64,000 bases of DNA from Rubrivivax sp. Its GTDB lineage: Bacteria > Pseudomonadota > Gammaproteobacteria > Burkholderiales > Burkholderiaceae_C. The stretch is taken from assembly GCA_022843905.1 (NCBI GenBank), contig JALHMT010000003.1:62001-126000 (forward strand), given 5' to 3'. The notes beneath the pieces are model-generated. The model saw only the letters and a program-made list of their open reading frames with translations. It searched no databases and was not told the origin of the DNA. Below are positions 1-64,000 of this stretch, piece by piece. The position numbers were made by a program, and so were the translations under genes. Positions within the stretch are counted from its first letter, which is position 1; the number at the start of each line of letters is the position of its first letter.

Positions 1-1346
1 CCAGCGACCCCTTCGCCGATCTGCTCGGGCCCTCGCCGTCATCCGCTCCCGCCTCGGTGTTCGCTTCGCCCGCGCCTCGGCCGCGCCCCGCTGCGCCGCT
101 GCCCGGGTTCCTGCCAACGCCCTCGGGGGTGGACCCACGTTCGGCGGCCTTCGCCACGCCGGCCCCGGCGGCGCCCCATCGGCTGCCCGACGACTTCGAC
201 CCCTTCGGCGCGCCGGCGCCCGCCAGCCCGCCGTTGGCCCCTGCGACACCGGTCGACCCCTTTGCAGACCTGATGCCGTCGACCGCCGTGCCGTCGATCG
301 ATCAGGCTTTCGGTCTTGCCGATGCGGGCGGCGACAAGGGCAACGCCACGCGCGATCCGCTGGCTGACTTCATGGCCGATCTGGGTCCATCACCCCGACC
401 GGGCGCCACGGGCCTGTCGACCGATCCGCTGGCCCTGTTCGGCGACGCACCCCCGGCGCCTTCTGCCGAGCCGGTCCAGCCCGATCACCTGCCGGCGCTC
501 AACGCCGCCTACCAGCCTCCCAAGGTCGTGACGCCAGCGACATCGAAGGTGCCTTCGCCGCAGGCACCGCCCCGGCCGGCCCCGCCGGTGATGCTGGACG
601 CGCTGCCACCGGCGCCACCAGCGTCCGCGCCGACCGTCCGGCCGCCGCAGACGGCGCCGAGACCGCAGCCCGGCGGGCTGGCGTCGGTACCGGCTCGCGC
701 CACAGCCCCCAGTGCGGCCCCCAGCGCCTCCGCCTCATCGCAAGACGCCGAGGCCTTGTGGGCGGCCTTCTGTGACGGTGCCGGAGTGCAGTTGCCGCTG
801 CCGGCAGGGGCCGGCCCGGAACGCATGCGCCAGATCGGCATGATCATGCGCAGCGCGGTCGAAGGCACGCTGCAGCTGATGGCCGTGCGTGCCAGCACCA
901 AGCATGAGCTGCGCGCTGCCGTGACGATGATCCAGCAGCGCAGCAACAACCCGCTGAAGTTCTCGCCCGACGCCGGCTCGGGCATCGAGCAGCTGGTGCA
1001 GCCGCCGATGCGCGGCTTCCTCGACGGACCGGCGGCGATGGACGACGCGATGCACGACCTCGTCGGTCACTCGATCGGCACCGTGGCCGGCATGCGCGCC
1101 GCCATCGAAGGCATGCTGGGCCGCTTCGACCCGGCCGAACTGGAAGCCAAGCTTGCGGGTGGATCGATGCTTGACAGCCTGCTGCCGATGAACCGCCGGG
1201 CGCGCCTGTGGGACCTTTACCTGCAGCACCACAGCGCCATCCGCGAGGAGGCCCAGGAAGACTTCCACAACCTGTTCGGCAAGGCCTTCCTGGCGGCCTA
1301 CGAGCAGCAGATCGAACGACTGAAGGCCGACAAGGCGCGGCGATGA
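1..1346 (+). CDS. tagH: Type VI secretion FHA-domain protein TagH, C-terminal part (5' end outside window)
   Basis: The frame is open from base 3, so this is the 3' part of a longer gene; 447 codons are visible and the N-terminal FHA domain expected in the family lies outside the window. What is visible starts with a Pro/Ala-rich linker carrying degenerate repeats of the type DPFADLL, DPFGAP, DPFADLMP, DPLADFM and DPLALFG. The last 190 residues are the helical C-terminal domain typical of type VI FHA proteins, with the segment SNNPLKFSPDA and a charged end LERLKADKAR-like. In known systems TagH is the phosphothreonine-reading scaffold of the threonine phosphorylation pathway that switches on the apparatus. 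Its stop overlaps the pppA start (ATGA), so the two are translationally coupled. Family assignment is firm; the true start is unknown. Confidence 0.85.
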   Translation, partial: SDPFADLLGPSPSSAPASVFASPAPRPRPAAPLPGFLPTPSGVDPRSAAFATPAPAAPHRLPDDFDPFGAPAPASPPLAPATPVDPFADLMPSTAVPSIDQAFGLADAGGDKGNATRDPLADFMADLGPSPRPGATGLSTDPLALFGDAPPAPSAEPVQPDHLPALNAAYQPPKVVTPATSKVPSPQAPPRPAPPVMLDALPPAPPASAPTVRPPQTAPRPQPGGLASVPARATAPSAAPSASASSQDAEALWAAFCDGAGVQLPLPAGAGPERMRQIGMIMRSAVEGTLQLMAVRASTKHELRAAVTMIQQRSNNPLKFSPDAGSGIEQLVQPPMRGFLDGPAAMDDAMHDLVGHSIGTVAGMRAAIEGMLGRFDPAELEAKLAGGSMLDSLLPMNRRARLWDLYLQHHSAIREEAQEDFHNLFGKAFLAAYEQQIERLKADKARR

Positions 1347-2152
1347 GAGACGTGCGCATCGCCAGCTGCAGCCTCACCGGCTCCCGCAGCCACAACGAGG
1401 ACGACCTGCGCTTCGGCGCCGGGCAGCACGGCCGCTACGCCGTGCTGGCCGACGGCGCGGGCGGCCACCGCCGCGGCGCGGAGGCGGCACGCCGTGCGGT
1501 CGAATGCATCGAACGACTGATGACCGGAGGCGGGCTCGACTTCAACCCGGCCAGCCTGACCGCCATGGTGCGACAGGCCCACCGCGTGGTCCAGGCGCAC
1601 CAGGAGACAGGCCCGGCCGAAGCGCGAATGCACAGCACGCTGGTGGCGCTGTGGATCGACGCCAGCGCAGGCCACGCCTTGTGGAGCCACGTCGGTGACT
1701 CGCGCCTGTACCGCATCCGACACCGCCGAACGGACGTCATCACGTCGGACGACAGCGTGGTGCAACGCATGGTGCAGTCCGGGCTGATCAGCGCCGAGGT
1801 GGCGCGCCACCATCCCCAGAAGAACCAGCTTGTCGCCGCGCTGGGCATCGAAGGCGATATCGAGCCGCACACCGTGGTGCGACCTGTCGAAGTGCTGGAA
1901 GGTGACGCCTTCCTCCTGTGCAGCGATGGCTGGTGGGAGCCGATCGACGAGGCAGCGCTGATCGACAGCCTGTCCAGTGCGCTGACGCCGGAAGACTGGC
2001 TGTCCGACATGCGTGCCCGCATCGAGGCGCGTGCGCTGCCGCGGCAGGACAACTTCAGCGCCGTGGCGGTGTGGGTGGGTGACCCCGGCGACGTGACGCA
2101 GCCGGGAGAGGACGACACGATGCCGCGGCTGTTCAGGGCAGGCGCGGCCTGA
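1343..2152 (+). CDS. pppA: PP2C-type serine/threonine phosphatase of the T6SS (PppA)
   Basis: A 269-residue PP2C-family phosphatase. The metal-binding motifs are in order: SHNEDD at residues 16-21, LADGAGGH at 35-42, SHVGDSRLYR in the middle, CSDGWWE near 197 and QDNFSAVAV near the end. An open frame extends upstream to 1208, but the ATG at 1343 overlaps the tagH stop and puts the SHNED motif at the family's usual distance from the start, so it was chosen. In the T6SS threonine phosphorylation pathway PppA removes the phosphate placed on TagH-type proteins by PpkA and so switches the apparatus off. A kinase gene is not in the window and would be expected upstream of tagH. Confidence 0.9.
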   Translation: MRDVRIASCSLTGSRSHNEDDLRFGAGQHGRYAVLADGAGGHRRGAEAARRAVECIERLMTGGGLDFNPASLTAMVRQAHRVVQAHQETGPAEARMHSTLVALWIDASAGHALWSHVGDSRLYRIRHRRTDVITSDDSVVQRMVQSGLISAEVARHHPQKNQLVAALGIEGDIEPHTVVRPVEVLEGDAFLLCSDGWWEPIDEAALIDSLSSALTPEDWLSDMRARIEARALPRQDNFSAVAVWVGDPGDVTQPGEDDTMPRLFRAGAA

Positions 2153-2171
2153 GGGTCGGGTCGACGACCTG

Positions 2172-2855
2172 CTACCAGCTGCCTCGCAGCAGGTCGCTGA
2201 ACGACTCCGCCGGCGGCAGTCCGGTCAGCACCGAGCACGCTGCCGCGTCCTGCTGGCCGCGCAAGGGCCACCACAGGCTGCAACCGTCCAGCCTCTGCTG
2301 CAGCGCCGTCGCCGCCAGGCCGTGCAGGAACTGCTCGAGCGTGGCCCCCGTGCGCACGCTCAGACGTTCGCGCCCCGGGGCAGCGGTGGCGCGCACTTCC
2401 GGTGCATGCACGGCCCCGGGCCAGGGCGGCGCCTGCTCGAGTTCGGCTTCGAAGCTCTCGACCAGCGCATCTTCGGACAAGGTCTGCATCGCAGCGCGCG
2501 AGACGTGGCTCCACCACAGCTCGAGGTGATCGAGCGAGAAGCGGTCCACCGGCGGATGGGGCCGCGGCTGAGCCACCACCAGAGGGAAGTAGCGGCCCAC
2601 GTTGTCGCAACTGGGCATCAGCACGCCGAACCACCACTGGCCGTCGACCACGCCTGGCGCCCAGGCGAATCGCCAGACCGGCGCCGAGAGGTAGGTCTGC
2701 AGCCAATCGTGGCCGAGCTGCTGGTGGCTGGTCTGCATGCTGGCGGACAACCAGCGGTCACAGGCCTCGATCCAGGCGGGATCCAGCCGCCGCGACGCGA
2801 AGTCGCCCAGCATCGACAGCTTGCCGAACCACCCCGGCGCGGCGTGATGCGCCAT
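2172..2855 (-). CDS. tagF: Type VI secretion-associated protein TagF
   Basis: A 227-residue TagF-family protein. The N-terminal signature GWFGKLSMLGDFASRRL and the following segment with FAWAPGVVDGQWWFGVLMPS are characteristic; the protein is soluble with no signal peptide. TagF is known in other bacteria as a post-translational repressor of T6SS firing, acting independently of or with the phosphorylation pathway. It is the last gene of the leftward operon, 19 bp after tssM, and meets pppA tail to tail 19 bp away. Having TagF next to PppA and TagH groups the post-translational controls at the junction of the two transcription units. Confidence 0.9.
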   Translation of the reverse strand: MAHHAAPGWFGKLSMLGDFASRRLDPAWIEACDRWLSASMQTSHQQLGHDWLQTYLSAPVWRFAWAPGVVDGQWWFGVLMPSCDNVGRYFPLVVAQPRPHPPVDRFSLDHLELWWSHVSRAAMQTLSEDALVESFEAELEQAPPWPGAVHAPEVRATAAPGRERLSVRTGATLEQFLHGLAATALQQRLDGCSLWWPLRGQQDAAACSVLTGLPPAESFSDLLRGSW

Positions 2856-2874
2856 CAGGACACACGGGGCCGCA

Positions 2875-5800
2875 TCACAGGCCGTTCGGGCATTGAAAGC
2901 TGCGCAGCTCGTTCAGGCGCAGTGGGTTGCGCACGCTGCTGGCGGTGATGTCGAAGACGGCGCGGCGTCCGTCGATGTCGAAGGTGGCGCGGAACTTCTC
3001 CGGGCTGCTTCCCGGTTGCAGGCTCACGCGCTCGAACAGCCGCATCAAGGCCCAGGGTCCATCGTTGACCATGCCGGTGGCACCCGCAGGCTGCGCCGAC
3101 ACCCGCACCACGCCGATGCCGCGCGGGCCGGGCCAGCGCACGACCTTGGGCAGCTGCGGGCCGTGGTCGTAGCGCACCGTCTGGCCATCGGCATCGAGCA
3201 GGAACTCGCGCAGCGCGGTGTCCATCTCGACGGGCTTGAACTCCAGCACCATGGTCGGCACCGTGGCGCCTCCGGCGAAGAAGGTCTCGCGGATGATGGC
3301 CGCACGCTGGAACTGAGGCAGCGTGCCCGAATCCGAACCGAGCGGCACGCCCTCGACGGCACGGAAGCTCCAGGGACGCGTGCTAGTGTCGATGTAGGGC
3401 GCCAGCTTGTTCTGCATCTGTTCGAACTTGCCGCCGGGACCGAACAGCGCGGCGAAGTCGGCCTGGGTGACCTCGCGCGCCGAGCCGGCGTCGAACGGGT
3501 AGCGGCCGGTCACCGCCTGATTGCAGAACTCGCCGACCTGCGCCCGCACGTCGCGCGACAGGCTCTCGCGCAGCTGCATCAAGGCCACGCGCGCGCTCGT
3601 CGAGCCCAGGCTGTCGAGCACGCTGCGCACCGGCTCGGGTGAATTGGCGGCCTCGACCTTGATCTGGTTGGGCAGTGGCGACTGCGGCGGTGCAGCGCCC
3701 CCCTTCAGGGCCGAGTCGACCGCGCTGAGCAGGTCCTGCAGCTGGCGCAGGCGGTCGACCACGCCGTCCAGCGGCGCCTTGCCGCCTTCGGGTGCGGTGA
3801 CGAAGCGCCGCAGGTTGATGAACTCCGAGTCGACGATGCTTTCGATGCGCTCGCCGGGCGCGCCGCTGGTCGACGGCTTCAGCCCACCCTTGCCCAGCAG
3901 CTTGTCGACGGTCTGCCCGATCTCGCGCACCCCCCTGTCGACCTTGCCCTGCACACCGGCACTCTCCAGCAGCGTGGTCTCGCGCGAGATGGCACGCAAC
4001 AGCGGTACCAGCGGCGTGTCGGGCGCGGACAGGAAGCGCGCCTTCTCGAGCGACTGGGCGACGCTGGTCAGCGGCTGCAGCTTGATGTCTGCAATGAAGC
4101 CCTTCCAGGTGTCGCGGTACTCGGTGAGATAGAGGCGCCGAACGTCGTCGGTCAGCTTGGCCGAAGCCAGCAGCTCGTCGGTGACCTTCATCTGGTCGGC
4201 AGCTGCGCCCAGCACCCAGGTCTGCTCGACCGCGAGCTGCCGCGTCACCTCGCCCACCTTGGCCTGGAAGCCCTTGTGGTAGCCGTCGTGCGTGAACAGG
4301 CCCGACACGCCGCGCGACAGCGGCTGTCCACCGGCGCGAGTGAAGACGAGCTGGGCGTTGGGCCCTCCAGCACGCACGATGGTGAATTCGGGGAACTGCC
4401 CACCCAGGCCGCTCTGGCGCAGACGGTTGTAGACACGCTGCGGCAAGGGCACCGAAGCCAGGCGCAGGCGTGTGGTCTCGATCAGGGCCTTGTCCTGCTC
4501 CAGCGGCGACACCATCGGGCCCAGCGCCAGCAACGCGTCGAGGTGCCGGCTCATGGTTTCCCGCTGCTCGGTGCTGAGCTCGCGCGCCAGACGGTTGTCC
4601 CAATCGGCCTCGATGTGGCTCTTCAAGGCTTCGGCGTCGAAGTGCGCCGGGTCGTACATCATGAGGTAGGCCTTGAGCGCCTCGTACTGCGACTCGGGCT
4701 GATCGCCGGCGCGCAGCTGCTCTTCCACGCGAAGGGCAAGACGCGGCAGCACCGCGTCGACCAGCATGCGCTCGTAGGCGGTACGCGCCGCGCTGTCGAG
4801 CTTCTTCCCCTGGTAGAGGCCGAAGCCCAGCGACCAGGGCACCTTGCCGGCGGCATCGCCGGCCACCGCCAGGCTGCGCGTGGCCTCCAGGGCGGGGAGG
4901 ACCGGTCGAAGGTCGGAGGTGCTTCGGTTCGGCGTTTCCTGCACCTGGCGCCGCACCTTCTCGACCCGATCGGCCACCGCCGCCACGTAGGAGCTGTTGT
5001 TCTTCCAGCTGATGGCCCAGGCGGCCACGGTACCGGCGCCCACGACAGCCAGTGCCGCGTAGCCGGCGATCACCGCCGCGCCGCGCCGTCGTTCCCAGCG
5101 GCGGTCGGTGCCGGCCAGTCCGCTCTCGGGGAAGATCACCTCGGACAGCAGGCGCTGCAGGAAGAAGCTTCGGCCGCTGGCCTGCTGCGGCGGCAGGATG
5201 GCCTGCTCGACCTTGAAGCGCCGCGCCACCGCCCCCAGCACGCGGTCGACCGGCGTGCCTTCCTGCGTGCCGCTGACGAAGTAGACGCCGCGCAGCAGCG
5301 GGTCTTCCTCGAAGGGCGAAGGCGAGAACACCTGCTGCACGAATTCCTGCAGCGGACCCACCAGCTGCGCGAACTGGTTCGGGAAGCCGTAGATGCGCAT
5401 GCGCCGTTGCACGTCGGTCTCGGCCTGCAGGCGGTCGACCAGGCCGTCGCTGAGTCGCTGCAGCAGGGCGTCGAGCTCGGGGGCGAGGTTCTGTGCCCAC
5501 GCGGCATGCGTCTGGCGCGGGAAAGTCACGCCCCAGGGCGTGGCGCGCACGTCCTTGTCGAGCATGGCGAAGGTGTCGGCGAAACCGGCCATCAGGTCGC
5601 ACTTGGTGACCATCAGGTAGATCGGGAAGCGCATGCCCAGTTGTTCGTGCAGCTCCTGCACGCGCTGGCGCGCGGCCTGGGCATAGCGGGCACGGTCGGC
5701 CGCGCCCTTGGCCAGCAGGTCGGGTACCGAGACGGTGACGATGACGCCGTTCAGCGGCTGACGCGGACGCGAGGTCTTCAGCAGGCCGAGGAAGCCGTTC

Positions 5801-6441
5801 CAGGTGGCCTTGTCGTTGGCGGCATCGCTGTCCTGCGTGACGAAGCGGCCCGCCGTGTCGATGAGCACGGCCCGGTCGGTGAACCACCAGTCGCAGTGCC
5901 GCGTGCCGCCCACGCCGCGCACGGCCTGTTCCCCGTTGATGGCCGCCAGCGGGAACTGCAGACCGGAATTGCGCAGTGCCGTCGTCTTGCCCGAGCCCGG
6001 GGCACCAATGATGAGATACCAGGGCAGTTCGTAGAGGTAGCGACCGCCCAGCTTGGCGTTGAGCCGGCTCCACCAGTTGCCGCCGGCCACGGCGCCGAAG
6101 CGCGCCTTGCGAAGCGTCTGCAGGGCGGTCTGAAAGCGTTCACGTATGGCCACGATGTCGGCGCTCTCGGCAGCCGATGCCGGGCCGGCAGACGCCGTCA
6201 CCAGGCGTTCGACGACCTTCTCGTTGCCGCGCCGCTTGCGCCACATCGACAGACCCATCCAAAGCGCCGTGATCACCGCGATCACCCCTGTGGTGATCCA
6301 GCGGGAAGTCACGGTTTCGAGCGGCCGCCAGGCGCCCACGGCGACGAGCGGGCCGACGATCCACACCAGGGCCAGCATGGCGGCCAGCAGCAGGATCAGA
6401 GCGACCCAGCGGTTGAAGACGAAGCCGAGCAGCTTTCTCAT
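2875..6441 (-). CDS. tssM: Type VI secretion inner-membrane protein TssM (IcmF)
   Basis: At 1188 residues this is full length for TssM. Two membrane segments lie at about residues 13-30 and 50-67. A Walker A motif GAPGSGKTTA follows at about 146-155, then a third membrane segment near residue 460 (AALAVVGAGTVAAWA), and a large periplasmic C-terminal region. TssM spans the inner membrane and forms the membrane complex with TssL and the outer-membrane lipoprotein TssJ, both encoded just upstream in the same operon. The gap to tssL is only 7 bp. The intact Walker A suggests the NTP-binding form of the family. The protein ends FQCPNGL after a beta-rich region, as usual for IcmF. Confidence 0.95.
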   Translation of the reverse strand: MRKLLGFVFNRWVALILLLAAMLALVWIVGPLVAVGAWRPLETVTSRWITTGVIAVITALWMGLSMWRKRRGNEKVVERLVTASAGPASAAESADIVAIRERFQTALQTLRKARFGAVAGGNWWSRLNAKLGGRYLYELPWYLIIGAPGSGKTTALRNSGLQFPLAAINGEQAVRGVGGTRHCDWWFTDRAVLIDTAGRFVTQDSDAANDKATWNGFLGLLKTSRPRQPLNGVIVTVSVPDLLAKGAADRARYAQAARQRVQELHEQLGMRFPIYLMVTKCDLMAGFADTFAMLDKDVRATPWGVTFPRQTHAAWAQNLAPELDALLQRLSDGLVDRLQAETDVQRRMRIYGFPNQFAQLVGPLQEFVQQVFSPSPFEEDPLLRGVYFVSGTQEGTPVDRVLGAVARRFKVEQAILPPQQASGRSFFLQRLLSEVIFPESGLAGTDRRWERRRGAAVIAGYAALAVVGAGTVAAWAISWKNNSSYVAAVADRVEKVRRQVQETPNRSTSDLRPVLPALEATRSLAVAGDAAGKVPWSLGFGLYQGKKLDSAARTAYERMLVDAVLPRLALRVEEQLRAGDQPESQYEALKAYLMMYDPAHFDAEALKSHIEADWDNRLARELSTEQRETMSRHLDALLALGPMVSPLEQDKALIETTRLRLASVPLPQRVYNRLRQSGLGGQFPEFTIVRAGGPNAQLVFTRAGGQPLSRGVSGLFTHDGYHKGFQAKVGEVTRQLAVEQTWVLGAAADQMKVTDELLASAKLTDDVRRLYLTEYRDTWKGFIADIKLQPLTSVAQSLEKARFLSAPDTPLVPLLRAISRETTLLESAGVQGKVDRGVREIGQTVDKLLGKGGLKPSTSGAPGERIESIVDSEFINLRRFVTAPEGGKAPLDGVVDRLRQLQDLLSAVDSALKGGAAPPQSPLPNQIKVEAANSPEPVRSVLDSLGSTSARVALMQLRESLSRDVRAQVGEFCNQAVTGRYPFDAGSAREVTQADFAALFGPGGKFEQMQNKLAPYIDTSTRPWSFRAVEGVPLGSDSGTLPQFQRAAIIRETFFAGGATVPTMVLEFKPVEMDTALREFLLDADGQTVRYDHGPQLPKVVRWPGPRGIGVVRVSAQPAGATGMVNDGPWALMRLFERVSLQPGSSPEKFRATFDIDGRRAVFDITASSVRNPLRLNELRSFQCPNGL

Positions 6442-6448
6442 GGCGCGC

Positions 6449-7834
6449 TCAACGCGAGGCCGCGGGCGCCGCAGCCGGGCCGGTGGCGGGCGGATTGGCG
6501 GCGTTCGACCCTGCCGCCGGACGCGCCGGAAAGTCGGGCCGGCCGGTCAGCAAGGTGACTTCCACGCGGCGGTTCAGCGCGCGGTTGGCGGCCGAGTCGT
6601 TGGCGGCCACCGGCTCGCCATCGGCACGGCCTTCGGCGCGCACCCGCTCGGCCGGCAGGCCTGCGGCGACGAAAAGCTCGCGCACGGCCAGCGCGCGGTC
6701 TTCCGACAGGTGCCAGTTCGAGGGGAAGCGCAAGGACCGCATCGGCGTGTTGTCGGTGTGACCCGTGATCAGCACCTGGCCCCCTACGCGCACCAGAGCC
6801 TCGGCAATGCGCTGCATCAGCGCTTCGCGCTCCGGCACGAGCGTGCTGCTGGCCGGCGCAAACAGACCGTCGCCGCGCACCGTGACGACGCTGCGATCGA
6901 CCTCGTCGCGCACTTCGATGGTCTTGGCGCGGATGTCGGGTTGCAGCAGCACGGCCAGGCGGGGCAGCGCTGCGGGTTGCGCGACTGCCGCCACCGGAGG
7001 TGCAAGGCGCAGGCTCTGGATCTGGCCATAGACGGGGTCGGCTCGGCCGCTGAGCGACCAGGTGAACGCGGCATAGACGGCGGCCAGCAGCAGCAGCACA
7101 CCCGCGCCTGCCAAGGCCAGCGGCAGCCAGGTCAGGGCCTTGCGGTCGGCGATCGGCTCGGCCTGCCAGTGCTGGGCCAGCGCGGCCGGATAGGGCCCGC
7201 GCTGCTGGCCGATGATCTGCGCCAGCTTGGCACGCACGGCCTCGAGCTGGGCGCGGCCGTTGTCGATGACGCGGTAGCGACCTTCGAAGCCCAGCGCCAG
7301 TGCAGCGTAGATCAGTTCGAGCAGGTCGCGGTTGGCGTCGGCCTTCTCGGCCAGCCGGGCCATCAACTGGAACACCTTCTCGCCACCGAAGGCCTCGTTG
7401 TGGAACTCTGCCAGCAGGCTGTGACGCCCCCACACGCCCGACCCGCCCCAGGGGGTGTCGGCCGCGGCTTCGTCGAGCATCGTGCACAGCACATAGCGGG
7501 CGGCCATCACGCGCTCAGGCGCGACACCGCGTTCCTGCGCCGCGGCGGCGAAGTCGCGCACGCCCTGGGCCAGCGAGGCCCGCAGCGCCGCCGGATCCTG
7601 CACCTGGCGCGACTGACGAAGCTGGGGCACCAGCAGCAGCAGGCGGTTGGCTGCAGCCAGCAGCGGGTTCAGGCCGTGGTCCACCCCTTGCGGTTCGCCA
7701 CCGTTGACCGACGTGGCCGTCTCGGAATGGGCACGCGCGTTCGACCAGCCGCCCGGCTTGGGCTTGATGAAGCTGCGTTCGCCGCTCGACGTGGCGAACG
7801 GGTCGTCGATGGGGGGCCGTGACTCCGGGCTCAT
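6449..7834 (-). CDS. tssL: Type VI secretion protein TssL with C-terminal OmpA-type peptidoglycan-binding domain
   Basis: A 461-residue extended TssL (DotU/IcmH type). The cytoplasmic helical DotU domain covers roughly residues 45-225 and includes YVLCTMLDEAAADTPWG. A single membrane helix follows (LPLALAGAGVLLLLAAVYA, about 235-255). The periplasmic part ends in an OmpA-like domain with ITGHTDNTP, NWHLSEDRALAV and NRRVEVTLL. This fused domain should anchor the TssJLM complex to peptidoglycan, a task done by a separate protein (TagL) where TssL is short. The gene lies 10 bp from tssK and 7 bp from tssM, in the same transcript. Confidence 0.95.
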   Translation of the reverse strand: MSPESRPPIDDPFATSSGERSFIKPKPGGWSNARAHSETATSVNGGEPQGVDHGLNPLLAAANRLLLLVPQLRQSRQVQDPAALRASLAQGVRDFAAAAQERGVAPERVMAARYVLCTMLDEAAADTPWGGSGVWGRHSLLAEFHNEAFGGEKVFQLMARLAEKADANRDLLELIYAALALGFEGRYRVIDNGRAQLEAVRAKLAQIIGQQRGPYPAALAQHWQAEPIADRKALTWLPLALAGAGVLLLLAAVYAAFTWSLSGRADPVYGQIQSLRLAPPVAAVAQPAALPRLAVLLQPDIRAKTIEVRDEVDRSVVTVRGDGLFAPASSTLVPEREALMQRIAEALVRVGGQVLITGHTDNTPMRSLRFPSNWHLSEDRALAVRELFVAAGLPAERVRAEGRADGEPVAANDSAANRALNRRVEVTLLTGRPDFPARPAAGSNAANPPATGPAAAPAASR

Positions 7835-7844
7835 CGATCAGATC

Positions 7845-9182
7845 TCAGGCCTGCCGAACGGCCCAGAGTTCGAGTTCCAGCGCTGGAAAGCTGCCGGAGA
7901 CGTGCAGAGCAAGATTGCCGCTGCGTTCGAACTGTTTCCAGAGCTCGCCCTGGCGTTCGAACTCGAAGTAGTGGCTTCCCGCGTGATAGGGCAGCTGGCG
8001 TGGAGCGACCGGCAGGCTGCGCAAGGTGATGCCGGGCAACTGCAGGTTGACGAGGTCCCGGATGCGGTCGGCCGGGCCGACCTTGCTCTGCGCCGGGAAG
8101 CGCTGACGAAGCTGCTCGGCCGGCATCTGTGAGCGCACCGCGAGCACGAAGCCTGCGCTGCGCAGCAACTCGCCGTCGGCCACCACGGCGGTGGACACGC
8201 CATGGCCGCGGTCGGTCAGGTCGATCTGCATCGCATGGCGCTGTATCACCGCCGAGAGGTACTCGCGCAGGTCCTGCAGCACGGGCGTGAAGACCTGCTG
8301 CAGGGCGTCGTGGCGATAGGCGGGGTACTCGGGCGGCTGGCGTTCCGCGCGCGCGAAGGTCGCCATCTCGCCGGCGAGCTGCAGGCAGGCCGCATAGAAG
8401 GGCCAGGGGTGCACGGTGGGTGCCGCGGCGCACTGGTGCAGCAGCGGCTCGGCGCGGTTGAGCACTTGCAGCATGAGGAAGTCGGCGACTTCGGACACGC
8501 CGTTGCCCAGCTGGCCCATGCCCGCGGCCAGCGCCTGGGCGCGCTGGCGCACCAGGCCGTGCAGCAGGCCGGCGGCCGAGGAGAGCTGACCACTGGCATC
8601 GATACGGGTCTGCGGAGCGATGTAGTTGCGGTCGAGCACCACCTGACCGTCGGGTCGGCGCTCGATGACGCGCACGATGCCCAAGGGGGCGTAGGCGTCG
8701 GTGGCATCGCGCTGCCGCAGCAGGCTCATGCGCAACGCGCCCAGTTGCACGGGCTCGGGGTCGTCGGAGGCCCGCGTCTGGTCGCGCAAGTCCTTGTCGA
8801 CCACCCGGTAGCGGCTGTGGCCATCGCCGCCGCCATCGCCAAAGTCGACCTCGGTGATGCCCGGGCGAGAGCGTGGGGCGGCCAGGACGATGAGTTCGTC
8901 ATGCACCTCCACACCGACGGCCAGCGGTGCAGGGAGGGGGTCGCCGTCGGGCATGGAGAACGTGGAACCATCGGGCAGCACGCCTTGCGCGCGCGAAAGC
9001 GCGATCTTGCCCGTGGCCAGTTGCGCCTCGTCGAGCACCAGTTCGACGAAGCCCCATCCGTGCGGACTGGCGGCACCGACGCGTGCATTGATCAGATGCT
9101 CGAAGAAGCGCGCTTCCTGCTGGAAATGGTGGGGCTGCAGGAACATGCCCTGCGACCAGACGATCCGGTGATGAACGGTCAT
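7845..9182 (-). CDS. tssK: Type VI secretion baseplate protein TssK
   Basis: A 445-residue protein with the TssK start signature VVWSQGMFLQPHHFQQ-like, here HHRIVWSQGMFLQPHHFQQ at residues 4-22. TssK is the cytoplasmic baseplate subunit that links the TssEFG wedge to the TssJLM membrane complex. The open frame runs upstream to 9641, but the extra stretch is the shadow of tssJ; the ATG at 9182 is the start that gives the family's conserved N-terminus directly. It lies 17 bp after tssJ and 10 bp before tssL. No sheath, tube or baseplate wedge genes (tssB, C, E, F, G) are in the window, so the rest of the system must be beyond the left edge or elsewhere. Confidence 0.93.
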   Translation of the reverse strand: MTVHHRIVWSQGMFLQPHHFQQEARFFEHLINARVGAASPHGWGFVELVLDEAQLATGKIALSRAQGVLPDGSTFSMPDGDPLPAPLAVGVEVHDELIVLAAPRSRPGITEVDFGDGGGDGHSRYRVVDKDLRDQTRASDDPEPVQLGALRMSLLRQRDATDAYAPLGIVRVIERRPDGQVVLDRNYIAPQTRIDASGQLSSAAGLLHGLVRQRAQALAAGMGQLGNGVSEVADFLMLQVLNRAEPLLHQCAAAPTVHPWPFYAACLQLAGEMATFARAERQPPEYPAYRHDALQQVFTPVLQDLREYLSAVIQRHAMQIDLTDRGHGVSTAVVADGELLRSAGFVLAVRSQMPAEQLRQRFPAQSKVGPADRIRDLVNLQLPGITLRSLPVAPRQLPYHAGSHYFEFERQGELWKQFERSGNLALHVSGSFPALELELWAVRQA

Positions 9183-9199
9183 GAGAAGTTCGCGCCGCG

Positions 9200-9721
9200 T
9201 CAGGGCAGCGCGGTGGCGGTCAACGTGAGGGCATCGGCCCTGACGCTGATCTTCTGCGACTGGTTGGGCTTGACCGCGACCACGGCCCGCCAGGTCGCGC
9301 GCTCCAGGTTGCGGTAGGCGCCCACCACGCCGATGAAGCGCGTATCGGGAGAGAGCTGTCGCGAGAACGGCCGGCTCTCGCCGGGCTGCAGCATGATCTC
9401 TTCGCGCACCACCAGGTCGGCCGCCAGCGTCGCCTGGTCGCTCTGGTACAGCGACATGAAGTCGGCCTGGTTGAACGCTGTCGGCGAGCGCAGCTCGTAG
9501 ATGCGCACGAGCAGGGGGGAGGGCCGCTGGTTGACGCTGGGATTGAGACCCGCCGAGGCGGCAATGGTGCCTTCGATCCGGGTCGGCTTCGGCGGGCTGG
9601 ACCCTGCACAGCCGGCGAGCACGGCCACGGCCGCAAGCCATGCCGCGGTCATCACGGCACGGCGTGGCCGATGATGGCCACCGTGGCAGCCCGTGTTCAG
9701 GCGATGCTCGCTACTCGTCAC
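9200..9721 (-). CDS. tssJ: Type VI secretion outer-membrane lipoprotein TssJ
   Basis: A lipoprotein with the lipobox LAGC after the hydrophobic stretch AAWLAAVAV, followed by a compact beta-sandwich domain typical of TssJ (SPLLVRIYELRSPTAFNQAD, SRQLSPDTRFIGVVGAYRN). It anchors the membrane complex in the outer membrane. The GTG at 9721 has a GGGAG six bases upstream and gives 173 residues with a long basic n-region containing RPRR. The in-frame ATG at 9652 would give a conventional short lipoprotein signal of about 15 residues but has no clear ribosome site. tssJ is the first gene of the leftward T6SS operon and begins only 37 bp past the terminator hairpin of the ribosomal operon. Confidence 0.88.
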   Translation of the reverse strand: MTSSEHRLNTGCHGGHHRPRRAVMTAAWLAAVAVLAGCAGSSPPKPTRIEGTIAASAGLNPSVNQRPSPLLVRIYELRSPTAFNQADFMSLYQSDQATLAADLVVREEIMLQPGESRPFSRQLSPDTRFIGVVGAYRNLERATWRAVVAVKPNQSQKISVRADALTLTATALP

Positions 9722-9745
9722 GACCGACTCCCGTTGCCGTGACCA

Positions 9746-9778
9746 AGAATAAACAGCTCACGCGGCAGAGCCGCGTGA
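9746..9778 (-). terminator. Terminator hairpin after rplQ
   Basis: On the minus strand a perfect 9-bp stem TCACGCGGC/GCCGCGTGA with a 3-base loop (stem at 9758-9778) is followed by GCTGTTTATTCTT, a moderately T-rich tail. It sits between the end of rplQ and the start of tssJ, both on the minus strand, so it probably ends the ribosomal transcript. The tail is weak for an intrinsic terminator, and some read-through into the T6SS operon is possible. Confidence 0.7.
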
Positions 9779-9822
9779 CTTAGGTAATCCGGAAGGTGCA
9801 TCGCCGGCCGGCGATGCGGGGA

Positions 9823-10227
9823 TCAGCTTGCGCTGCTGTCGCCAGGCGCTTCGCCGCTGGATTCCACCACCGGGCGGTCCACCAGTTCGACGAAGGCCAT
9901 GGGTGCGTTGTCACCGACGCGGAAACCCATCTTCAGGATGCGCGTGTAACCGCCCGGGCGCGCCTTGTAGCGCGGGCCCAGTTCGTTGAAGAGCTTGGTC
10001 ACGACATCGCGGTCGCGCGTGCGGTCGAAGGCGAGGCGGCGGTTGGCCAGCGTCGCTTCCTTGGCCAGCGTGATGAGAGGCTCGACCACGCGCCGCAGTT
10101 CCTTCGCCTTGGGCACCGTGGTCTTGATCGCCTCGTGAGTGATCAGCGAATTGCACATGTTGCGCAGCATCGCAAGGCGATGGGAGCTGGTGCGATTGAG
10201 TTTGCGGAGGCCTTGACGGTGACGCAT
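9823..10227 (-). CDS. rplQ: 50S ribosomal protein L17
   Basis: A 134-residue L17, recognised by the start [17 protein letters not shown] and the block [15 protein letters not shown]. It binds 23S rRNA near the exit tunnel. The ATG at 10227 with AGGA eight bases upstream was chosen; the longer frame to 10431 reads through the intergenic region. It is the last gene of the spc/alpha operon and is separated from rpoA by 157 bp containing two hairpins, a larger gap than most in the operon. The C-terminus carries a short Ser/Ala-rich extension ([12 protein letters not shown]). Confidence 0.97.
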
Positions 10228-10340
10228 GGTGTTGTCCTTTGCTTCGTTATCGGACCCCGGCCGTATCAGGTACCGGGGCGTGCACGGCAGCTGTCTTCGA
10301 GCTTTCGCCAGGAACCGGTCGAGCCGGGACGCTGGCGACG

Positions 10341-10368
10341 CCCCCTGGCAGGGGGCGGCCGAAGGCCG
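10341..10368 (-). other. Paired hairpins between rpoA and rplQ
   Basis: Two small adjacent inverted repeats sit in the 157-bp rpoA-rplQ gap: CCCCCT/AGGGGG with a 3-base loop at 10341-10355 and CGGCC/GGCCG with loop GAA at 10356-10368. There is no T-run, so they look more like an RNA-stabilising or pausing structure, or a remnant of a dispersed GC-rich intergenic repeat, than a terminator. The function is unknown. Confidence 0.4.
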
Positions 10369-10384
10369 TAGGGATGGTTTCGGA

Positions 10385-11377
10385 TCAGCGCTTGTCGAGT
10401 CCCTGCGGCGGCCAGTTCTCGAGACGGGCACCCAGGGTCAGGCCGCGCGAGGCCAGCACTTCCTTGATCTCGTTGAGAGACTTGCGACCCAGGTTCGGGG
10501 TCTTCAGCAGTTCGGTCTCGGTGCGCTGGATCAGGTCACCGATGTAGTAGATGTTCTCGGCCTTGAGGCAGTTGGCCGAACGCACCGTGAGCTCGAGCTC
10601 GTCGACCGGGCGGAGCAGGATCGGATCGAAGGTGGTCGGTCGTACGGACTCGCCGCCATCGCGGAAGATCTCACCGACCTTGTCCTCGAGCTGGGCGAAC
10701 ACTGCCAGCTGCTCGACCAGGATCTTGGCCGACTGGCGGATTGCTTCCTCGGGGGAGATGGCGCCGTTGGTCTCGATCTCCATGACGAGCTTGTCGAGGT
10801 CCGTGCGTTGCTCCACTCGGGCGTTCTCGACGGCGTAGCTGACGCGGCGCACAGGCGAGAACGACGCATCGAGCACGATGCGGCCGATCGACTTGGTCGG
10901 CTCGTCGCCAAAACGGCGCATGTTGCCCGGGACGTAGCCGCGACCCTTCTCGACCTTGATCTGCATGTCGAGCTTGCCGCCCTGAGACAGGTGGGCGATG
11001 ACGTGCTCGGGGTTGATGATCTCGACGTCGTGCGGGGTCTGGATGTCGGCCGCGGTGACAGGGCCCTCACCTTCCTTGCGCAGCACGAGGGTGACCTCGT
11101 CACGGTTGTGCAGGCGGAACACCACGCTCTTGAGGTTGAGCATGATGTGGACCACGTCTTCCTGGACGCCGTCGATGGCCGAGTACTCGTGGAGCACGCC
11201 GGCAATGGTCACTTCGGTCGGGGCATAGCCCACCATCGACGAGAGCAGCACGCGACGGAGCGCGTTGCCCAGAGTGTGACCATAGCCGCGCTCGAAGGGC
11301 TCGAGCGTGGCCTTGGCACGATGGCCGCCCAGCGGCTCGACTTGAATGGCCTTCGGCTTGAGAAGTGTGGTTTGCAT
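10385..11377 (-). CDS. rpoA: DNA-directed RNA polymerase alpha subunit
   Basis: A 330-residue RpoA of standard length. The N-terminal dimerisation domain has [17 protein letters not shown], and the C-terminal domain has [20 protein letters not shown] with [19 protein letters not shown], the surface that contacts UP elements and activators. It assembles first in the polymerase core. The ATG at 11377 has an AGGA at a suitable distance. It is located between rpsD and rplQ as in other betaproteobacterial alpha operons, after a 162-bp gap in which a CTTCGC/GCGAAG inverted repeat can be seen. Confidence 0.99.
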
Positions 11378-11539
11378 TGAGTAGTAGTTCCTGTCAATAC
11401 CCTCGGCTCGTTACACCGATAAGGCTGATGGACCGCGCCGGGTCTGAATGTGGCCGCTTCGCACCCGGCACGCGAAGCACAACCGGGAGCGGAAGGTGGC
11501 ACGCAGGGCGCCTGCCCGTCCGCTCTCCATCCTGTTCTG

Positions 11540-12163
11540 TCAGCGCGAGTACAACTCGACGATCAGCGCTTCCTTGATCTCGGCGCCGAACTGGTCGCGG
11601 TCCGGCACCTTCTTGAACACGCCTTCGAGCTTGGTCGCATCGACCTGCACCCAGTCGCACATGCCCACGCTCTGGGCGAGCTTGACCGCGTCCTGGACGC
11701 GAAGCTGGTTCTTGGACTTCTCGCGAATCGCCAGCGTGTCGCCGGCCTTGACCATGTACGAGGGAATGTTGACCACGGCGCCGTTGACGGTGATGGCCTT
11801 GTGCGAAACGAGCTGGCGGGCCTCAGCGCGCGTCGAGCCGAAGCCCATGCGGTAGACCACGTTGTCCAGACGCGATTCCAGCAGGGCCAGCAAGTTGGCG
11901 CCGGTATTGCCGCGCCGACGCTCAGCTTCAGCGAAGTAGCGGCGGAACTGGCGCTCGAGCACGCCGTACATGCGCTTGACCTTCTGCTTCTCGCGCAGCT
12001 GGATGCCGTAGTCGGAGGTGCGTGAGCCGCTGGTGCGGCCGTGCTGGCCCGGCTTGCTGTCGAACTTGGCCTTGTCCCCGATCGGGCGACGGGCGCTCTT
12101 GAGGAAGAGGTCGGTGCCTTCACGGCGGGAAAGCTTGGCCTTGGGGCCCAGATAACGTGCCAC
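11540..12163 (-). CDS. rpsD: 30S ribosomal protein S4
   Basis: A 207-residue S4 with the zinc-free N-terminus [18 protein letters not shown] and the S4 RNA-binding domain [20 protein letters not shown]. It nucleates 30S assembly on 16S rRNA and, in enterobacteria, is the translational repressor of its own operon. The start codon is GTG, with AAGGA nine bases upstream. A 233-bp gap with two hairpins separates it from rpsK, unusual for this compact operon and a candidate place for autoregulation or a separate transcript. Confidence 0.98.
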
Positions 12164-12305
12164 GGAATGTCCTTCTTTTCAAATTGACGCAGCCGACGCC
12201 TCGATCGAGGTGCACTGCGCAAGTCCGGCGGATGTTCTTGGAATCGCTCGGACAGTGGTCTTGGAAGGCCCAGGCGTTGTGCCCGCGACCCGCTTCAGGA
12301 AAACA

Positions 12306-12334
12306 GCCGGCGTGCACACGGGATGCGCGCCGGC
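12306..12334 (-). other. Hairpin in the rpsK-rpsD gap (10-bp arms)
   Basis: The arms GCCGGCGTGC (12306-12315) and GCGCGCCGGC (12325-12334) pair over ten positions with one G-U, around a 9-base loop. It lies between the end of rpsK and the start of rpsD on the transcribed strand and has no T-run. It could be a pause, processing or autoregulatory structure ahead of rpsD. Confidence 0.5.
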
Positions 12335-12358
12335 CAGGGAGAACTCAATATTCTAGCA

Positions 12359-12378
12359 AGTGCAGGCAAGCCTGCACT
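12359..12378 (-). other. Perfect 9-bp inverted repeat just after rpsK
   Basis: AGTGCAGGC and GCCTGCACT form a perfect palindrome around a 2-base centre, 19 bp past the rpsK stop. In the transcript the next bases are TGCTAGAATATTGAG, which contains a possible -10 element (TAGAAT). The structure is either a hairpin that stabilises the upstream message or a weak terminator followed by a secondary promoter for rpsD-rpoA-rplQ. Confidence 0.45.
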
Positions 12379-12396
12379 GCGATGCGCGGGACACGC

Positions 12397-12801
12397 TCAG
12401 ATGCGACGACGCTTCTGCGGCCGGCAACCGTTGTGCGGAATCGGCGTGACGTCGCTGATCGAATTGATGCGGATCCCCAGCGAGGCCAGCGCACGGACCG
12501 ACGACTCGCGGCCCGGGCCCGGGCCCTTGATGCGCACGTCGAGATTCTTGATGCCCTGCTCCTGGGCAGCGCGACCAGCCACTTCGGCAGCCACCTGGGC
12601 GGCAAAAGGTGTCGACTTGCGCGAACCCTTGAAGCCCTGACCGCCGCTGGACGCCCAGGCCAGCGCCCCACCCTGACGATCGGTGATCGTGATGATGGTG
12701 TTGTTGAACGAGGCATGCACGTGCGCGATGCCGTCCGCGACGTTCTTGCGGATCTTCTTGCTCACGCGGCGCGCGGCGGTATTGACGGGTGCTTTTGCCA
12801 T
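12397..12801 (-). CDS. rpsK: 30S ribosomal protein S11
   Basis: A 134-residue S11, identified by [19 protein letters not shown] and the C-terminal block [20 protein letters not shown]. It forms the 30S platform together with S6 and S18. The C-terminal KRRRI is typical. The start ATG at 12801 has a weak purine-rich site upstream. It follows rpsM by 28 bp, and a 233-bp structured gap separates it from rpsD. Confidence 0.98.
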
Positions 12802-12829
12802 GTCTTGCTCTCTGATGGTGTCGGGCGGC

Positions 12830-13195
12830 TTACTTCTTCAGCGCGGCAGCGCCCTTGCGCGGACCCTTGCGCGTACGCGCATTGGTACGCGTGCGCTGGC
12901 CCCGCACCGGCAGGCCCCGGCGATGGCGGAAGCCACGGTAGCAGCCGAGATCCATCAGGCGCTTGATGCTGATGGAGAGTTCGCGGCGCAGATCGCCCTC
13001 GATGGTCAAGCGACCGATCTCGTCACGGATCTTCTCGAGATCGGTGTCCGACAGGTCCTTGATCTTCTTCGAGAAGGGAACGCCCACGGCAGTGCAGATC
13101 TTCTGCGCCGTGGTACGGCCGATGCCGTAGATCGCGGTCAGGCCGACCTCGGCGTGCTTGTGCGGCGGAATGTTGATGCCTGCGATGCGTGCCAT
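12830..13195 (-). CDS. rpsM: 30S ribosomal protein S13
   Basis: A 121-residue S13: [19 protein letters not shown] at the start, the helix-two-turn-helix region, and the basic C-terminal tail [17 protein letters not shown]. It sits in the 30S head and contacts the P-site tRNA and the 50S subunit. It opens the alpha operon part of this merged cluster, 107 bp after rpmJ, and is followed by rpsK. Confidence 0.98.
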
Positions 13196-13302
13196 ATAAA
13201 TCCTTTGATTCCTAAACTGTGCGGTCCAGCCCTGGCGCCCTCAAAGGGAAACCGGATGAACCAACGGCGCCGGGCACACGAACGCCCTGGCTCCGTCTGA
13301 AT

Positions 13303-13416
13303 TCAACCCTGGCGCTGCTTGTGGCGCGGATCGGTACAGATCACGCGAACCACACCCTTGCGTCGGATGATCTTGCAGTTGCGGCACATCTTCTTGACGG
13401 AAGCGGCGACTTTCAT
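13303..13416 (-). CDS. rpmJ: 50S ribosomal protein L36
   Basis: A 37-residue gene read directly from the sequence. It starts [19 protein letters not shown] and ends [13 protein letters not shown]. The cysteines and histidine (two in CRNC, then VICTDPRH) make the zinc-binding C+ form of L36. An AAGGAG lies just upstream of the ATG (complement of CTCCTT at 13422-13427). It stands between infA (19 bp away) and rpsM, its standard place in the betaproteobacterial spc operon. Confidence 0.96.
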
Positions 13417-13435
13417 GGTCTTCTCCTTGACCTAT

Positions 13436-13654
13436 TCACTTCGCGCGGAAAACGATCCGCGCTCGACTCAAATCGTAGGGGGTCAGCTCGACGGTGACCT
13501 TGTCACCTGGAAGGATCCGGATGTAGTGCATCCGCATCTTTCCCGAGATGTGCCCCAGTACCACATGACCATTTTCAAGCTTGACGCGAAACGTCGCGTT
13601 GGGGAGGTTCTCGAGAATCTCACCCTGCATCTGGATGACGTCGTCCTTCGACAT
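13436..13654 (-). CDS. infA: Translation initiation factor IF-1
   Basis: A 72-residue single OB-fold protein of exactly standard IF-1 length. It has [20 protein letters not shown] at the start and [20 protein letters not shown] in the middle. It binds the 30S A site and helps IF-2 and IF-3. It begins 1 bp after the secY stop, so the two are almost certainly co-translated, and is followed by rpmJ. Many betaproteobacteria carry a second infA copy elsewhere; only this one is in the window. Confidence 0.97.
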
Positions 13655-13655
13655 C

Positions 13656-14966
13656 TCAACTTGCCTTGAAATTGGCCTTTTTCAGCAGTGATTCGTACTG
13701 CTGGCTCATCACATAACTCTGCACCTGGGCCCAGAAATCCATCGTCACGACGACGATGATCAGCAGCGACGTGCCGCCGAAGTAGAAGGGAACGTTGTAC
13801 TTGAGAACCAGGAACTCGGGCAGCAGGCAGACCGCAGTGATGTACACCGCCCCGACCAGGGTCAGCCGAGACAGGATCTTGTCGATGTGCTTGGCTGTCT
13901 GCTCGCCTGGACGTATGCCCGGGATGAAGGCGCCGCTCTTCTTCAGGTTGTCTGCCGTTTCGCGGCTGTTGAACACCAACGCCGTGTAGAAGAAGCAGAA
14001 GAACACGATCATGCCGGCGTACAGCATCACGTAGATGGGCTGTCCGGGCGAGAGCGCAGACGACAGGTCTCTCAACCAGCGCATGCCTTCGCCGGCAGCG
14101 AACCATCCGACGATGGTGGCAGGCAACAGGATGATCGAGGAAGCGAAGATCGGCGGAATCACGCCCGACATGTTCAGCTTCAGCGGCAGATGCGAAGACT
14201 GGCCGCCATAGACCTTGTTGCCGACCTGCCGCTTGGCATAGTTGACGAGGATCTTTCTCTGTCCGCGCTCGACAAAGACCACCACGAACGTGACGCCGAT
14301 GACCAGAGCGATGATGAACATGCTGGCGATCGGGCTCATCGCACCGGTGCGGACGAGTTCGAACAGACCCCCAATCGCACTGGGCAGGCCCGCGACGATG
14401 CCGGCGAAGATCAGGATGGAGATGCCGTTGCCCAGACCCCGTTCGGTGATCTGTTCGCCCAGCCACATCAGGAACATCGTGCCAGCCACCAGACTGACCA
14501 CCGCCGTCATGCGGAAGCCGAAGCCGGGGGAAAGGACCAGACCAGGGGAGCCTTCCAGGCCCAGGGCGATGGCCAGGGACTGGAAGATGGCCAGGAACAG
14601 CGTGCCGTACCGCGTGTACTGCGTGATCTTGCGCCGCCCGGACTCGCCTTCCTTCTTCAGGGCCTCGAGCGTCGGCACGACGTAGGTCATCAACTGCATG
14701 ATGATCGACGCCGAGATGTAGGGCATGATGCCCAGCGCGAAAACGGTGAAGCGGGACAGGGCACCGCCACTGAACATGTTGAACAGGTTCAGGATGCCGC
14801 CGGACTGCCCCTTGAAAAGCTCCTGCAGCTGCACCGGGTCAATGCCAGGCACGGGGATGTGCGCGCCCAGGCGGTAGACCACCAGCGCGAGCAACAGGAA
14901 GATGATGCGGCGACGCAGGTCGCCGAACTTCCCGCTCTTGGCCAGCTGGTTCGCAGTAGTAGCCAC
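13656..14966 (-). CDS. secY: Protein translocase subunit SecY
   Basis: A 436-residue membrane protein with ten predicted helices. Signatures include [26 protein letters not shown] at the first helix (quoted here in two parts: LRRRIIFLL and [11 protein letters not shown]), [15 protein letters not shown] and the cytoplasmic loop [13 protein letters not shown] [18 protein letters not shown]. It forms the SecYEG channel in the inner membrane. The gene ends 1 bp before infA and starts 16 bp after rplO, the usual order for the spc operon. Confidence 0.99.
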
Positions 14967-14982
14967 GTGCGTGTGCCCGGGC

Positions 14983-15423
14983 TCAGCCTTGCTCGGCCAA
15001 GGAACCGCCGGCGGCCTCGATGGCAGCCTTGGCGCCCGCTGTGGCGCCGATGCCCTTGAGCATCACCTTGCGCGACAGTTCGCCGGACTTGACGACCTTG
15101 ACGTGCTTGACGATGGAGCGCACCAGGCCCGCCTGCTTGAGCGCAGCCAGATCGATCTCATCGACGGCCAGCGTCTGCAGGTCCGCCAGTGTGACTTCGC
15201 CGTTGTACTTCAGCTGCGCCGACTTGAAGCCGCGCTTGGGCAAGCGGCGCTGCAGCGGCATCTGGCCGCCTTCGAAACCGACCTTGTGGAAGCCGCCTGC
15301 ACGCGACTTCTGGCCCTTGTGCCCCCGTCCGGCGGTCTTGCCCAGGCCGGAACCGATGCCGCGCCCGACGCGGCGGCGCTCTTTCTTGCTGCCGTCGGCA
15401 GGCTTGATCGTGTTGATCTGCAT
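14983..15423 (-). CDS. rplO: 50S ribosomal protein L15
   Basis: A 146-residue L15 with the Gly-rich N-terminal region [20 protein letters not shown]. It threads into the centre of the 50S subunit. The ATG at 15423 shares two bases with the rpmD stop (TGATG arrangement), showing tight coupling; a GTG one codon upstream is in frame but the ATG is preferred. It is followed by secY after 16 bp. Confidence 0.97.
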
Positions 15424-15605
15424 CACAGCACCTTCACGAGGTACGCAACCTTGTTGATCATGCCGCGCACGGCCGGCGTGTCCTCGAGGACGCGTTGGCT
15501 GTTGATGCGGCGCAGGCCCAGGCCCCGCACCGTATCACGGTGCGACTGTCGGGTGCCGGCCACGCTCTTGACGAGCGTGACGGTGAGTGTCTTCTTGTCG
15601 GACAT
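15423..15605 (-). CDS. rpmD: 50S ribosomal protein L30
   Basis: A 60-residue L30, recognised by [20 protein letters not shown] and [20 protein letters not shown]. Full length for the bacterial family. It lies between rpsE (22 bp away) and rplO, with which it overlaps by one base at the stop-start junction. Confidence 0.97.
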
Positions 15606-15627
15606 GAGGATTCTCCGCAGCGCCAGG

Positions 15628-16146
15628 TCAGTTGAAGATGTCTTCGACCGACTTGCCGCGCTTGGCCGCCACTTCGGCAGGCGTCGTCGAGGCCTTCAGG
15701 GCATCGAGCGTCGCACGGACCATGTTGTAGGGGTTGGACGAGCCCAGGCTCTTGGCGACGATGTCGGTGACACCCATCACTTCGAACACCGCGCGCATCG
15801 GGCCGCCCGCAATGATGCCGGTACCGGCCGGAGCCGGCGCCATCAGCACCTTGGCCGCGCCGTGCTCGCCGCGCACGTTGTGCTGGATCGAGCCGTTCTT
15901 CAGCGCCACCTTGACCATGTTGCGACGGGCGGCGTCCATGGCCTTCTGAACCGCCACGGGCACTTCCTTGGCCTTGCCCTTGCCCATGCCGATGCGGCCG
16001 TCGCCGTCGCCCACGACGGTCAGCGCCGCGAAGCTCAGCGTGCGACCGCCCTTGACGACCTTGGTGACGCGGTTGACCGCGATCATCTTTTCCTTCAGCC
16101 CGTCGTCGTTGCCTTCGGTCTGGGCGCGGGGAGTGAACTTTGCCAT
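15628..16146 (-). CDS. rpsE: 30S ribosomal protein S5
   Basis: A 172-residue S5. The double-stranded RNA-binding-like N-terminal domain shows [19 protein letters not shown] and [18 protein letters not shown], and the C-terminal part has [21 protein letters not shown]5 contributes to decoding accuracy and mRNA helicase activity at the entry site. The 27-bp gap to rplR and 22-bp gap to rpmD are typical of the operon. Confidence 0.98.
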
Positions 16147-16173
16147 GTCTTGGATCCTTCGGTGCCTGCGCGC

Positions 16174-16536
16174 TTAAAACTGGAGGCCGGCTTCGCGTGC
16201 TGCCTCGGCCAGCGCCTTGACGCGGCCGTGGTAGGCGAAACCTGCACGATCGAAAGCGACCTTCTCGACACCGGCTGCCTTGGCCCGCTCGGCGATTCGC
16301 TTGCCGATGATCGACGCCGCCGCCGCGTTGCCGCCAGTGGAAGATGCCAGTTGCTCGCGCACTTCCTTCTCGGCCGTGGACGCGCTGGCGAGCACCCGGG
16401 CGCCATCGTCGGAGATGACGCTGGCGTAGATGTGCATGTTGGAGCGAAACACCGTCAGGCGCGCGACGTTCTGCTTCGCGATGCGAGCACGCGTCTGGCG
16501 CGAGCGGCGCAGGCGTTGTTCCTTCTTGGTCAACAT
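16174..16536 (-). CDS. rplR: 50S ribosomal protein L18
   Basis: A 120-residue L18, one of the 5S rRNA binding proteins, with the basic start [20 protein letters not shown] and the block [20 protein letters not shown]. The C-terminus [20 protein letters not shown] is characteristic. It sits between rplF (11 bp) and rpsE. Confidence 0.98.
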
Positions 16537-16547
16537 CTTGTCGCTCC

Positions 16548-17081
16548 TTACTTCTTCTTCGTCTCTTTGAGGACCACGCGCTCATCGGCGTAGCGGATCC
16601 CCTTGCCCTTGTACGGCTCGGGCGGGCGGAAGGCGCGCACTTCGGCGGCCACCTGCCCGACGCGCTGGCGGTCAGGGCCGGAGATGATGATCTCGGTCTG
16701 CGTCGGGGTGACCACCTTCACGCCCTCGGGCATGTCCTTGACCACCGGATGCGAAAAGCCGATCTGCAGGTTCAGCTTCTGACCCTGCGCCTGGGCACGA
16801 AAACCCACGCCGACCAGGTTGAGCTTCTTCTCGAAGCCCTTGCTGACGCCGTTGACCATGTTGTTGACCAGCGCGCGCATCGTGCCGCTCATCGCATCGG
16901 CTTCGGTCGAATCGTTGGCGGGCACGAAGCTCAGGCTGCCGGCATCGTTCTTGATGGCCACCAGCGGGTTCAGCGTGCGCGACAGGGACCCGTTGGCACC
17001 CTTGACCGTGATCTGGTCGGAGGAGATCGACACGTCCACACCCTTGGGGACGGCGATCAGCATTTTTCCTACGCGGGACAT
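16548..17081 (-). CDS. rplF: 50S ribosomal protein L6
   Basis: A 177-residue L6, the standard length, starting [17 protein letters not shown] and ending with [20 protein letters not shown]. It lies at the base of the L7/L12 stalk. An open frame extends to 17123, but the ATG at 17081, preceded by a GGGAGACTGCA ribosome site, gives the conserved N-terminus. It is 13 bp after rpsH and 11 bp before rplR. Confidence 0.97.
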
Positions 17082-17094
17082 GTTGCAGTCTCCC

Positions 17095-17490
17095 TTAGGC
17101 CACGTAGCAGAGGACTTCGCCACCGACGCCGCTGGCGCGAGCCTTGCGGTCGGTCATCACGCCCTTGGGCGTGGTGACGATGGCCACGCCGAGACCGTTC
17201 ATCACGCTCGGGATGGCATCGCGGCCCTTGTAGATGCGCAGGCCGGGCCGGCTCACGCGCTCGATGCGCTCGATCACCGGGCGACCGGCGTAGTACTTCA
17301 GCGCGATCTCGAGCTGGCTCTTGCCATCCTCGGTCTTGACGACGAACCCGTCGATGTAGCCCTCGTCCTTCAGGACCTGGGCGATGGCCGACTTCAGCTT
17401 CGAGGCGGGCATCGTGACGACAGCCTTCTCCACCATCTGCGCGTTGCGGATGCGGGTCAGCATATCGGCGATGGGATCACTCATGCTCAT
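17095..17490 (-). CDS. rpsH: 30S ribosomal protein S8
   Basis: A 131-residue S8 beginning [18 protein letters not shown]. The C-terminal signature [20 protein letters not shown] is intact. S8 binds the central domain of 16S rRNA and in E. coli represses spc operon translation at rplE. The start at 17490 has AGGAG seven bases upstream; the track-length frame to 17619 overlaps rpsN and was not used. It is followed by rplF after 13 bp. Confidence 0.97.
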
Positions 17491-17518
17491 TGCGAATCTC
17501 CTGATCTTTTCGCCGAAA

Positions 17519-17824
17519 TCACCAGCTGGCCTTGACCATGCCGGGGATGTCGCCCTTGAAGGCGAGCTCGCGGATCTTGTTGCGACCCAGGCCGAACATG
17601 CGGAAGGTGCCACGGGCACGGCCCGTCAGCGCGCAGCGGTTGCGCAGGCGCGTCGGGTTGGCGTTGCGCGGAAGCTTCTGCAGTTCCAGACGGGCGGCGT
17701 AGCGCTCTTCATCGCTGCGCTGCGCGTCGTCCGTGACCGACTTCAGCTCGGCACGCTTCTTCGCGTACTTGGCGACCAGCTTTTCGCGCTTGGCTTCACG
17801 TTGCTTGAGGGAAAGTTTTGCCAC
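17519..17824 (-). CDS. rpsN: 30S ribosomal protein S14 (zinc-free type)
   Basis: A 101-residue S14 of the long, zinc-free form, with [20 protein letters not shown] at the start and [20 protein letters not shown] near the end; the CxxC pairs of the short zinc form are absent. It belongs to the 30S head. It is 8 bp after rplE and 28 bp before rpsH. Confidence 0.97.
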
Positions 17825-17832
17825 GGGTCACC

Positions 17833-18396
17833 TCAGTTCTTGAACGGGAAGCGGAAGGCAGCAAGCAGGGCCTTGCACTCTTCGTCGTTTTTGGCGCTGG
17901 TCGTGATGCTGATGTTCAGGCCACGAATCGCGTCGATCTTGTCGTACTCGATCTCAGGAAAGATGATCTGTTCCTTGACACCGATGTTGTAGTTGCCGCG
18001 GCCGTCGAAGGACCGGCCGGAGATGCCGCGGAAGTCGCGCACCCGAGGCAGCGCCACGGTGACGAAACGGTCCAGGAACTCGTACATGCGCACGCCACGC
18101 AGCGTGACCATGCAGCCGATGGGCACGCCGTCGCGGATCTTGAAGCCGGCGATGGCCTTCTTGCTCTTGGTGACAACGGGCTTCTGGCCCGAGATCTTGG
18201 TGAGATCGCCGACGGCGTTGTCCATCACCTTCTTGTCGGAAACCGCCTCGCTGACACCCATGTTCAAGGTGATCTTCTCGAGACGCGGAACCTGCATCAC
18301 CGAGGTGTAGCCGAACTTCTTCATCAATTCGGGGGCGATGGTGTCGCGGTAGAGCGCCTGGAGGCGCGCCTGCGCGGCTGTCTGTTGTTGAGCCAT
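17833..18396 (-). CDS. rplE: 50S ribosomal protein L5
   Basis: A 187-residue L5, slightly longer than the common 179 residues because of a Gln/Ala-rich N-terminal leader ([12 protein letters not shown]). The 5S rRNA-binding region [16 protein letters not shown] and the block [20 protein letters not shown] are conserved. It links 5S rRNA to the central protuberance and contacts the P-site tRNA. It follows rplX by 12 bp. Confidence 0.98.
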
Positions 18397-18408
18397 GCTT
18401 GCCTCGCG

Positions 18409-18726
18409 TTAAGCCTTGATCTCTTCGCCGCTGGACTTGAAGACGCGAACCTTCTTGCCGTCGGCCAGGAGCTTGATGCCGACGCGGTCGGCCTTGGAGG
18501 TGGCGGGGTTGTAGATCGCCACGTTGGACTGCTGGATGGGCATGGTCTTGTCGATCACGCCACCCGTGGTGCCCTTCATGGGATTGGGCTTGACGTGCTT
18601 CTTCACCATGTTGACGCCCTCGACGACGAGCAACTGCTCGTCGACGCGCTGCTTCACGGTGCCGCGCTTGCCCTTGTCACGGCCGGTCAGCACGATGACC
18701 TGGTCGCCCTTGCGAATCTTGTTCAT
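18409..18726 (-). CDS. rplX: 50S ribosomal protein L24
   Basis: A 105-residue L24 with the KOW motif near its start ([20 protein letters not shown]) and the segment [20 protein letters not shown]. It is an assembly initiator near the tunnel exit. It lies 26 bp after rplN and 12 bp before rplE. Confidence 0.98.
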
Positions 18727-18752
18727 GGAGTCGGTCCTCAGTCAGCGGCCGG

Positions 18753-19121
18753 TCACAGCACTTCAGGTGCCAGCGACACGATCTTCATGAATCGCTCGGT
18801 GCGCAGCTCGCGCGTGACCGGGCCGAAGATGCGCGTGCCGATGGGCTCGAGCTTGGCGTTCAGCAGCACGGCGGCATTGCCGTCGAACTTGATCAGCGAA
18901 CCGTCCTGGCGGCGCACGCCCTTGGCGGTACGAACCACCACGGCGTTGTAGACCTCGCCCTTCTTGACGCGGCCCCGCGGCGCAGCTTCCTTGATGCTGA
19001 CCTTGATCACATCGCCGATGCCCGCATAGCGGCGCTTGGAGCCGCCGAGCACCTTGATGCACATGACGGACTTCGCGCCCGTGTTGTCGGCGACGTCGAG
19101 TCGCGATTGCATTTGGATCAT
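18753..19121 (-). CDS. rplN: 50S ribosomal protein L14
   Basis: A 122-residue L14, exactly standard length, starting [20 protein letters not shown]. It forms part of the intersubunit bridge. The frame continues upstream to 19319, but the ATG at 19121 gives the universal N-terminus. It is the first gene of this transcript: rpsQ and the S10 genes that precede rplN in a contiguous S10-spc cluster are absent, and the next gene upstream (iorA) is divergent. Confidence 0.98.
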
Positions 19122-19349
19122 TGTTTGTCCCCAACTTCTCCCGCGCTGACAACCCCGGGAGGCCATCGGCTCGGTCAGTCTTGGGCCCGTCGGCCACCTC
19201 AGGACATCCTGAGCTGACGATATGGGCGGATCCGGCACCCCTGCCTTGACTGGCCCCTGACCGCTGATCGCTCCGAGGCGCCAGACCGGCGCGGCTCGGA
19301 AGTTCTTACGAAGGCACATTCAAGACCGGAAGCACCGGCGAAGCCTTGC

Positions 19350-19379
19350 ATTATGCGCGGGATCGGTCCCCGGTGTCAA
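19350..19379 (-). promoter_or_regulatory. Sigma70-type promoter of the spc/alpha operon
   Basis: On the minus strand a perfect -35 TTGACA (19374-19379) is followed after 18 bp by CATAAT (19350-19355). Transcription would start near 19343 and give a leader of about 220 bases before rplN. It lies in the 383-bp divergent region between rplN and iorA. The rest of that region shows no gene; a CTCAGG-type short repeat (CCTCAGGACATCCTGAG) at 19197-19213 could form a small hairpin in the leader. Confidence 0.7.
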
Positions 19380-19504
19380 ACGGCTGCTCAGGGCACAGGC
19401 AGGCGCCCCAACCCATTGGGCCCGATCGGTGTAGGCAATTCTCCGGGGGCACACGATCCAGATTTCCGACGCATCATGCGCGATCACGGAAAAGCGAGGA
19501 CACG

Positions 19505-20005
19505 ATGGCTCGACTCAACGTCAATGGGCAGATGCGCGAGGTGAACGTCGAAGGCGACACACCGCTGCTGTGGGTGCTGCGCGAACAACTCGGCCTCACG
19601 GGCACCAAGTACGGCTGCGGCATCGCGCAGTGCGGATCCTGCACCGTGCATGTCGACGGCGCGCCGGTGCGCTCCTGCGCCCTGCCGGTGTCGGCGGTGC
19701 AGCCGAGCCAGAAGGTGGTGACGATCGAAGGGCTGTCGCGCGACGGGTCGCACCCGGCCCAGAAGGCCTGGGCGGCACTGGATGTGCCGCAGTGCGGCTA
19801 CTGCCAGAGCGGCATGATCATGGCCGCAGCCGCCTTGCTGAAGGCCAAGCCGCGACCCACCGATGCCGACATCGACGAAGCGATGACGAACATCTGCCGC
19901 TGCGGCACCTACAACCGGGTGCGCGCCGCCATCAAGGCCGCTGCCGGCGGCGACGCCAGGACCGCCGGTCTCGACATCATCCACATCACCCGGAGCGCGA
20001 CATGA
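19505..20005 (+). CDS. iorA: (2Fe-2S)-binding small subunit of an IorAB-type molybdenum hydroxylase
   Basis: A 166-residue protein with both iron-sulfur motifs of the xanthine dehydrogenase family. The plant-type cluster is [15 protein letters not shown] with a later Cys (residues about 39-60), and the helical second cluster is CGYCQSG and CRCGTY. It should relay electrons from the Mo site to an external acceptor. The start at 19505 has GAGGA upstream; the longer frame to 19346 is unlike the family. It overlaps the next gene by four bases (ATGA), as usual for a two-subunit enzyme without a flavin subunit. There is no export signal, so it is probably carried out with the Tat-targeted large subunit. 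The substrate is not known. Confidence 0.9.
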
Positions 20006-22176
20006 GCACCACCGTCTCCCGCCGCGAGTTCCTGGGCAGCGCCGCCGCGGCCGGCTCGCTGGTGGTCGGCTTCTCGGTGCCGACGGCCGCGTCGGCGCAG
20101 GCCGCGATGCCCGAAGTGAACGCCTGGGTGGTGGTGCAGCCCGACGATCGCGTGATCATCCGCATCGCGCGCTCGGAAATGGGCCAGGGTACGCTGACCG
20201 GCCTGGCCCAGCTGGTGGCCGAAGAGCTGGAGTGCGACTGGGCCCGGGTCACGACCGAGTACCCCACGCCGGGTCAGAACCTGGCGCGCAAACGCATCTG
20301 GGGCAACTTCTCCACCGGCGGCAGCCGCGGCATCCGCGAGTCGCAGGAGTACGTCCGCCAAGGTGGTGCCGCAGCGCGCATGATGCTCGTGCAGGCGGCC
20401 GCCGAAGAGTGGAAGGTGCCGGCGGCGGAATGCCGCGCGGAAAACAGCCGCATCAGCCACGCTGGGTCGGGCCGCAGCACCACTTACGGCAAGGTGGCAG
20501 CCGCGGCAGCCAGGCTGCCGGTGCCCGAGAAGCCCGCGCTGAAGGATCCGAAGGACTGGAAGCTGGTCGGCAAACGCCTGGCGCGGCTGGACACGGTCGA
20601 GAAGACCACCGGCGCACTGGTCTTCGGCAGCGACTTGAGCCTGCCGGGCATGCTGAATGCGGCCATCAAGGCCTGTCCGGTGTTCGGCGGCAAGGTCAAG
20701 AGCTTCGACGCCGCCGCCGTGACCAGCCGTCGCGGTGTCAGGAAGGTGGTGCGCGTGGGCGACTACGCGGTGGCCGTGGTGGCCGACACCTGGTGGCAGG
20801 CCAAGAAGGCCCTCGACGCGCTGCCCGTGCAGTGGGACGAAGGCGAACATGCGAACGCTTCGTCGGCTGCCTTCGCGCAGGTGATGAAGGCCGGTCTGGA
20901 CGCCGAGCAGGCGGCCGTGGGCAACCAGAACGGCAACCTCAAGGAAGCCATGGCGGGTGCGGCCCGCAGGATCGAAGCCGTCTACGGCTATCCGCACCAG
21001 AACCACGCCACGATGGAGACCATGAACGCCACGGTGCGCTGGACGCCGGAGCGCTGCGAGGTCTGGACCCCCACGCAGAACGGTGAAGCGGCGCTGGCTG
21101 CCGCCGCCGAGGCCGCCGGGCTGCCGCCGGCGCAATGCGAGGTCTACAAGCTGCCGCTGGGCGGTGGATTCGGCCGCCGCGGCGCCGTGCACGACTGGGT
21201 ACGCCAGGCCGTGGCCATCGCACGCGAGATGCCGGGCACACCGGTCAAGCTGATGTGGTCGCGCGAGGAGGACATGACGCACGGCCAGTACCACCCGGTG
21301 ATGCAGTGCAAGATGAGCGCAGGCCTCGACGCGCAGGGCAACATCACGGCGCTGCACATGCGGCTGTCGGGGCAGTCCATCCTGGCCGGCATCTTTCCCC
21401 AGAACGTGCGAGAGGGGCGCGATCCGGTGGCCTTCCAGGGCCTCAACGCCGGTGGCGGCGAGGCGATGATCGGCTACAGCTTCCCGAACCTGCTGATCGA
21501 CCACGCCATGCGCAACCCGCATGTGCCACCGGGCTTCTGGCGCGGCGTGAACCTGAACCAGAACGCGATCTTCCTGGAGTGTTTCCTCGACGAGGTGGCG
21601 CATGCCACCCGGCAGGACCCGCTTGCGCTGCGCCGACAGCTGATGGCGCGACATCCCAAGCACCTGGCAGTGCTGAACGCCGCCGCCGAGCGCGCCGGCT
21701 GGGGACAGCCGGCGCCCGACATCAACGGCCAGAAGGTCTTCCGGGGGCTGGCGCAGACGCACGGCTTCGGCAGCTACGTGGCCGCCTGTGCCGAGGTGTC
21801 GGTGAGTGCCGACGGCGAACTGAAGGTGCATCGCATCGTGGCCGCCACCGATCCGGGCCATGCCGTGAACCCGCAGCAGATCGAGGCCCAGGTCGAAGGT
21901 TCGTTCGTCTACGGCCTGTCGGCCGCGCTGTACGGCGAATGCACGGTGAAGAACGGCCGCATCGAGCAACAGAATTTCGACACCTACCCCGTCCTTCGCA
22001 TGAAGGACATGCCCAAGGTCGAGACCGTGCTGGTGGCTTCGGGCGGATTCTGGGGCGGTGTGGGCGAGCCCACCATCGCCGTGGCGGCGCCGGCGGTGCT
22101 CAACGCCATCTTCGCGGCCACCGGCAAGCGCGTGCGCGAGCTGCCGCTGAAGCACACCAGCCTCAAGCGGGCCTGA
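20002..22176 (+). CDS. iorB: Tat-exported molybdopterin-binding large subunit, IorB type
   Basis: A 724-residue molybdopterin-binding subunit. The N-terminus has a Tat signal, [19 protein letters not shown], with cleavage near ASAQA. Family blocks include [35 protein letters not shown], and the C-terminal [18 protein letters not shown], whose Glu is the catalytic base of this family. This layout matches isoquinoline 1-oxidoreductase and related periplasmic aldehyde dehydrogenases, which use c-type cytochromes rather than NAD. The gene starts inside the iorA stop and is followed after 26 bp by soxX, so the cytochromes of the adjacent sox genes are plausible acceptors. The substrate cannot be told from sequence. 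Confidence 0.88.
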
Positions 22177-22202
22177 GACGGGGCCACCGGCACGGATCGG
22201 CG

Positions 22203-22601
22203 ATGAGCTGGCTGGCCGCCCTGGTGCTGGGGGCCGTCGTGGTCGGCGACGGCATTCCCGAGCGCTTGACCGCACAGCCGGGCGACGTGCAGCGGGGGCG
22301 AAGCATCGTCGCCAGCCGGCAGGCGGGCCTGTGCCTGTTGTGCCACAGTGGCCCTTTTCCAGAAGAGCGCAGCATGGGCAACCTGTCGACGAACCTGGCC
22401 GGCGCCGGCAGCCGATGGACCGCAGCCCAGTTGCGACTTCGCGTGGTCGACGCGCGACGCGTCAACCCCGACAGCCTGATGCCGCCTTTCCATCGCATCG
22501 ACGGCCTGCAACGCGTCGGCTCGGCCTGGCAGGGTCGGCCCGTGCTCGACGCCCAGCAGGTCGAGGACGTGGTCGCCTTCCTGATGACCCTGAAGGACTG
22601 A
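22203..22601 (+). CDS. soxX: SoxX-type monoheme c-type cytochrome (first sox locus)
   Basis: A 132-residue cytochrome with a short signal region, a heme motif CLLCH followed by SGPFPEERSMGNL, and a C-terminal DAQQVEDVVAFLMTL. The pattern GDVQRGRSIVASRQAGLCLL is the SoxX signature of Paracoccus-type proteins. It pairs with SoxA to form the SoxXA enzyme that couples a thiol-bound substrate to the SoxY cysteine. The axial methionine is likely in NPDSLMPPFHR. It follows iorB by 26 bp and precedes soxY by 6 bp. It differs markedly from the SoxX at 54136, which is longer and a lipoprotein. Confidence 0.9.
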   Translation: MSWLAALVLGAVVVGDGIPERLTAQPGDVQRGRSIVASRQAGLCLLCHSGPFPEERSMGNLSTNLAGAGSRWTAAQLRLRVVDARRVNPDSLMPPFHRIDGLQRVGSAWQGRPVLDAQQVEDVVAFLMTLKD

Positions 22602-22607
22602 GGCCCG

Positions 22608-23054
22608 ATGACCCCTGCCCTGTCACGACGCGACTGCCTGGCCCTGGGCGCGATGAGCCTGGTCGCGCTGCCACCTGCCCAGGCCACGCCCGAGGCCCTG
22701 GCCGCGGCGGTGCGCCTCTTCGCCGCCGGCGCCGTGCCGCGTGAAGGCCGCGTCAAGCTCGACATCGCGCCGCTGGTGGAGAACGGCAACACCGTGCCCG
22801 TGACGATCACGGTCGACAGCCCGATGACCGCAGACGACCACGTGCGCAGCATCGCGCTCTTCAACGAACGCAATCCGCAGCACGACGTGGCTGTCTTCAC
22901 GCTGGGCCCGCGCGCCGGCAGGGCGAGTGTCGCCACGCGCATCCGGCTGGCCACTTCCCAGCGTCTGGTGGCGCTGGCACGCATGTCCGACGGCAGCGTC
23001 TGGCAGCACGAGGTGGCCGTGGTCGTCACGCTGGCGGCGTGCGTGGAAAGCTGA
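22608..23054 (+). CDS. SoxY-like carrier with altered C-terminal arm (AACVES)
   Basis: A 148-residue SoxY homologue with a Tat-like start (LSRRDCLALGAMSLVAL) and the SoxY beta-sandwich, including GNTVPVTITVDSPMTADDHV. Standard SoxY ends in the flexible GGCGG arm whose Cys carries the sulfur substrate. Here the end is TLAACVES, so the Cys is kept but the glycines are replaced and three residues follow it. This matches the paralogue family described as SoxY-related AACIE-arm protein (TIGR04487), by recall. The window also has a canonical SoxY at 52300. The gene is 6 bp after soxX and 1 bp before soxZ, so it must work with these partners. Its substrate is probably not thiosulfate alone. Confidence 0.85.
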   Translation: MTPALSRRDCLALGAMSLVALPPAQATPEALAAAVRLFAAGAVPREGRVKLDIAPLVENGNTVPVTITVDSPMTADDHVRSIALFNERNPQHDVAVFTLGPRAGRASVATRIRLATSQRLVALARMSDGSVWQHEVAVVVTLAACVES

Positions 23055-23055
23055 C

Positions 23056-23379
23056 ATGACCCTGCGCACCATCATCGCCATGCCGCGCAGCGCCCGACGC
23101 GGCGAGGTGATCGAGATCCGCACCACGGTTGCGCACGTCATGGAAAGCGGCCACCGCGTCGACGCCAACGGTCGCACGTTGCCGCGCAGCATCCTGCGGC
23201 GCTTCGAATGCCGGTACGACGGCGAACTGGTGTTCGCGGCCGACCTGCATCCGGCCATCGCCGCCAACCCCTTCATCGGCTTCCACACCGTGGCCGTGTC
23301 CAGCGGCAGCTTGAGCTTCAGCTGGCGGGGCGACGACGGCGTCTCGCACACCGAGACCGTCGCACTCACCGTGACATGA
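23056..23379 (+). CDS. soxZ: SoxZ-like partner of the altered SoxY
   Basis: A 107-residue immunoglobulin-like protein without a signal peptide. It has the SoxZ hallmarks RRGEVIEIRTTVAHVMESGHR and PRSILRRFECRYDGELVFAA. SoxZ dimerises with SoxY and is exported with it by the Tat route. The start at 23056 is one base after the soxY stop, and the stop overlaps the soxA start (ATGA). In canonical SoxZ the first block reads HEMETG; here it is HVMESG, so the interface appears conserved. The N-terminal metal or ligand residues were not checked further. Confidence 0.88.
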   Translation: MTLRTIIAMPRSARRGEVIEIRTTVAHVMESGHRVDANGRTLPRSILRRFECRYDGELVFAADLHPAIAANPFIGFHTVAVSSGSLSFSWRGDDGVSHTETVALTVT

Positions 23380-24188
23380 GGCTGGAGGATCGTGCCAGGC
23401 TGACGGCCCTGGTCGCCGCCGCCCTGGCGGGCGTCACGGCAGTTGCCGCCAGCGCGCTGGCGCAGGCTCCGCTGCAGGGTCGGACAGCCGCCCCGCGCTC
23501 GGGCCAGGAGTTCATGTCGCAGGCCACGCGCAGCATGCAGCGCGACGATTCGCTCAACCCCGGCATGCTGTGGGTGCGCGAAGGCGAGCAGCTGTGGTCG
23601 ACGGCACCGCGCACGGGCAGCCCCAGCTGCGCGGGCTGTCACGGCGATGCGGCGCGCAGCATGAAGGGCGTGGCGCCCCGCTACCCCGCGCACGACGACG
23701 TGCTGGACCGCGCCGTCAACCTGGGGCAGCGCATCGACCAGTGCCGTCACCGCCACCAGCAACTGCCGCTGCCCGCCGCCGAGACGCCGCAACGCCTGGC
23801 GCTCGAGACCTTCGTGGCGCACCAGTCTCGCGGGCTGCCACTGGCGCCGCCCGGCGGGGCCAGGATGGACGCCGAGCGTGAACGCGGCCGCGCGCTGTTC
23901 CAGCAGCGATTCGGCCAGCTCGACCTGTCCTGCGCGATGTGCCACGACGGCAATGCAGGGGGGCGCCTCGGCGGCAGCACCATCCCGGAAGGCCACGCCA
24001 ACGGCTACCCGAGCTACCGCCTGGAGTGGCAGGACCTGGGCTCGCTGCAGCGCCGGCTGCGCAACTGCATGGTCGGCGTGCGCGCCCAGCCCTTCGGGTT
24101 CGACTCGCCCGAGGTGGTGGCGCTGGAATCCTGGCTGCAGCAGCGCGGACGAGGCTTGACGATGGAGACGCCCGCCGTGCGACCGTGA
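23376..24188 (+). CDS. soxA: SoxA-type diheme c-type cytochrome (first sox locus)
   Basis: A 270-residue protein with a signal peptide (ALVAAALAGVTAVAASALAQA) and two heme motifs, CAGCH and CAMCH. This marks the diheme type of SoxA. The active-site Cys, which is persulfurated in studied SoxA enzymes, should be the one in RNCMVGVRAQPFGF. It forms SoxXA with the SoxX encoded three genes upstream. The SoxA of the second locus (53311) has only one CxxCH. It overlaps soxZ by four bases and is the last gene of this operon; the next gene begins 47 bp later. Confidence 0.9.
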   Translation: MRLEDRARLTALVAAALAGVTAVAASALAQAPLQGRTAAPRSGQEFMSQATRSMQRDDSLNPGMLWVREGEQLWSTAPRTGSPSCAGCHGDAARSMKGVAPRYPAHDDVLDRAVNLGQRIDQCRHRHQQLPLPAAETPQRLALETFVAHQSRGLPLAPPGGARMDAERERGRALFQQRFGQLDLSCAMCHDGNAGGRLGGSTIPEGHANGYPSYRLEWQDLGSLQRRLRNCMVGVRAQPFGFDSPEVVALESWLQQRGRGLTMETPAVRP

Positions 24189-24235
24189 TGCACTGCTGCC
24201 CGGCCGCAACCACGGGAGGTCGCGGCCCGGGCATC

Positions 24236-24805
24236 ATGCGCATCATGAACGCCTTGCCCGACGACGACACCGTGATCGCCGACACCCGCCTGTGGCTGGA
24301 GCGCGCGGTGATCGGCCTGAACCTCTGCCCCTTCGCCAAGGCCGTGCACCAGAAAGGGCAGGTGCGCTTCGTCGTGAGCCAGGCGCACGACCCGCAAGCT
24401 CTCGCCGAGGACCTGGCTCGCGAACTGCAGCACCTGGCCGCCGTGCCGTCCGAACAGACCGACACCACGCTGCTGGTGCACCCCCGGGTGCTGCAGGACT
24501 TCCCCGATTACAACGACTTCCTCGACGTGGCCGACGCGCTGCTCGACCAACTGGGCCTCGAGGGCGTGCTGCAGGTGGCCAGCTTCCACCCCGACTACCG
24601 CTTCGAAGGCACCGGGCCCGACGACGTCGGCAACTGCAGCAACCGCTCGCCCTGGCCCACGCTGCACCTGCTGCGCGAAGACAGCATCGAACGCGCCGTG
24701 CTGGCCTTCCCGGATGCCGCCGAGATCTACGAGCGCAACATCGAGACGCTGGAGTCGCTGGGCTGGGAAGGCTGGCGCAAGCTGCACACCGACTCCCGCC
24801 ACTGA
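24236..24805 (+). CDS. DUF1415 family protein
   Basis: A 189-residue conserved protein of unknown function. It has the DUF1415 block LERAVIGLNLCPFAKAVH, a central region ending in QVASFHPDYRFEGTGPDDVG and NRSPWPTLHLLREDSIERAV. No signal peptide or membrane helix is visible, so it is probably cytoplasmic. The Cys in LCPFAK and the His/Asp-rich HPDYRFEG segment are candidate metal or redox residues, by inference only. The start could also be the ATG at 24245. It follows soxA by 47 bp on the same strand, but the family is widespread in gammaproteobacteria and betaproteobacteria without sox genes, so a functional link is not implied. Confidence 0.85.
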   Translation: MRIMNALPDDDTVIADTRLWLERAVIGLNLCPFAKAVHQKGQVRFVVSQAHDPQALAEDLARELQHLAAVPSEQTDTTLLVHPRVLQDFPDYNDFLDVADALLDQLGLEGVLQVASFHPDYRFEGTGPDDVGNCSNRSPWPTLHLLREDSIERAVLAFPDAAEIYERNIETLESLGWEGWRKLHTDSRH

Positions 24806-24889
24806 GATCGGCCTGGCCGTTCACCGCCCTGCCTGCCGCTCGCGGCGGCTGCGGACGCATGGGATGATCGTCGTCCAGGAGGATCTGCG

Positions 24890-25882
24890 ATGAAGTTGTG
24901 CGTGGTGGGAATCGGTGCCGTGGGCGGGCTGTTCGCGGGCTGGCTGGGGGCGTCGGGTCAGGGCATGCAGCTGTCGGCGCTGGCGCGCGGCGCCACCCTG
25001 CAGGCCTTGCGCCAACGCGGGCTGCTCGTCACTTCGGCCGACGGCACGCAGCGCCACGTGCCGTTGAGCGCCAGCGACTCGGCGCAGGCGCTGGGCCCGC
25101 AGGATCTGGTGGTGGTCGCCGTCAAGGGCCCCGCCCTGGGCGCCGTGGCGCCCGCCGTCGCCGACCTGTGCGGCCCGTCCACCACCGTGCTGGTGGCGAT
25201 GAACGGCGTGCCGTGGTGGTTCTTCCAGGGCCTGGCCGGGCGCTGCGACGGCCTGGCGCTGCGCAGCGTCGACGCCGACGGCAGCATCGCAAGGCACATT
25301 CCCACCGCACGCGTGGTGGGCTGCGTGGTGCACCTGAGCTGCAACACGCCGGAGCCGGGACACGTGCGCCACGTGCACGGCAACGAGCTGATCCTGGGCG
25401 AACCCGACGGCCGCATCGGCGACCGCGTGCAGGGCATCGCGGCGCAGCTTTCGAAGGCGGGCTTCGTGGTGCGCGTGTCCGATCGCATCCAGCGCGACAT
25501 CTGGTTCAAGCTGTGGGGCAACATGACGATGAACCCCATCTCGGCGCTCACCGGCGCCACCGCAGACCGCATCCTCGACGACCCGCTGGTGCGCGCCTTC
25601 ATGAGCGCCGTGATGCTGGAAGCACGCGACATCGGCGCGGCCATCGGCATTCCCATCGCGCAGGACCCTGAACAGCGCCACGACGTGGCGCGCAAGCTGG
25701 GCGCCTTCAAGACCTCGATGCTGCAGGACGTCGAAGCCGGTCGGCCGCTGGAGATCGACGCGCTGGTCACGGCCGTGCGAGAGATCGGCCAGCACCTGGG
25801 GCTGGCCACGCCCAACATCGACACGCTGCTGGGCCTGGCACGGCTCATGGCACGCCAGCGCGGGCTCTACCCGCCGGCCTGA
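24890..25882 (+). CDS. 2-dehydropantoate 2-reductase (ketopantoate reductase) family protein
   Basis: A 330-residue NADP-dependent oxidoreductase. It opens with a Rossmann motif, [17 protein letters not shown], and has the family's catalytic Lys region [16 protein letters not shown] followed by a helical C-terminal domain ending with [12 protein letters not shown]. PanE reduces ketopantoate to pantoate in coenzyme A synthesis; many paralogues have other substrates, so the panE symbol is withheld. An AGGAGG lies at 24878-24883, seven bases before the ATG. The gene stands alone between the DUF1415 gene and the ABC transporter. Confidence 0.85.
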
Positions 25883-25925
25883 GCCGGCGCCAGCAGGTCC
25901 CGCGCGTGCCGGCTATGCTCGGCAC

Positions 25926-26857
<932 letters not shown>

Positions 26858-26861
<4 letters not shown>

Positions 26862-27619
26862 ACTTCCATGCGATCCGGGCCATCTACGGCTTCGAGATGG
26901 CGCGCACACGGCGCACGCTGATGCAGAGCATCGTCTCGCCCGTCCTCTCGACATCGCTCTACTTCATCGTGTTCGGCGCAGCGATCGGCTCGCGCATCCC
27001 CGAGGTCGGCGGCGTCAGCTACGGCGCCTTCATCGTGCCGGGCCTGATCATGCTGTCGCTGCTGACGCAGAGCATCTCCAACGCCTCGTTCGGCATCTAC
27101 TTCCCACGTTTCACCGGCACCATCTACGAGCTGCTGTCGGCGCCGGTGTCCTATGTCGAGATCCTCGTCAGCTACGTCGGCGCGGCGGCCACCAAGTCCA
27201 TCATCCTGGGGCTGATCATCCTGGCCACCGCGGGCCTGTTCGTGCCGCTTCGCGTGGAGCATCCGTTGTGGATGCTGCTGTTCCTGGTGCTCACCGCGGT
27301 GACCTTCAGCCTGGTGGGCTTCATCATCGGCATCTGGGCCGACAACTTCGAGAAGCTGCAGGTGGTGCCGCTGCTGATCGTCACGCCGCTGACCTTCCTG
27401 GGCGGCAGCTTCTATTCGATCGACATGCTGCCGCCAGCCTGGCAGACCGTGGCGCTGTTCAACCCGGTGGTCTACCTGGTCAGCGGTTTCCGATGGAGCT
27501 TCTACGGCCTGGCCGACGTCAGCCTGGCGCTGAGCCTGGGCATGACGCTGGCCTTCCTGGCAACAGCCCTGGCCATCGTGGCCTGGATCTTCAAGACGGG
27601 CTACCGGCTCAAGGCCTGA
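26858..27619 (+). CDS. ABC-2 type permease, YadH-like
   Basis: A 253-residue membrane protein with six predicted helices. The conserved blocks [36 protein letters not shown] and [17 protein letters not shown] closely follow the YadH pattern. It forms the membrane part of the exporter with the ATPase upstream. The gene ends 12 bp before the 3' end of the convergent PEP-CTERM gene. No substrate-specific partner gene is next to it. Confidence 0.92.
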
Positions 27620-27631
27620 GCCGGCGGCACT

Positions 27632-28153
27632 TCAGGGCTGCTGCGCGCGGGTTCGCCGGCGCAGCCCGGCCAGGCCCGCCAGCAGACCGGCGGCCAGCCA
27701 GGCGGTGCCCGGCTCCGGCAGTTCGGTCATTCGCGGTGTGTAGACGATGCTGCCGTTGCCCGCATCGTTGCCCCCGAAGTCATACGAAAAGAACGCCGCA
27801 AACGGCCCGCTGGCCGGCAGGAAGGCGAAGGTGGCGTCACCCAGATCCAGCCCGACGAAGTTGCCGTTCTCGAACACGGCGCTGGCGTAATCCAGGTCCG
27901 CCTTGGCGAAGGGCCCACCCACGAACGAAAAATCGAAGGACGACAGCTCGAACAGATCGCCGCCGAAGGGGCTGGCCACGGGCACCTGGGCGTCGTCGTA
28001 GGAGAAGCTGCCGGCGAAGCTCTGGCCTGCCAGGCTGGCGTTGACGCTGTCGATGGTCACGCTGAAGGAGTAGCTGACGGTCGCTGCGTGCAGCGCCGGA
28101 GCCGCCAGCGCCAGGGTGACGGCCGACAGGGTGCCGATGAGGATGTTCTTCAT
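27632..28153 (-). CDS. PEP-CTERM sorting domain-containing protein
   Basis: A 173-residue exported protein. The N-terminus is a signal peptide (ILIGTLSAVTLALAAPALHA), the middle a beta-rich domain with many Phe and Gly residues, and the C-terminus the PEP-CTERM sorting signal: LPEPGTAWLAAGLLAGLAGL followed by RRRTR. Such proteins are processed by exosortase (EpsH) and linked to extracellular polysaccharide production. No exosortase is in the window. It starts 31 bp after the giant nuclease gene on the same strand and may be co-transcribed with it. The function of the middle domain is not recognised. Confidence 0.88.
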   Translation of the reverse strand: MKNILIGTLSAVTLALAAPALHAATVSYSFSVTIDSVNASLAGQSFAGSFSYDDAQVPVASPFGGDLFELSSFDFSFVGGPFAKADLDYASAVFENGNFVGLDLGDATFAFLPASGPFAAFFSYDFGGNDAGNGSIVYTPRMTELPEPGTAWLAAGLLAGLAGLRRRTRAQQP

Positions 28154-28184
28154 GGGGATGTGCTTTCTTGCGATGTGATGTGGT

Positions 28185-31100
28185 TCAGGCCGGCACGGCG
28201 AAGTCGATGAGCTGCTCTGGCGTCACGCCGATCACACCGACCAGCTCGACCAGCGGGCGCGCTGCGCCGCTGCCCGCCGCACCGTCGGCGTCGAAGGTGA
28301 CGAAGCTGCGGCCAGCGGCCGGCACCACGCCCAGGTAGCCGGCACCGACCGGATCGTTGCCGCTGTAGCCGACGCTGGCCAGCAAGCGGTCGATGACCAG
28401 CAGGTCGGTGCCGACCTGGAAGTCGGTGATGACGTCGCCGGCATCGATCAGGCTGGTGTAGACGAACTTGTCCCTGCCGGCACCGCCGGTAAGCAGGTCG
28501 CGACCCTGCAGGCCGGTGATGACGTCGTTGCCGGCGCCACCGATCAGCACGTTGGCGCCCGGGGTGCCGGTCAGCACCTGGCCTGCCACGATGTTGAAGC
28601 GCGCCACCACCGGATCGTGGTCGCTCACCTGCACGGCGAACTCTGAGTTGATGCGCACGGTGTCGTAGCCGTCGAGCTTGCCCAGCAGGCCGCCGCTGAC
28701 CTGGATGTGGTCCAGCGCCTGTGCGTTGCCCTGGAAGTTGTAGGTGTAGCGCTGATTGGCGGGCAGCGTCTCGACCAGCGACGTGAGGCCGGCGGCCTCC
28801 AGCAGGCTGAGCGGCGCCGAGAACTCGAAGTCGTTGAGGTCGCCGGCCACGATGACGTTGGCGCCGGGGTCGGCAGCCAGCAGCGAGGCCACGTAGTCAC
28901 CGACGATCGCCGCCTGTTGCAGGCGCTGCACTTCGCTGGACAGCACCGGGGGTTGCGTCGGTCCGAACAGAGGATCATCGCCGCCCTTCGAATTGAAGTG
29001 GTTGCCGATCAGCGTGATCTTCTCGCCGTTGAACATGAACTCGCCCACCAGCGGCTTGCGGCTCGCCGCGAACGCGTCGCCGTCGGCCAGGTTGGTGTCG
29101 ACGAGGCGCTTCAGCGACGTGCTGTTGGCATCTTCGACGAAGCTCACGCGGGCCGGGTTGAACAGGAAGGCCACCCGGATGTTGCCGCCAGGCTCGCCGC
29201 CGTCCTGGTTGTTCACCGGATTGATCTGCCGGTAATCGTAGCGCGGGCCGCCGGCGGCGACGATGGCATCGATCAGCGTCTGCAGCGTGACGTTGGCGTC
29301 GACCACGCCGTTGTTGGTGGCGCCGTTGTTGTCCTGCACCTCTTCGAGATTGATGATGTCCGGCGACAGCAGGTTGTCGACGACGGCATCGGCCAGGGCA
29401 CTGAACTTCGCCGAACCGTCGCCCGGGTCGAGGTTCTCGACGTTGAAGGTGGCCACCGTCAGGCGGTCGGCCGATCCGGCCAGCGGGGTCACCTCGCGCT
29501 GCAGCGTCGAGGCCTGCAGCACCGTCGGCGCCTGCAGCGCCAGCACTTCGTAGTTGTTGAAGTTGTAGGCGATCACGCCGGTCACGTTCGACAGCGTGGC
29601 GCCGACGTCGACCGTCGGGAAGATCTGACTGGCCAGCAGGTTGTCGATCTGGATGCGCTCGGGATTGAAGTCCGACTCGCTGACGATGATGCCGCCGCGG
29701 TCGGTGCGGCCGGTGGCGCCGCTGCCGCCGTTGGCCAGCACCCAGATCTCGCCGAAGCTGTTGGTGGGAGACACCGACAGCGGGTTGTCGATGCGCACCA
29801 GCATGCCCTCCAGGCTTTCGAAGAAGTCGATGCCTTCGGTGGCCGGATCGAAGTCGCGACCGGGGCTGGTCTCGACGTTGCCGGTCACGGCAAAGTCGTT
29901 GTTGATGATCTCGGTGGGCATCATGCGATCGACACCGAAGACCATGGGCGTGATGCCGACGGCCGGAGCGTCGGTCCAGGGCACGATGGTGGGCGAGGTG
30001 ATCTGCGTGCTCGTCAGGTTGTCGACGTTGTTGCCGGGGCGGAACTCGCCGACGGTGCCGCTGACGCGCACGGCACTGCCGATGGCGACGGTGGGCGCGC
30101 TGCTGGTGAAGACGAAGATGCCTTCCGAGGTGGCCGGGTTGGTGTCGGGCTGCGGGTCCTGCAGGTAGAAGCCGTTGCTGGCCAGCGCGGTGACGATGCC
30201 GGGCACCGACTGCACCGCCTGCCCGACCAGCGGCGAGGTGTGCGACTCGCCCTGGATGTCGGCGATGCGCACCGGCACCGCGACCTCGAACACGGCCAGC
30301 GTCTTGCTGACTTCGTTGGCGGTGATGAGCAGCGGCTTGCCGGTGGGGCTGTCGGCGGCCGGCACGAAGGTCAGGCCCTCGACGCCCAGGTCCTCGGGCG
30401 TGTTGATAAGCTGCACGAACTGCGGCGCAGCCGGCGTCGAGACGTCGAAGACCATCACGTCGCCGGAGCGCTCGAGGCCGATGAAGGCATAGGTGCGGCC
30501 GCCGATCACGCCCGTCGTCAGGCCTTCGGGTTCGGGGCCCTTGTTGTCACTGCGGGTGTCGAAGCCGGCAGCGCTGCCTTCGGAGTTGAACAGGGTCGGG
30601 GTGCGCGCATGAGTGATCTGCTCGAGCGAATCGCCGCTGTCGTAGACCCGGGTGCCCACAGGGTCCCAGATGGTGAAGGATCGGCCGCCGAAGGCCAGCA
30701 GCACGTCGAGATCACCGTCGCCGTTGGTGTCGCCGGTGCGGGTCACCGTCAAACGGCCCAGATTGGAGTTGTCGCGCAGCGTGGCCGCGTCGGGGAAGGC
30801 CGTCGGGTCGAGATCGGCGGCGCGCACACGCACCTCTTCGGCGAAGCCGGTGTAGTCGCGCGCGTCGCCTTCGTTGGCGGTGATGAAGTAGGTGGTGCCG
30901 CCCACCGTGAAGTTGGCGATGGCGTCGGGCATCAGCATGCCGAACACCGGCCAGTTCTGCACGTTGAACCGCCCGACGCCACCCGCGCCGTCACGGTCGC
31001 TGGCATCGATGCCGTTGCCCGGCAGGCTGTGGTCCTTCAATCCCAGCGGCACGATGCCGGTCACCGTGGCGCTGGCGATGTCGACGATGGCTGCTGCGTT

Positions 31101-32762
31101 GTTCTCCTGCAGCGTCACCACGGCCGTCAGGCCGTCGGGCGTGATCGTCACGAACTCGGGCTCGAGGTCTTGCGACACGCTGGCGCCCGGCCCGAAGATG
31201 CGCACCCCGCTGGCCTTCAATGCATCGATCTGGGAATCGAAGGCACCAAAGCCGGCTGTCTGCACCGTGGCCGACGCCGCGCCGGCCGTCAGGTCGATGA
31301 TGCTCACCGAGCCGACGGGGTCGAAGGAGTCGGCCTGCCCGTAGCTGTTGGGTTCGCCCTCGTTGGCCACCACCACCTTGCTGCCGTCGGGCGTGAAGGT
31401 CAACATGTCGGGCAAGTAGCCGACGTTCAGGTCCTTCAACAAGGCACCGGTGGTGGCGTCGTACAGGCTGACGTGCCCCAGGTCCTGCTGGCGGGTGGTG
31501 GTGTCGACGACGGCCCAGGCCACCGCAACGATGCCGTTCTTGATCGCCACGCTGTTCGGCAGGGCCTCGAACCCCGCCGGAACGGGGAATCCGGGGGCCA
31601 CCTGGCCGAGCAGGGTCAGCGCGCCGCTGTTGGCCATCGAGTACGCCTCGACCACCGCCCCGGCAACGACGATGACGCGGTCGTTGACGGGATCGAAGGC
31701 GACGATCTCGGCGCCGTTGGCGCTGGAGATGCCGCCCAGCTTGGTGAGGAAGCTGGCGGCGTTGTCGGTGATGGTGACGTTGCGGCTGGTGATGGCACCC
31801 AGCGAGATGCCGGCCGACGGCGCGGAGATGGTCAGCGTGGCGGTCTCGGTGGCTTCGGCCGTGGCGTCGTCGGCGATCACGAACTGCACGCTGCCGCTGG
31901 TCTGTCCTGCCGGGATGGTGATGGTGCTGCCGGTGAGGTAGTAGTCGCTTGACGTGATGCCGGCACCCGAGACGCCCAGGTTCACCGTCTGGTCGCTGGC
32001 CACGGCCTGCGACACATTGGCGGTCACGGTGATGACGCTGGCCGCGGCCTCGCTGGCGGCATTGCTGCTGACCGCCAGCGTGACCGAGGGCAGAGCCGAG
32101 CCCAGGGTGAGCGAGAAGTTGTCGATGGCCAGACCGTGGTCGTTGCCGGCGTCGTTGACTTCGACCCAGCGGAACCACAGCGTCTGCCCACTGGCCCAGC
32201 TCAGGCTGGTGAGGGTGCCGCCGACGTTGTCGACGAAACCCGCCACGTTGCCGTTCACCGCGGCAGCGGTGGCGCCGACCACTGGCGATGCCCAGCTGAA
32301 GCTGCTGCCCGGGCTGACCCAGGTGGCGACCGTGCCGAAGTCGTCGCCGAAGCCGTACTCGAACGACATCGTCTGCGCATTGACGTTGCCGCCGTTGCGC
32401 CACTGCTCGCCGTCGAAGCCGACGGTGGCCTGCGAGATGGTGTTGCCGGTGGCGTTGACGGCGCCGAAGCCGATCCAGCCGGCCACCGAGCCACCAGACG
32501 GGCTGCCGAAGTAGGCACCGCCCGAGCCCAGGCCGCCCAGCGCGCGGTCGCTCTCGGCACCGGTGCCGAAACTGTAGAAGGCACCGGCGGTGCCGGTGCC
32601 GCTGCCCGCGGCGTAGGTGGTGATCGCCGTGCCGGGCACGGGCTGGCGGAACAGGTACCAGCCTTCCAGTGTGGTGCCGTTGGTCCAGGCCACGCTCGTG
32701 CCCGAGGTGGCCAGGCTGTCGAAGGTCTGCGAATAGGAACCCGTGAACGAAATGGTGGCCAT
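28185..32762 (-). CDS. Giant secreted nuclease: choice-of-anchor I, ExeM/NucH-like nuclease and RTX C-terminus
   Basis: A 1525-residue multidomain protein without an N-terminal signal peptide. In order: an N-terminal beta domain (about 1-230); a Calx-beta-like repeat (about 235-340); a beta-propeller region of the choice-of-anchor I type (about 345-860), with GSKVVVANEGEPNSYG and TYFITANEGDARDYTGF; an OB-fold region (about 870-1080); an endonuclease/exonuclease/phosphatase domain (about 1110-1430) with TVATFNVENLDPGDG, GNHFNSKGGDD, VAGDLNDFE and SDHDPVVARF, all the expected catalytic residues; and an RTX end with GGAGNDVITGLQGRDLLTGG. The RTX repeats and missing signal peptide indicate type I secretion. 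No type I secretion genes are nearby. The start at 32762 was chosen over 32861 because the extra residues are not domain-like. Confidence 0.88.
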   Translation of the reverse strand: MATISFTGSYSQTFDSLATSGTSVAWTNGTTLEGWYLFRQPVPGTAITTYAAGSGTGTAGAFYSFGTGAESDRALGGLGSGGAYFGSPSGGSVAGWIGFGAVNATGNTISQATVGFDGEQWRNGGNVNAQTMSFEYGFGDDFGTVATWVSPGSSFSWASPVVGATAAAVNGNVAGFVDNVGGTLTSLSWASGQTLWFRWVEVNDAGNDHGLAIDNFSLTLGSALPSVTLAVSSNAASEAAASVITVTANVSQAVASDQTVNLGVSGAGITSSDYYLTGSTITIPAGQTSGSVQFVIADDATAEATETATLTISAPSAGISLGAITSRNVTITDNAASFLTKLGGISSANGAEIVAFDPVNDRVIVVAGAVVEAYSMANSGALTLLGQVAPGFPVPAGFEALPNSVAIKNGIVAVAWAVVDTTTRQQDLGHVSLYDATTGALLKDLNVGYLPDMLTFTPDGSKVVVANEGEPNSYGQADSFDPVGSVSIIDLTAGAASATVQTAGFGAFDSQIDALKASGVRIFGPGASVSQDLEPEFVTITPDGLTAVVTLQENNAAAIVDIASATVTGIVPLGLKDHSLPGNGIDASDRDGAGGVGRFNVQNWPVFGMLMPDAIANFTVGGTTYFITANEGDARDYTGFAEEVRVRAADLDPTAFPDAATLRDNSNLGRLTVTRTGDTNGDGDLDVLLAFGGRSFTIWDPVGTRVYDSGDSLEQITHARTPTLFNSEGSAAGFDTRSDNKGPEPEGLTTGVIGGRTYAFIGLERSGDVMVFDVSTPAAPQFVQLINTPEDLGVEGLTFVPAADSPTGKPLLITANEVSKTLAVFEVAVPVRIADIQGESHTSPLVGQAVQSVPGIVTALASNGFYLQDPQPDTNPATSEGIFVFTSSAPTVAIGSAVRVSGTVGEFRPGNNVDNLTSTQITSPTIVPWTDAPAVGITPMVFGVDRMMPTEIINNDFAVTGNVETSPGRDFDPATEGIDFFESLEGMLVRIDNPLSVSPTNSFGEIWVLANGGSGATGRTDRGGIIVSESDFNPERIQIDNLLASQIFPTVDVGATLSNVTGVIAYNFNNYEVLALQAPTVLQASTLQREVTPLAGSADRLTVATFNVENLDPGDGSAKFSALADAVVDNLLSPDIINLEEVQDNNGATNNGVVDANVTLQTLIDAIVAAGGPRYDYRQINPVNNQDGGEPGGNIRVAFLFNPARVSFVEDANSTSLKRLVDTNLADGDAFAASRKPLVGEFMFNGEKITLIGNHFNSKGGDDPLFGPTQPPVLSSEVQRLQQAAIVGDYVASLLAADPGANVIVAGDLNDFEFSAPLSLLEAAGLTSLVETLPANQRYTYNFQGNAQALDHIQVSGGLLGKLDGYDTVRINSEFAVQVSDHDPVVARFNIVAGQVLTGTPGANVLIGGAGNDVITGLQGRDLLTGGAGRDKFVYTSLIDAGDVITDFQVGTDLLVIDRLLASVGYSGNDPVGAGYLGVVPAAGRSFVTFDADGAAGSGAARPLVELVGVIGVTPEQLIDFAVPA

Positions 32763-33043
32763 GAGGTGTGTGCGGTGGCTGGGTGAAGGTGCAGACGAAT
32801 CTATGCACGGATCATGCCGATCTGATGACAGTTGTTGCTCTGTGTATGCATCACCCCGCAACCAGGGGGTGGGGTCAACACCCAGGCAACGCCGGCATGA
32901 TCAGCGACGCTCCCGGGCCGCTGTGACACCAGGTCGTCGAAGCCCCGACACGCCACCGATCGAACGGTTCACCAGAGGGTGCCCCGGGGTCGTTGGCTCG
33001 CTGACCCATCGAGGCCAGGCGCCCCGGCTTCTCTCACACCGCC

Positions 33044-35149
33044 TCAGCCCCCGGGCGTTCCACCGTCCCGGCGCCGCCGAGCAGCGCGCGGCGACTCGGC
33101 CGCGGCATAGGCTTCGAGCCCGGCCTTGCGGTCGATTGGCGCCACCGTGCTCAGCGTCGTGCCGCCGACGGGCTGCAGCGCCGGTGGATAGAACGCAAGC
33201 TTCTGAGCGGCTGCGAGCTTGTCGGTGCGCGACAGGTCGAGGTCGCGCTCGTTGACGCCCGCCTGCGGCTGCACCGCCACGCCGTCCACGATCTCCAGAT
33301 CGAACCACCAGCGCTTGACCCGGTTGCGCTGGCCGCCACCGCTCCGATCATCGTGGTCGATGAGCTGGCGACGCGACTCGGGCACCTCGATCGACAGCCA
33401 GAGCAGCCGCTCAGCCTCGACCAGGTCCTCGCGGTTGTAGGGGCAGGTCTTCATGCAGCGGCCGCAAGCCGAGCCCTTCATGTTGGTGAGGCGGTACTTG
33501 CCGCACTTCTCGATGTCGGGCTTCCAGATCTCGTAGCCGTTGAACATCACCTTGGGTCCGAAGGGAATGGCATTGCAGGGGCACTCGCGTGCGCACTTCA
33601 TGCACATGCCGCACACGGCCTGCAACCCGAAGTCGATGGGCTTGTCCACGGCCAGCGGCAGGTCGGTCGTGAACAGCACCGACTTCGAGCGCGGTCCGAT
33701 GAAGGGGTTGAGGATCATCTCGCCGATGCGCGAGAGCTCGCCCAGGCCCGCCATCAGCACCGCGGGCAGGTGCAGCAGTTCGGAATGCGCGTTGGAGTGA
33801 GCCCGCGCCGAGTACCCCATGCGGCGCACATGGGCGGCCATGACCCCGGCGATGGTCGCGCCCCGGAGATAGGCCCGCATCGACTGTGCGCCGGAGATCC
33901 AGTCGTCGCCGGACGCTCCTTCCATGGTCTCGAAGCCCTGATCGATCAGCATCACGACGGCGTAGCGGTGGTAGGGCACGATCGGCCGGCCCTCGACTTC
34001 GTCGTGGGAGTAGTACATCCAGGGCTCGGCCTCGCAGATGCCCACCAGGTCGGCGCCCAGCACGTGGCCCAGCGCCTTGATGGCCTGGGCGTTGCGTTGC
34101 GGGTCCGACAGGTCGCCCCCCACGCCGCTGGGCTGCAGGGGTTCGCGCGTGCCCTGCAAGGGCACCAGGTTGCGGATCAACGGTGTCATCGCCCAGGCCA
34201 AGGGGTGCTTGACGGCGAAGCGAGCGCGCTCCAGCCTGGCTTTTTCGCCCAGATCTCCGGCGAGCGCGCGCGTGAAGAGGTCGGCCCGCTTGGGCACCCG
34301 GCGGATCTCGTCGCGCAGAACCAGCGTGGTCGGCTCGTCCACCCGACGGATGCGCTCCATCGGGTATCGCCCCGCATGCACGGGCCGCCGGGCCAGCTCG
34401 GCGTCCTCGAAGCCGGGCCGCGTGCCGGCCGCGCCCAGGTAGGCAGCGTCGTCGGGCCAGGCCAGGGATGCGTCCGGGGCGATGGGCAGATCGGTGGCCA
34501 TCGGGTAGTCGGTGGTCACCACAGCGACGCGGAAGCCACGCCGGGAGAACGGCATCGCCAGCACGCCGTCCACGGCCTGGGCCACGCCGGCACGCTGGGC
34601 CAGGGCCGCCAGGTCGACCTGCGCCTGACCGGCGACGTGACCGCGCGCCGACCAGCCCAGCGCGCGGATGTAGCCCGCCATCACCACCGCGATCTCGGCG
34701 CAACGCAGGTCGGTGCGCTGCGCGTTCGTGCCCCGGGTCCACTCGGCGCCCGGCTCGCCGGGCTTCGGTTCGCGGGTGAACTCCACCAGCAGCACGAACG
34801 CGTGGCTGTGCAGAGGCGGTGAAGGTTCGAGCCAGTCCTGCGGCTGCAACTCGCAGACGCCGGCCAGCGTGGCGTCCATGAAGTAGGCCGAGGCCTTCAG
34901 GTTGCGCGCTCGTGCGATCAGATCGTCGGGAACCGGAGCGCGCGCGGGCGCCGGTACGCCGTCGAGGTGCTTGTGGAACAGCTCGCGGTACTCGGGCAGG
35001 CAGCCCTGGATCGAATCGGCATGCGCGCCGCCATGGTCTGCCGGCTGGCGCACCCCAGGGACGGGTTCTCCGGCGGCGCGAGGCAGCAGTTCGGTGGGCA
35101 GCGTGCCCATGTCGAAGGGCCGGTCACGGTTGGAAAAGAGTCTGGCCAT
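33044..35149 (-). CDS. Soluble reductive dehalogenase-like Fe-S/corrinoid protein
   Basis: A 701-residue cytoplasmic protein with two 4Fe-4S motifs near the C-terminal end: CGMCMKCARECP at about residues 512-523 and CGRCMKTCPYN at about 560-570. Upstream lie two copies of a related segment: residues about 90-250 (AYFMDATLAGVCE...) and 360-500 (LGHVLGADLVGICEAEPWMY). This internal duplication, the length and the absence of a Tat signal resemble the aerobic, non-respiratory reductive dehalogenases of the NpRdhA class, by recall. The segment GPRSKSVLFTTDLPL just before the clusters corresponds to the cobalamin-binding region. The related QueG is much shorter. No membrane anchor (RdhB) or NAD(P)H reductase domain is present, so the electron donor must be separate. 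Halogenated substrate is inferred, not shown. Confidence 0.75.
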   Translation of the reverse strand: MARLFSNRDRPFDMGTLPTELLPRAAGEPVPGVRQPADHGGAHADSIQGCLPEYRELFHKHLDGVPAPARAPVPDDLIARARNLKASAYFMDATLAGVCELQPQDWLEPSPPLHSHAFVLLVEFTREPKPGEPGAEWTRGTNAQRTDLRCAEIAVVMAGYIRALGWSARGHVAGQAQVDLAALAQRAGVAQAVDGVLAMPFSRRGFRVAVVTTDYPMATDLPIAPDASLAWPDDAAYLGAAGTRPGFEDAELARRPVHAGRYPMERIRRVDEPTTLVLRDEIRRVPKRADLFTRALAGDLGEKARLERARFAVKHPLAWAMTPLIRNLVPLQGTREPLQPSGVGGDLSDPQRNAQAIKALGHVLGADLVGICEAEPWMYYSHDEVEGRPIVPYHRYAVVMLIDQGFETMEGASGDDWISGAQSMRAYLRGATIAGVMAAHVRRMGYSARAHSNAHSELLHLPAVLMAGLGELSRIGEMILNPFIGPRSKSVLFTTDLPLAVDKPIDFGLQAVCGMCMKCARECPCNAIPFGPKVMFNGYEIWKPDIEKCGKYRLTNMKGSACGRCMKTCPYNREDLVEAERLLWLSIEVPESRRQLIDHDDRSGGGQRNRVKRWWFDLEIVDGVAVQPQAGVNERDLDLSRTDKLAAAQKLAFYPPALQPVGGTTLSTVAPIDRKAGLEAYAAAESPRAARRRRDGGTPGG

Positions 35150-35303
35150 CGCGTTTCCTGGTGCACAACCCCGAGGGTAGCAAGCGCGGGCCGCGTCGCG
35201 CTTCGGCGCGGGCGGACCGGCGTTCGCCGGCGTTGCAGGCGGTGCCTGAGCGCTTACCGCAGACCAGGTAGAAGGCCCGTCTGCACGCGATGTGATTGCT
35301 TGC

Positions 35304-35323
35304 GGGACGTTCTGGAACGTCCC
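35304..35323. promoter_or_regulatory. Perfect 9-bp palindrome upstream of mazG-helicase pair
   Basis: GGGACGTTC and GAACGTCCC face each other around a 2-base centre, a 20-base perfect palindrome. It lies in the 388-bp divergent region between the dehalogenase-like gene and the mazG-like gene. Overlapping its right arm, TGGAACGTCCCCTGCA (35313-35328) shows the GG-N10-GC spacing of a sigma54 promoter with two departures from consensus. The region holds no convincing gene: an 81-codon frame at 35292-35537 has no recognisable feature. Confidence 0.45.
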
Positions 35324-35537
35324 CTGCAGCTCAGGCTATCCTCGGTGGATGCTCCGCCAAGCCGCCGCCATGGTCACCGTCGACACGAGGCGCGGAGTCC
35401 AGTTCGAGCACACGCCGGACCTCTGCGGGTGGGAGCAGGGGCGGTCCGTGCCGGTCACCCGGCAGGGCATCAACGCCGGGGCGCACCTGCTGCGGCCACT
35501 TCGGCGCGAGGGGGCGCTGCATCTGCGGGGGAAATAG

Positions 35538-35888
35538 ATGGCCGACACGTTGAACGACCTGGCGCATCAGCTCGACCGGTTCGCCGGCGAGCGGGACTGG
35601 CAGCAATTCCATTCACCCAAGAACCTGGCGTCGGCCCTGGTGGTGGAAGCTGGTGAGCTCCTGGAGCATTTCCAGTGGATGACGGAAGAACAGAGCCGCG
35701 CCCTGCCCAGCGAGAAGCGCGACGCCGTGGCTGGCGAGGTAGCCGACGTGCTGCTGTACCTGATCCAGCTGGCCAACGCGCTGGGCCTGGATCCCGTCGA
35801 GGCGGCGCAGGCCAAGCTCAGGCTCAATGCCTTGCGCTACCCGGTCGACCGGGCGCGCGGCAACAGCAAGAAGCACGACGAACTCTGA
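35538..35888 (+). CDS. MazG-like nucleotide pyrophosphohydrolase
   Basis: A 116-residue all-helical NTP pyrophosphohydrolase of the short MazG/RS21-C6 (dCTPase-like) type. The metal-binding motif is EAGELLEHFQW followed by EVADVLLYLIQLANALG, with the conserved WQQFHSPKNLA ahead. Such enzymes hydrolyse dNTPs or modified NTPs to monophosphates. The gene ends 13 bp before the nuclease-helicase-protease gene on the same strand, so the two form a likely operon. In defence and toxin contexts MazG-like proteins can deplete nucleotides; that role here is inference. Confidence 0.85.
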   Translation: MADTLNDLAHQLDRFAGERDWQQFHSPKNLASALVVEAGELLEHFQWMTEEQSRALPSEKRDAVAGEVADVLLYLIQLANALGLDPVEAAQAKLRLNALRYPVDRARGNSKKHDEL

Positions 35889-35901
35889 GTGCCCTCGCCC
35901 C

Positions 35902-38367
35902 ATGATCATCTACCAGGCCAGCAAGCGCGAGTTCCTGCACCACGCGCTGCGCGAGGACATCGAGGACGTGGTCACCCGTCACTACCGCAGCGCCACAGGC
36001 CAAGGCGTCAGCCCGGCCGAAGTGCGGGCCTGGAAGCATTCGCTGCTGGAGATGGCGCTGGTCCTGGGCGACGAGGAGATCCCGGAAGACGCCGGCGTCG
36101 CCATCGAGTACCAGTTGCCGCAGAGCGCCAAGCGCATCGACTTCGTGATCACCGGCGAGGACGCGGACGCACGCAGCAAGGTCATCATCGTCGAGCTCAA
36201 GCAGTGGTCGACCTCACGCCGTAGCGAGAAGGATGCCATCGTGTGGGCACAGCGGGGCGGCGGCAGTGGCGAGCGCGAAGGCATCCATCCGTCGTACCAG
36301 GCCTGGTCGTACGCTGCCTACCTGGAAGACTTCAACGCGGCGGTGCAGGACGGCGCGATGGCACTGCACCCCTGCGCCTACCTGCATAACCACCCGCCAA
36401 ACGGCGAGATCGACCACCCGCACTACCGCGAGCACCTGCAACGCGCGCCGCTGTTCCTGCATCGGGATCGCAGGAAACTGCAGGCCTTCATCCGCGAACA
36501 CGTGCGCCACGGTGACCGCAAGGGCGCGCTGTACGCGATTGAGAACGGGCGCATCCGGCCGTCGAAAATGTTGGTCGACAGCGTGGCGGGCCTACTGCAG
36601 GGCAAGCCCGATTTCGTGCTGATCGATGATCAGAAACTGGTGCACGAAAGCATCCTGCAAGTCGATGCCCGGGCGGCACACCGCAAGCAGGTGGTGATCG
36701 TTCAGGGTGGCCCGGGCACCGGCAAGTCGGTGGTCGCCATCAACCTGCTGGGCGCCTTGATCGGCCAAAGCCGCAATGCCCGCTACGTGTCCAAGAACGC
36801 GGCGCCGCGTGCCGTCTATGAAAGCAAACTGGCAGGCACCCTCAGGAAGACGCGCATCAGCAACCTGTTCAGCGGCTCCGGCGCCTTCGTCAATGTGGCA
36901 GCGGACACCTACGACACCCTGATCGTCGACGAGGCGCACCGGTTGAATGAGAAGAGCGGTCTGTACCGAAACCTGGGCGACAACCAGGTCAGGGAACTGA
37001 TCCGATCAGCGCGCTGCACCGTGTTCTTCGTCGACGACGACCAGCGCGTCACGCTGCTGGACATCGGCCACACCGAAGAGCTGCGGCGCCAGGCACGCGA
37101 GCTGGGCGCGGAGGTAACCGAACTTGCGCTGTCGTCGCAGTTCCGATGCAACGGGTCGGACGGGTACCTGGCATGGTTGGACAACACGCTGGGCAAGCGC
37201 CAGACCGTGAACCAGTCGCTGGATACGCGCGAGTATGACTTTCGAGTCTTCGACAACCCGGCCGACATGCACGCGCTGATCGAGCTGAAGAACCAGGCCG
37301 GCAATCGTTCGCGGGTCGTCGCAGGCTACTGCTGGAAGTGGCCGAGCAGAAACAACGCCCGGGTCTGGGACATCGAGCTGCCGGTGTTCGACTACCGACG
37401 CCGCTGGAACCTGGACAAGGACGGCAGCCTGTGGATCGTGACGCCAGGGTCGGTGGAACAGGTGGGCTGCATTCACACCTGCCAAGGCCTCGAGCTGGAC
37501 TACGTGGGGGTCATCATCGGGCCGGACCTGGCCTACCGCGATGGGCGCATCGTCACCGACGCGACCAAGCGCGCGTCGTCTGACCAGTCGGTCAAGGGTC
37601 TGAAGGCGATGTTGAAGGCCGACCCGGACGGCGCTCACACGCTGGCCGATGCCATCGTCAAGAACACCTACCGGACGCTGATGACGCGGGGCATGAAGGG
37701 CTGCTACGTGTACTGCACCGACGCCCCGCTGGCGGCCTATCTGCGGTCGCGCCTGCAAGTCGGCTTGCGGGCGGAAGCGCGCGCGAAGTCGCCAACCCCG
37801 GCAGCCAAGGACCTGCCAGCCACAGCGCTTGACTCGGATCTCAAGCCATCGAACGTCGTGCCGCTGCGGCACGTGACCCTTGCCGAACGTGACGCCGGGA
37901 TGGTCGCAGCCCCTGTGGTCGATCTGCGCCTCGCGGCCGGCGCCTTCTCGGACACGCAGGCGCTGGAGGACGGCGCGCAGGTCTGGGTGGCGCTGCCCGA
38001 CTGGGTGCGTCCACAGCCAGGCCTGTTCGTGGCGCAGGTGGTGGGCGAGTCGATGAACCGCCGCATACCGAACGGGGCCTGGTGCCTGTTCCGCGCCAAC
38101 CCCGCCGGCACACGCCAGGGCAAAGTCGTGGTGGTGCAGCACCGCAGCATTGCGGACCCGGAGACTGGAGGGCGGTACACCGTCAAGGTGTACGCGAGCG
38201 AGAAGTCTGCAGAAGACGATGGTGGCTGGCGCCATCAGCGCATCACGCTGCACCCCGATTCGGATCGGCCGGAGTTCAAGGCCATCGAGATCCGGGTGGG
38301 CGAAAGCGATGACGGGTTCTCGATCGTGGCCGAGATGTTGCTGGTGCTTGCGGCGGGCGAAGGGTGA
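35902..38367 (+). CDS. Fusion of PD-(D/E)XK-like nuclease, SF1 helicase (DUF2075) and LexA-like S24 protease
   Basis: An 821-residue protein with three modules. Near the N-terminus RIDFVITG (D80) and IIVELKQW (E98, K100) form a PD-(D/E)XK-type site. The centre is a superfamily 1 helicase of the DUF2075 type: Walker A GGPGTGKS at 269-276, Walker B LIVDEAH at 340-346, a second FFVDDDQRV, and late motifs QFRCNGSDG, IHTCQGLELD and YRTLMTRGMKG. The last 150 residues resemble LexA/UmuD: an Ala-Gly site in RLAAGAFS (A679-G680), the Ser in GESM (S717) and the Lys in YTVKVY (K762). All three parts of a self-cleaving Ser-Lys protease are thus present. There is no DNA-binding HTH. The start ATG at 35902 was chosen as first in frame after the mazG stop. 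Confidence 0.82.
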   Translation: MIIYQASKREFLHHALREDIEDVVTRHYRSATGQGVSPAEVRAWKHSLLEMALVLGDEEIPEDAGVAIEYQLPQSAKRIDFVITGEDADARSKVIIVELKQWSTSRRSEKDAIVWAQRGGGSGEREGIHPSYQAWSYAAYLEDFNAAVQDGAMALHPCAYLHNHPPNGEIDHPHYREHLQRAPLFLHRDRRKLQAFIREHVRHGDRKGALYAIENGRIRPSKMLVDSVAGLLQGKPDFVLIDDQKLVHESILQVDARAAHRKQVVIVQGGPGTGKSVVAINLLGALIGQSRNARYVSKNAAPRAVYESKLAGTLRKTRISNLFSGSGAFVNVAADTYDTLIVDEAHRLNEKSGLYRNLGDNQVRELIRSARCTVFFVDDDQRVTLLDIGHTEELRRQARELGAEVTELALSSQFRCNGSDGYLAWLDNTLGKRQTVNQSLDTREYDFRVFDNPADMHALIELKNQAGNRSRVVAGYCWKWPSRNNARVWDIELPVFDYRRRWNLDKDGSLWIVTPGSVEQVGCIHTCQGLELDYVGVIIGPDLAYRDGRIVTDATKRASSDQSVKGLKAMLKADPDGAHTLADAIVKNTYRTLMTRGMKGCYVYCTDAPLAAYLRSRLQVGLRAEARAKSPTPAAKDLPATALDSDLKPSNVVPLRHVTLAERDAGMVAAPVVDLRLAAGAFSDTQALEDGAQVWVALPDWVRPQPGLFVAQVVGESMNRRIPNGAWCLFRANPAGTRQGKVVVVQHRSIADPETGGRYTVKVYASEKSAEDDGGWRHQRITLHPDSDRPEFKAIEIRVGESDDGFSIVAEMLLVLAAGEG

Positions 38368-38577
38368 GCGTCCCGCAGTTGACGCTCACTGCATGAGTAC
38401 TCCCTTCCCCGCTTGCGTGACCGGGAACCACAGGCTTCACCCGGCCGCTTCGCCGATCGGCATGGAGGGCGCCTTGCTGTCAGGACCGGCGGCGGGACGG
38501 TCCGTTCGAGGCCGCGCCAACCAGCGCCGGGCTCGGCTACCGAAGCGACGCCGAGGCAGCGTGCCCGAACGCTCCAC

Positions 38578-39042
38578 CTACGGCGTGGCACTCGCGCTGC
38601 GGCCGGCCTCGGTCAACCAGGGCAGCAGGCGTTCCACGTAGTCGTCCGGCAACAAGTGTCCTCCGGGAAAGCGCACGTGCGAGCGGCCCATGGCGTGCAT
38701 GCCCAGCAGCACGGGGCGCGGGGCGGCAAGCACGGCCGGGTCGGCGGGGTAGACGATGCGGCCGTTGGCCACCGCGCCGTCGAAGCTGGGCATCAGGAAA
38801 TCGCTGACCCAGGCGGCGGTATCGCCGACGGTCATGCGCTGTGGTGCGCCCAGTTGCACCGTGGCTGCGGCCGGGGCCGCTGTCGCTGTCGTGTGTGCGT
38901 AGCGCGCGGCCAGTTGTTCGGGCGTGATGTCGTAAGGCTTGAGCGCAAAGAGCGCCCACCAGAGTGCGCCGAGGGCGCTGGCCGTGCCGAGAAGGGTGAA
39001 CATGATCAGGCAGGCCTTGCGAGGCCAGGAGTGGAGTTTCAT
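38578..39042 (-). CDS. Hypothetical membrane-anchored protein
   Basis: A 154-residue protein with an N-terminal membrane segment (KACLIMFTLLGTASALGALWW) and a periplasmic part. The segment PRPVLLGMHAMGRSHVRF resembles the core of a hydrolase-like fold but no catalytic triad can be assigned. The family is not recognised. Its first residues, MKLHSW, and the 100 bp upstream are part of a direct repeat whose second copy lies at 39509-39632, ahead of another small gene that starts MQLHSW. The 210 bp between this gene and the upstream helicase gene hold nothing recognisable. Confidence 0.5.
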   Translation of the reverse strand: MKLHSWPRKACLIMFTLLGTASALGALWWALFALKPYDITPEQLAARYAHTTATAAPAAATVQLGAPQRMTVGDTAAWVSDFLMPSFDGAVANGRIVYPADPAVLAAPRPVLLGMHAMGRSHVRFPGGHLLPDDYVERLLPWLTEAGRSASATP

Positions 39043-39148
39043 CTGGTGGTGCAGGCGCCCTGAAGGGCGACGGACACCGGCAGACTAGTCAGCCGGGCGT
39101 GAAGCGCTCGTGAAGCCCACCAGCTTGCTCAGCGTGGCGCAGGAGTGC
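39025..39148. repeat. Direct repeat copy A (kinase 3' end plus start of next gene)
   Basis: About 124 bp that match 39509-39632 at close to 88% identity in direct orientation, 484 bp apart. On the minus strand copy A reads as the last 20 or so codons of the neighbouring histidine kinase (CATLSKLVGFTSASRPAD against CATLSEPAGFTGASRRAA), then a stop, a short spacer and a new start. The kinase body is missing here, so this copy is a recombination scar. Confidence 0.75.
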
Positions 39149-39217
39149 GATCAGTTCGTGTGGCGCGGCCACAGGCGGGATGGCGCCGACCGATGCGACC
39201 GCGCTGGCGAAGGCGCG

Positions 39218-39433
39218 CTACGGCTGACGATCGCACCCAGCTGGATCTCGGCGGGCATCCGCCATCCGCAACGCAGCAGAAGCCGCGACAGCCTGCGGCT
39301 GCGCAGCAATCTTTGCGATCAGCGCGCTGCGCTGCGGTTCGGCGATCGAGACGACCGCCGAGAACAGTACGCTGGTGAGGATGCCCGCCGCAACGAAGGC
39401 GATGACTCGAGTGACGCGGCCCGGGGTCTTCAT
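39218..39433 (-). CDS. Small membrane protein, possibly truncated
   Basis: A short protein of 71 residues from the ATG at 39433 (MKTPGRVTRVIAFVAAGILT...), with one membrane segment and an Ala-rich tail. The frame is open upstream to 39526, where it begins MQLHSWSQQ inside the repeat copy. The upstream part looks like out-of-context sequence, and the sense of the tail (RMADARRDPAGCDRQP) is unclear, so the gene may be chimeric after the duplication. The family is not recognised. Confidence 0.35.
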   Translation of the reverse strand: MKTPGRVTRVIAFVAAGILTSVLFSAVVSIAEPQRSALIAKIAAQPQAVAASAALRMADARRDPAGCDRQP

Positions 39434-39508
39434 CGTGCTCTGCTTCGTGTGGCAGCACGACCCGGGTGGGGTTGGAGAGACCTTGTGCCGGCATGGCACC
39501 TGCTGAGA

Positions 39509-39632
39509 CCAGGAGTGGAGTTGCATCGGATGGTGTCGGCGCCCTGAATGGCGACGGACACCGGCAGACTAGGCAGCCCGGCGTGAAGCGCCCGTGAAGC
39601 CCGCCGGCTCGCTCAGCGTGGCGCAGGTGTGC
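39509..39632. repeat. Direct repeat copy B (intact kinase 3' end)
   Basis: The partner of the repeat at 39025-39148. This copy includes the true 3' end and stop of the histidine kinase reading frame and the sequence just after it. The two copies share CGACGGACACCGGCAGACTA exactly. Their arrangement suggests a tandem duplication of kinase end plus following gene, with later divergence of the inserted part. Confidence 0.75.
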
Positions 39633-40360
39633 CCATGCTGGTGACTGAGCGTGAGGCTCAAGCCATGGCGCTCGGCCAGCCGACGCACGATGGACAAGCC
39701 CAGTCCCTGACCGCTGCTGGCAGGCCCCTTCAAGCCCGGCTGGCGGCCCGCTGCGCCATCGGCCAGCAGCGCTGCCGGTGGTGCATCGCTGACATTGCAA
39801 AGGCTCAGCCTGTGGGCATCGGCCTCGATGCGGATCTGCGGCGAGCTTGCATGTGCCAGCGCGTTGGCCAGCAGGTTGGCCACCAGCAACTGCGTCAGCG
39901 CCGGCGGCCAGCACCTTGTGGTCCGTGGCGAGACGTCGAGCTCGATCTGCACCCCCTGCTGTTCGAGCAGCGGCGCATGCGCGAGCAGGGTCTGCTCGAG
40001 CACCGGCAGCAGGGGCTGTTCTTCAGCTGGCACCTCCACTCGCACTTCAGCCGGCGTCTCGCGAGCCAGCGCCAACAGCAGCTCCACCGTCTGCTGCAGC
40101 TGCCACAGTGCGGCCTGCATCGATGCCAACGCGGTCTGCTGCGCCCGCGGTGCCTGTTGGCGCATGTGCTCGAGGGCCAAGTCCAGCACCGCCAGGGGGG
40201 TGCGCAACTCGTGGCTGGCGTCGGCGGTGAAGGCCTGCTCGCGGGCGATGAAGTCGCGCGTGCGTTGGTGCAGTGCGTCGAGGTGGTGCGCCAGTTCGCC
40301 CATCTCGTCGTGCACCAGCCCTTTCGCCAGGCCGCCTGCCAGAGCCCCTGTCGCCGGTCA
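39569..40360 (-). pseudogene. Sensor histidine kinase, 5'-truncated at the hipA junction
   Basis: The C-terminal part of a sensor kinase: HAMP-like end (LAGGLAKGLVHDEMGELAHH), H-box ASHELRTPLAVLDLAL with the phospho-accepting His, N-box LVANLLANALAHA, and G-box SSGQGLGLSIVRRLAERHGL. The sensor and membrane segments expected upstream are gone: the frame meets a TGA at about 40361, only 30 bp from the hipA stop. No response regulator is adjacent. A GTG at 40315 could start a 248-residue cytoplasmic remnant, but loss of the sensor makes normal function unlikely. Insertion of hipBA with deletion of the kinase 5' end is the simplest reading. Confidence 0.7.
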
Positions 40361-40393
40361 GTCCCGTCCTGAGGATGCCGCGCCAACCAGTGG

Positions 40394-41740
40394 TCACGCC
40401 GTTGCCGACAACCCAGCCTCCCAGGTTCGGCACTGCCGCCGCAGTCCTTCGAAGATGGCCTGGGCCGTCCGGGGGTGGTGGTCCACTGGCTGTCGGGTCT
40501 GGACCGCATCGATGGCATGTTCCACCCTCGCCACCATCGCCTGCATCGCTTCCCAGACGCCATCGGCCCCACTGCGTTGTGCCAAGGTCTGCCAGTGCCG
40601 AGTCTGGATGCTGGCCAGCTGGTAGTGAACGCTCTTCGAGCGGACAGCCATCGCCAGCTTGGCCTCCTGCCAGGCCACCTGGCCGGGCCCGTTGCCGATG
40701 ACGGGCCAGACCGAGATGACGTCGTAGAGAGGCGTCATCCGGTAGCCGCCGCCAGGAAGCAGGAAGATGGAGAAGTTCTTGGCGTGACCGTCGGTGGCAG
40801 CGAGCAGCCAGAAGGCCAGTTGCGCGCACAGGAAGTGGCGGATGTCGGCGGCCGCGGTCCGGCTGCTCCGCAGGACCTGCAGGCACCCCTTCATCGCCGG
40901 CCCGCCGTGGGACTCGTACTTGTCGTGGGAAGACACACCCAGCACCTGGCAGAAGTCCTCCTGGGGAATGCGCGCTATCCAGGCTGGCGGGTGTTCAGCG
41001 GTGCCGTCCACCCACTGGCGGTCGAAACGCTCAACCGCCAGCACGGTTTCTTCGCCGAAGCGGGCGATGTCGGTGGCTGCCACCGGCAGCCCGAGTTCTC
41101 CAAGCAACTGCGCGCACAGCCACTCGTTGTAGACCGAGTGTGTGAGGTCCAGCCGGCGACCACCCACCAGCCCCAGAGGCAGTTTGAGGATGTGTGTCGT
41201 GGGGGTGGCGCCGAGCGGGCGGCACCACTGGCCATCCACCCGCAGGAGCGCCGTCTTCTCCTGCGCGCCAGCAATCGAGATACGCAATCCGTCGGGGTCC
41301 TGGTCTGCGCCCGGTACGGGGTCGGCTGCGACCCCCCGCAGGTGCCTGGCCACGTCCTGATCGTCCATGGGCTCGAACTGGACCTGGTCGTAGCCTGTGG
41401 GGAGCTGCCCTGGGGGCAACAGCTGCACGGCGCCGACGCAGTCACGACCAATTTCCTGGAGCAGCTCGAACACGTCGGTGGAAGCGACCCGAAAGCGCGT
41501 GCTTACACGGCGCCGGATGCGCTCATCGTCCGGCAGGAGGTTGTCGAAGAAGTTGGCCACCACCGGGCCAGCCACCGTACGGTCTGGGGTGACGGGCAGC
41601 GAAAGCGACAGGGGCCGCACCCGCACGGATTCCAGCCAGGAGGGCTCGTAGACGAAGCGATGGCCGCCTGTTCGCGTGCGCTGCCATGTGCCCACGCGCT
41701 CGCCGTTCATCCACACCCAGAGTTCGCGAGCGTCAGCCAC
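40394..41740 (-). CDS. hipA: Type II toxin HipA, serine/threonine kinase
   Basis: A 448-residue HipA, full length and close to the E. coli type in its key blocks. GAQEKTALLRVDGQW contains the P-loop region and autophosphorylation Ser equivalent, followed by ATPTTHILKLP. The catalytic Asp lies in AATDGHAKNFSIFL and the metal Asp in PLYDVIS. E. coli HipA phosphorylates glutamyl-tRNA synthetase and induces growth arrest. The gene starts with GTG, 86 bp after the hipB stop, and is transcribed with it. The N-terminal subdomain (NFFDNLLPDDERIRRRV) is intact, so it looks functional. Confidence 0.93.
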   Translation of the reverse strand: MADARELWVWMNGERVGTWQRTRTGGHRFVYEPSWLESVRVRPLSLSLPVTPDRTVAGPVVANFFDNLLPDDERIRRRVSTRFRVASTDVFELLQEIGRDCVGAVQLLPPGQLPTGYDQVQFEPMDDQDVARHLRGVAADPVPGADQDPDGLRISIAGAQEKTALLRVDGQWCRPLGATPTTHILKLPLGLVGGRRLDLTHSVYNEWLCAQLLGELGLPVAATDIARFGEETVLAVERFDRQWVDGTAEHPPAWIARIPQEDFCQVLGVSSHDKYESHGGPAMKGCLQVLRSSRTAAADIRHFLCAQLAFWLLAATDGHAKNFSIFLLPGGGYRMTPLYDVISVWPVIGNGPGQVAWQEAKLAMAVRSKSVHYQLASIQTRHWQTLAQRSGADGVWEAMQAMVARVEHAIDAVQTRQPVDHHPRTAQAIFEGLRRQCRTWEAGLSATA

Positions 41741-41826
41741 GGCGGGTGTCCGCTCCGATGGCAGGGTGGCGGTCCGGGCGCGTCCTGGCTGACCGCTTGA
41801 AGGGGGCTAGGGCCAACATGGGCGCC

Positions 41827-42300
41827 TCACCATTGCCCGCGCGGCTCATCGTCCGGGGGGCGTTTTGGGCTGCTGGTGGTGCCAACGTTGGCGCCACGCT
41901 GTGCGCCGCCCTGTGGGGTGGGCGCTGCGTTGTCCGGTCCGACCTCAGGCAAGCCGGCAGGCCCTTGCCTGGGTGACCTGGGTGACTTTTTCGGCTTGGG
42001 CCCGTCGGTCAACGTCGCGGATGCGGTCGACCGAGAGGTTGCCCGTGCGCTCAGGTCCGTTGCAGGCGTCGAAACGAGGTCGGCTGCGTTTTCGCGGACC
42101 ACCATCTGGGCTCCGAGCATGGCCAGGACCTGCAGCAACTGCTCCACGCTCACCGCACCAGGGTCGCGTTCAATGTCGGCGACACGGGACTGCACGACGC
42201 CCAGTCGCTGCGCAAGCTCCGCCTGGGTCATGTCGCGCGACTTGCGCAGTGACTTCAGAAGTTGCCGCAGCTGGCTGGAAAGCTGGACGGGATAGTCCAC
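41827..42300 (-). CDS. hipB: HipB-type HTH antitoxin with a long disordered tail
   Basis: A 157-residue Xre-type repressor. The HTH lies at residues 10-65 (DMTQAELAQRLGVVQSRVADIERD, quoted in part: QAELAQRLGVVQSRVADI) and is followed by a dimer strand (AMLGAQMVVREN). From about residue 75 on the protein is a Pro/Ser/Thr/Gly-rich tail, double the length of E. coli HipB (88 residues). It binds HipA and represses the operon. The start is a GTG with no good ribosome site. Three operator-like palindromes spaced exactly 27 bp lie upstream. Confidence 0.88.
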   Translation of the reverse strand: MDYPVQLSSQLRQLLKSLRKSRDMTQAELAQRLGVVQSRVADIERDPGAVSVEQLLQVLAMLGAQMVVRENAADLVSTPATDLSARATSRSTASATLTDGPKPKKSPRSPRQGPAGLPEVGPDNAAPTPQGGAQRGANVGTTSSPKRPPDDEPRGQW

Positions 42301-42330
42301 AGGTGTGTATCGGTTGTAGGTGATTTTTGA

Positions 42331-42359
42331 ATCATATCGCCTTGAGACGATTTATTCAA
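42331..42359 (-). promoter_or_regulatory. hipBA promoter with an operator in its spacer
   Basis: On the minus strand TTGAAT (42354-42359) and TATGAT (42331-42336) are spaced 17 bp and make a good sigma70 promoter. Transcription would begin near 42324, about 24 bases before the hipB GTG. The first operator palindrome, 42336-42351, occupies the spacer between the two hexamers, so a bound repressor would block polymerase directly. Confidence 0.65.
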
Positions 42360-42405
42360 GAAATCGCTCTTGGGAGATAAGTTCATCAAATTGCCTAAGG
42401 GCGAT
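42336..42405. promoter_or_regulatory. Array of three 16-bp operator-like palindromes at 27-bp intervals
   Basis: ATCGCCTTGAGACGAT (42336-42351), ATCGCTCTTGGGAGAT (42363-42378) and ATTGCCTAAGGGCGAT (42390-42405) are imperfect inverted repeats of the form ATCGCC-N4-GGCGAT, with start points exactly 27 bp apart. They are AT-rich islands in GC-rich surroundings. The position upstream of hipB and over its promoter fits HipB autorepression with cooperative binding along one face of about 2.5 helical turns per step. Confidence 0.65.
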
Positions 42406-43102
42406 ATTTATTGCTCCGAGCAAGCGTCCACCTGAGCCCCGTCACAAGGTCAGCATCACGACGGCCGCCTACCAGCTGTTTGGGACAGACGAAGCTGCAG
42501 CACTCGAGTACATCGTCAAGAGCGAGCAGATGTTCGGCACGCCGGTCTTCCGTGCTCTGGCTCGCTTTCAGCAACTCGGAGGGCGTTCGCCAGCCTTTGT
42601 GGCCGCGACGCTGATTCAACATGGGCGACGGGCTTGTCTTGTCTCAGGCGCTGGCCGAGCTGCCGGACTGACCGTCCGGCGCTGCCTCGCCGAAGAGCGT
42701 TTGGTAGCGCGCAGCCCACCCCGCTCCAGCGCTTCCGCCTGTCGAATCCAAGCCCGCAGGGTCTGCATGCGTGCATCCCGCCCGAGGCTGCCGGCAGCCT
42801 CAAGCATGTGCAGCACCTCGACGCTCGAGAACAACTGCCCTGCCCCGCCCATCCCCAGCGAGATTGCCACGTAGCGCAGCGGCCATTCGTCGGCAGCCAG
42901 CGCGGCGTCCAGCACGTCGGCGGCAGCCGGCCATCTGAACCTATCCGCGGCTTCTTTCCGGCACTGCGCGGCACTGTCGTGCACCACGCGGCGCCCCGGG
43001 GATTGCCAGTCTCTTGCCAGAAATCACCTTCCGGAAGCAAGAACGGCGACCCTTGGGAGGCCGCCGCTTTGTCTAAGTGCTTGTAACACTTGAAGAATTT
43101 CT
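42406..43102. other. Non-coding or degenerate stretch between hipBA and tRNA-Phe
   Basis: This 697-bp stretch has no recognisable gene. It carries overlapping short frames on both strands and may be a decayed accessory segment next to a tRNA 3' end, a usual site for integration. No integrase, IS ends or copy of the tRNA 3' end was seen by eye to the left of it. Confidence 0.4.
42616..42987 (-). CDS. Hypothetical protein, low confidence
   Basis: A 123-codon frame starting at an in-frame GTG or ATG position. Residues 20-90 look protein-like (ADEWPLRYVAISLGMGGAGQ) and the tail after residue 95 is basic and low-complexity. It lies in the 700 bp between the hipB operators and tRNA-Phe, where no firm gene exists. 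An overlapping frame on the plus strand (42437-42625) also looks protein-like, so one of the two may be a remnant. Neither is recognised. Confidence 0.25.
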   Translation of the reverse strand: MVHDSAAQCRKEAADRFRWPAAADVLDAALAADEWPLRYVAISLGMGGAGQLFSSVEVLHMLEAAGSLGRDARMQTLRAWIRQAEALERGGLRATKRSSARQRRTVSPAARPAPETRQARRPC

Positions 43103-43178
43103 TGGTGGCCTGGGGCGGAATCGAACCACCGACACGCGGATTTTCAATCCGCTGCTCTACCAACTGAGCTACCAGGCC
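43103..43178 (-). tRNA. tRNA-Phe (GAA)
   Basis: A 76-base tRNA on the minus strand with encoded CCA. The acceptor arms are GGCCTGG and CCAGGCC, the D-arm GCTCAGTTGGTAGAGC, the anticodon stem GCGGA/TCCGC with loop TTGAAAA giving anticodon GAA, and the T-arm GGTGG-TTCGATT-CCGCC. All stems pair. It lies between the NtrX-like gene and the accessory island; its 3' end points toward the island. Confidence 0.97.
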
Positions 43179-43219
43179 GAGCCCGCAAGTATATATCGGC
43201 CTCGGCGGGCGACGGCGGC

Positions 43220-43903
43220 TCAGCCTCCCCGCTTGTTGCGGGCCAGATCCACGCCCAGTTGCTTGAGCTTGCGGTACAGGTGCGTGCGCTCCAGGCCGGT
43301 CTTTTCAGCCACGCGTGTCATCGAGCCGTTCTCCTTGGCCAGGTGGAACTCGAAGTAGTTCTTCTCGAAGTTGTCCCGCGCCTCGCGCAGCGGACGATCG
43401 AGATCGAAGGTCTGCGTCGGCTGCGGGCCGCTGGGCAGGTCGCGTACCGCCACCGGCAGGCCGTAGCCCAGGGTGTCCGACGCCGCTCCATTGGCTTCGC
43501 CGCCGGGCGACGGCATCTGCGACGACGACGGACGCGGCGCGGGCTTCACCAAGGCCTGCTCCACCGCGCGCAGCAGCTTCTGCAGCGTGATGGGTTTTTC
43601 GAGGAAGGCGATGGCGCCGAACTTGGTGGCTTCCACCGCCGTGTCTATGGTGCCGTGGCCGCTCATCATGATCACCGGCATGGTGAGCTGGGACGCCGAG
43701 CCCCACTCCTTCAGCAGCGTGATGCCGTCGACGTCCGGCATCCAGATGTCGAGCAGCACGAGGTCGGGTCGCAGCAGGTCGCGCACCTGGCGCGCCTGGA
43801 CGGCGTTTTCTGCCAGTTCGACGGTGTGCCCTTCGTCGGTGAGGATCTCCGACAGCAGGGCCCGGATGCCCAGCTCGTCGTCTACTACCAGAATGGTTGC
43901 CAT
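43220..43903 (-). CDS. NtrX-like response regulator lacking the AAA+ domain
   Basis: A 227-residue regulator with an N-terminal receiver domain (VVDDELGIRALLSE, phosphoacceptor in LVLLDIWMPDVDGI, conserved Lys in FLEKPI) and a C-terminal Fis-type HTH (NYFEFHLAKENGSMTRVAE, then LERTHLYRKLKQLGVDL). The sigma54-activating AAA+ domain of true NtrX is absent; a Pro-rich linker of about 60 residues stands in its place. This short form is common in betaproteobacteria. It starts 6 bp after the kinase gene, the evident cognate partner. Confidence 0.9.
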   Translation of the reverse strand: MATILVVDDELGIRALLSEILTDEGHTVELAENAVQARQVRDLLRPDLVLLDIWMPDVDGITLLKEWGSASQLTMPVIMMSGHGTIDTAVEATKFGAIAFLEKPITLQKLLRAVEQALVKPAPRPSSSQMPSPGGEANGAASDTLGYGLPVAVRDLPSGPQPTQTFDLDRPLREARDNFEKNYFEFHLAKENGSMTRVAEKTGLERTHLYRKLKQLGVDLARNKRGG

Positions 43904-43909
43904 GCGCTC

Positions 43910-46213
43910 TTACTGCACCTGCGTTGCATCACCGGTGGCCGGTGGGGGGCCTCCGTGCGGTGCAGGCGCCGCAAGGGAGGCGGCCTGCGCTGACGCGAAG
44001 TTCGAAAATGATAGCGAAACTCTGGCCCCTGCCACCGGGCGGTCGGGCTCGTCCGCCTCGTGCAGGTTGGCCACACGCACCTGGGCACGGTGTTCGTCGG
44101 CGATCTTCTTGACCACCGCCAGCCCCAGTCCGGTGCCTTTGGCCTTGGTCGTGACGTAAGGCTCCAGGGCCCGCTTCAACACCTTCTCGGCGAAGCCCGG
44201 GCCGTTGTCGATCACGGTCAGGCGCACCGCCCGCAGCTCGCCGTGCTCGCCCAGTGCCGCCGACGTGGAGAGCCGCACGCGGCCGTCGGGGCGGTCGGCC
44301 ACCGCGTCGAAAGCGTTCTGCACGAGGTTGTGGATGACCTGCCGGAGCTGCGTGGCGTCACCCAGGATGAGCGGCAGGTCGGCAGCCAGCTTGCTCGACA
44401 ACCGTCCCTGGTCCTGCGCCTGCCCGTAGAGACCCAGCACCTCGGCCGCCAGCGCGCTCAGATCCAGCGGCTTCATCTGGGCTGCAGGCAGGCGTGCATA
44501 GTCGCGGAACTCGTTGACCAGGGTCTGCATCGCGCCCACCTGGTTGACGATGGTGGCCACGCTGCGCAGCAGCAGCGACTTGTCGGTGCCTTCGAGCTTG
44601 GCCTCGAGCTTGTGCTGCAGCCGTTCTGCCGACAGCTGGATGGGGGTCAGCGGGTTCTTGATCTCGTGGGCCAGCCGCCGGGCCACCTCGGTCCAGGCGG
44701 CCGAGCGTTGCGCCGAGACGATCTCGCTGATGTCGTCGAAGACCAGCAGCCGGGCTTCGCCGGGCAGCGTGGCACCGCGCACCAGCAGCGTGAGCAGGTT
44801 GCCGTCGCCGCGCTGGAATTCGAAGGCCTCCTGCCAATGGTCACGCTCGCCGGCCTCCGGGCTGCTGGCCAGCAGCTCGAAGCGCTGGCTGACCTGCCGG
44901 GCCAGCGTGTCCAGCTCGGGCAGCTCCTCGAGCCGACGCCCCTTCCACGCCGACAGGGGCAGGCGAAGGATGCGCGTGGCGCCGGGGTTGACGGTGTCGA
45001 TGGCGCCGTGGCGGTCGAACACGATGACCCCGGCGGTCAGCGTGTCCAGGATGGTCTGCAGCCGGGTGCGTGCGCCCTCCAGCTGCGTCACGCCCCGCTG
45101 CACCTGCTCGCGCGCCTCCGACATCTGCCTCGTCATGTCGGCGAAGGACCGCGTCAGGCCGCCGAGTTCGTCGCCGCTGGCGAAGACCGGCTTGGTGGTG
45201 AGATCGCCGGCAGCCACCTGACGCACGCCGTCCGCCAGCAGCAGCAGGGGCTTGGCGAGCTGGTTGCCCATCAGGATGGCCAGAAGCACCGCGCCGAACA
45301 CGGCCAGGATGAGCGACAGCGTGAGCGTGCCGATGTACATGCGCCGCAGACTGTCCCGCGCCAGCGCACGCTGCTGGTACTCGCTGTAGGCCGACTGCAC
45401 GGCCAGCGCCTGCTGTGCCAGTTCGCGCGCCACCGGCTGAACCACCATCAGGTACTGGTCTTCGCCGGCGGTGAGGGCCAGGTCGCGCCGGGGCAGCCAG
45501 GCCAGCGCCCGTATTCGTGCCGAGGCATTGGACGCCCTGGCCAGCGACTCGTCGTCCAGTCCCTCGATCTGACTGGCGATGCCGGTGGCGCGGGCCTGGC
45601 GCACCAGCGACGCCGTGGGGCGTTCGGGCGACAGCGTCAGGTTGTCGCCGCCGACCGCCAGCACGGTCTGACCGTTGCTGTTGAGCAGGGCCACCTCGCC
45701 CGCCCCGAGCTGTTCGCGCACGCGCTCCAGGGCCAGGGGCTGCACGTTGCGGCTTTCGGCCAGGCGCTCGGCCGCCACGCGCGACTTGTTGGCCAGGTCG
45801 CCCTGCAGCGCTTCCAGCGTGCCGCGCCCCAAGGCCAGCCCGGCATCGAGCGCACCGGCCACCCGCACGTCGAACCAGGCCTCGATGCTGCGCGTGACGA
45901 ACTGGTAGGACACGGTGTAGATCACCAGCCCCGGCAGCATGCCGACAATGGCGAAGATGCCGGCCAGCTTGATGAGCAGCCGGCTGCCGAACTTTCGCAG
46001 CCGCACACGCACGATCAGGCGCAGCGCCACGAAACCGATCACCAGCGCCAGCAGCACCGCCACCGAGACGTTGACCCAGAACAACCAGGCGAAGTGGCGT
46101 TCGTAGGCCAGCTCGCCCTGGGCCGACTGCGACAGCACGAAGGCCAGCACCGACGCGACGCCGGTGGCCGCCACCAGCGACACCGTCCAGGCCCAGCGTG
46201 CCGCCTTGGTCAT
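43910..46213 (-). CDS. NtrY-like membrane sensor histidine kinase
   Basis: A 767-residue kinase. Three N-terminal membrane helices (about residues 7-27, 43-64 and 88-107) and a fourth near 290-315 enclose a periplasmic sensor region. HAMP follows (LLLADGVRQVAAGDLTTKP), then a PAS-like domain (LDTLTAGVIVFDRHGAIDTV), the H-box RRLAHEIKNPLTPIQLSAER and an ATPase domain with HNLVQNAFDAVADR, DNGPGFAEKVL and GTGLGLAVVKKI. It should phosphorylate the regulator encoded 6 bp downstream. Members of this family are linked to nitrogen and redox responses; the stimulus here is unknown. Confidence 0.92.
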   Translation of the reverse strand: MTKAARWAWTVSLVAATGVASVLAFVLSQSAQGELAYERHFAWLFWVNVSVAVLLALVIGFVALRLIVRVRLRKFGSRLLIKLAGIFAIVGMLPGLVIYTVSYQFVTRSIEAWFDVRVAGALDAGLALGRGTLEALQGDLANKSRVAAERLAESRNVQPLALERVREQLGAGEVALLNSNGQTVLAVGGDNLTLSPERPTASLVRQARATGIASQIEGLDDESLARASNASARIRALAWLPRRDLALTAGEDQYLMVVQPVARELAQQALAVQSAYSEYQQRALARDSLRRMYIGTLTLSLILAVFGAVLLAILMGNQLAKPLLLLADGVRQVAAGDLTTKPVFASGDELGGLTRSFADMTRQMSEAREQVQRGVTQLEGARTRLQTILDTLTAGVIVFDRHGAIDTVNPGATRILRLPLSAWKGRRLEELPELDTLARQVSQRFELLASSPEAGERDHWQEAFEFQRGDGNLLTLLVRGATLPGEARLLVFDDISEIVSAQRSAAWTEVARRLAHEIKNPLTPIQLSAERLQHKLEAKLEGTDKSLLLRSVATIVNQVGAMQTLVNEFRDYARLPAAQMKPLDLSALAAEVLGLYGQAQDQGRLSSKLAADLPLILGDATQLRQVIHNLVQNAFDAVADRPDGRVRLSTSAALGEHGELRAVRLTVIDNGPGFAEKVLKRALEPYVTTKAKGTGLGLAVVKKIADEHRAQVRVANLHEADEPDRPVAGARVSLSFSNFASAQAASLAAPAPHGGPPPATGDATQVQ

Positions 46214-46220
46214 GTCGCGC

Positions 46221-46901
46221 TCAATCGAGCTTCAAGCTGCGCTCGACCTGGATGGTCCAGTCGGCCTGGCCGCCGATGCCGATCTGCATCGGGCTGGGCA
46301 GCTGGGTGGTGTCGAGCCGGTAGGTGAACTCGACGTAGTAGCGGCTGTCGCCATCCAGTTGCTGCAGGTCGGCCAGCCGCCAGCCCGTGCTGCGGGTGAT
46401 GGAGGCCAGCGCCTCGGCCAGCGTGGGATACGCCTGATTCAGGCCGCCGAGGCTGACCCGCCACGACGAGGTGATGGGCTGGTAGGCCAGGCGCCAGGAA
46501 CGCACGACCCGGGCCACGCGCTCGTCACGCCAGTACCAGCGACTGCGGTAGAGGTCGGCACGCGCCACGAAGTACATCGGCACGCCGCGTTGCAGTGCGT
46601 CTTCCACGGCGCGCGGCAGCGTCACGCGCGTGGCGAACTCGACGTTGAGCTCGCCGTCCTGCCGCACCAGCTGAAAGGCCGTCAGCTCGGCGTTCTGCGC
46701 AGTTGCCAGGGGCAGCACGAGCGATTGCAGCAGCACCAGCGCCGCCACCAGCGGCCAGCGCGCGATACGCAGCGCCTGCAGGCGCCTGCGCCACCGCAGC
46801 AAGCCGAGCAAGCCGAGCAAGCCGAGCAAGCCGAGCAAGCAGGCCGACCGGACCGCCAGGCCCGTCGTCGTTCGCGTTGCAGGGGGCAGGGGCAGCGGCA
46901 T
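46221..46901 (-). CDS. DUF4390 family protein
   Basis: A 226-residue exported or membrane-anchored protein. The first 65 residues are hydrophobic with an in-frame GLL repeat array (SACLLGLLGLLGLLGLLRW) and a second hydrophobic helix (WPLVAALVLLQSLVLPLATA). The DUF4390 domain follows, with DGELNVEFATRVTLPRAVED and RDERVARVVRSWRLAYQP. The function is unknown, but the gene usually stands between rsmB and the NtrY/NtrX-type pair in this order, as here. Start at 46901 is 14 bp after the rsmB stop; the longer frame is the rsmB shadow. Confidence 0.85.
   Translation of the reverse strand: MPLPLPPATRTTTGLAVRSACLLGLLGLLGLLGLLRWRRRLQALRIARWPLVAALVLLQSLVLPLATAQNAELTAFQLVRQDGELNVEFATRVTLPRAVEDALQRGVPMYFVARADLYRSRWYWRDERVARVVRSWRLAYQPITSSWRVSLGGLNQAYPTLAEALASITRSTGWRLADLQQLDGDSRYYVEFTYRLDTTQLPSPMQIGIGGQADWTIQVERSLKLD
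46801..46840 (-). repeat. 9-bp tandem repeat in the DUF4390 gene
   Basis: The unit AAGCCGAGC is repeated perfectly four times plus a partial fifth, in frame, encoding Leu-Leu-Gly in the first membrane helix. Changes in copy number would lengthen or shorten the helix by three residues per unit without a frameshift. Confidence 0.85.
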
Positions 46902-46915
46902 GCAGTCGGTGGGGT

Positions 46916-48256
46916 TCAGTCGGCGGGCTTGTCGATGAGGGCGTAAAAGAAGCCGTCCTGCAACGAGCGCCCGCGGCCCGGCGCGGCTTCGAGCAGATTG
47001 TCGGGCAGTGGCAGCAGGTGACCGGGCGAGGCCGGGTTCAAGACGGCCCGGCCGGCGCCGACGCGTTGCAAAAACGCATCGATCTGCTGCTCCCCCTCGG
47101 CCTTGAACAGCGAACAGGTGGCGAAGAGCAACCGACCGCCGGGGCGCAGCAGGGGCCACAGTGCGTCGAGCATCTCGGTCTGGATGCGCGCCAGGGCGCT
47201 GATGTCGTCGGCCCGACGCAGCCAGCGTATGTCGGGGTGCCGGCGCACGATGCCCGACGCACTGCACGGGGCATCGAGCAGGATGGCGTCGAATGGCCGC
47301 CCGTCCCACCAGGCGGAAGGATGGCGGGCATCGCCCACCTTCAGCTCGGCGCGCAACTGGAGCCGCCCCAGCGTGTCGGACACGCGCATCAGGCGCGTTG
47401 GGTCGCTGTCGAGTGCCAGCAACTGCAGATCGGCGCGTTCCAGCAGGTGGGCCGTCTTGCCGCCCGGCGCCGCACAGGCGTCCAGCACTCGCGCACCGGC
47501 CGGCAGGCCGGCGCCCAGCAGCAGCGGCGCGGCGCGCTGGGCGGCAGCGTCCTGCACCGAGACGTCGCCTTCGGCAAAGCCCGGCAGCTGGGTCACTGGG
47601 CAGGGCTGGGCCAGCACCAGCGCGCTTCCGCCCAGCTCCGGCGTGTCGATGAGCGATGAAGCACGGCCCTGCATCGCCAGCCGCTGCTGGTAGGCGGCCG
47701 CCGTGCCGCGTCGGACGTTGATCCGCAAGGTCATCGGCGGATGCTCGTTGGCGGCTGTCAACAAGGCATGCCAGTGCTGCGGCCAGTCGCGCTTGATGCG
47801 CTCGATCCACCACAGCGGATGGTTGAAGGCGCCCAGCGGCTGCAGGCGCGCCGCCGCGACCTGGGTGTCGCGTTCGCGGATGAAGCGGCGCAGCACGGCG
47901 TTGATGAAGGCGGCGGCGGCAGGCATGCGCTGCCGGGCTGCCGCGACGGCCTGGTCGACCAGCGTGTGATCGGGATAGGGCGGATCCGGCAAGGGCCACA
48001 GCAGGGCCAGCGAGGTGGTCAGCAAGGCGTCGACGTTAGGCGGCGGCGTCTTCGGCGCCAGAGCGGCGCGAACCTCGTGGGCCCCGCCCCACCAGCGAAG
48101 CACGTGGAATGTAAGCGCCTGCACACCAGGGCGTGCATCGTTGGGAAGGCGGGCCAGCAGCTCGTTGAGCGACTTGCCGGCGAGCACGCCTTGCACCGCG
48201 TCGGCGGTGAGGCCGAGCAGGCGGGCCAGGGGCAGCGAGTTCGAAGGGGCGGTCAC
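46916..48256 (-). CDS. rsmB: 16S rRNA (cytosine-967 C5)-methyltransferase RsmB
   Basis: A 446-residue protein with a NusB-like N-terminal RNA-binding domain (about 1-140) and a SAM-dependent methyltransferase domain. The SAM motif is LDACAAPGGKTAHLL, and the catalytic region is DAPCSASGIVRRHPDI with the nucleophilic Cys later in FATCSLF. It methylates C967 of 16S rRNA. It is the first gene of the leftward rsmB-DUF4390-ntrY-ntrX group and is divergent from folE across 134 bp. Confidence 0.93.
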   Translation of the reverse strand: MTAPSNSLPLARLLGLTADAVQGVLAGKSLNELLARLPNDARPGVQALTFHVLRWWGGAHEVRAALAPKTPPPNVDALLTTSLALLWPLPDPPYPDHTLVDQAVAAARQRMPAAAAFINAVLRRFIRERDTQVAAARLQPLGAFNHPLWWIERIKRDWPQHWHALLTAANEHPPMTLRINVRRGTAAAYQQRLAMQGRASSLIDTPELGGSALVLAQPCPVTQLPGFAEGDVSVQDAAAQRAAPLLLGAGLPAGARVLDACAAPGGKTAHLLERADLQLLALDSDPTRLMRVSDTLGRLQLRAELKVGDARHPSAWWDGRPFDAILLDAPCSASGIVRRHPDIRWLRRADDISALARIQTEMLDALWPLLRPGGRLLFATCSLFKAEGEQQIDAFLQRVGAGRAVLNPASPGHLLPLPDNLLEAAPGRGRSLQDGFFYALIDKPAD

Positions 48257-48390
48257 CGGGCCAGTCTAGCCGCAGCGTCAGCACCGCCGGGCGTGCCTCG
48301 GCAGGCACAGAGCGAGGTCTTGCCGGCAGCCGTGCGCCGTCGGCTGCCGGCTGCGCGCACAATGAAAGCCCACCCGCCGAGACCCGCTGC

Positions 48391-49140
48391 ATGTCCACCA
48401 AGAACACCAACGCCCCCGTCGCTCCCCGCGTTTTCCGCAGCGAGGAAGAACTGGCCGCGCTGCCCGTTTCTGAACGCATCCGCTACCGGCTGGTGTCGGC
48501 GGGCTGCCGATTCCACGCCAACGACAACATCGCCCAGCACGTGCGCGAAGGCGAGATCACCGAGCTGAAGGCCGAAGTGCAGAGCAAGCTGCAGGCCGTG
48601 CTGCAGTCGCTGGTGATCGATACCGAGAGCGACCACAACACCAACGAGACCGCCAAGCGGGTGGCCAAGATGTTCGTGGAAGAGGTGTTCCGCGGACGCT
48701 ACCACCCGATGCCCTCGGTGACGGAGTTCCCCAACGTCGAACGGCTGAACGAGTTGATGATCGTCGGCCCCATCACCGTGCGCAGCGCCTGCTCGCACCA
48801 CCTCTGCCCCATTTTCGGCAAGGTGTGGATCGGCCTGCTGCCCAACGAGCACTCCAACCTGATCGGGCTGTCGAAGTACGCCCGCATCTGCGACTGGATC
48901 ATGAGCCGGCCGCAGATCCAGGAAGAGGCCGTGACCATGCTGGCCAACGAACTGCAGACGCGCGTGCGGCCCGACGGCCTGGCCATCGTGATGGAGGCCG
49001 ACCACTTCTGCATGCACTGGCGCGGCGTGAAGGACACCGACTCCGCGATGGTCAACAGCGTGATGCGCGGGGCCTTCCTGAAGGATGCCAACCTGCGCCG
49101 GGAGTTCCTGTCGCTGCTGCCCCGCAAGACCCCCGCCTGA
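48391..49140 (+). CDS. folE: GTP cyclohydrolase I
   Basis: A 249-residue FolE. The zinc ligands are in RSACSHHLCPIFG and DHFCMHWRG, and QIQEEAVTMLANEL and GLSKYARICDW are conserved. It converts GTP to 7,8-dihydroneopterin triphosphate, the first step of folate synthesis. An N-terminal extension of about 30 residues precedes the conserved core. It is upstream of the BLUF gene on the same strand with 47 bp between. Confidence 0.95.
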   Translation: MSTKNTNAPVAPRVFRSEEELAALPVSERIRYRLVSAGCRFHANDNIAQHVREGEITELKAEVQSKLQAVLQSLVIDTESDHNTNETAKRVAKMFVEEVFRGRYHPMPSVTEFPNVERLNELMIVGPITVRSACSHHLCPIFGKVWIGLLPNEHSNLIGLSKYARICDWIMSRPQIQEEAVTMLANELQTRVRPDGLAIVMEADHFCMHWRGVKDTDSAMVNSVMRGAFLKDANLRREFLSLLPRKTPA

Positions 49141-49187
49141 CTTCCCTGATCGACAGATCGCCTGCCACCCCGACCGGACACCCCGCC

Positions 49188-49610
49188 ATGCTCGTACGCC
49201 TCCTCTATGCCAGCCGCGCCGCCAACGGCCTCAGCCCCGAAGAACTGTCTTCCATCCTGCGCCAGTCCCGCGCGTCGAACCCCGCCCTGGGCGTCACCGG
49301 CGTGCTGTGCTATTCGCAGGGCATCTTCCTGCAGGTGCTCGAAGGCGGTCGCGGCACGGTCAACAAGCTCTACAACCACATCGTGCGCGACACGCGCCAC
49401 ACGCAGGTCGAACTGCTCAGCTACGACGAGATCCAGGAGAGGCGCTTCGCGAGCTGGTCGATGGGGCAGGCCGACTTCCATCGCCTGAACCCGGCGCTGT
49501 TGCTGAAGTACTCGGAGACCGCCACGCTCGACCCGTTCAGCGTGTCGGGCAAGGTGTCGATGGCCTTGTTCGAGGAACTGGTGGCCACGGCCGCCATCGG
49601 CCAGCCCTGA
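49188..49610 (+). CDS. BLUF-domain blue-light photoreceptor
   Basis: A 140-residue protein consisting of a single BLUF domain and a short C-terminal helix pair. The flavin-site residues are present: Tyr in VRLLYASRA, Asn in AANGLS, Gln in GIFLQVLEGG, and the Trp/Met region FASWSMGQADF. BLUF proteins bind FAD and change hydrogen bonding around the Gln on blue light. No output domain is fused, so it should act through a partner. It lies between folE and the sox operon; whether it controls either is unknown. Such short BLUF proteins regulate photosynthesis genes in purple bacteria and biofilm genes elsewhere. Confidence 0.92.
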   Translation: MLVRLLYASRAANGLSPEELSSILRQSRASNPALGVTGVLCYSQGIFLQVLEGGRGTVNKLYNHIVRDTRHTQVELLSYDEIQERRFASWSMGQADFHRLNPALLLKYSETATLDPFSVSGKVSMALFEELVATAAIGQP

Positions 49611-49724
49611 GCCGTGGCCGGCGCGGGCCGGTCAGCCGCCTCCGCGACCGCCGGCATCCGAAGCGCCTTCGGTGTTTACCCCCATTACGGAAACGGTTGG
49701 GTTCTATATATTTGTCTGTGCTGA

Positions 49725-49734
49725 TATTCGAATA
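49725..49734. promoter_or_regulatory. Perfect palindrome upstream of soxC
   Basis: TATTCGAATA is a perfect 10-bp palindrome in an AT-rich stretch (49691-49740) between the BLUF gene and soxC. ArsR-family repressors of sox and sulfide genes bind similar AT-rich dyads, and an ArsR gene ends this locus at 63220. The link is an inference. A clear sigma70 promoter could not be fixed. Confidence 0.4.
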
Positions 49735-49770
49735 GTCACTCCCCCACGGAGGCCCTTCCGGGCACGACCC

Positions 49771-51144
49771 TTGAACGACACACCCGACGTCGGCCGCCTG
49801 ATCAAGGCCCCCGAAAGCTTTCTGGATGCCGCCGGCATCCGCCAGGTGAACACGGAGGCCAAGGCTGGCCGGCGCGACTTCATCCGCCAGGCCTTCGCTG
49901 CGGCCGCCGCCGGTGCCGCCGCACCGCTGGCGCTGGCACAAGGCAACCCCGTCCCCAGTGAAGGCGGGGACCCGAACATCCTCCAGCTGCCTGCCCACAC
50001 CACGGGCCTGGGGCAGCCGGTGGTCACCGACGGCTACGGCAAGCCCTCGCGCTACGAGGCCAACGTGCAGCGCCGCCAGAGCCCGGGTCTGACGCAGACG
50101 ACCCAGGCCTCGGTGTCCTTCGCGCCGCTGCAGTCGCTGTTCGGCATCGTCACCCCCAGCGGCCTGCACTTCGAGCGCCATCACCAGGGCTGGTGGGACA
50201 TCGACCCTTCCAAGCACCGGCTGATGATCAATGGCAGCGACGCGTCGATGCTGAAGACCCCCAAGGTCTTCACGATGGACGAGCTCATGCGCCTGCCCTC
50301 GGTGAGCCGCTTCCACTTCATCGAATGCGGCGCCAACACCGGCATGGAATGGGGCAACGTGGCCGTGCCCACCTGCCAGTACAGCCACGGCATGCTGAGC
50401 TGCAGCGAGTTCACCGGCGTGCCGCTGAAGATCCTGCTCGACATGGCCGGCGCCGACTACAAGCGCTGCCGCTTCGTGCTGGCAGAAGGCGCCGACGGCT
50501 CGTCGATGACGCGCACCATCCCGATGGAGATGGTGGAGTCGGGCGAGGTGCTGGTGGCCTATGGCCAGAACGGCGAGATGCTGCGGCCCGAGAACGGCTA
50601 CCCGCTGCGCCTGGTGGTGCCGGGCGTGCAGGGTGTGAGCTGGGTGAAGTACCTGCGCCGCATCGAAGTGGGTGACAAGCCCTGGGGCACCAAGGACGAG
50701 GCCATCCACTACATCGACCTGATGCCCGACGGCCGCCATCGACAGTACAGCAGCATCCAGGAATGCAAGAGCGTGGTGACCACGCCTTCGGGCGGCCAGG
50801 TGCTGCTCGACAAGGGCTTCTACAACATCAGCGGCCTGGCCTGGTCGGGGCGCGGCAAGGTCAGGCGCGTGGACGTCTCCGTCGACGGCGGACGCAACTG
50901 GCGCACCGCGCGCCTGCAGGGGCCGGTGCTGGACAAGTGCCTGACGCGCTTCAACATCGACTGGGTGTGGGACGGCAAGCCGGCGCTCATCCAGAGCCGC
51001 GCGATGGACGAGACCGGCTACGTGCAGCCCACGTACCGCCAGCTGCGCCAGGTGCGCGGCTCGCGGTCGATCTATCACAACCATGCAATCCAGACCTGGC
51101 TCGTACAGGACAGCGGAGAGGTCAAGAATGTCCAGCTGTCGTGA
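49771..51144 (+). CDS. soxC: Sulfane dehydrogenase molybdopterin subunit SoxC
   Basis: A 457-residue Tat-exported molybdoprotein of the sulfite oxidase fold. The Tat motif is GRRDFIRQAFAAAAAG, followed by an Ala-rich region. The Mo-binding Cys is in HFIECGANTGMEWG. SoxCD oxidises the sulfane sulfur held on SoxY so that thiosulfate goes to sulfate without storing sulfur. The start is uncertain: the frame is open to 49672 (GTG), but TTG at 49771 gives LNDTPDVGRLIKAPESF, which fits the family best. It overlaps soxD by 17 bases. Confidence 0.9.
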   Translation: MNDTPDVGRLIKAPESFLDAAGIRQVNTEAKAGRRDFIRQAFAAAAAGAAAPLALAQGNPVPSEGGDPNILQLPAHTTGLGQPVVTDGYGKPSRYEANVQRRQSPGLTQTTQASVSFAPLQSLFGIVTPSGLHFERHHQGWWDIDPSKHRLMINGSDASMLKTPKVFTMDELMRLPSVSRFHFIECGANTGMEWGNVAVPTCQYSHGMLSCSEFTGVPLKILLDMAGADYKRCRFVLAEGADGSSMTRTIPMEMVESGEVLVAYGQNGEMLRPENGYPLRLVVPGVQGVSWVKYLRRIEVGDKPWGTKDEAIHYIDLMPDGRHRQYSSIQECKSVVTTPSGGQVLLDKGFYNISGLAWSGRGKVRRVDVSVDGGRNWRTARLQGPVLDKCLTRFNIDWVWDGKPALIQSRAMDETGYVQPTYRQLRQVRGSRSIYHNHAIQTWLVQDSGEVKNVQLS

Positions 51145-52213
51145 ACGCCTGCTGAAGGCCGCTGCAGCCGCCGCGCTGGTCCTGTCGGCCGCCGGCACGC
51201 TGGCCCAGACCACGACCTACCCCGGCATCGGCCGGCCCGCCACGGTCAAGGAAGTCCAGGCCTGGGACATCGACGTGCGCCCCGACTTCAAGGGCCTGCC
51301 CAAGGGGTCGGGCACGGTGGCCAAGGGCATGGACGTCTGGGAAGCCAAGTGCGCGTCCTGCCACGGCATCTTCGGCGAGAGCAACGAGATCTTCTCGCCG
51401 CTGATCGGCGGCACGACCGCCGACGACATCAAGACCGGCCGCGTGGCCAAGCTGCTCGACCCCGCCTTTCCCGGCCGCACCACGCTGATGAAGGTGCCGA
51501 CGGTGGCCACGCTGTGGGACTACATCAACCGCGCGATGCCCTGGAACCAGCCCAAGTCGCTGAGCACCGAAGAGGTCTACGCGGTGACGGCCTTCATGCT
51601 GAACCTCGGCGGCGTGCTGCCCGACAACTTCACGCTGTCTGACCAGAACATCGCCGAAGTCCAGAAGCGCATGCCCAACCGCAACGGCATGAGCACCGAC
51701 CACGGGCTGTGGCCCGGCCGCAGCCTGGGCAACGGCGGCCGACCCGACGTCAAGGCCGTGGCCTGCATGAGCGGCTGCGCCACCGAGGCGACGGTGGCCT
51801 CCTTCCTGCCCGACCATGCGCGCAACGCACACGGCAACCTGGCCGAGCAGAACCGCATGGTGGGGGCGCAGCATGGCGCCGACACGACGCGGCCGGCCGG
51901 CGCACCGATCACGCCGGGCGCGGCCCCCGCAGCTCCCCCGGGTCCGGACGGCACCGCGGCGTCTACTCGGTCTTTGCTGACGAAGCACAATTGCCTGACC
52001 TGCCATGGCGTCGACCGCAGGGTGGTGGGTCCGGGCCTGGAGGAGATCGCACGAAAGTACACCGGGCAGTCCGACGCCCTGTCGTACCTGACCAAGAAGA
52101 TCGTCGAGGGCAGCACGGGGGTCTGGGGCGCGATTCCCATGCCGCCGCAGACCCTGCCGGCGGCCGATGCACAGGCCATTGCCAAGTGGCTGGCCGACGG
52201 CGCACGGAAGTGA
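51128..52213 (+). CDS. soxD: Diheme cytochrome SoxD
   Basis: A 361-residue diheme cytochrome with a signal peptide (LLKAAAAAALVLSAAGTLAQ). Heme motifs are CASCHGIFGE near residue 77 and CLTCHGVDRRVVGPG near 295, joined by a Pro/Ala-rich linker (PGAAPAAPPGPDGTAAS). It accepts the electrons from SoxC. The ATG at 51128 has GGAGAGG upstream and lies within the soxC 3' end. Full length for the family. Confidence 0.93.
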   Translation: MSSCRERLLKAAAAAALVLSAAGTLAQTTTYPGIGRPATVKEVQAWDIDVRPDFKGLPKGSGTVAKGMDVWEAKCASCHGIFGESNEIFSPLIGGTTADDIKTGRVAKLLDPAFPGRTTLMKVPTVATLWDYINRAMPWNQPKSLSTEEVYAVTAFMLNLGGVLPDNFTLSDQNIAEVQKRMPNRNGMSTDHGLWPGRSLGNGGRPDVKAVACMSGCATEATVASFLPDHARNAHGNLAEQNRMVGAQHGADTTRPAGAPITPGAAPAAPPGPDGTAASTRSLLTKHNCLTCHGVDRRVVGPGLEEIARKYTGQSDALSYLTKKIVEGSTGVWGAIPMPPQTLPAADAQAIAKWLADGARK

Positions 52214-52299
52214 CCGATGCGATGCGCCCATGGGGTAGCCCCCGGGTTGCCGCGGACGAAGAGTCGAACATGAACCAACCAAAGCTGAAGGAGCAAGAC

Positions 52300-52758
52300 A
52301 TGCACACGAGACGCGAGATGCTGGCCCGCAGCGCCCAGGTCGCCAGCCTGCTGGCTGCGGCTGGGCTGCTGCCTCAGGCAGCCATGGCGGCCTGGGCCCA
52401 GGCCGCCTTCGAGGCCAAGAACATGGCCGACGTGGCCAAGGCGCTGGGCGGCAGCGCACCGGTCGAAAGCAAGGACGTCACCATCAGCGGCCCCGACATC
52501 GCCGAGAACGGCGCCGTGGTGCCGGTGGGTTGTGCCACCACGCTGCCTGGCGTGAAGCGCCTGCTGCTGCTGGTGGAGAAGAACCCCAGCGTGCTGGCGG
52601 CCGTGTTCGACGTCACCGACGCCGTCGACGCCAGCTTCAACGCGCGCGTGAAGATGGGCCAGTCGTCCAACGTCATGGCCGTGGCGATGATGGGCGACGG
52701 CCGCGTGCTGTTCGCGCAGAAGGAGATCAAGGTCACGCTGGGCGGCTGCGGCGGATGA
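52300..52758 (+). CDS. soxY: Sulfur carrier SoxY with canonical GGCGG arm
   Basis: A 152-residue SoxY with a Tat-like signal (TRREMLARSAQVASLLAAAG) and the carrier arm TLGGCGG at the C-terminus, whose Cys binds the sulfur substrate. An AAGGAG lies seven bases ahead of the ATG at 52300; an in-frame ATG at 52270 has a weaker site. It follows soxD by 86 bp. A GC-rich dispersed repeat separates it from soxZ. Confidence 0.95.
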   Translation: MHTRREMLARSAQVASLLAAAGLLPQAAMAAWAQAAFEAKNMADVAKALGGSAPVESKDVTISGPDIAENGAVVPVGCATTLPGVKRLLLLVEKNPSVLAAVFDVTDAVDASFNARVKMGQSSNVMAVAMMGDGRVLFAQKEIKVTLGGCGG

Positions 52759-52763
52759 GGACA

Positions 52764-52854
52764 GTGAGCCCCCGAGCTCGCATTCGCTCGCTACCCCCCA
52801 GGGGGGCCGTTCGCCAGCGGACCGGCGGAGCCGGATCCGCGGCTTCTGCTTGAT
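52764..52854. repeat. Short member of a GC-rich intergenic repeat family, between soxY and soxZ
   Basis: It contains CCCCCCAGGGGGG, CCAGCGG, CGGCGGAGCCGG, a TCCGCG core and GCTTGAT in the same order as the 3' half of the longer repeats at 57077 and 59021. The left half is different. It divides two genes that must be made in equal amounts. Confidence 0.6.
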
Positions 52855-52905
52855 CGCTGGTTAGCTACAGCGCTTGTTTCGAACACAGATTGAAGGAGAA
52901 AAGAC

Positions 52906-53217
52906 ATGGCAGACCCGATGCGCATTCGCGCCCAAGCCGCCGGTGACAAGGCCACCGTGCGTGTACTGATGAGCCACGAGATGGAAACCGGCCTGCGCAA
53001 GGACTCGGCCGGCAAGACCATCCCGGCCTGGTTCATCCAGGAAGTCACCGCCGCGCACAACGGCAAGCAGGTGCTCAGCGCCCAGTGGGGCCCCTCGGTG
53101 GCGAAGAACCCCTTCCTGCAGTTCAACGTGAAGGGCGCCAAGGCCGGCGACAAGATCACCGTGAACTGGGTCGACAACAAGGGCGACAAGCGCACCGACG
53201 AAGCGACCGTGACCTGA
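52906..53217 (+). CDS. soxZ: Sulfur carrier partner SoxZ
   Basis: A 103-residue SoxZ without signal peptide. It carries VRVLMSHEMETGLRKDSAGK and WFIQEVTAAHNGKQVLSAQW, both diagnostic. It forms the SoxYZ heterodimer and is exported with SoxY. GGAG is eight bases before the ATG. The last residues TDEATVT are typical. It is the canonical partner; the SoxZ at 23056 is its divergent paralogue. Confidence 0.95.
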   Translation: MADPMRIRAQAAGDKATVRVLMSHEMETGLRKDSAGKTIPAWFIQEVTAAHNGKQVLSAQWGPSVAKNPFLQFNVKGAKAGDKITVNWVDNKGDKRTDEATVT

Positions 53218-53227
53218 GGCATTTGCG

Positions 53228-53252
53228 CCCTGCGCCGCCACGCGGCGCAGGG
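53228..53252 (+). other. Strong hairpin between soxZ and soxA
   Basis: CCCTGCGCCGC and GCGGCGCAGGG make a perfect 11-bp stem with a 3-base loop, followed by ACTGTTCCTCCC. It begins 11 bp after the soxZ stop. It may act as a partial terminator or a 3' stabiliser that sets a different level for soxCDYZ and soxAX. Confidence 0.6.
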
Positions 53253-53310
53253 ACTGTTCCTCCCGATGCGGCACTCGATTGCCGCGCGGTACACCGAGCA
53301 CACTGGAGAC

Positions 53311-54117
53311 ATGGCGCGCATGAAGACCCTGACCCTGGCCCTCGCGGCCCTGCTGGCGGCCACGGCCGCCCACGCACAACCCAAGTCGACCGCCGACGGC
53401 ATCGCCGAGTACCGCAAGATGCTCGAGGACGGCAACCCCGCCGACCTCTTCGAGGCCAAGGGCGAGGACCTCTGGAAGAAGAAGCGCGGGCCGCTCAACG
53501 CATCGCTGGAGAAGTGCGATCTCGGCAAGGGCCCTGGCGTCGTCAAGGGCGTCTTCGTCGAGCTGCCGCGCTGGTTCGAGGACACGAAGAAGGTGCAGGA
53601 CCTGGAAACGCGCCTGGTCACCTGCATGGAGAAGCTGCAGGGCTTCAACGCCGCCGAGATCGCCAAGACCCCGTTCGGGCGCGGCGAGCAGGCCAACGTC
53701 ACGGCACTGGCCACCTGGATTGCCGCGGAGTCGCGCGGCATGCGCTTCAACCTGCCGCAGAAGCACATCGAGGAACGCAAGAGCTACGAGATCGGCAAGC
53801 GCGTGTTCTATTTCCGCGGCGGGCCGATGGACTTCTCCTGCGCCTCGTGCCACGGCGAGGCCGACAAGCGCATCCGCCTGCAGGACCTGCCCGACCTGAC
53901 GAAGAACCCGGGCGACGGCATCGGCTTTGCAGCCTGGCCGGCCTACCGCGTCAGCAACGGCCAGATGTGGAGCATGCAGTTGCGGCTGAACGACTGCTAT
54001 CGCCAGCAGCGCTTTCCCTACCCCGGCTTCGGCTCGGAGGTCACCATCTCGGTGGCAACCTACATGGGCGTCAACGCCAAGGGCGCCAAGAGCATCGCCC
54101 CGGCCATCAAGCGCTGA
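53311..54117 (+). CDS. soxA: Cytochrome SoxA, monoheme type
   Basis: A 268-residue SoxA with signal peptide (LTLALAALLAATAAHAQ) and a single heme motif, FSCASCHGEADKR. At the place of the first heme in diheme SoxA it has LEKCDLGKGPG and VTCMEKLQG, a Cys pair expected to form a disulfide. The active-site Cys is in RLNDCYRQQRFPYPGFG. ATG at 53311 or 53320 is possible; the long frame from 53266 is unlikely. It forms SoxXA with the product of the next gene, 18 bp downstream. Confidence 0.93.
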   Translation: MARMKTLTLALAALLAATAAHAQPKSTADGIAEYRKMLEDGNPADLFEAKGEDLWKKKRGPLNASLEKCDLGKGPGVVKGVFVELPRWFEDTKKVQDLETRLVTCMEKLQGFNAAEIAKTPFGRGEQANVTALATWIAAESRGMRFNLPQKHIEERKSYEIGKRVFYFRGGPMDFSCASCHGEADKRIRLQDLPDLTKNPGDGIGFAAWPAYRVSNGQMWSMQLRLNDCYRQQRFPYPGFGSEVTISVATYMGVNAKGAKSIAPAIKR

Positions 54118-54135
54118 CGCAGCGGAGCAACTCTC

Positions 54136-54783
54136 ATGACCTCGAAACCGATTCTCTTCGCCGCTGTCGGCACCACGCTGCTGGCCATCGCCGGCTGTGC
54201 ATCGCTGCCATCATCGGCCGACCTCGACCGCGAAGCGCTGGCCCTCATCAAGGCTTCGTTCCGCGACCAGGGCATCGCCAAGGTCGATCGCCTGAACCAG
54301 GACCTCGGGCAGTCCGCCTGCTCGTCGGACAAGCCGCCCAGCGACGCGGTGGCCGAGCGCGTGATGAACGACGCGCGCGCCGCCGTGAAGTGGCCGGCGG
54401 GCAACCAGTACATCGGCGATTGGCGCGAGGGCGAGAAGATCGCCCAGAACGGCCGCGGCATGACCTGGACCGACAACTCCACGGCACCCAGCGCCAACGG
54501 CGGCAGTTGCTACAACTGCCACCAGATCGACAAGGCCGAGATCTCCTACGGCACCATCGGACCCAGCCTGCACCACTACGGCAAGAACCGCGGCGTGACC
54601 GATCCGGCGTCGGCGCTGTCGCTGCCGATCGTGCAGTACACCTGGTCGAAGATCTACAACGGAAAGACCTACAACGCCTGCTCCAACATGCCGCGTTTCG
54701 GTCACATGGGTCTGCTCGATGAGACGCAGATGAAGCACCTGATGGCGCTGCTGCTCGACCCGAAGTCGCCGGTCAACCAGTGA
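54136..54783 (+). CDS. soxX: Cytochrome SoxX, lipoprotein type
   Basis: A 215-residue monoheme SoxX with a lipobox, LLAIAGC, so it may be held to a membrane. The heme motif is GGSCYNCHQIDKAEISYG, and the axial Met is likely in CSNMPRFGHMG. It is longer than the SoxX at 22203 by a helical N-terminal region. It forms SoxXA with SoxA. The gene is followed 32 bp later by a terminator-like hairpin. Confidence 0.93.
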   Translation: MTSKPILFAAVGTTLLAIAGCASLPSSADLDREALALIKASFRDQGIAKVDRLNQDLGQSACSSDKPPSDAVAERVMNDARAAVKWPAGNQYIGDWREGEKIAQNGRGMTWTDNSTAPSANGGSCYNCHQIDKAEISYGTIGPSLHHYGKNRGVTDPASALSLPIVQYTWSKIYNGKTYNACSNMPRFGHMGLLDETQMKHLMALLLDPKSPVNQ

Positions 54784-54815
54784 CGTCGGTGTCCTGAGCT
54801 CGAAGCCCTGACCCC

Positions 54816-54840
54816 GAAAGCCCGGCCTGACCGGGCTTTC
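54816..54840 (+). terminator. Rho-independent-type terminator after soxX
   Basis: GAAAGCCCGG and CCGGGCTTTC form a perfect 10-bp stem around a 5-base loop, ending in CTTTCTTCGG. It closes the soxCDYZAX transcript and separates it from soxB, which begins 30 bp later. Confidence 0.8.
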
Positions 54841-54853
54841 TTCGGCCCAAAAC

Positions 54854-54869
54854 ATAAGCCACGACTTAT
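54854..54869. promoter_or_regulatory. Inverted repeat abutting the soxB start
   Basis: ATAAG and CTTAT face each other over six bases and end one base before the soxB ATG. No Shine-Dalgarno sequence is visible in this stretch. It could be an operator or a small structure at the initiation site. Confidence 0.35.
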
Positions 54870-54870
54870 C

Positions 54871-56616
54871 ATGAATCTGAGCAAGCGCGATTTCCTGCAG
54901 GTGCTGTCGGCCGCCTCGGTGGCGGGCATGGCCCTGGCGAAGTACGAAAACGCCGACGCCGCCACCGCAGAGAAGGGCCTGTACGACCTGCCGCCGCTGG
55001 GCAGCGGCCCGGGTTTCGTCAGCTTCCTGCACATGACCGACTGCCACGCGCAGCTCAAGCCCATCCACTTCCGCGAGCCCAGCGTCAACCTGGGCCTGGC
55101 CGGCATGCAGGGCCAACTGCCCCACCTGGTGGGCGAACACCTGCTGAAGAAGGCCGGCATCCGTCCCGGCACGGCGCAGGCGGCGGCCTTCACCTACATC
55201 GACTTCGAGCGCGCGGCCCGTCGCTACGGCAAGGTGGGCGGCTTCGCCCATCTGGCCACGCTGGTCAAGCGCCTGAAGGCCAGCCGACCCGGCGCGCTGC
55301 TGCTGGACGGCGGCGACACCTGGCAGGGCAGTGCGACTTCGCTGTGGACCAACGCCCAGGACATGGTCGATGCCTGCAAGGCGCTGACGGTCGACGTGAT
55401 GACCGGCCACTGGGAATTCACCTACGGCATGAAGCGCGTGAAGGAGATCATCGACCAGGACTTCAAGGGCTCCATCGACTTCGTGGCGCAGAACGTCAAG
55501 ACCTCCGACTTCGGCGACCCGGTGTTCGCGCCCTACGTGATCCGCGAGATGAACGGCGTCAAGGTGGCCATCGTCGGCCAGGCCTTCCCCTACACGCCGA
55601 TCGCCAACCCGCGCTACATGGTGGCCGACTGGGAGTTCGGCATCCAGGACGAGAACCTGCAGAAGATGGTCGACGAGGCGCGCGGCAAGGGTGCGCAGGT
55701 CGTGGTGGTGCTGAGCCACAACGGCATGGACGTCGACCTGAAGATGGCCAGCCGCGTGCGCGGCGTGGACGCCATCTTCGGCGGCCACACGCACGACGGC
55801 GTACCGCTGGCCGTGCCCGTCACCAACCCGGGCGGCACCACCCTGGTGACCAACGCCGGCAGCAACGGCAAGTTCCTGGGCGTGATGGACTTCGAGGTCA
55901 AGGGCGGCAAGGTGAGCAACTTCCGCTACCGCCTGCTGCCGGTCTTCGCCAACATGCTCAAGGCCGACCCGGCGATGGACGCACTGATCACCAAGGTGCG
56001 TGCGCCCTATGAAGCCAAGCTCGCCGAGAAGCTGGCCGTGACCGACGGCCTGCTGTTCCGCCGCGGCAACTTCAACGGCAGCTGGGACCAGCTGCTGTGC
56101 GACGCGCTGATGGACGTGCAAGGCGCCGAGATCGCCTTCAGCCCGGGCTTCCGCTGGGGCACCAGCCTGTTGCCGGGCGACACCATCACTCGGGAGCTGA
56201 TGATGGACCAGGTGGCCATCACCTACCCCTACGCCACGCTCACGCAGATGAGCGGCGAGATGGTCAAGACCGTGCTCGAGGACGTGGCCGACAACCTCTT
56301 CAACCCCGACCCCTACTACCAGCAAGGCGGCGACATGGTGCGCGTGGGTGGTCTGCAGTACACCATCGCGCCGAACGAAAGGATGGGCTCGCGCATCAGC
56401 GACATGCGCCTGGGCGGCAAGCCTGTCGAAGCCGGCAAGACCTACAACGTGGCCGGCTGGGCACCGGTGGCCGAAGAAGCCTCGAAGGCCGGCAACAAGC
56501 CCGTGTGGGACGTGGTCGAGACCTGGCTGAAGAGCCAGAGCGGCGGCCGCGTCAAGGCACGCAGCATCAACACGCCCAGGCTGGTCGGCGTACAGGGCAA
56601 CCCCGGGCTGGCATGA
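54871..56616 (+). CDS. soxB: SoxB sulfate thiohydrolase
   Basis: A 581-residue dimanganese hydrolase of the 5'-nucleotidase family. Metal-site motifs are FLHMTDCHAQ near residue 50, LLDGGDTWQGSATSLWT, MTGHWEF, VLSHNGMD and GGHTHDG. It releases sulfate from the SoxY-bound intermediate. The N-terminal SKRDFLQVLSAASVAGM is Tat-like with KR in place of RR. The gene has its own 5' region behind a terminator and lacks an obvious ribosome site, so its translation control may be unusual. Length is normal. Confidence 0.97.
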   Translation: MNLSKRDFLQVLSAASVAGMALAKYENADAATAEKGLYDLPPLGSGPGFVSFLHMTDCHAQLKPIHFREPSVNLGLAGMQGQLPHLVGEHLLKKAGIRPGTAQAAAFTYIDFERAARRYGKVGGFAHLATLVKRLKASRPGALLLDGGDTWQGSATSLWTNAQDMVDACKALTVDVMTGHWEFTYGMKRVKEIIDQDFKGSIDFVAQNVKTSDFGDPVFAPYVIREMNGVKVAIVGQAFPYTPIANPRYMVADWEFGIQDENLQKMVDEARGKGAQVVVVLSHNGMDVDLKMASRVRGVDAIFGGHTHDGVPLAVPVTNPGGTTLVTNAGSNGKFLGVMDFEVKGGKVSNFRYRLLPVFANMLKADPAMDALITKVRAPYEAKLAEKLAVTDGLLFRRGNFNGSWDQLLCDALMDVQGAEIAFSPGFRWGTSLLPGDTITRELMMDQVAITYPYATLTQMSGEMVKTVLEDVADNLFNPDPYYQQGGDMVRVGGLQYTIAPNERMGSRISDMRLGGKPVEAGKTYNVAGWAPVAEEASKAGNKPVWDVVETWLKSQSGGRVKARSINTPRLVGVQGNPGLA

Positions 56617-56647
56617 TCGCCCGACCCTCACGACACCGGAGAATGAC

Positions 56648-57070
56648 ATGAGCCCCCGCAAGCTGTTCGCTGCCCTCCTGGCGGCCCTCTCGATCGGCGT
56701 GGCCGCACCGGCCTTCGCGCAGGACAGCGTCGTCTACCACGTCGACGACATGTCGCTGCAGGCGCTCAAGGGCCTGCGCAACATCCGCAACCACCTCGAT
56801 GTCGACCCCGCCGCGAAGATCATCGTGGTGACGCACGCGCTGGGCATCGACTTCCTGCTCGAAGGCGCCAAGGACATCAACGGCAGTGCCTTCGCGGGGC
56901 CGGTGGCGGCCCTGGTGGCGCGCGGCGTGAAGTTCGAGATCTGCGAGATCACGCTGAGGAACCGCAACATGAAGCGCGAGCAGTTCATTCAGGAGGCCGA
57001 GTTCACGCCGTCCGGCGTGGTGCGCCTGGCCAAGCTGCAGAAGCAGGGCGCGGCCTACATCAAGCCGTAG
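56648..57070 (+). CDS. Periplasmic DsrE-like protein
   Basis: A 140-residue protein with a signal peptide (LFAALLAALSIGVAAPAFAQ) and a DsrE/F-like fold: VVYHVDDMSLQALKGLRNI, AKIIVVTHALGIDFLLEGA and FEICEITLRNRNMKREQF. DsrE-type proteins move sulfur through a Cys; here the Cys in FEICEIT is the candidate. It is 31 bp after soxB with a GGAG at its start, so it shares that operon. The exact role in sulfur oxidation is not established. Confidence 0.85.
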   Translation: MSPRKLFAALLAALSIGVAAPAFAQDSVVYHVDDMSLQALKGLRNIRNHLDVDPAAKIIVVTHALGIDFLLEGAKDINGSAFAGPVAALVARGVKFEICEITLRNRNMKREQFIQEAEFTPSGVVRLAKLQKQGAAYIKP

Positions 57071-57076
57071 GAAATG

Positions 57077-57236
57077 GACCACCCGCTACGCGCTTCGCGC
57101 GCCCTCCCGCGTGAAATCGCGGGAGGGCCTTCGCCAGGCACGGGACGCCTTCCAGCGTCCCATGTCCGGGCTCAGCCCACCTCAAGGGGGCAACGCCAGT
57201 GGCCCGGCAAAGCCGGCTCCACGGCGTTTGCTTGAT
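57077..57236. repeat. Dispersed 160-bp intergenic repeat, copy 1
   Basis: It matches 59021-59180 with about 8 differences in 160 bases, same orientation. Inside are a perfect 10-bp hairpin (CCCTCCCGCG/CGCGGGAGGG) and a 7-bp hairpin (GGGACGC/GCGTCCC). An open frame runs through it into the following transporter gene. It falls between the DsrE-like and transporter genes. Confidence 0.85.
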
Positions 57237-57245
57237 CAGGCAGCA

Positions 57246-58349
57246 ATGCAGGCCCTGATCGACCAGCTCGGCGAAGCGTGGGCCCTGGCCTTCGTCGGGG
57301 CGCTGATCGGCCTGGTCTTCGGCTTCTTCGCGCAGCGTTCGCGTTTCTGCCTGCGGTCGGCTGTCATCGAGTTCTCGCGCAATCTCACCGGCGGCAAGCT
57401 CACGGTCTGGCTGTTCGCCTTCGCCACCGCAGTGGTGGCCACGCAGGCCCTCGTGCTTTCCGGCGCCTTCGACGCCAGCGACGCGCGCCAGATCGCCGGC
57501 CGCGGCAGCCTGTCGGGCGCGGCCATCGGCGGCGCGCTGTTCGGCGTGGGCATGATCCTGGCACGGGGCTGCTCCAGCCGTCTGCTGGTGCTGGCAGCAC
57601 AAGGCAACCTGCGCTCGGTGATGTCGGGGCTGGTCTTCGCGGTCACTGCGCAGGCGGCATGGACCGGCGCACTGTCGCCGCTGCGCGAGACGATTTCCGG
57701 CTGGTGGACGGTGGATGGCGGCGCCTCACGCGATCTCGTCCAGCGGCTGGGCATTGGCCACGCCGGCGCACTGATCTTCGGCGGTGTATGGCTGCTGGCG
57801 GCGATCTACTGGGCGCGCCGCCAGAAGGTGCCCGTCTGGGGCTGGCTGGGCGCCATCGGCGTGGGTCTGTCCATCGCCGCAGCCTGGTGGGCCACCTACG
57901 CCTTCGGCAAGCTGGCCTTCGACCCACATCCGGTGCAGGCCCTCAGCTTCACGGGTCCGTCGGCCGAGGTGCTGACCCGCGTGCTGTTCGCCAGCGACAA
58001 GCCACCCACCTTCGACCTCGGCCTGATGCCGGGCGTGTTCATCGGCTCCTTCATCGCAGCCGCACTGTTCCGCGAATTGAAGCTCGAGGGCTTCGAAGGC
58101 GGCGCCAGCATGCGCCGCTACATCGTCGGCGCCCTGTGCATGGGCTTCGGCGGCATGCTGGCCGGCGGCTGCGCCGTGGGGGCCGGCCTGTCGGGGGCTG
58201 CCGTGTTCACCATCACTTCGTGGGTGACGCTGTGTGCCATGTGGGCCGCAGCCGCACTCACCGACCGGCTGGTCGATCAGCGGCCTTCGGGCGCACTCGA
58301 CCAGCCCGTGCCGCACAGCCGCAGCTTCGGCCGGCCCGGCACGGCCTGA
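57246..58349 (+). CDS. YeeE/YedE-family sulfur-compound transporter
   Basis: A 367-residue integral membrane protein with about nine helices. Cys-containing blocks of the family are present: QRSRFCLRSAVIEFSRN, ARGCSSRLLVLAAQGNLRS and GGMLAGGCAVGAGLSG. The family includes a thiosulfate importer, and the location in a sox locus fits sulfur-compound transport. The frame is open upstream to a GTG in the repeat (57111); the ATG at 57246 was chosen because the upstream residues come from repeat sequence. It is followed 41 bp later by cytochrome c4. Confidence 0.85.
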   Translation: MQALIDQLGEAWALAFVGALIGLVFGFFAQRSRFCLRSAVIEFSRNLTGGKLTVWLFAFATAVVATQALVLSGAFDASDARQIAGRGSLSGAAIGGALFGVGMILARGCSSRLLVLAAQGNLRSVMSGLVFAVTAQAAWTGALSPLRETISGWWTVDGGASRDLVQRLGIGHAGALIFGGVWLLAAIYWARRQKVPVWGWLGAIGVGLSIAAAWWATYAFGKLAFDPHPVQALSFTGPSAEVLTRVLFASDKPPTFDLGLMPGVFIGSFIAAALFRELKLEGFEGGASMRRYIVGALCMGFGGMLAGGCAVGAGLSGAAVFTITSWVTLCAMWAAAALTDRLVDQRPSGALDQPVPHSRSFGRPGTA

Positions 58350-58390
58350 GACCCCTCCCTGCCTGTACTTCCCTTGACGGAGTCCTCCGA

Positions 58391-59020
58391 ATGCCCTCTG
58401 CCCGCCTCCCTGTCGCCCGCCTGTTCGTGACTGCCGGCCTGGCCTTGCTGGGAGCTGCCTTGGCGATGCCGGCCGACGCCACCAGCGATAACGCGCGCGT
58501 CGAGGAAATCGTGCAGGGCAAGTGCTTCATCTGCCACGGCACCGATGGCGAAAGCTCCAGCCCGGTGTTCCCCCGGCTGGCCGGTCAGAACGCCGCCTAT
58601 GTCGCTCGCCAGCTGGCCGACTACAAGTCCGGCCGCCGCAAGAGCGATGCCATGCGGCCGATGGTCGAAGACCTGACGCCGGCCGACTTCCAGGCGCTGG
58701 GGGTGTACTACGCAACGCGCCAGACGCACGCCCACAAGGTCGACGACCCGGAGCTGGCTCAGATGGGCCGGTTCATCTACCAGCGCGGCAATCCCTACTC
58801 CGGCGTGGCCGCCTGCGCCAGCTGCCACGGGGCCACCGGCCACGGCACCGAGACCCTGCCCCGGCTGGCCGGCCAGCATGCGCAGTACACCGAACTGCAG
58901 CTGCGCCAGTTCAACAAGCGCGAGCGCACCAACGACAACTCGGTGATGCACAGCATCGCGGTGAAGCTGACCGAGCTCGAACTGAAGGCCGTGGCCAGCT
59001 ACATCAGCGGGTTGAACTGA
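58391..59020 (+). CDS. Diheme cytochrome c4-type protein
   Basis: A 209-residue diheme cytochrome with a signal peptide and two similar halves. The heme motifs are CFICHGTDGESS and CASCHGATGHGT, each followed by PRLAGQ (VFPRLAGQNAAYVARQL and LPRLAGQHAQYTELQL). It probably takes electrons from sulfur-oxidising enzymes to a terminal oxidase. A GGAG lies upstream of the ATG. The stop is at the edge of the second repeat copy. Confidence 0.92.
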   Translation: MPSARLPVARLFVTAGLALLGAALAMPADATSDNARVEEIVQGKCFICHGTDGESSSPVFPRLAGQNAAYVARQLADYKSGRRKSDAMRPMVEDLTPADFQALGVYYATRQTHAHKVDDPELAQMGRFIYQRGNPYSGVAACASCHGATGHGTETLPRLAGQHAQYTELQLRQFNKRERTNDNSVMHSIAVKLTELELKAVASYISGLN

Positions 59021-59180
59021 GACCACCCCCTACGCGCTTCGCGCGCCCTCCCGCGTGAAGTCGCGGGAGGGCCTTCGCCAGGCACGGGACGCCTTCCAGC
59101 GTCCCATGTCCGGGCTCAGCCCACCTCAAGGGGGCAACGCCAGCGGCCCGGCGGAGCCGGTTCCGCGTCGTTTGCTTGAT
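59021..59180. repeat. Dispersed 160-bp intergenic repeat, copy 2
   Basis: About 95% identical to copy 1 at 57077. It begins one base after the cytochrome c4 stop and ends just before a further hairpin. The reading frame through it continues antisense to fccB and is not a gene. Confidence 0.85.
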
Positions 59181-59183
59181 GCG

Positions 59184-59209
59184 GCGCCCAACCGCTTCGC
59201 GGTGGGCGC
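59184..59209. terminator. Hairpin between convergent cytochrome c4 and fccB
   Basis: GCGCCCA-A-CCGC and GCGG-TGGGCGC pair with one bulge and a TTC loop. Its place between two convergent genes suggests a bidirectional stop, but there is no T-run on either strand. Confidence 0.45.
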
Positions 59210-59219
59210 GCCAGGCCCA

Positions 59220-60530
59220 TCAGGTCGCCAGCATGTCGGCCCAGATGTTCTCGGCCCAGCTCAGCGCATAACGCCCTTCGATCTGGTTGGCCGCAGCAGA
59301 GACGCCACCCGAGCCGGGCACGGTCTTGAAGGTCTTGTCGGCGGCGTCGTACTGGTGCACCGAGGCCACGTGCACCACGTCGCGCGCGGTGACGAAGCTG
59401 TAGCAGGTGTTCATCACCACCGGCGTGGTGCTCACCGCCTCGCCCTTGAGCAGCTGGATGATGGCGGCCGCGGCGACCTTGGCATGCTGGTTGGCCATGT
59501 GACCCGACTTGGGCATGCCGGGGCCGGGGAAGGTGGCGTCGCCGATGACGTGCACGCCGGGTGCCGTCACCGATTCCATGGTCAGCCAGTTCACGCCCAC
59601 CCAGCGGTTGTTGATGTTCACCAGGCCGGCGGTGCGCGCGATGTCGCCGGCACGCTGCGGCGGCACCACGTTCAGCACGTCGGCCCTGACGTCCTCGAAC
59701 TCCAGCCTGGCGACGTTGTTGCCGGCGTCGACTTCCTTCAGCTCGGAGTTGGGCCGGTACTCGATGATGCCGGCGTAGTGCTGCTGGAAGGCCCGTTCGA
59801 ACAGCGCCTTCTTGGACTGGATCTCGGGGTTGGCATCCAGCACCAGCACCTTGCTGCGCGGCTTGGCCACCTTGAGGTAGCTGGCCACCATGCAGGCCCG
59901 CTCGTAGGGGCCGGGCGGGCAGCGGTAGGGCACCTTGGGGATCGACAGGGCGTAAACGCCGCCATCTCGCATGGCCTCGAGCTGCTGGCGCAGGGCCAGC
60001 GTCTGCGGGCCGGCCTTCCAGGCGTGCAGCACCTTGGCCTGCGCCGCCGGCGTGCTCAGGCCCGCCACCTGGTCCATCATGAAGTCGATGCCGGGGGCCA
60101 CGATCAGGCGGTCGTAGGCCACTTCGCCGCCACCGGCCAGCCGCACCTTCTTGCCCGCAGCGTCCACCGCGACCACGTCACCCTGCATCACCTTGACGCC
60201 GATCGACTTGAGCCCGTCATAGCCCAGAGTGATGTCGGACATCTTCTTGTGCCCGCCGATCACCAGGTTGCTGATCGGGCAGGACACGAAGTTCGGGTTG
60301 CGTTCGATCAGGGTGACATCGACGTTGCCGCCCCACATCCTGAGGTAGCGCGCTGCCGTGCTGCCGCCGAAGCCGCCGCCGACGACCACCACGCGACCGA
60401 TCGGCGGCGTCGAGAAGCTGGGCATCTTGGGCATGGCGCCGCAACCGGCGAGCGACAGGCCGCCCAGTGATGCGCCGACGGCCAGCAGGCTGCGGCGGGA
60501 CAGGCCCTTGGTGTCTTGTTGCTTGTTCAT
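59220..60530 (-). CDS. fccB: Flavocytochrome c sulfide dehydrogenase, flavoprotein subunit (FccB/SoxF)
   Basis: A 436-residue FAD protein. The Tat motif is LSRRSLLAVGASLGG with a Cys at the end of the region (LAGCG), so it might be lipidated. The FAD motif is VVVVGGGFGGSTAARYL. The redox Cys pair of FccB is likely NFVSCPISNLVIGG and VMNTCYSFV. It oxidises sulfide to sulfur and passes electrons to the small cytochrome encoded 10 bp upstream. GAGGAAAG precedes the ATG. Confidence 0.93.
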   Translation of the reverse strand: MNKQQDTKGLSRRSLLAVGASLGGLSLAGCGAMPKMPSFSTPPIGRVVVVGGGFGGSTAARYLRMWGGNVDVTLIERNPNFVSCPISNLVIGGHKKMSDITLGYDGLKSIGVKVMQGDVVAVDAAGKKVRLAGGGEVAYDRLIVAPGIDFMMDQVAGLSTPAAQAKVLHAWKAGPQTLALRQQLEAMRDGGVYALSIPKVPYRCPPGPYERACMVASYLKVAKPRSKVLVLDANPEIQSKKALFERAFQQHYAGIIEYRPNSELKEVDAGNNVARLEFEDVRADVLNVVPPQRAGDIARTAGLVNINNRWVGVNWLTMESVTAPGVHVIGDATFPGPGMPKSGHMANQHAKVAAAAIIQLLKGEAVSTTPVVMNTCYSFVTARDVVHVASVHQYDAADKTFKTVPGSGGVSAAANQIEGRYALSWAENIWADMLAT

Positions 60531-60540
60531 CGGGCTTTCC

Positions 60541-60849
60541 TCACTTCTTGGCGGGCTGGGCGGCGAACCAGGCCGCCACCAGGCGGATCTGCTCGTCGGT
60601 ATAGCCCTTGGCGATCTGGTGCATGATGGTCGCGGGTTGGGCGCCGCTCTTGTAGTCGGCCATCGCAGCGATGATCTTCTCGGCCGAGACGCCGGCCAGC
60701 TGCTTCATGTCGCCACGTGCGTTGCCGTTGGTGCCGTGGCAGTTGGCGCAGGTCGCGGCGAGGTTGCGCGCCAGCAAGGGATCCTGCGCCGTGGCGGCGG
60801 TGCAGAAGAAAGCCAGCGCAGCAGCCGCTGCGCGCAAGGGTCCGGGCAT
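60541..60849 (-). CDS. Monoheme cytochrome c, FccA/SoxE-like
   Basis: A 102-residue cytochrome with signal peptide (AAAALAFFCTAATAQ) and one heme motif, CANCHGTNGNARG, with an axial Met candidate in TIMHQIAKGY. It is in one operon with fccB and is the probable cytochrome subunit of the sulfide dehydrogenase. It is divergent from the soxH-like gene across 103 bp that hold the control region of both. Confidence 0.9.
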   Translation of the reverse strand: MPGPLRAAAAALAFFCTAATAQDPLLARNLAATCANCHGTNGNARGDMKQLAGVSAEKIIAAMADYKSGAQPATIMHQIAKGYTDEQIRLVAAWFAAQPAKK

Positions 60850-60952
60850 GTTGTCTCCTCAAGTTCGTGCGCGGCGCATTGTGATGCAGCCGGATGCATT
60901 TCTATGCACGCCGCACTTGCATGTCCCCAGGCTGCGGCTCTAATATCAATGA

Positions 60953-61942
60953 ATGCGAATGTACTGGTTCGGAAGCCGACCATCGCCCGTGAAAACCCCT
61001 GTGATGCCCTGGTGGCGCAGGCTCTCGATCCTGGTCGCGCTCGTCCTGCTGCCCCAGGCTGTCAAGGCCGGGCAGGCGGTCGAACCGGTGGCGGTGGCAC
61101 CGGGCGTGTGGATGGTGCAAGGGGCCTCGGCGCTGGGCACGCCCGCCAACCGCAACTACATCTCCAATGCCGCCTTCGTCGTCACGCCGGCGGGTGTGGT
61201 GGTGATCGACGCCCTGGGTTCGCCGGCCCTGGCCGAAGAGCTCATCGCGGCCATCGGTCGCATCACGCCGCAGCCGATCCGCCACGTCATCGTCACGCAC
61301 TACCACGCCGACCACATCTACGGACTGCAGGCCTTCAAGGCCCTGGGGGCGCAGATCACGGCGCATCGCGACGGGCAGCTTTACCTGAACTCGGACACCG
61401 CGGCGCTGCGCCTGGCTGCCAGCCGCGACGAACTGGCGCCCTGGATCGACGGCAACACGCGGCTGGTGGCCGCCGACCGCTGGATCACGGAGCCGCTGCG
61501 TTTTGCGCTCGGCGGCGTGGAATTCATGGTGCAGCCGGTGGGCCCGGCCCACACCGCGGAAGACCTGGTGGTGTTCCTGCCCGGCCAGCGCATCCTGCTG
61601 GCCGGCGACATCGTGTTCCGCGGCCGCGTGCCTTTCGTCGGCCAGGCCGACAGCGGCCGCTGGATCGAGGCCCTCGATCGGCTGCTGGCCTTCGACGCAC
61701 GGCTGATCGTGCCGGGCCACGGGCCGGTGTCGAGCCTGGCGACGGCCGACCTTCAACTCACACGCGACTACCTCGTGTACCTTCGACAGTCGATGGCCAA
61801 GGCGGCGCAGAATCTGGAACCTTTCGACGAAGCCTATGCCCGGACCGACTGGTCTCGCTTCGAACACCTGCCGCTGTTCCGCGCCGCCAACCGCATCAAT
61901 GCCTACAACACCTACCTCCTGATGGAGCAGAGCGCCAGATGA
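60953..61942 (+). CDS. SoxH-like metallo-beta-lactamase-fold hydrolase
   Basis: A 329-residue exported hydrolase. The zinc motif is VTHYHADHIYG, followed by QPVGPAHTAEDLVVF, LAGDIVFRGRVPF and IVPGHGPVSS. A signal peptide is best started from the ATG at 61004 (PWWRRLSILVALVLLPQAVKA); the frame opens at 60953. It belongs with SoxH and the quinoprotein relay metallohydrolases. SoxH is not needed for thiosulfate oxidation in Paracoccus and its substrate is unknown. The stop overlaps the next start. Confidence 0.85.
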   Translation: MRMYWFGSRPSPVKTPVMPWWRRLSILVALVLLPQAVKAGQAVEPVAVAPGVWMVQGASALGTPANRNYISNAAFVVTPAGVVVIDALGSPALAEELIAAIGRITPQPIRHVIVTHYHADHIYGLQAFKALGAQITAHRDGQLYLNSDTAALRLAASRDELAPWIDGNTRLVAADRWITEPLRFALGGVEFMVQPVGPAHTAEDLVVFLPGQRILLAGDIVFRGRVPFVGQADSGRWIEALDRLLAFDARLIVPGHGPVSSLATADLQLTRDYLVYLRQSMAKAAQNLEPFDEAYARTDWSRFEHLPLFRAANRINAYNTYLLMEQSAR

Positions 61943-62430
61943 ATCGACGCGATGCACTGACGGGCTTCGGCCTGCTGGCCCTGGGGGCCTCAGCCACGGC
62001 TTCGCCTGCCGCGCCGGCCATCGGAGAAACCGTGGCGTGGCCCGACGTCGCGCTGCTGGACGGCAGCACATGGGGTGCGAAGCGGGTCGCCTCGAATGCC
62101 GTGGTGGTGGTGTTCTGGTCCACCACCTGCCCCTTCTGCCAGCGCCACAACCAGCATGTCGAGAAGCTCCACCGTCAGGCGCGGGGCCGGGCCCTGCAGG
62201 TGCTGGGCGTGGCGCGCGACCGCAACGACGATGCCGTGCGGCGCTTCGCCACTGCCCAGGGCTACAGCTTTCCGATCACCACCGACCACGCCCGGCTGGC
62301 CGCGGCGCTGGGCCCGCGCAACATCATTCCGCTCACCGTCACGATCGATCGCCAGGGCCGGCTGCAGCGCAGCTTTCCGGGCGAGATGTTCGAAAGCGAC
62401 GTGCTCGAATTCCTCAGGATGGCAGCATGA
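61939..62430 (+). CDS. TlpA/SoxW-like periplasmic thioredoxin
   Basis: A 163-residue protein with a Tat-like start (MNRRDALTGFGLLALGASA) and a thioredoxin fold, with the active site WSTTCPFCQRHNQHV (CxxC with Pro-Phe). The cis-Pro region is NIIPLTVTIDRQGR. It probably keeps a periplasmic Sox cysteine reduced, as SoxW or SoxS do for SoxY. It overlaps both neighbours by four bases (ATGA). Confidence 0.87.
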   Translation: MNRRDALTGFGLLALGASATASPAAPAIGETVAWPDVALLDGSTWGAKRVASNAVVVVFWSTTCPFCQRHNQHVEKLHRQARGRALQVLGVARDRNDDAVRRFATAQGYSFPITTDHARLAAALGPRNIIPLTVTIDRQGRLQRSFPGEMFESDVLEFLRMAA

Positions 62431-62825
62431 CCCTTGCCCTGTGCACTGGTGAATCCCGCGACGTCCGTCCCCGGGTGCGCCGCTTGGCGGCCGGGCTCGC
62501 CGCCGCCGCCGCCCTGGCCCTGCCCACGGTGGGCGCACAGACGCTGCACCGCTTCGCCGACGCCGATCTCGCCCTGGGCGAGAAGCTGATCGCCGAACAC
62601 GCCTGCGCGGCCTGCCACCAGCGCAAGATGGGCGGCGATGGCTCGGCCATCTACCGGCCCAAGGGCCGCATCAACACCCCCGGGGCCATGCGCGGCATGG
62701 TCGACTACTGCAGCGTGGAGCTGAAGCTGCAGCTCTTCCCGGAAGAGGTGACGGCCATCGCCGCCGTGCTGCAACGCGACCACTACCGCTTTCCGGCGGC
62801 CAACCCAGGAGCTGCCAAGCCATGA
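62427..62825 (+). CDS. Monoheme c-type cytochrome of the soxH-soxW operon
   Basis: A 132-residue protein with a signal peptide (GLAAAAALALPTVGAQ) and the heme motif HACAACHQRKMGGDG. It continues with MRGMVDYCSVELKLQLFPEE, which carries another Cys and a Met. It belongs to no family recognised beyond cytochrome c. It overlaps soxW by four bases and the ArsR gene by four bases. Confidence 0.82.
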   Translation: MTLALCTGESRDVRPRVRRLAAGLAAAAALALPTVGAQTLHRFADADLALGEKLIAEHACAACHQRKMGGDGSAIYRPKGRINTPGAMRGMVDYCSVELKLQLFPEEVTAIAAVLQRDHYRFPAANPGAAKP

Positions 62826-63220
62826 ACGCCCCTTCGACCCAGGCCGCCATCACGGCCGAAGAAGAGTCCGACGAAGTCTTCTCCAGCGCGGCCGAACTGT
62901 TCAAGCTGCTGGCCACGCCGATCCGGCTGAAGATCATCAGCGCCCTGTGCTCGCGCGAGAAGAACGTGTCGCAGCTGCTGCACGAGATCGACACCACGCA
63001 GCCCAACATGAGCCAGCACCTGAGCACCCTGTACCGCGCCGGCGTGCTGGCGCGCCGGCGCGACGCCACGCAGATCTACTACCGCATCGGCAGCGAGCGC
63101 GCTGCCACCTTGTGCCGCGCCGTGTGCATGCAGATCGCTGTCGAGATGGATCCCGAAGTCGACATCCCGTCGAACGACCGACTGCTGCAACGCCCCGGCG
63201 GCCCGGACAAGCTAGGCTGA
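62822..63220 (+). CDS. ArsR-family regulator, SoxR/SqrR/BigR-like
   Basis: A 132-residue winged-helix repressor: FKLLATPIRLKIISALC, then KNVSQLLHEIDTTQPNMSQH as the recognition region, and TQIYYRIGSERAATLCRAVC. The Cys in SALC and the Cys in TLCRAVC match the pair that forms a persulfide or disulfide bridge in SqrR and BigR. This suggests derepression by sulfide or polysulfide. It is the last gene of the soxH operon, so it would regulate itself and probably the divergent fcc genes and the main sox operon. Confidence 0.87.
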   Translation: MNAPSTQAAITAEEESDEVFSSAAELFKLLATPIRLKIISALCSREKNVSQLLHEIDTTQPNMSQHLSTLYRAGVLARRRDATQIYYRIGSERAATLCRAVCMQIAVEMDPEVDIPSNDRLLQRPGGPDKLG

Positions 63221-63247
63221 ACGCAGACGCGGGCGAAGGACGGGGCG

Positions 63248-63805
63248 TCAGAGCCGCCCGGCGGTGCCCATGCCGTACAGCCGGGCCAGCAGGCGCGTGG
63301 GGAACAGCCGCACGGCATCGTTGTAGACCTCGGCGGCGTCGTTGAACAACTGCCTGGCGAATCCCAGGCGCGCCTCGGCCTCGGCCATCGTCGCCAGGTG
63401 CGGCGCCACGTCGGCCGATCCGAGCAGGGCCGGGTGCTGTTCGACCAGGGAGCGCACGCGGCTGGCGGCCGAGCGCATGTCGGCTTCGGCCACACCCAGG
63501 CGCTCGGCCGCGGCCGCCGACACCGGCTTGGCGCGCAAGGCTTCGGCCGCCGAGGCCACCTGGCCCTGTGCCGTCACGACGGCATCAAGCGCGCCCCGCT
63601 CGGCCGCCAGCGGCCCCCGCAGGGCCTGCGCCAGCGCCGTCACCGCCAGGCCGCGGCGGGCCAGCCCCTCGTCGACCTGGGCGAAAGCCGCCCCGAGCGC
63701 ACTGCGCAGCGACACCAGGCGGTTGTAGGCGCCGAGCATCCAGAACGCCAGCACCGCAGCGGTGAGCAGCAGGCCGACCTGCAGGCCGCTCAGGTCGAAG
63801 GGCAT
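63248..63805 (-). CDS. lemA: LemA family protein
   Basis: A 185-residue protein with an N-terminal membrane helix (VGLLLTAAVLAFWMLGAYN) and the LemA coiled-coil domain (YNRLVSLRSALGAAFAQVDE, ending FNDAAEVYNDAVRLFPTRLL). The role of LemA is not well known. The start ATG at 63805 overlaps the proA stop (TGATG). The 27-bp gap to the ArsR gene is convergent. Confidence 0.88.
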   Translation of the reverse strand: MPFDLSGLQVGLLLTAAVLAFWMLGAYNRLVSLRSALGAAFAQVDEGLARRGLAVTALAQALRGPLAAERGALDAVVTAQGQVASAAEALRAKPVSAAAAERLGVAEADMRSAASRVRSLVEQHPALLGSADVAPHLATMAEAEARLGFARQLFNDAAEVYNDAVRLFPTRLLARLYGMGTAGRL

Positions 63806-64000
63806 CACCCGCGCACTTCGCCCTGGCCCAGCACCACCCACTTCATCGAGGTCAGGCCTTCCAGCCCGACCGGCCCGCGGGCATGGAACTTGTCGGTGGA
63901 GATGCCGATCTCGGCCCCCAGCCCATACTCGAAACCATCGGCGAAGCGTGTGCTCGCATTGACCATCACGCTGGCCGAATCGACCTCGCGCAGAAAGCGC
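63805..64000 (-). CDS. proA: Gamma-glutamyl phosphate reductase, C-terminal end (5' part outside window)
   Basis: The last 64 codons are visible. [20 protein letters not shown] and [20 protein letters not shown] are ProA hallmarks, and the end is [15 protein letters not shown]. ProA reduces gamma-glutamyl phosphate in proline synthesis. The stop overlaps the lemA start. The gene continues past the right edge. Confidence 0.93.

Follow-up and report, generated by a model that had tools for sequence, protein, structure and literature searches.

The canonical Sox system is composed of SoxXA, SoxYZ, SoxB and SoxCD, and its SoxY has the arm GGCGG. Genome annotation tends to equate soxXYZA with the capacity for thiosulfate oxidation. 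A separate type of SoxY is collected in TIGR04487 ("SoxY-related AACIE arm protein"), an NCBI name that gives no function. Quinoprotein-associated SoxYZ-like carriers (TIGR04557; soxYZ-S2 and S4, PMC11237559; the P. putida ped cluster, PMC12997753) are SoxYZ fusions encoded next to a periplasmic dehydrogenase that acts on carbon compounds; their partners are PQQ enzymes and SoxH. As for the enzymes, the IorAB, PaoABC and 8gy3 membrane aldehyde dehydrogenase systems combine [2Fe-2S] and Moco subunits with a dehydrogenase cytochrome subunit. The IorAB and 8gy3 type is periplasmic and without an FAD subunit. No account pairing iorAB with soxXYZA was found among the literature matches listed. In the available part of a study of SAR324, flavocytochrome c is placed beside soxYZ and an isoquinoline oxidoreductase is treated separately, with no link drawn there (PMC4782131), and the available part of a report on a P. 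putida aldehyde oxidase of the IorAB type describes a cytochrome subunit and no Sox (PMC7188995).

In the window (the whole analysed stretch of 64,000 nucleotides), genes of both kinds are found side by side:

19505..20005, + strand: iorA, small [2Fe-2S] subunit of a xanthine-oxidase-family Mo hydroxylase; two [2Fe-2S] domains in Pfam
20002..22176, + strand: iorB, Mo-cofactor subunit; both Moco domains matched
22203..22601, + strand: soxX, monoheme cytochrome c; TIGR04485, 75.6 bits (cut-off 61)
22608..23054, + strand: soxY of the AACIE-arm type, tail LAACVES with swinging-arm C145; TIGR04487, 212.9 bits (cut-off 172)
23056..23379, + strand: soxZ, partner of SoxY; PF08770, 84.4 bits (cut-off 25); TIGR04490, 72.8 bits, just short of the cut-off of 76
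23376..24188, + strand: soxA, diheme cytochrome c with active-site Cys231 (NCMVGVR); TIGR04484, 195.3 bits (cut-off 110)

The coordinates bear out the gene order, overlaps and gaps given in an earlier, sequence-only reading of this DNA. The iorA and iorB genes share four bases (ATGA), soxZ and soxA likewise overlap by 4 bases, and the spacers are 26 bp (iorB-soxX), 6 bp (soxX-soxY) and 1 bp (soxY-soxZ). No terminator-like site was found across 19200-24450, with 2.0 expected. With such overlaps, gaps of 1-26 bp and no terminator-like site, the arrangement from iorA to soxA is predicted to be compatible with a single transcript. Chance adjacency or an assembly join (186 contigs, 5.06% contamination) was rejected, as the same order is present in relatives and on complete replicons.

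The two Ior proteins show the hallmarks of the xanthine oxidase family, i.e., two Moco domains, two [2Fe-2S] domains and the Glu of GxGEP. IorB begins with an RR-containing, by eye Tat-type N-terminus and contains the motifs GGGFGRR (residue 387) and FWGGVGEP (683-690), while eight Cys of IorA are conserved in 134-136 of the 136 alignment rows. The nearest solved chain of IorB is 8gy3_C, the large subunit of an aldehyde dehydrogenase (E-value, 5.8e-76), and every match to NCBIfam equivalogs was far below cut-off (the best reaching 173 bits versus 780). The label "IorAB" is thus right as to a Mo hydroxylase with [2Fe-2S] and Moco subunits, but loose as a name, with no NCBIfam equivalog near its cut-off. 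Its substrates are probably carbon compounds. A tree of 70 of the 125 full-length IorB placed the Sox-linked proteins on one side of a branch with 100% SH-aLRT, as one subfamily, set apart from the IorAB, PaoABC and 8gy3 enzymes. Glu689 is conserved in 12/12 unlinked paralogs and in at least 97% of the 113 rows of the subfamily (four or more of which repeat a protein already included); in contrast, F683 and W684, just ahead of the catalytic loop, are found in 99-100% of these 113 rows and in none of the 12 unlinked paralogs examined. Where the module has FWGG ahead of GEP, 8gy3_C reads KPTG. No Sox gene was found in the flanks (about 1.5 kb) of the unlinked paralogs. The distances of IorB and SoxY are correlated (0.80; 105 loci, two of them entered twice).

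The SoxY of the window belongs to TIGR04487 and falls short of the true-SoxY profile TIGR04488 (85.4 bits versus 125); its tail, LAACVES rather than GGCGG, agrees with the pattern A-A-C-x-E. In an alignment of 154 distinct rows, which holds the window SoxY twice, the arm Cys is present in all 154 and E or D two residues further in 136, so the arm of the module is usually AACxE/D where the canonical one is GGCGG. The profile of the quinoprotein-associated carriers, TIGR04557, is missed by both SoxY (55.4 bits) and SoxZ (30.6 bits; cut-off 140). As in those systems, a carrier stands beside a dehydrogenase of carbon compounds; unlike them, the module has separate soxY and soxZ genes, SoxXA and a Mo enzyme. 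What it adds to TIGR04487 is the tie to a Mo hydroxylase, which is established here on the grounds of gene neighbourhood and is absent from the sources found.

SoxX had no Pfam match at 0.001, although TIGR04485 was above its cut-off. Its CxxCH heme motif is present in 129/129 rows, both heme motifs of SoxA are conserved in 122-123 of 123 rows, and Cys231 of SoxA is Cys in all 119 distinct rows with a letter at that position (121 rows in total). By its motifs, SoxXA is intact and is predicted to be active; intact hemes, the SoxA cysteine and the SoxY arm cysteine are shared with canonical Sox. The module thereby has Sox cytochromes in the place of the dehydrogenase cytochrome subunit of the IorAB, PaoABC and 8gy3 systems.

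Adjacency in this strain alone, which the sequence-only reading had named as the result that would speak against it, was not what the surveys revealed. In a same-order survey of 399 genomes (SoxY threshold 113 bits, set at the gap from 113.7 to 101.4), IorB was located within 6.5 kb of 66 of the 74 other matches to the SoxY type of the window, on the same strand in 63. Likewise, IorB adjoins in 78 of 80 titled loci. These 80 rank highest among 472 in similarity to the query and are biased to close relatives; two of them duplicate DNA already counted among the 74. Because the pairing recurs in 66/74 and 78/80 other loci, and in relatives within the genus of the window (L168-L171), it goes beyond chance. 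Of the eight same-order loci without IorB nearby, one (L222) sits at a contig edge. Among the 30/30 out-of-order matches of a phylum sample, iorAB was found beside all 15 with an AAC/SAC arm (10 from one family, 9 from one genus) and beside none of the 15 with a GGCG arm, 13 of which had SoxB instead. Across the 399 genomes, with two IorB candidates scored per genome (genomes within one group are not independent), 65 had both genes, 7 IorB only, 2 SoxY only and 325 neither. One genome (G382) carries the SoxY type without any IorB of the linked subfamily at 1e-150, and two (G141 and G224) have an FWGG IorB and no SoxY of the AACIE type. IorAB and SoxYZ form a conserved module. As judged from the genomes, the pairing is found in numerous bacteria of soil and water, and a sizeable share of these lack the remaining components of the usual Sox pathway.

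SoxXA is a less constant component. SoxZ is present in 74/74 same-order loci, but in 26 of them, where IorAB and SoxYZ stand together, the surrounding 6.5 kb revealed neither SoxX nor SoxA; some of these loci end shortly past soxZ. This weakens SoxXA as a fixed partner of IorAB and, with it, the earlier proposal that SoxXA is the electron acceptor of IorAB, even though SoxA was found somewhere in the genome of 32 of the 33 carriers tested. From these distributions, SoxXA seems to be needed, yet not tied to IorAB.

The earlier statement that SoxB and SoxCD are missing is correct as far as the operon goes; the window, however, also contains:

49672..56616, + strand: canonical sox cluster soxC-D-Y(GGCGG)-Z-A-X-B, separate from the module; its SoxC scores 595 bits
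54880-56589, + strand: SoxB of this cluster, 862 bits
59220..60530, - strand: SoxF/FccB-like flavoprotein near the canonical cluster, of a kind that lies inside the iorAB-sox module in some other genomes

Elsewhere, SoxB was absent near the module in all 80 titled (within 7 kb) and all 74 same-order loci (within 6.5 kb). Genome-wide, no SoxB above cut-off was found in 14 of 38 titled carriers (chosen for spread, not at random), each with one SoxA above cut-off, and the same is true of G012, G060, G181, G242, G005, G140 and G100, whose one SoxA lies beside the SoxY of the operon. Isolates of Duganella aquatilis, Pseudoduganella flava and Ancylobacter defluvii are examples of SoxB-lacking carriers. 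Therefore, the module can act without the thiosulfate Sox pathway, and, as SoxB-lacking carriers keep it, it is not as a whole a part of the canonical cluster. Unlike canonical Sox, it is without SoxB and has a xanthine-oxidase-family Mo enzyme instead. SoxB is nevertheless commoner in carriers (48/67) than in non-carriers (137/332; p = 6.7e-6), so the module may still be linked to thiosulfate oxidation. Thiosulfate calls from soxXYZA would be wrong for SoxB-lacking carriers, with their other arm and Mo hydroxylase.

The joint function proposed earlier is well supported by linkage, co-occurrence and the partner-specific IorB signature; a thioester relay is conjectural, and the earlier interpretation as a whole is partly supported. 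Based on the gene linkage, the distinct IorB subfamily and SoxY arm, the conserved catalytic residues and the SoxB-free (mostly SoxC-free) genomes, we tentatively favour, at somewhat less than an even chance, a dedicated periplasmic system in which the substrate of the Mo hydroxylase is bound to the SoxYZ carrier. SoxXA would oxidatively attach a small thiol to the cysteine of SoxY as a mixed disulfide, and the conserved cysteine of SoxXA points to a disulfide linkage of the substrate rather than a thioester. Tat-exported IorAB would then attack this molecule at its carbon part, by hydroxylation or oxidation, and the product, being unstable, may fall apart into a SoxY persulfide and the carbon compound in oxidised form. 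The sulfur would be removed and SoxY released by FccAB where present, or by another route, with c-type cytochromes receiving the electrons. Rather than thiosulfate, the substrate is probably an organosulfur compound. Neither protein-bound substrates nor alkyl C-H groups beside sulfur are known targets of the xanthine oxidase family, which counts against this carrier reading, as do the scarcity of FccB near same-order loci (2 of 74), its absence from the module of the window, and the loci and genomes in which one partner stands without the other. In its favour, according to the available part of a study of B. diazoefficiens, soxY1 is essential for thiosulfate and soxY2, the putative AACIE-type counterpart, is not (PMC5748708). 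A more specific proposal is possible but doubtful, namely a widespread periplasmic pathway, acting alone without SoxB in many Alpha- and Betaproteobacteria of soil and fresh water, that splits small thiols (methanethiol-like compounds or other organosulfur compounds) between carbon and sulfur. Its Mo hydroxylase would be the first xanthine-oxidase-family enzyme to depend on a carrier. If true, carrier-dependent reactions would join a large Mo enzyme family, and soils and fresh water would have a new route of organosulfur turnover. The FWGGxGEP and AACxE signatures offer a direct means to find the module.

Part of the same evidence could reflect co-regulation with no shared intermediate, where an organosulfur compound is cleaved by a separate enzyme; the aldehyde set free would be oxidised by IorAB, and the reduced sulfur would be dealt with by SoxXYZA (with FccAB where present). 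The aldehyde dehydrogenase relationship of IorB agrees with this, as does FccB, found near 44 of the 80 titled loci but near 2 of the 74 same-order loci and absent from the module of the window. We regard it as unlikely, given that no splitting enzyme was recognised among the recurrent neighbours (a minority of ORF clusters being identified), that the FWGG signature follows SoxYZ linkage, and that SoxYZ stays with IorAB in the 26 loci without SoxXA nearby. About equally improbable is that IorAB replaces SoxCD and, as part of an inorganic sulfur pathway, oxidises the sulfane sulfur that SoxY carries. SoxCD, too, is a Mo enzyme, IorAB is surrounded by SoxXA and partly FccAB, and of 17 SoxB-lacking carriers tested only two (G403 and G140) had SoxC above cut-off. 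However, we know of no sulfur oxidation by xanthine-oxidase-family enzymes, nothing is known to free sulfate from SoxY without SoxB, and the genome of the window has SoxCD too.

An electron-transfer partnership only, in which IorAB oxidises a free aldehyde or N-heterocycle, SoxXA receives the electrons and SoxYZ is a passenger, appears improbable. The operon has no FAD subunit, so a cytochrome acceptor is expected, and the heme motifs of SoxX and SoxA are intact; against it, the constant neighbour is SoxYZ rather than SoxXA, and the SoxY cysteine is invariant. Finally, it is very improbable that SoxYZ serves the enzyme by delivering persulfide sulfur to restore the Mo sulfido ligand in the periplasm, since, although the xanthine oxidase family requires a cyanolysable Mo sulfur and the IorB signature adjoins the catalytic loop, the unlinked paralogs show no Sox gene in their flanks and we know of no precedent.

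ORF clustering of 80, and then 120, loci revealed FccB in 46 loci and a small cytochrome c in 14; two cysteines of FccB are kept in 46/46. Among the clustered ORFs, where ten neighbouring or variant proteins were identified by Pfam, no shared extra partner beyond the module was recognised. By look, broad paralogous families were also seen among the neighbours, i.e., ABC ATPases (25/120 loci), TctC receptors (23/120) and chemoreceptors (16/120).

The gene order of the earlier sequence-only reading, iorA-iorB-soxX-soxY-soxZ-soxA, was confirmed exactly by gene positions and family matches. Family searches identified IorA as the [2Fe-2S] subunit and IorB, which has an RR-type N-terminus, as the molybdenum cofactor subunit of a xanthine oxidase-family hydroxylase; SoxX and a diheme SoxA were also confirmed by family. 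SoxY belongs to NCBIfam TIGR04487, "SoxY-related AACIE arm protein" (212.9 bits; cut-off, 172), and SoxZ scores above the Pfam cut-off and slightly below the NCBIfam one. The window also contains, 25 kb downstream of the module, a canonical cluster (soxC-D-Y-Z-A-X-B) whose SoxY has the tail GGCGG, so the genome holds both systems. The module and minor features of the window are as follows:

19505-24188, plus strand: the iorAB-soxXYZA module
19350-19379, minus strand: near-consensus (11/12) sigma-70 promoter-like site, directed away from iorA toward ribosomal protein genes; iorA and the ribosomal operon are thus divergent
27632-28153, minus strand: small secreted protein whose end resembles, by eye, a PEP-CTERM sorting signal
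28185-32861: very long ORF adjoining the latter gene and resembling an extracellular nuclease
57055-57241 and 58999-59185: two direct copies of a 187-nt repeat (89% identity, spaced by 1944), one on each side of the YeeE/SoxT-like and cytochrome-like genes close to the canonical sox cluster

A TIGR04487 search of 399 genomes of the same order gave 75 matches of at least 113 bits in 67 genomes (carriers), the window's genome counted; the curated cut-off of 172 was passed by 25 of the 399. The survey for iorAB beside this SoxY type, proposed in the earlier reading, bore out the pairing: in the surroundings of all 74 matches other than the window's, IorB was found within 6.5 kb in 66 (63 on the same strand, 3 divergent). 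Within the same distance, SoxZ was present in 74/74 loci, SoxX in 48, SoxA in 45 and SoxC in one, and SoxB in none. In 26 of the 74 loci, IorAB and SoxYZ occurred together and neither SoxX nor SoxA was detected nearby; four of these (L114, L209, L215, L227) end within 1.2 kb past soxY. SoxXYZA without IorB was observed in eight (L125, L132, L151, L158, L165, L166, L208, L222); in L222, the contig begins 0.5 kb ahead of soxY, and the IorB of that genome lies at the end of a different contig. In genomes G169, G131, G263 and G349, the IorAB and Sox halves are both present but apart.

Several of these loci have peculiarities of their own. In L165 and L166 (G131, G263), soxXYZA with an ACLDA-type SoxY stands without IorAB within a few kb of soxCD-like genes; both genomes have IorAB-SoxYZ at another place. 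L151 encodes, beside SoxYZ, a 414-aa SoxX-SoxA-like fusion (8166-9410; with a SoxA-type domain after a cytochrome c domain). At L124 (G103:C41), which has a complete iorAB-cytochrome-FccB-soxXYZA locus, another IorAB pair lies some 5 kb away and is truncated by the contig end, and iorB of L161 (G012:C11) contains an in-frame TAG, either an error or a decayed gene.

The pairing was also surveyed in 80 loci from titled records (the best 80 of 472), including Polaromonas, Massilia, Duganella, Rubrivivax, Bradyrhizobium, Microvirga, Ancylobacter and Telmatospirillum. Within 7 kb, SoxX and SoxZ were each found in 80/80, IorB in 78/80, IorA in 69/80 and SoxA in 78/80, and ten of the loci without IorA, one without IorB (L082) and both without SoxA end too soon; SoxB, SoxC and SoxD were found within this distance in none of the 80. 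In L034, about 4.7 kb of other sequence (5280-9960) divides iorAB-soxX from soxYZA.

In a phylum sample of 398 genomes, 30 matches at 1e-30 came from beyond the order; all 30 were read in stretches of 10-18 kb. All 15 loci with an AAC- or SAC-arm SoxY, of which 10 come from one family and 9 from one genus, encode iorA, iorB and soxXYZA on the same strand, and in 14 of them the flavocytochrome c flavoprotein FccB lies between module genes. The 15 loci with a GGCG-arm SoxY (L269, L270, L290-L302) have IorB in none and SoxB in 13. Genomes G720, G759 and G799 hold both SoxY kinds, each with its own neighbours. Around the GGCG-type SoxYZ of L302 and L297, the 17 kb read showed no SoxB and no IorAB, and an FccB-like gene is close by. 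Annotated plasmids, of which 3 of 58 matched records were read, have this gene order too. A Methylobacterium sp. NMS14P plasmid has eight consecutive genes ((2Fe-2S) subunit, Mo subunit, cytochrome c, FAD oxidoreductase, soxX, AACIE-type soxY, soxZ, soxA); in Roseomonas marmotae, the cytochrome and FAD genes follow soxA; in Neorhizobium galegae (L271), the Mo subunit gene iorB is unannotated and in two frames, either an error or a decayed gene.

The IorB proteins linked to SoxYZ form one subfamily. A tree of 70 of 125 full-length IorB has a branch with 100% SH-aLRT support that separates 58 of them from 12 paralogs. The 58 comprise all 54 SoxYZ-linked proteins and four others: a second copy from G002, one encoded at the divided locus L034, one from a short locus and one identical to a linked protein. 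Immediately ahead of the loop containing E689, residues F683 and W684 are conserved in 99-100% of the 113 rows of the subfamily and absent from all 12 paralogs; in this enzyme family, the loop carries the catalytic glutamate and lies at the active site. The nearest solved chain, an aldehyde dehydrogenase large subunit (8gy3_C; E-value, 5.8e-76), has KPTG instead of FWGG at this position. L280 and L281, whose IorB is 45% identical and again lies beside SoxYZ and SoxA, share the signature, and a single unlinked copy (L288) has it in the form PWGG. Over 105 loci (two entered twice), IorB and SoxY pairwise distances show a correlation of 0.80, and those of SoxY and SoxZ one of 0.82, shared descent contributing to both.

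At thresholds of at least 725 bits for subfamily IorB and 113 bits for SoxY, 65 of the 399 genomes had both, 7 IorB alone, 2 SoxY alone and 325 neither (Fisher p 5.6e-64, kinship not removed). Among the seven, the SoxY of G097 reaches 101 bits, a pattern search did not find the FWGG signature in IorB of G248, G319, G329 and G271, and G141 and G224 have the signature and no SoxY of this type. In G368, counted as SoxY alone, a short contig (L227) does carry IorB next to SoxY; G382 is a real exception, with SoxY and without subfamily IorB.

The SoxY arm cysteine is present in 154/154 distinct rows, and E or D follows two residues later in 136. Of the 18 rows without E/D (GCG, CGL, ACGG and similar), 17 come from loci without SoxXA nearby; the other, L151, has the tail GGCGG, with SoxXA present and IorB absent. 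The active-site cysteine of SoxA is retained wherever the alignment has a letter at that position (119 distinct rows), and the heme motifs are intact. The carrier protein is altered in its arm yet intact.

SoxB scored above cut-off in 48/67 carriers versus 137/332 other same-order genomes; the module and the thiosulfate pathway thus keep company, yet many carriers are without SoxB. No SoxB above cut-off was found in 14 of 38 titled-locus genomes searched, 10 of them not marked as MAGs in their titles. A single SoxA above cut-off was found in each of these 14 genomes. Its coordinates place it in the operon in 13; for L075, a contig end truncates the operon soxA and the match lies on another contig. 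Likewise, G012, G060, G181, G242, G005, G140 and G100 have a single SoxA, beside the operon SoxY, and no SoxB above cut-off. SoxC was above cut-off in 3/18 genomes searched (the window's genome, G403 and G140). Genes can be missing from draft assemblies, but so many misses would be unlikely. The module does not appear to be tied to the thiosulfate pathway. SoxXA seems to be needed by the module, though linkage to it is dispensable, because SoxA occurs somewhere in the genome in 32/33 carriers searched, and in the exception, G210, the operon's contig stops after soxZ. In Bradyrhizobium diazoefficiens, soxY2 belongs to a second sox locus, which is likely the module. According to one study, only soxY1 of the two soxY genes of this species is essential for thiosulfate oxidation (PMC5748708).

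FccB was found in 44/80 titled loci (27 before soxY, 17 after soxA), but in only 2/74 same-order loci, and is absent from the window's module; it is clearly not obligatory. It has sulfide-dehydrogenase domains (Pfam), and two cysteines, expected to form the redox disulfide, are conserved in 46/46 cluster members, of which three are not encoded in the module. Where present, FccB argues for sulfur chemistry at SoxY.

Mo enzymes of the xanthine oxidase family hydroxylate carbon, and flavocytochrome c oxidises sulfide or persulfide. The simplest chain that we infer would begin with a thiol loaded onto SoxY, whose carbon part IorAB would then oxidise, after which the sulfur would be cleared from SoxY. 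In known systems, thiosulfate is attached to the cysteine of SoxYZ by the joint action of SoxXA and SoxB (PMC11582611).

The AACIE-arm SoxY is named by NCBI and annotated without function. A recent SoxY survey excluded sequences without a GGC motif before tree building (PMC11237559), a filter by which AACIE-type SoxY would be dropped from its tree. No account of the iorAB-soxXYZA pairing was found among the matches listed from the open-access literature. That survey also describes other SoxYZ adjoining PQQ alcohol, methanol and formate dehydrogenases (PMC11237559), so that a carrier with a dehydrogenase is already known from gene neighbourhood; the module described here has a Mo hydroxylase instead, and it is this version that is new.
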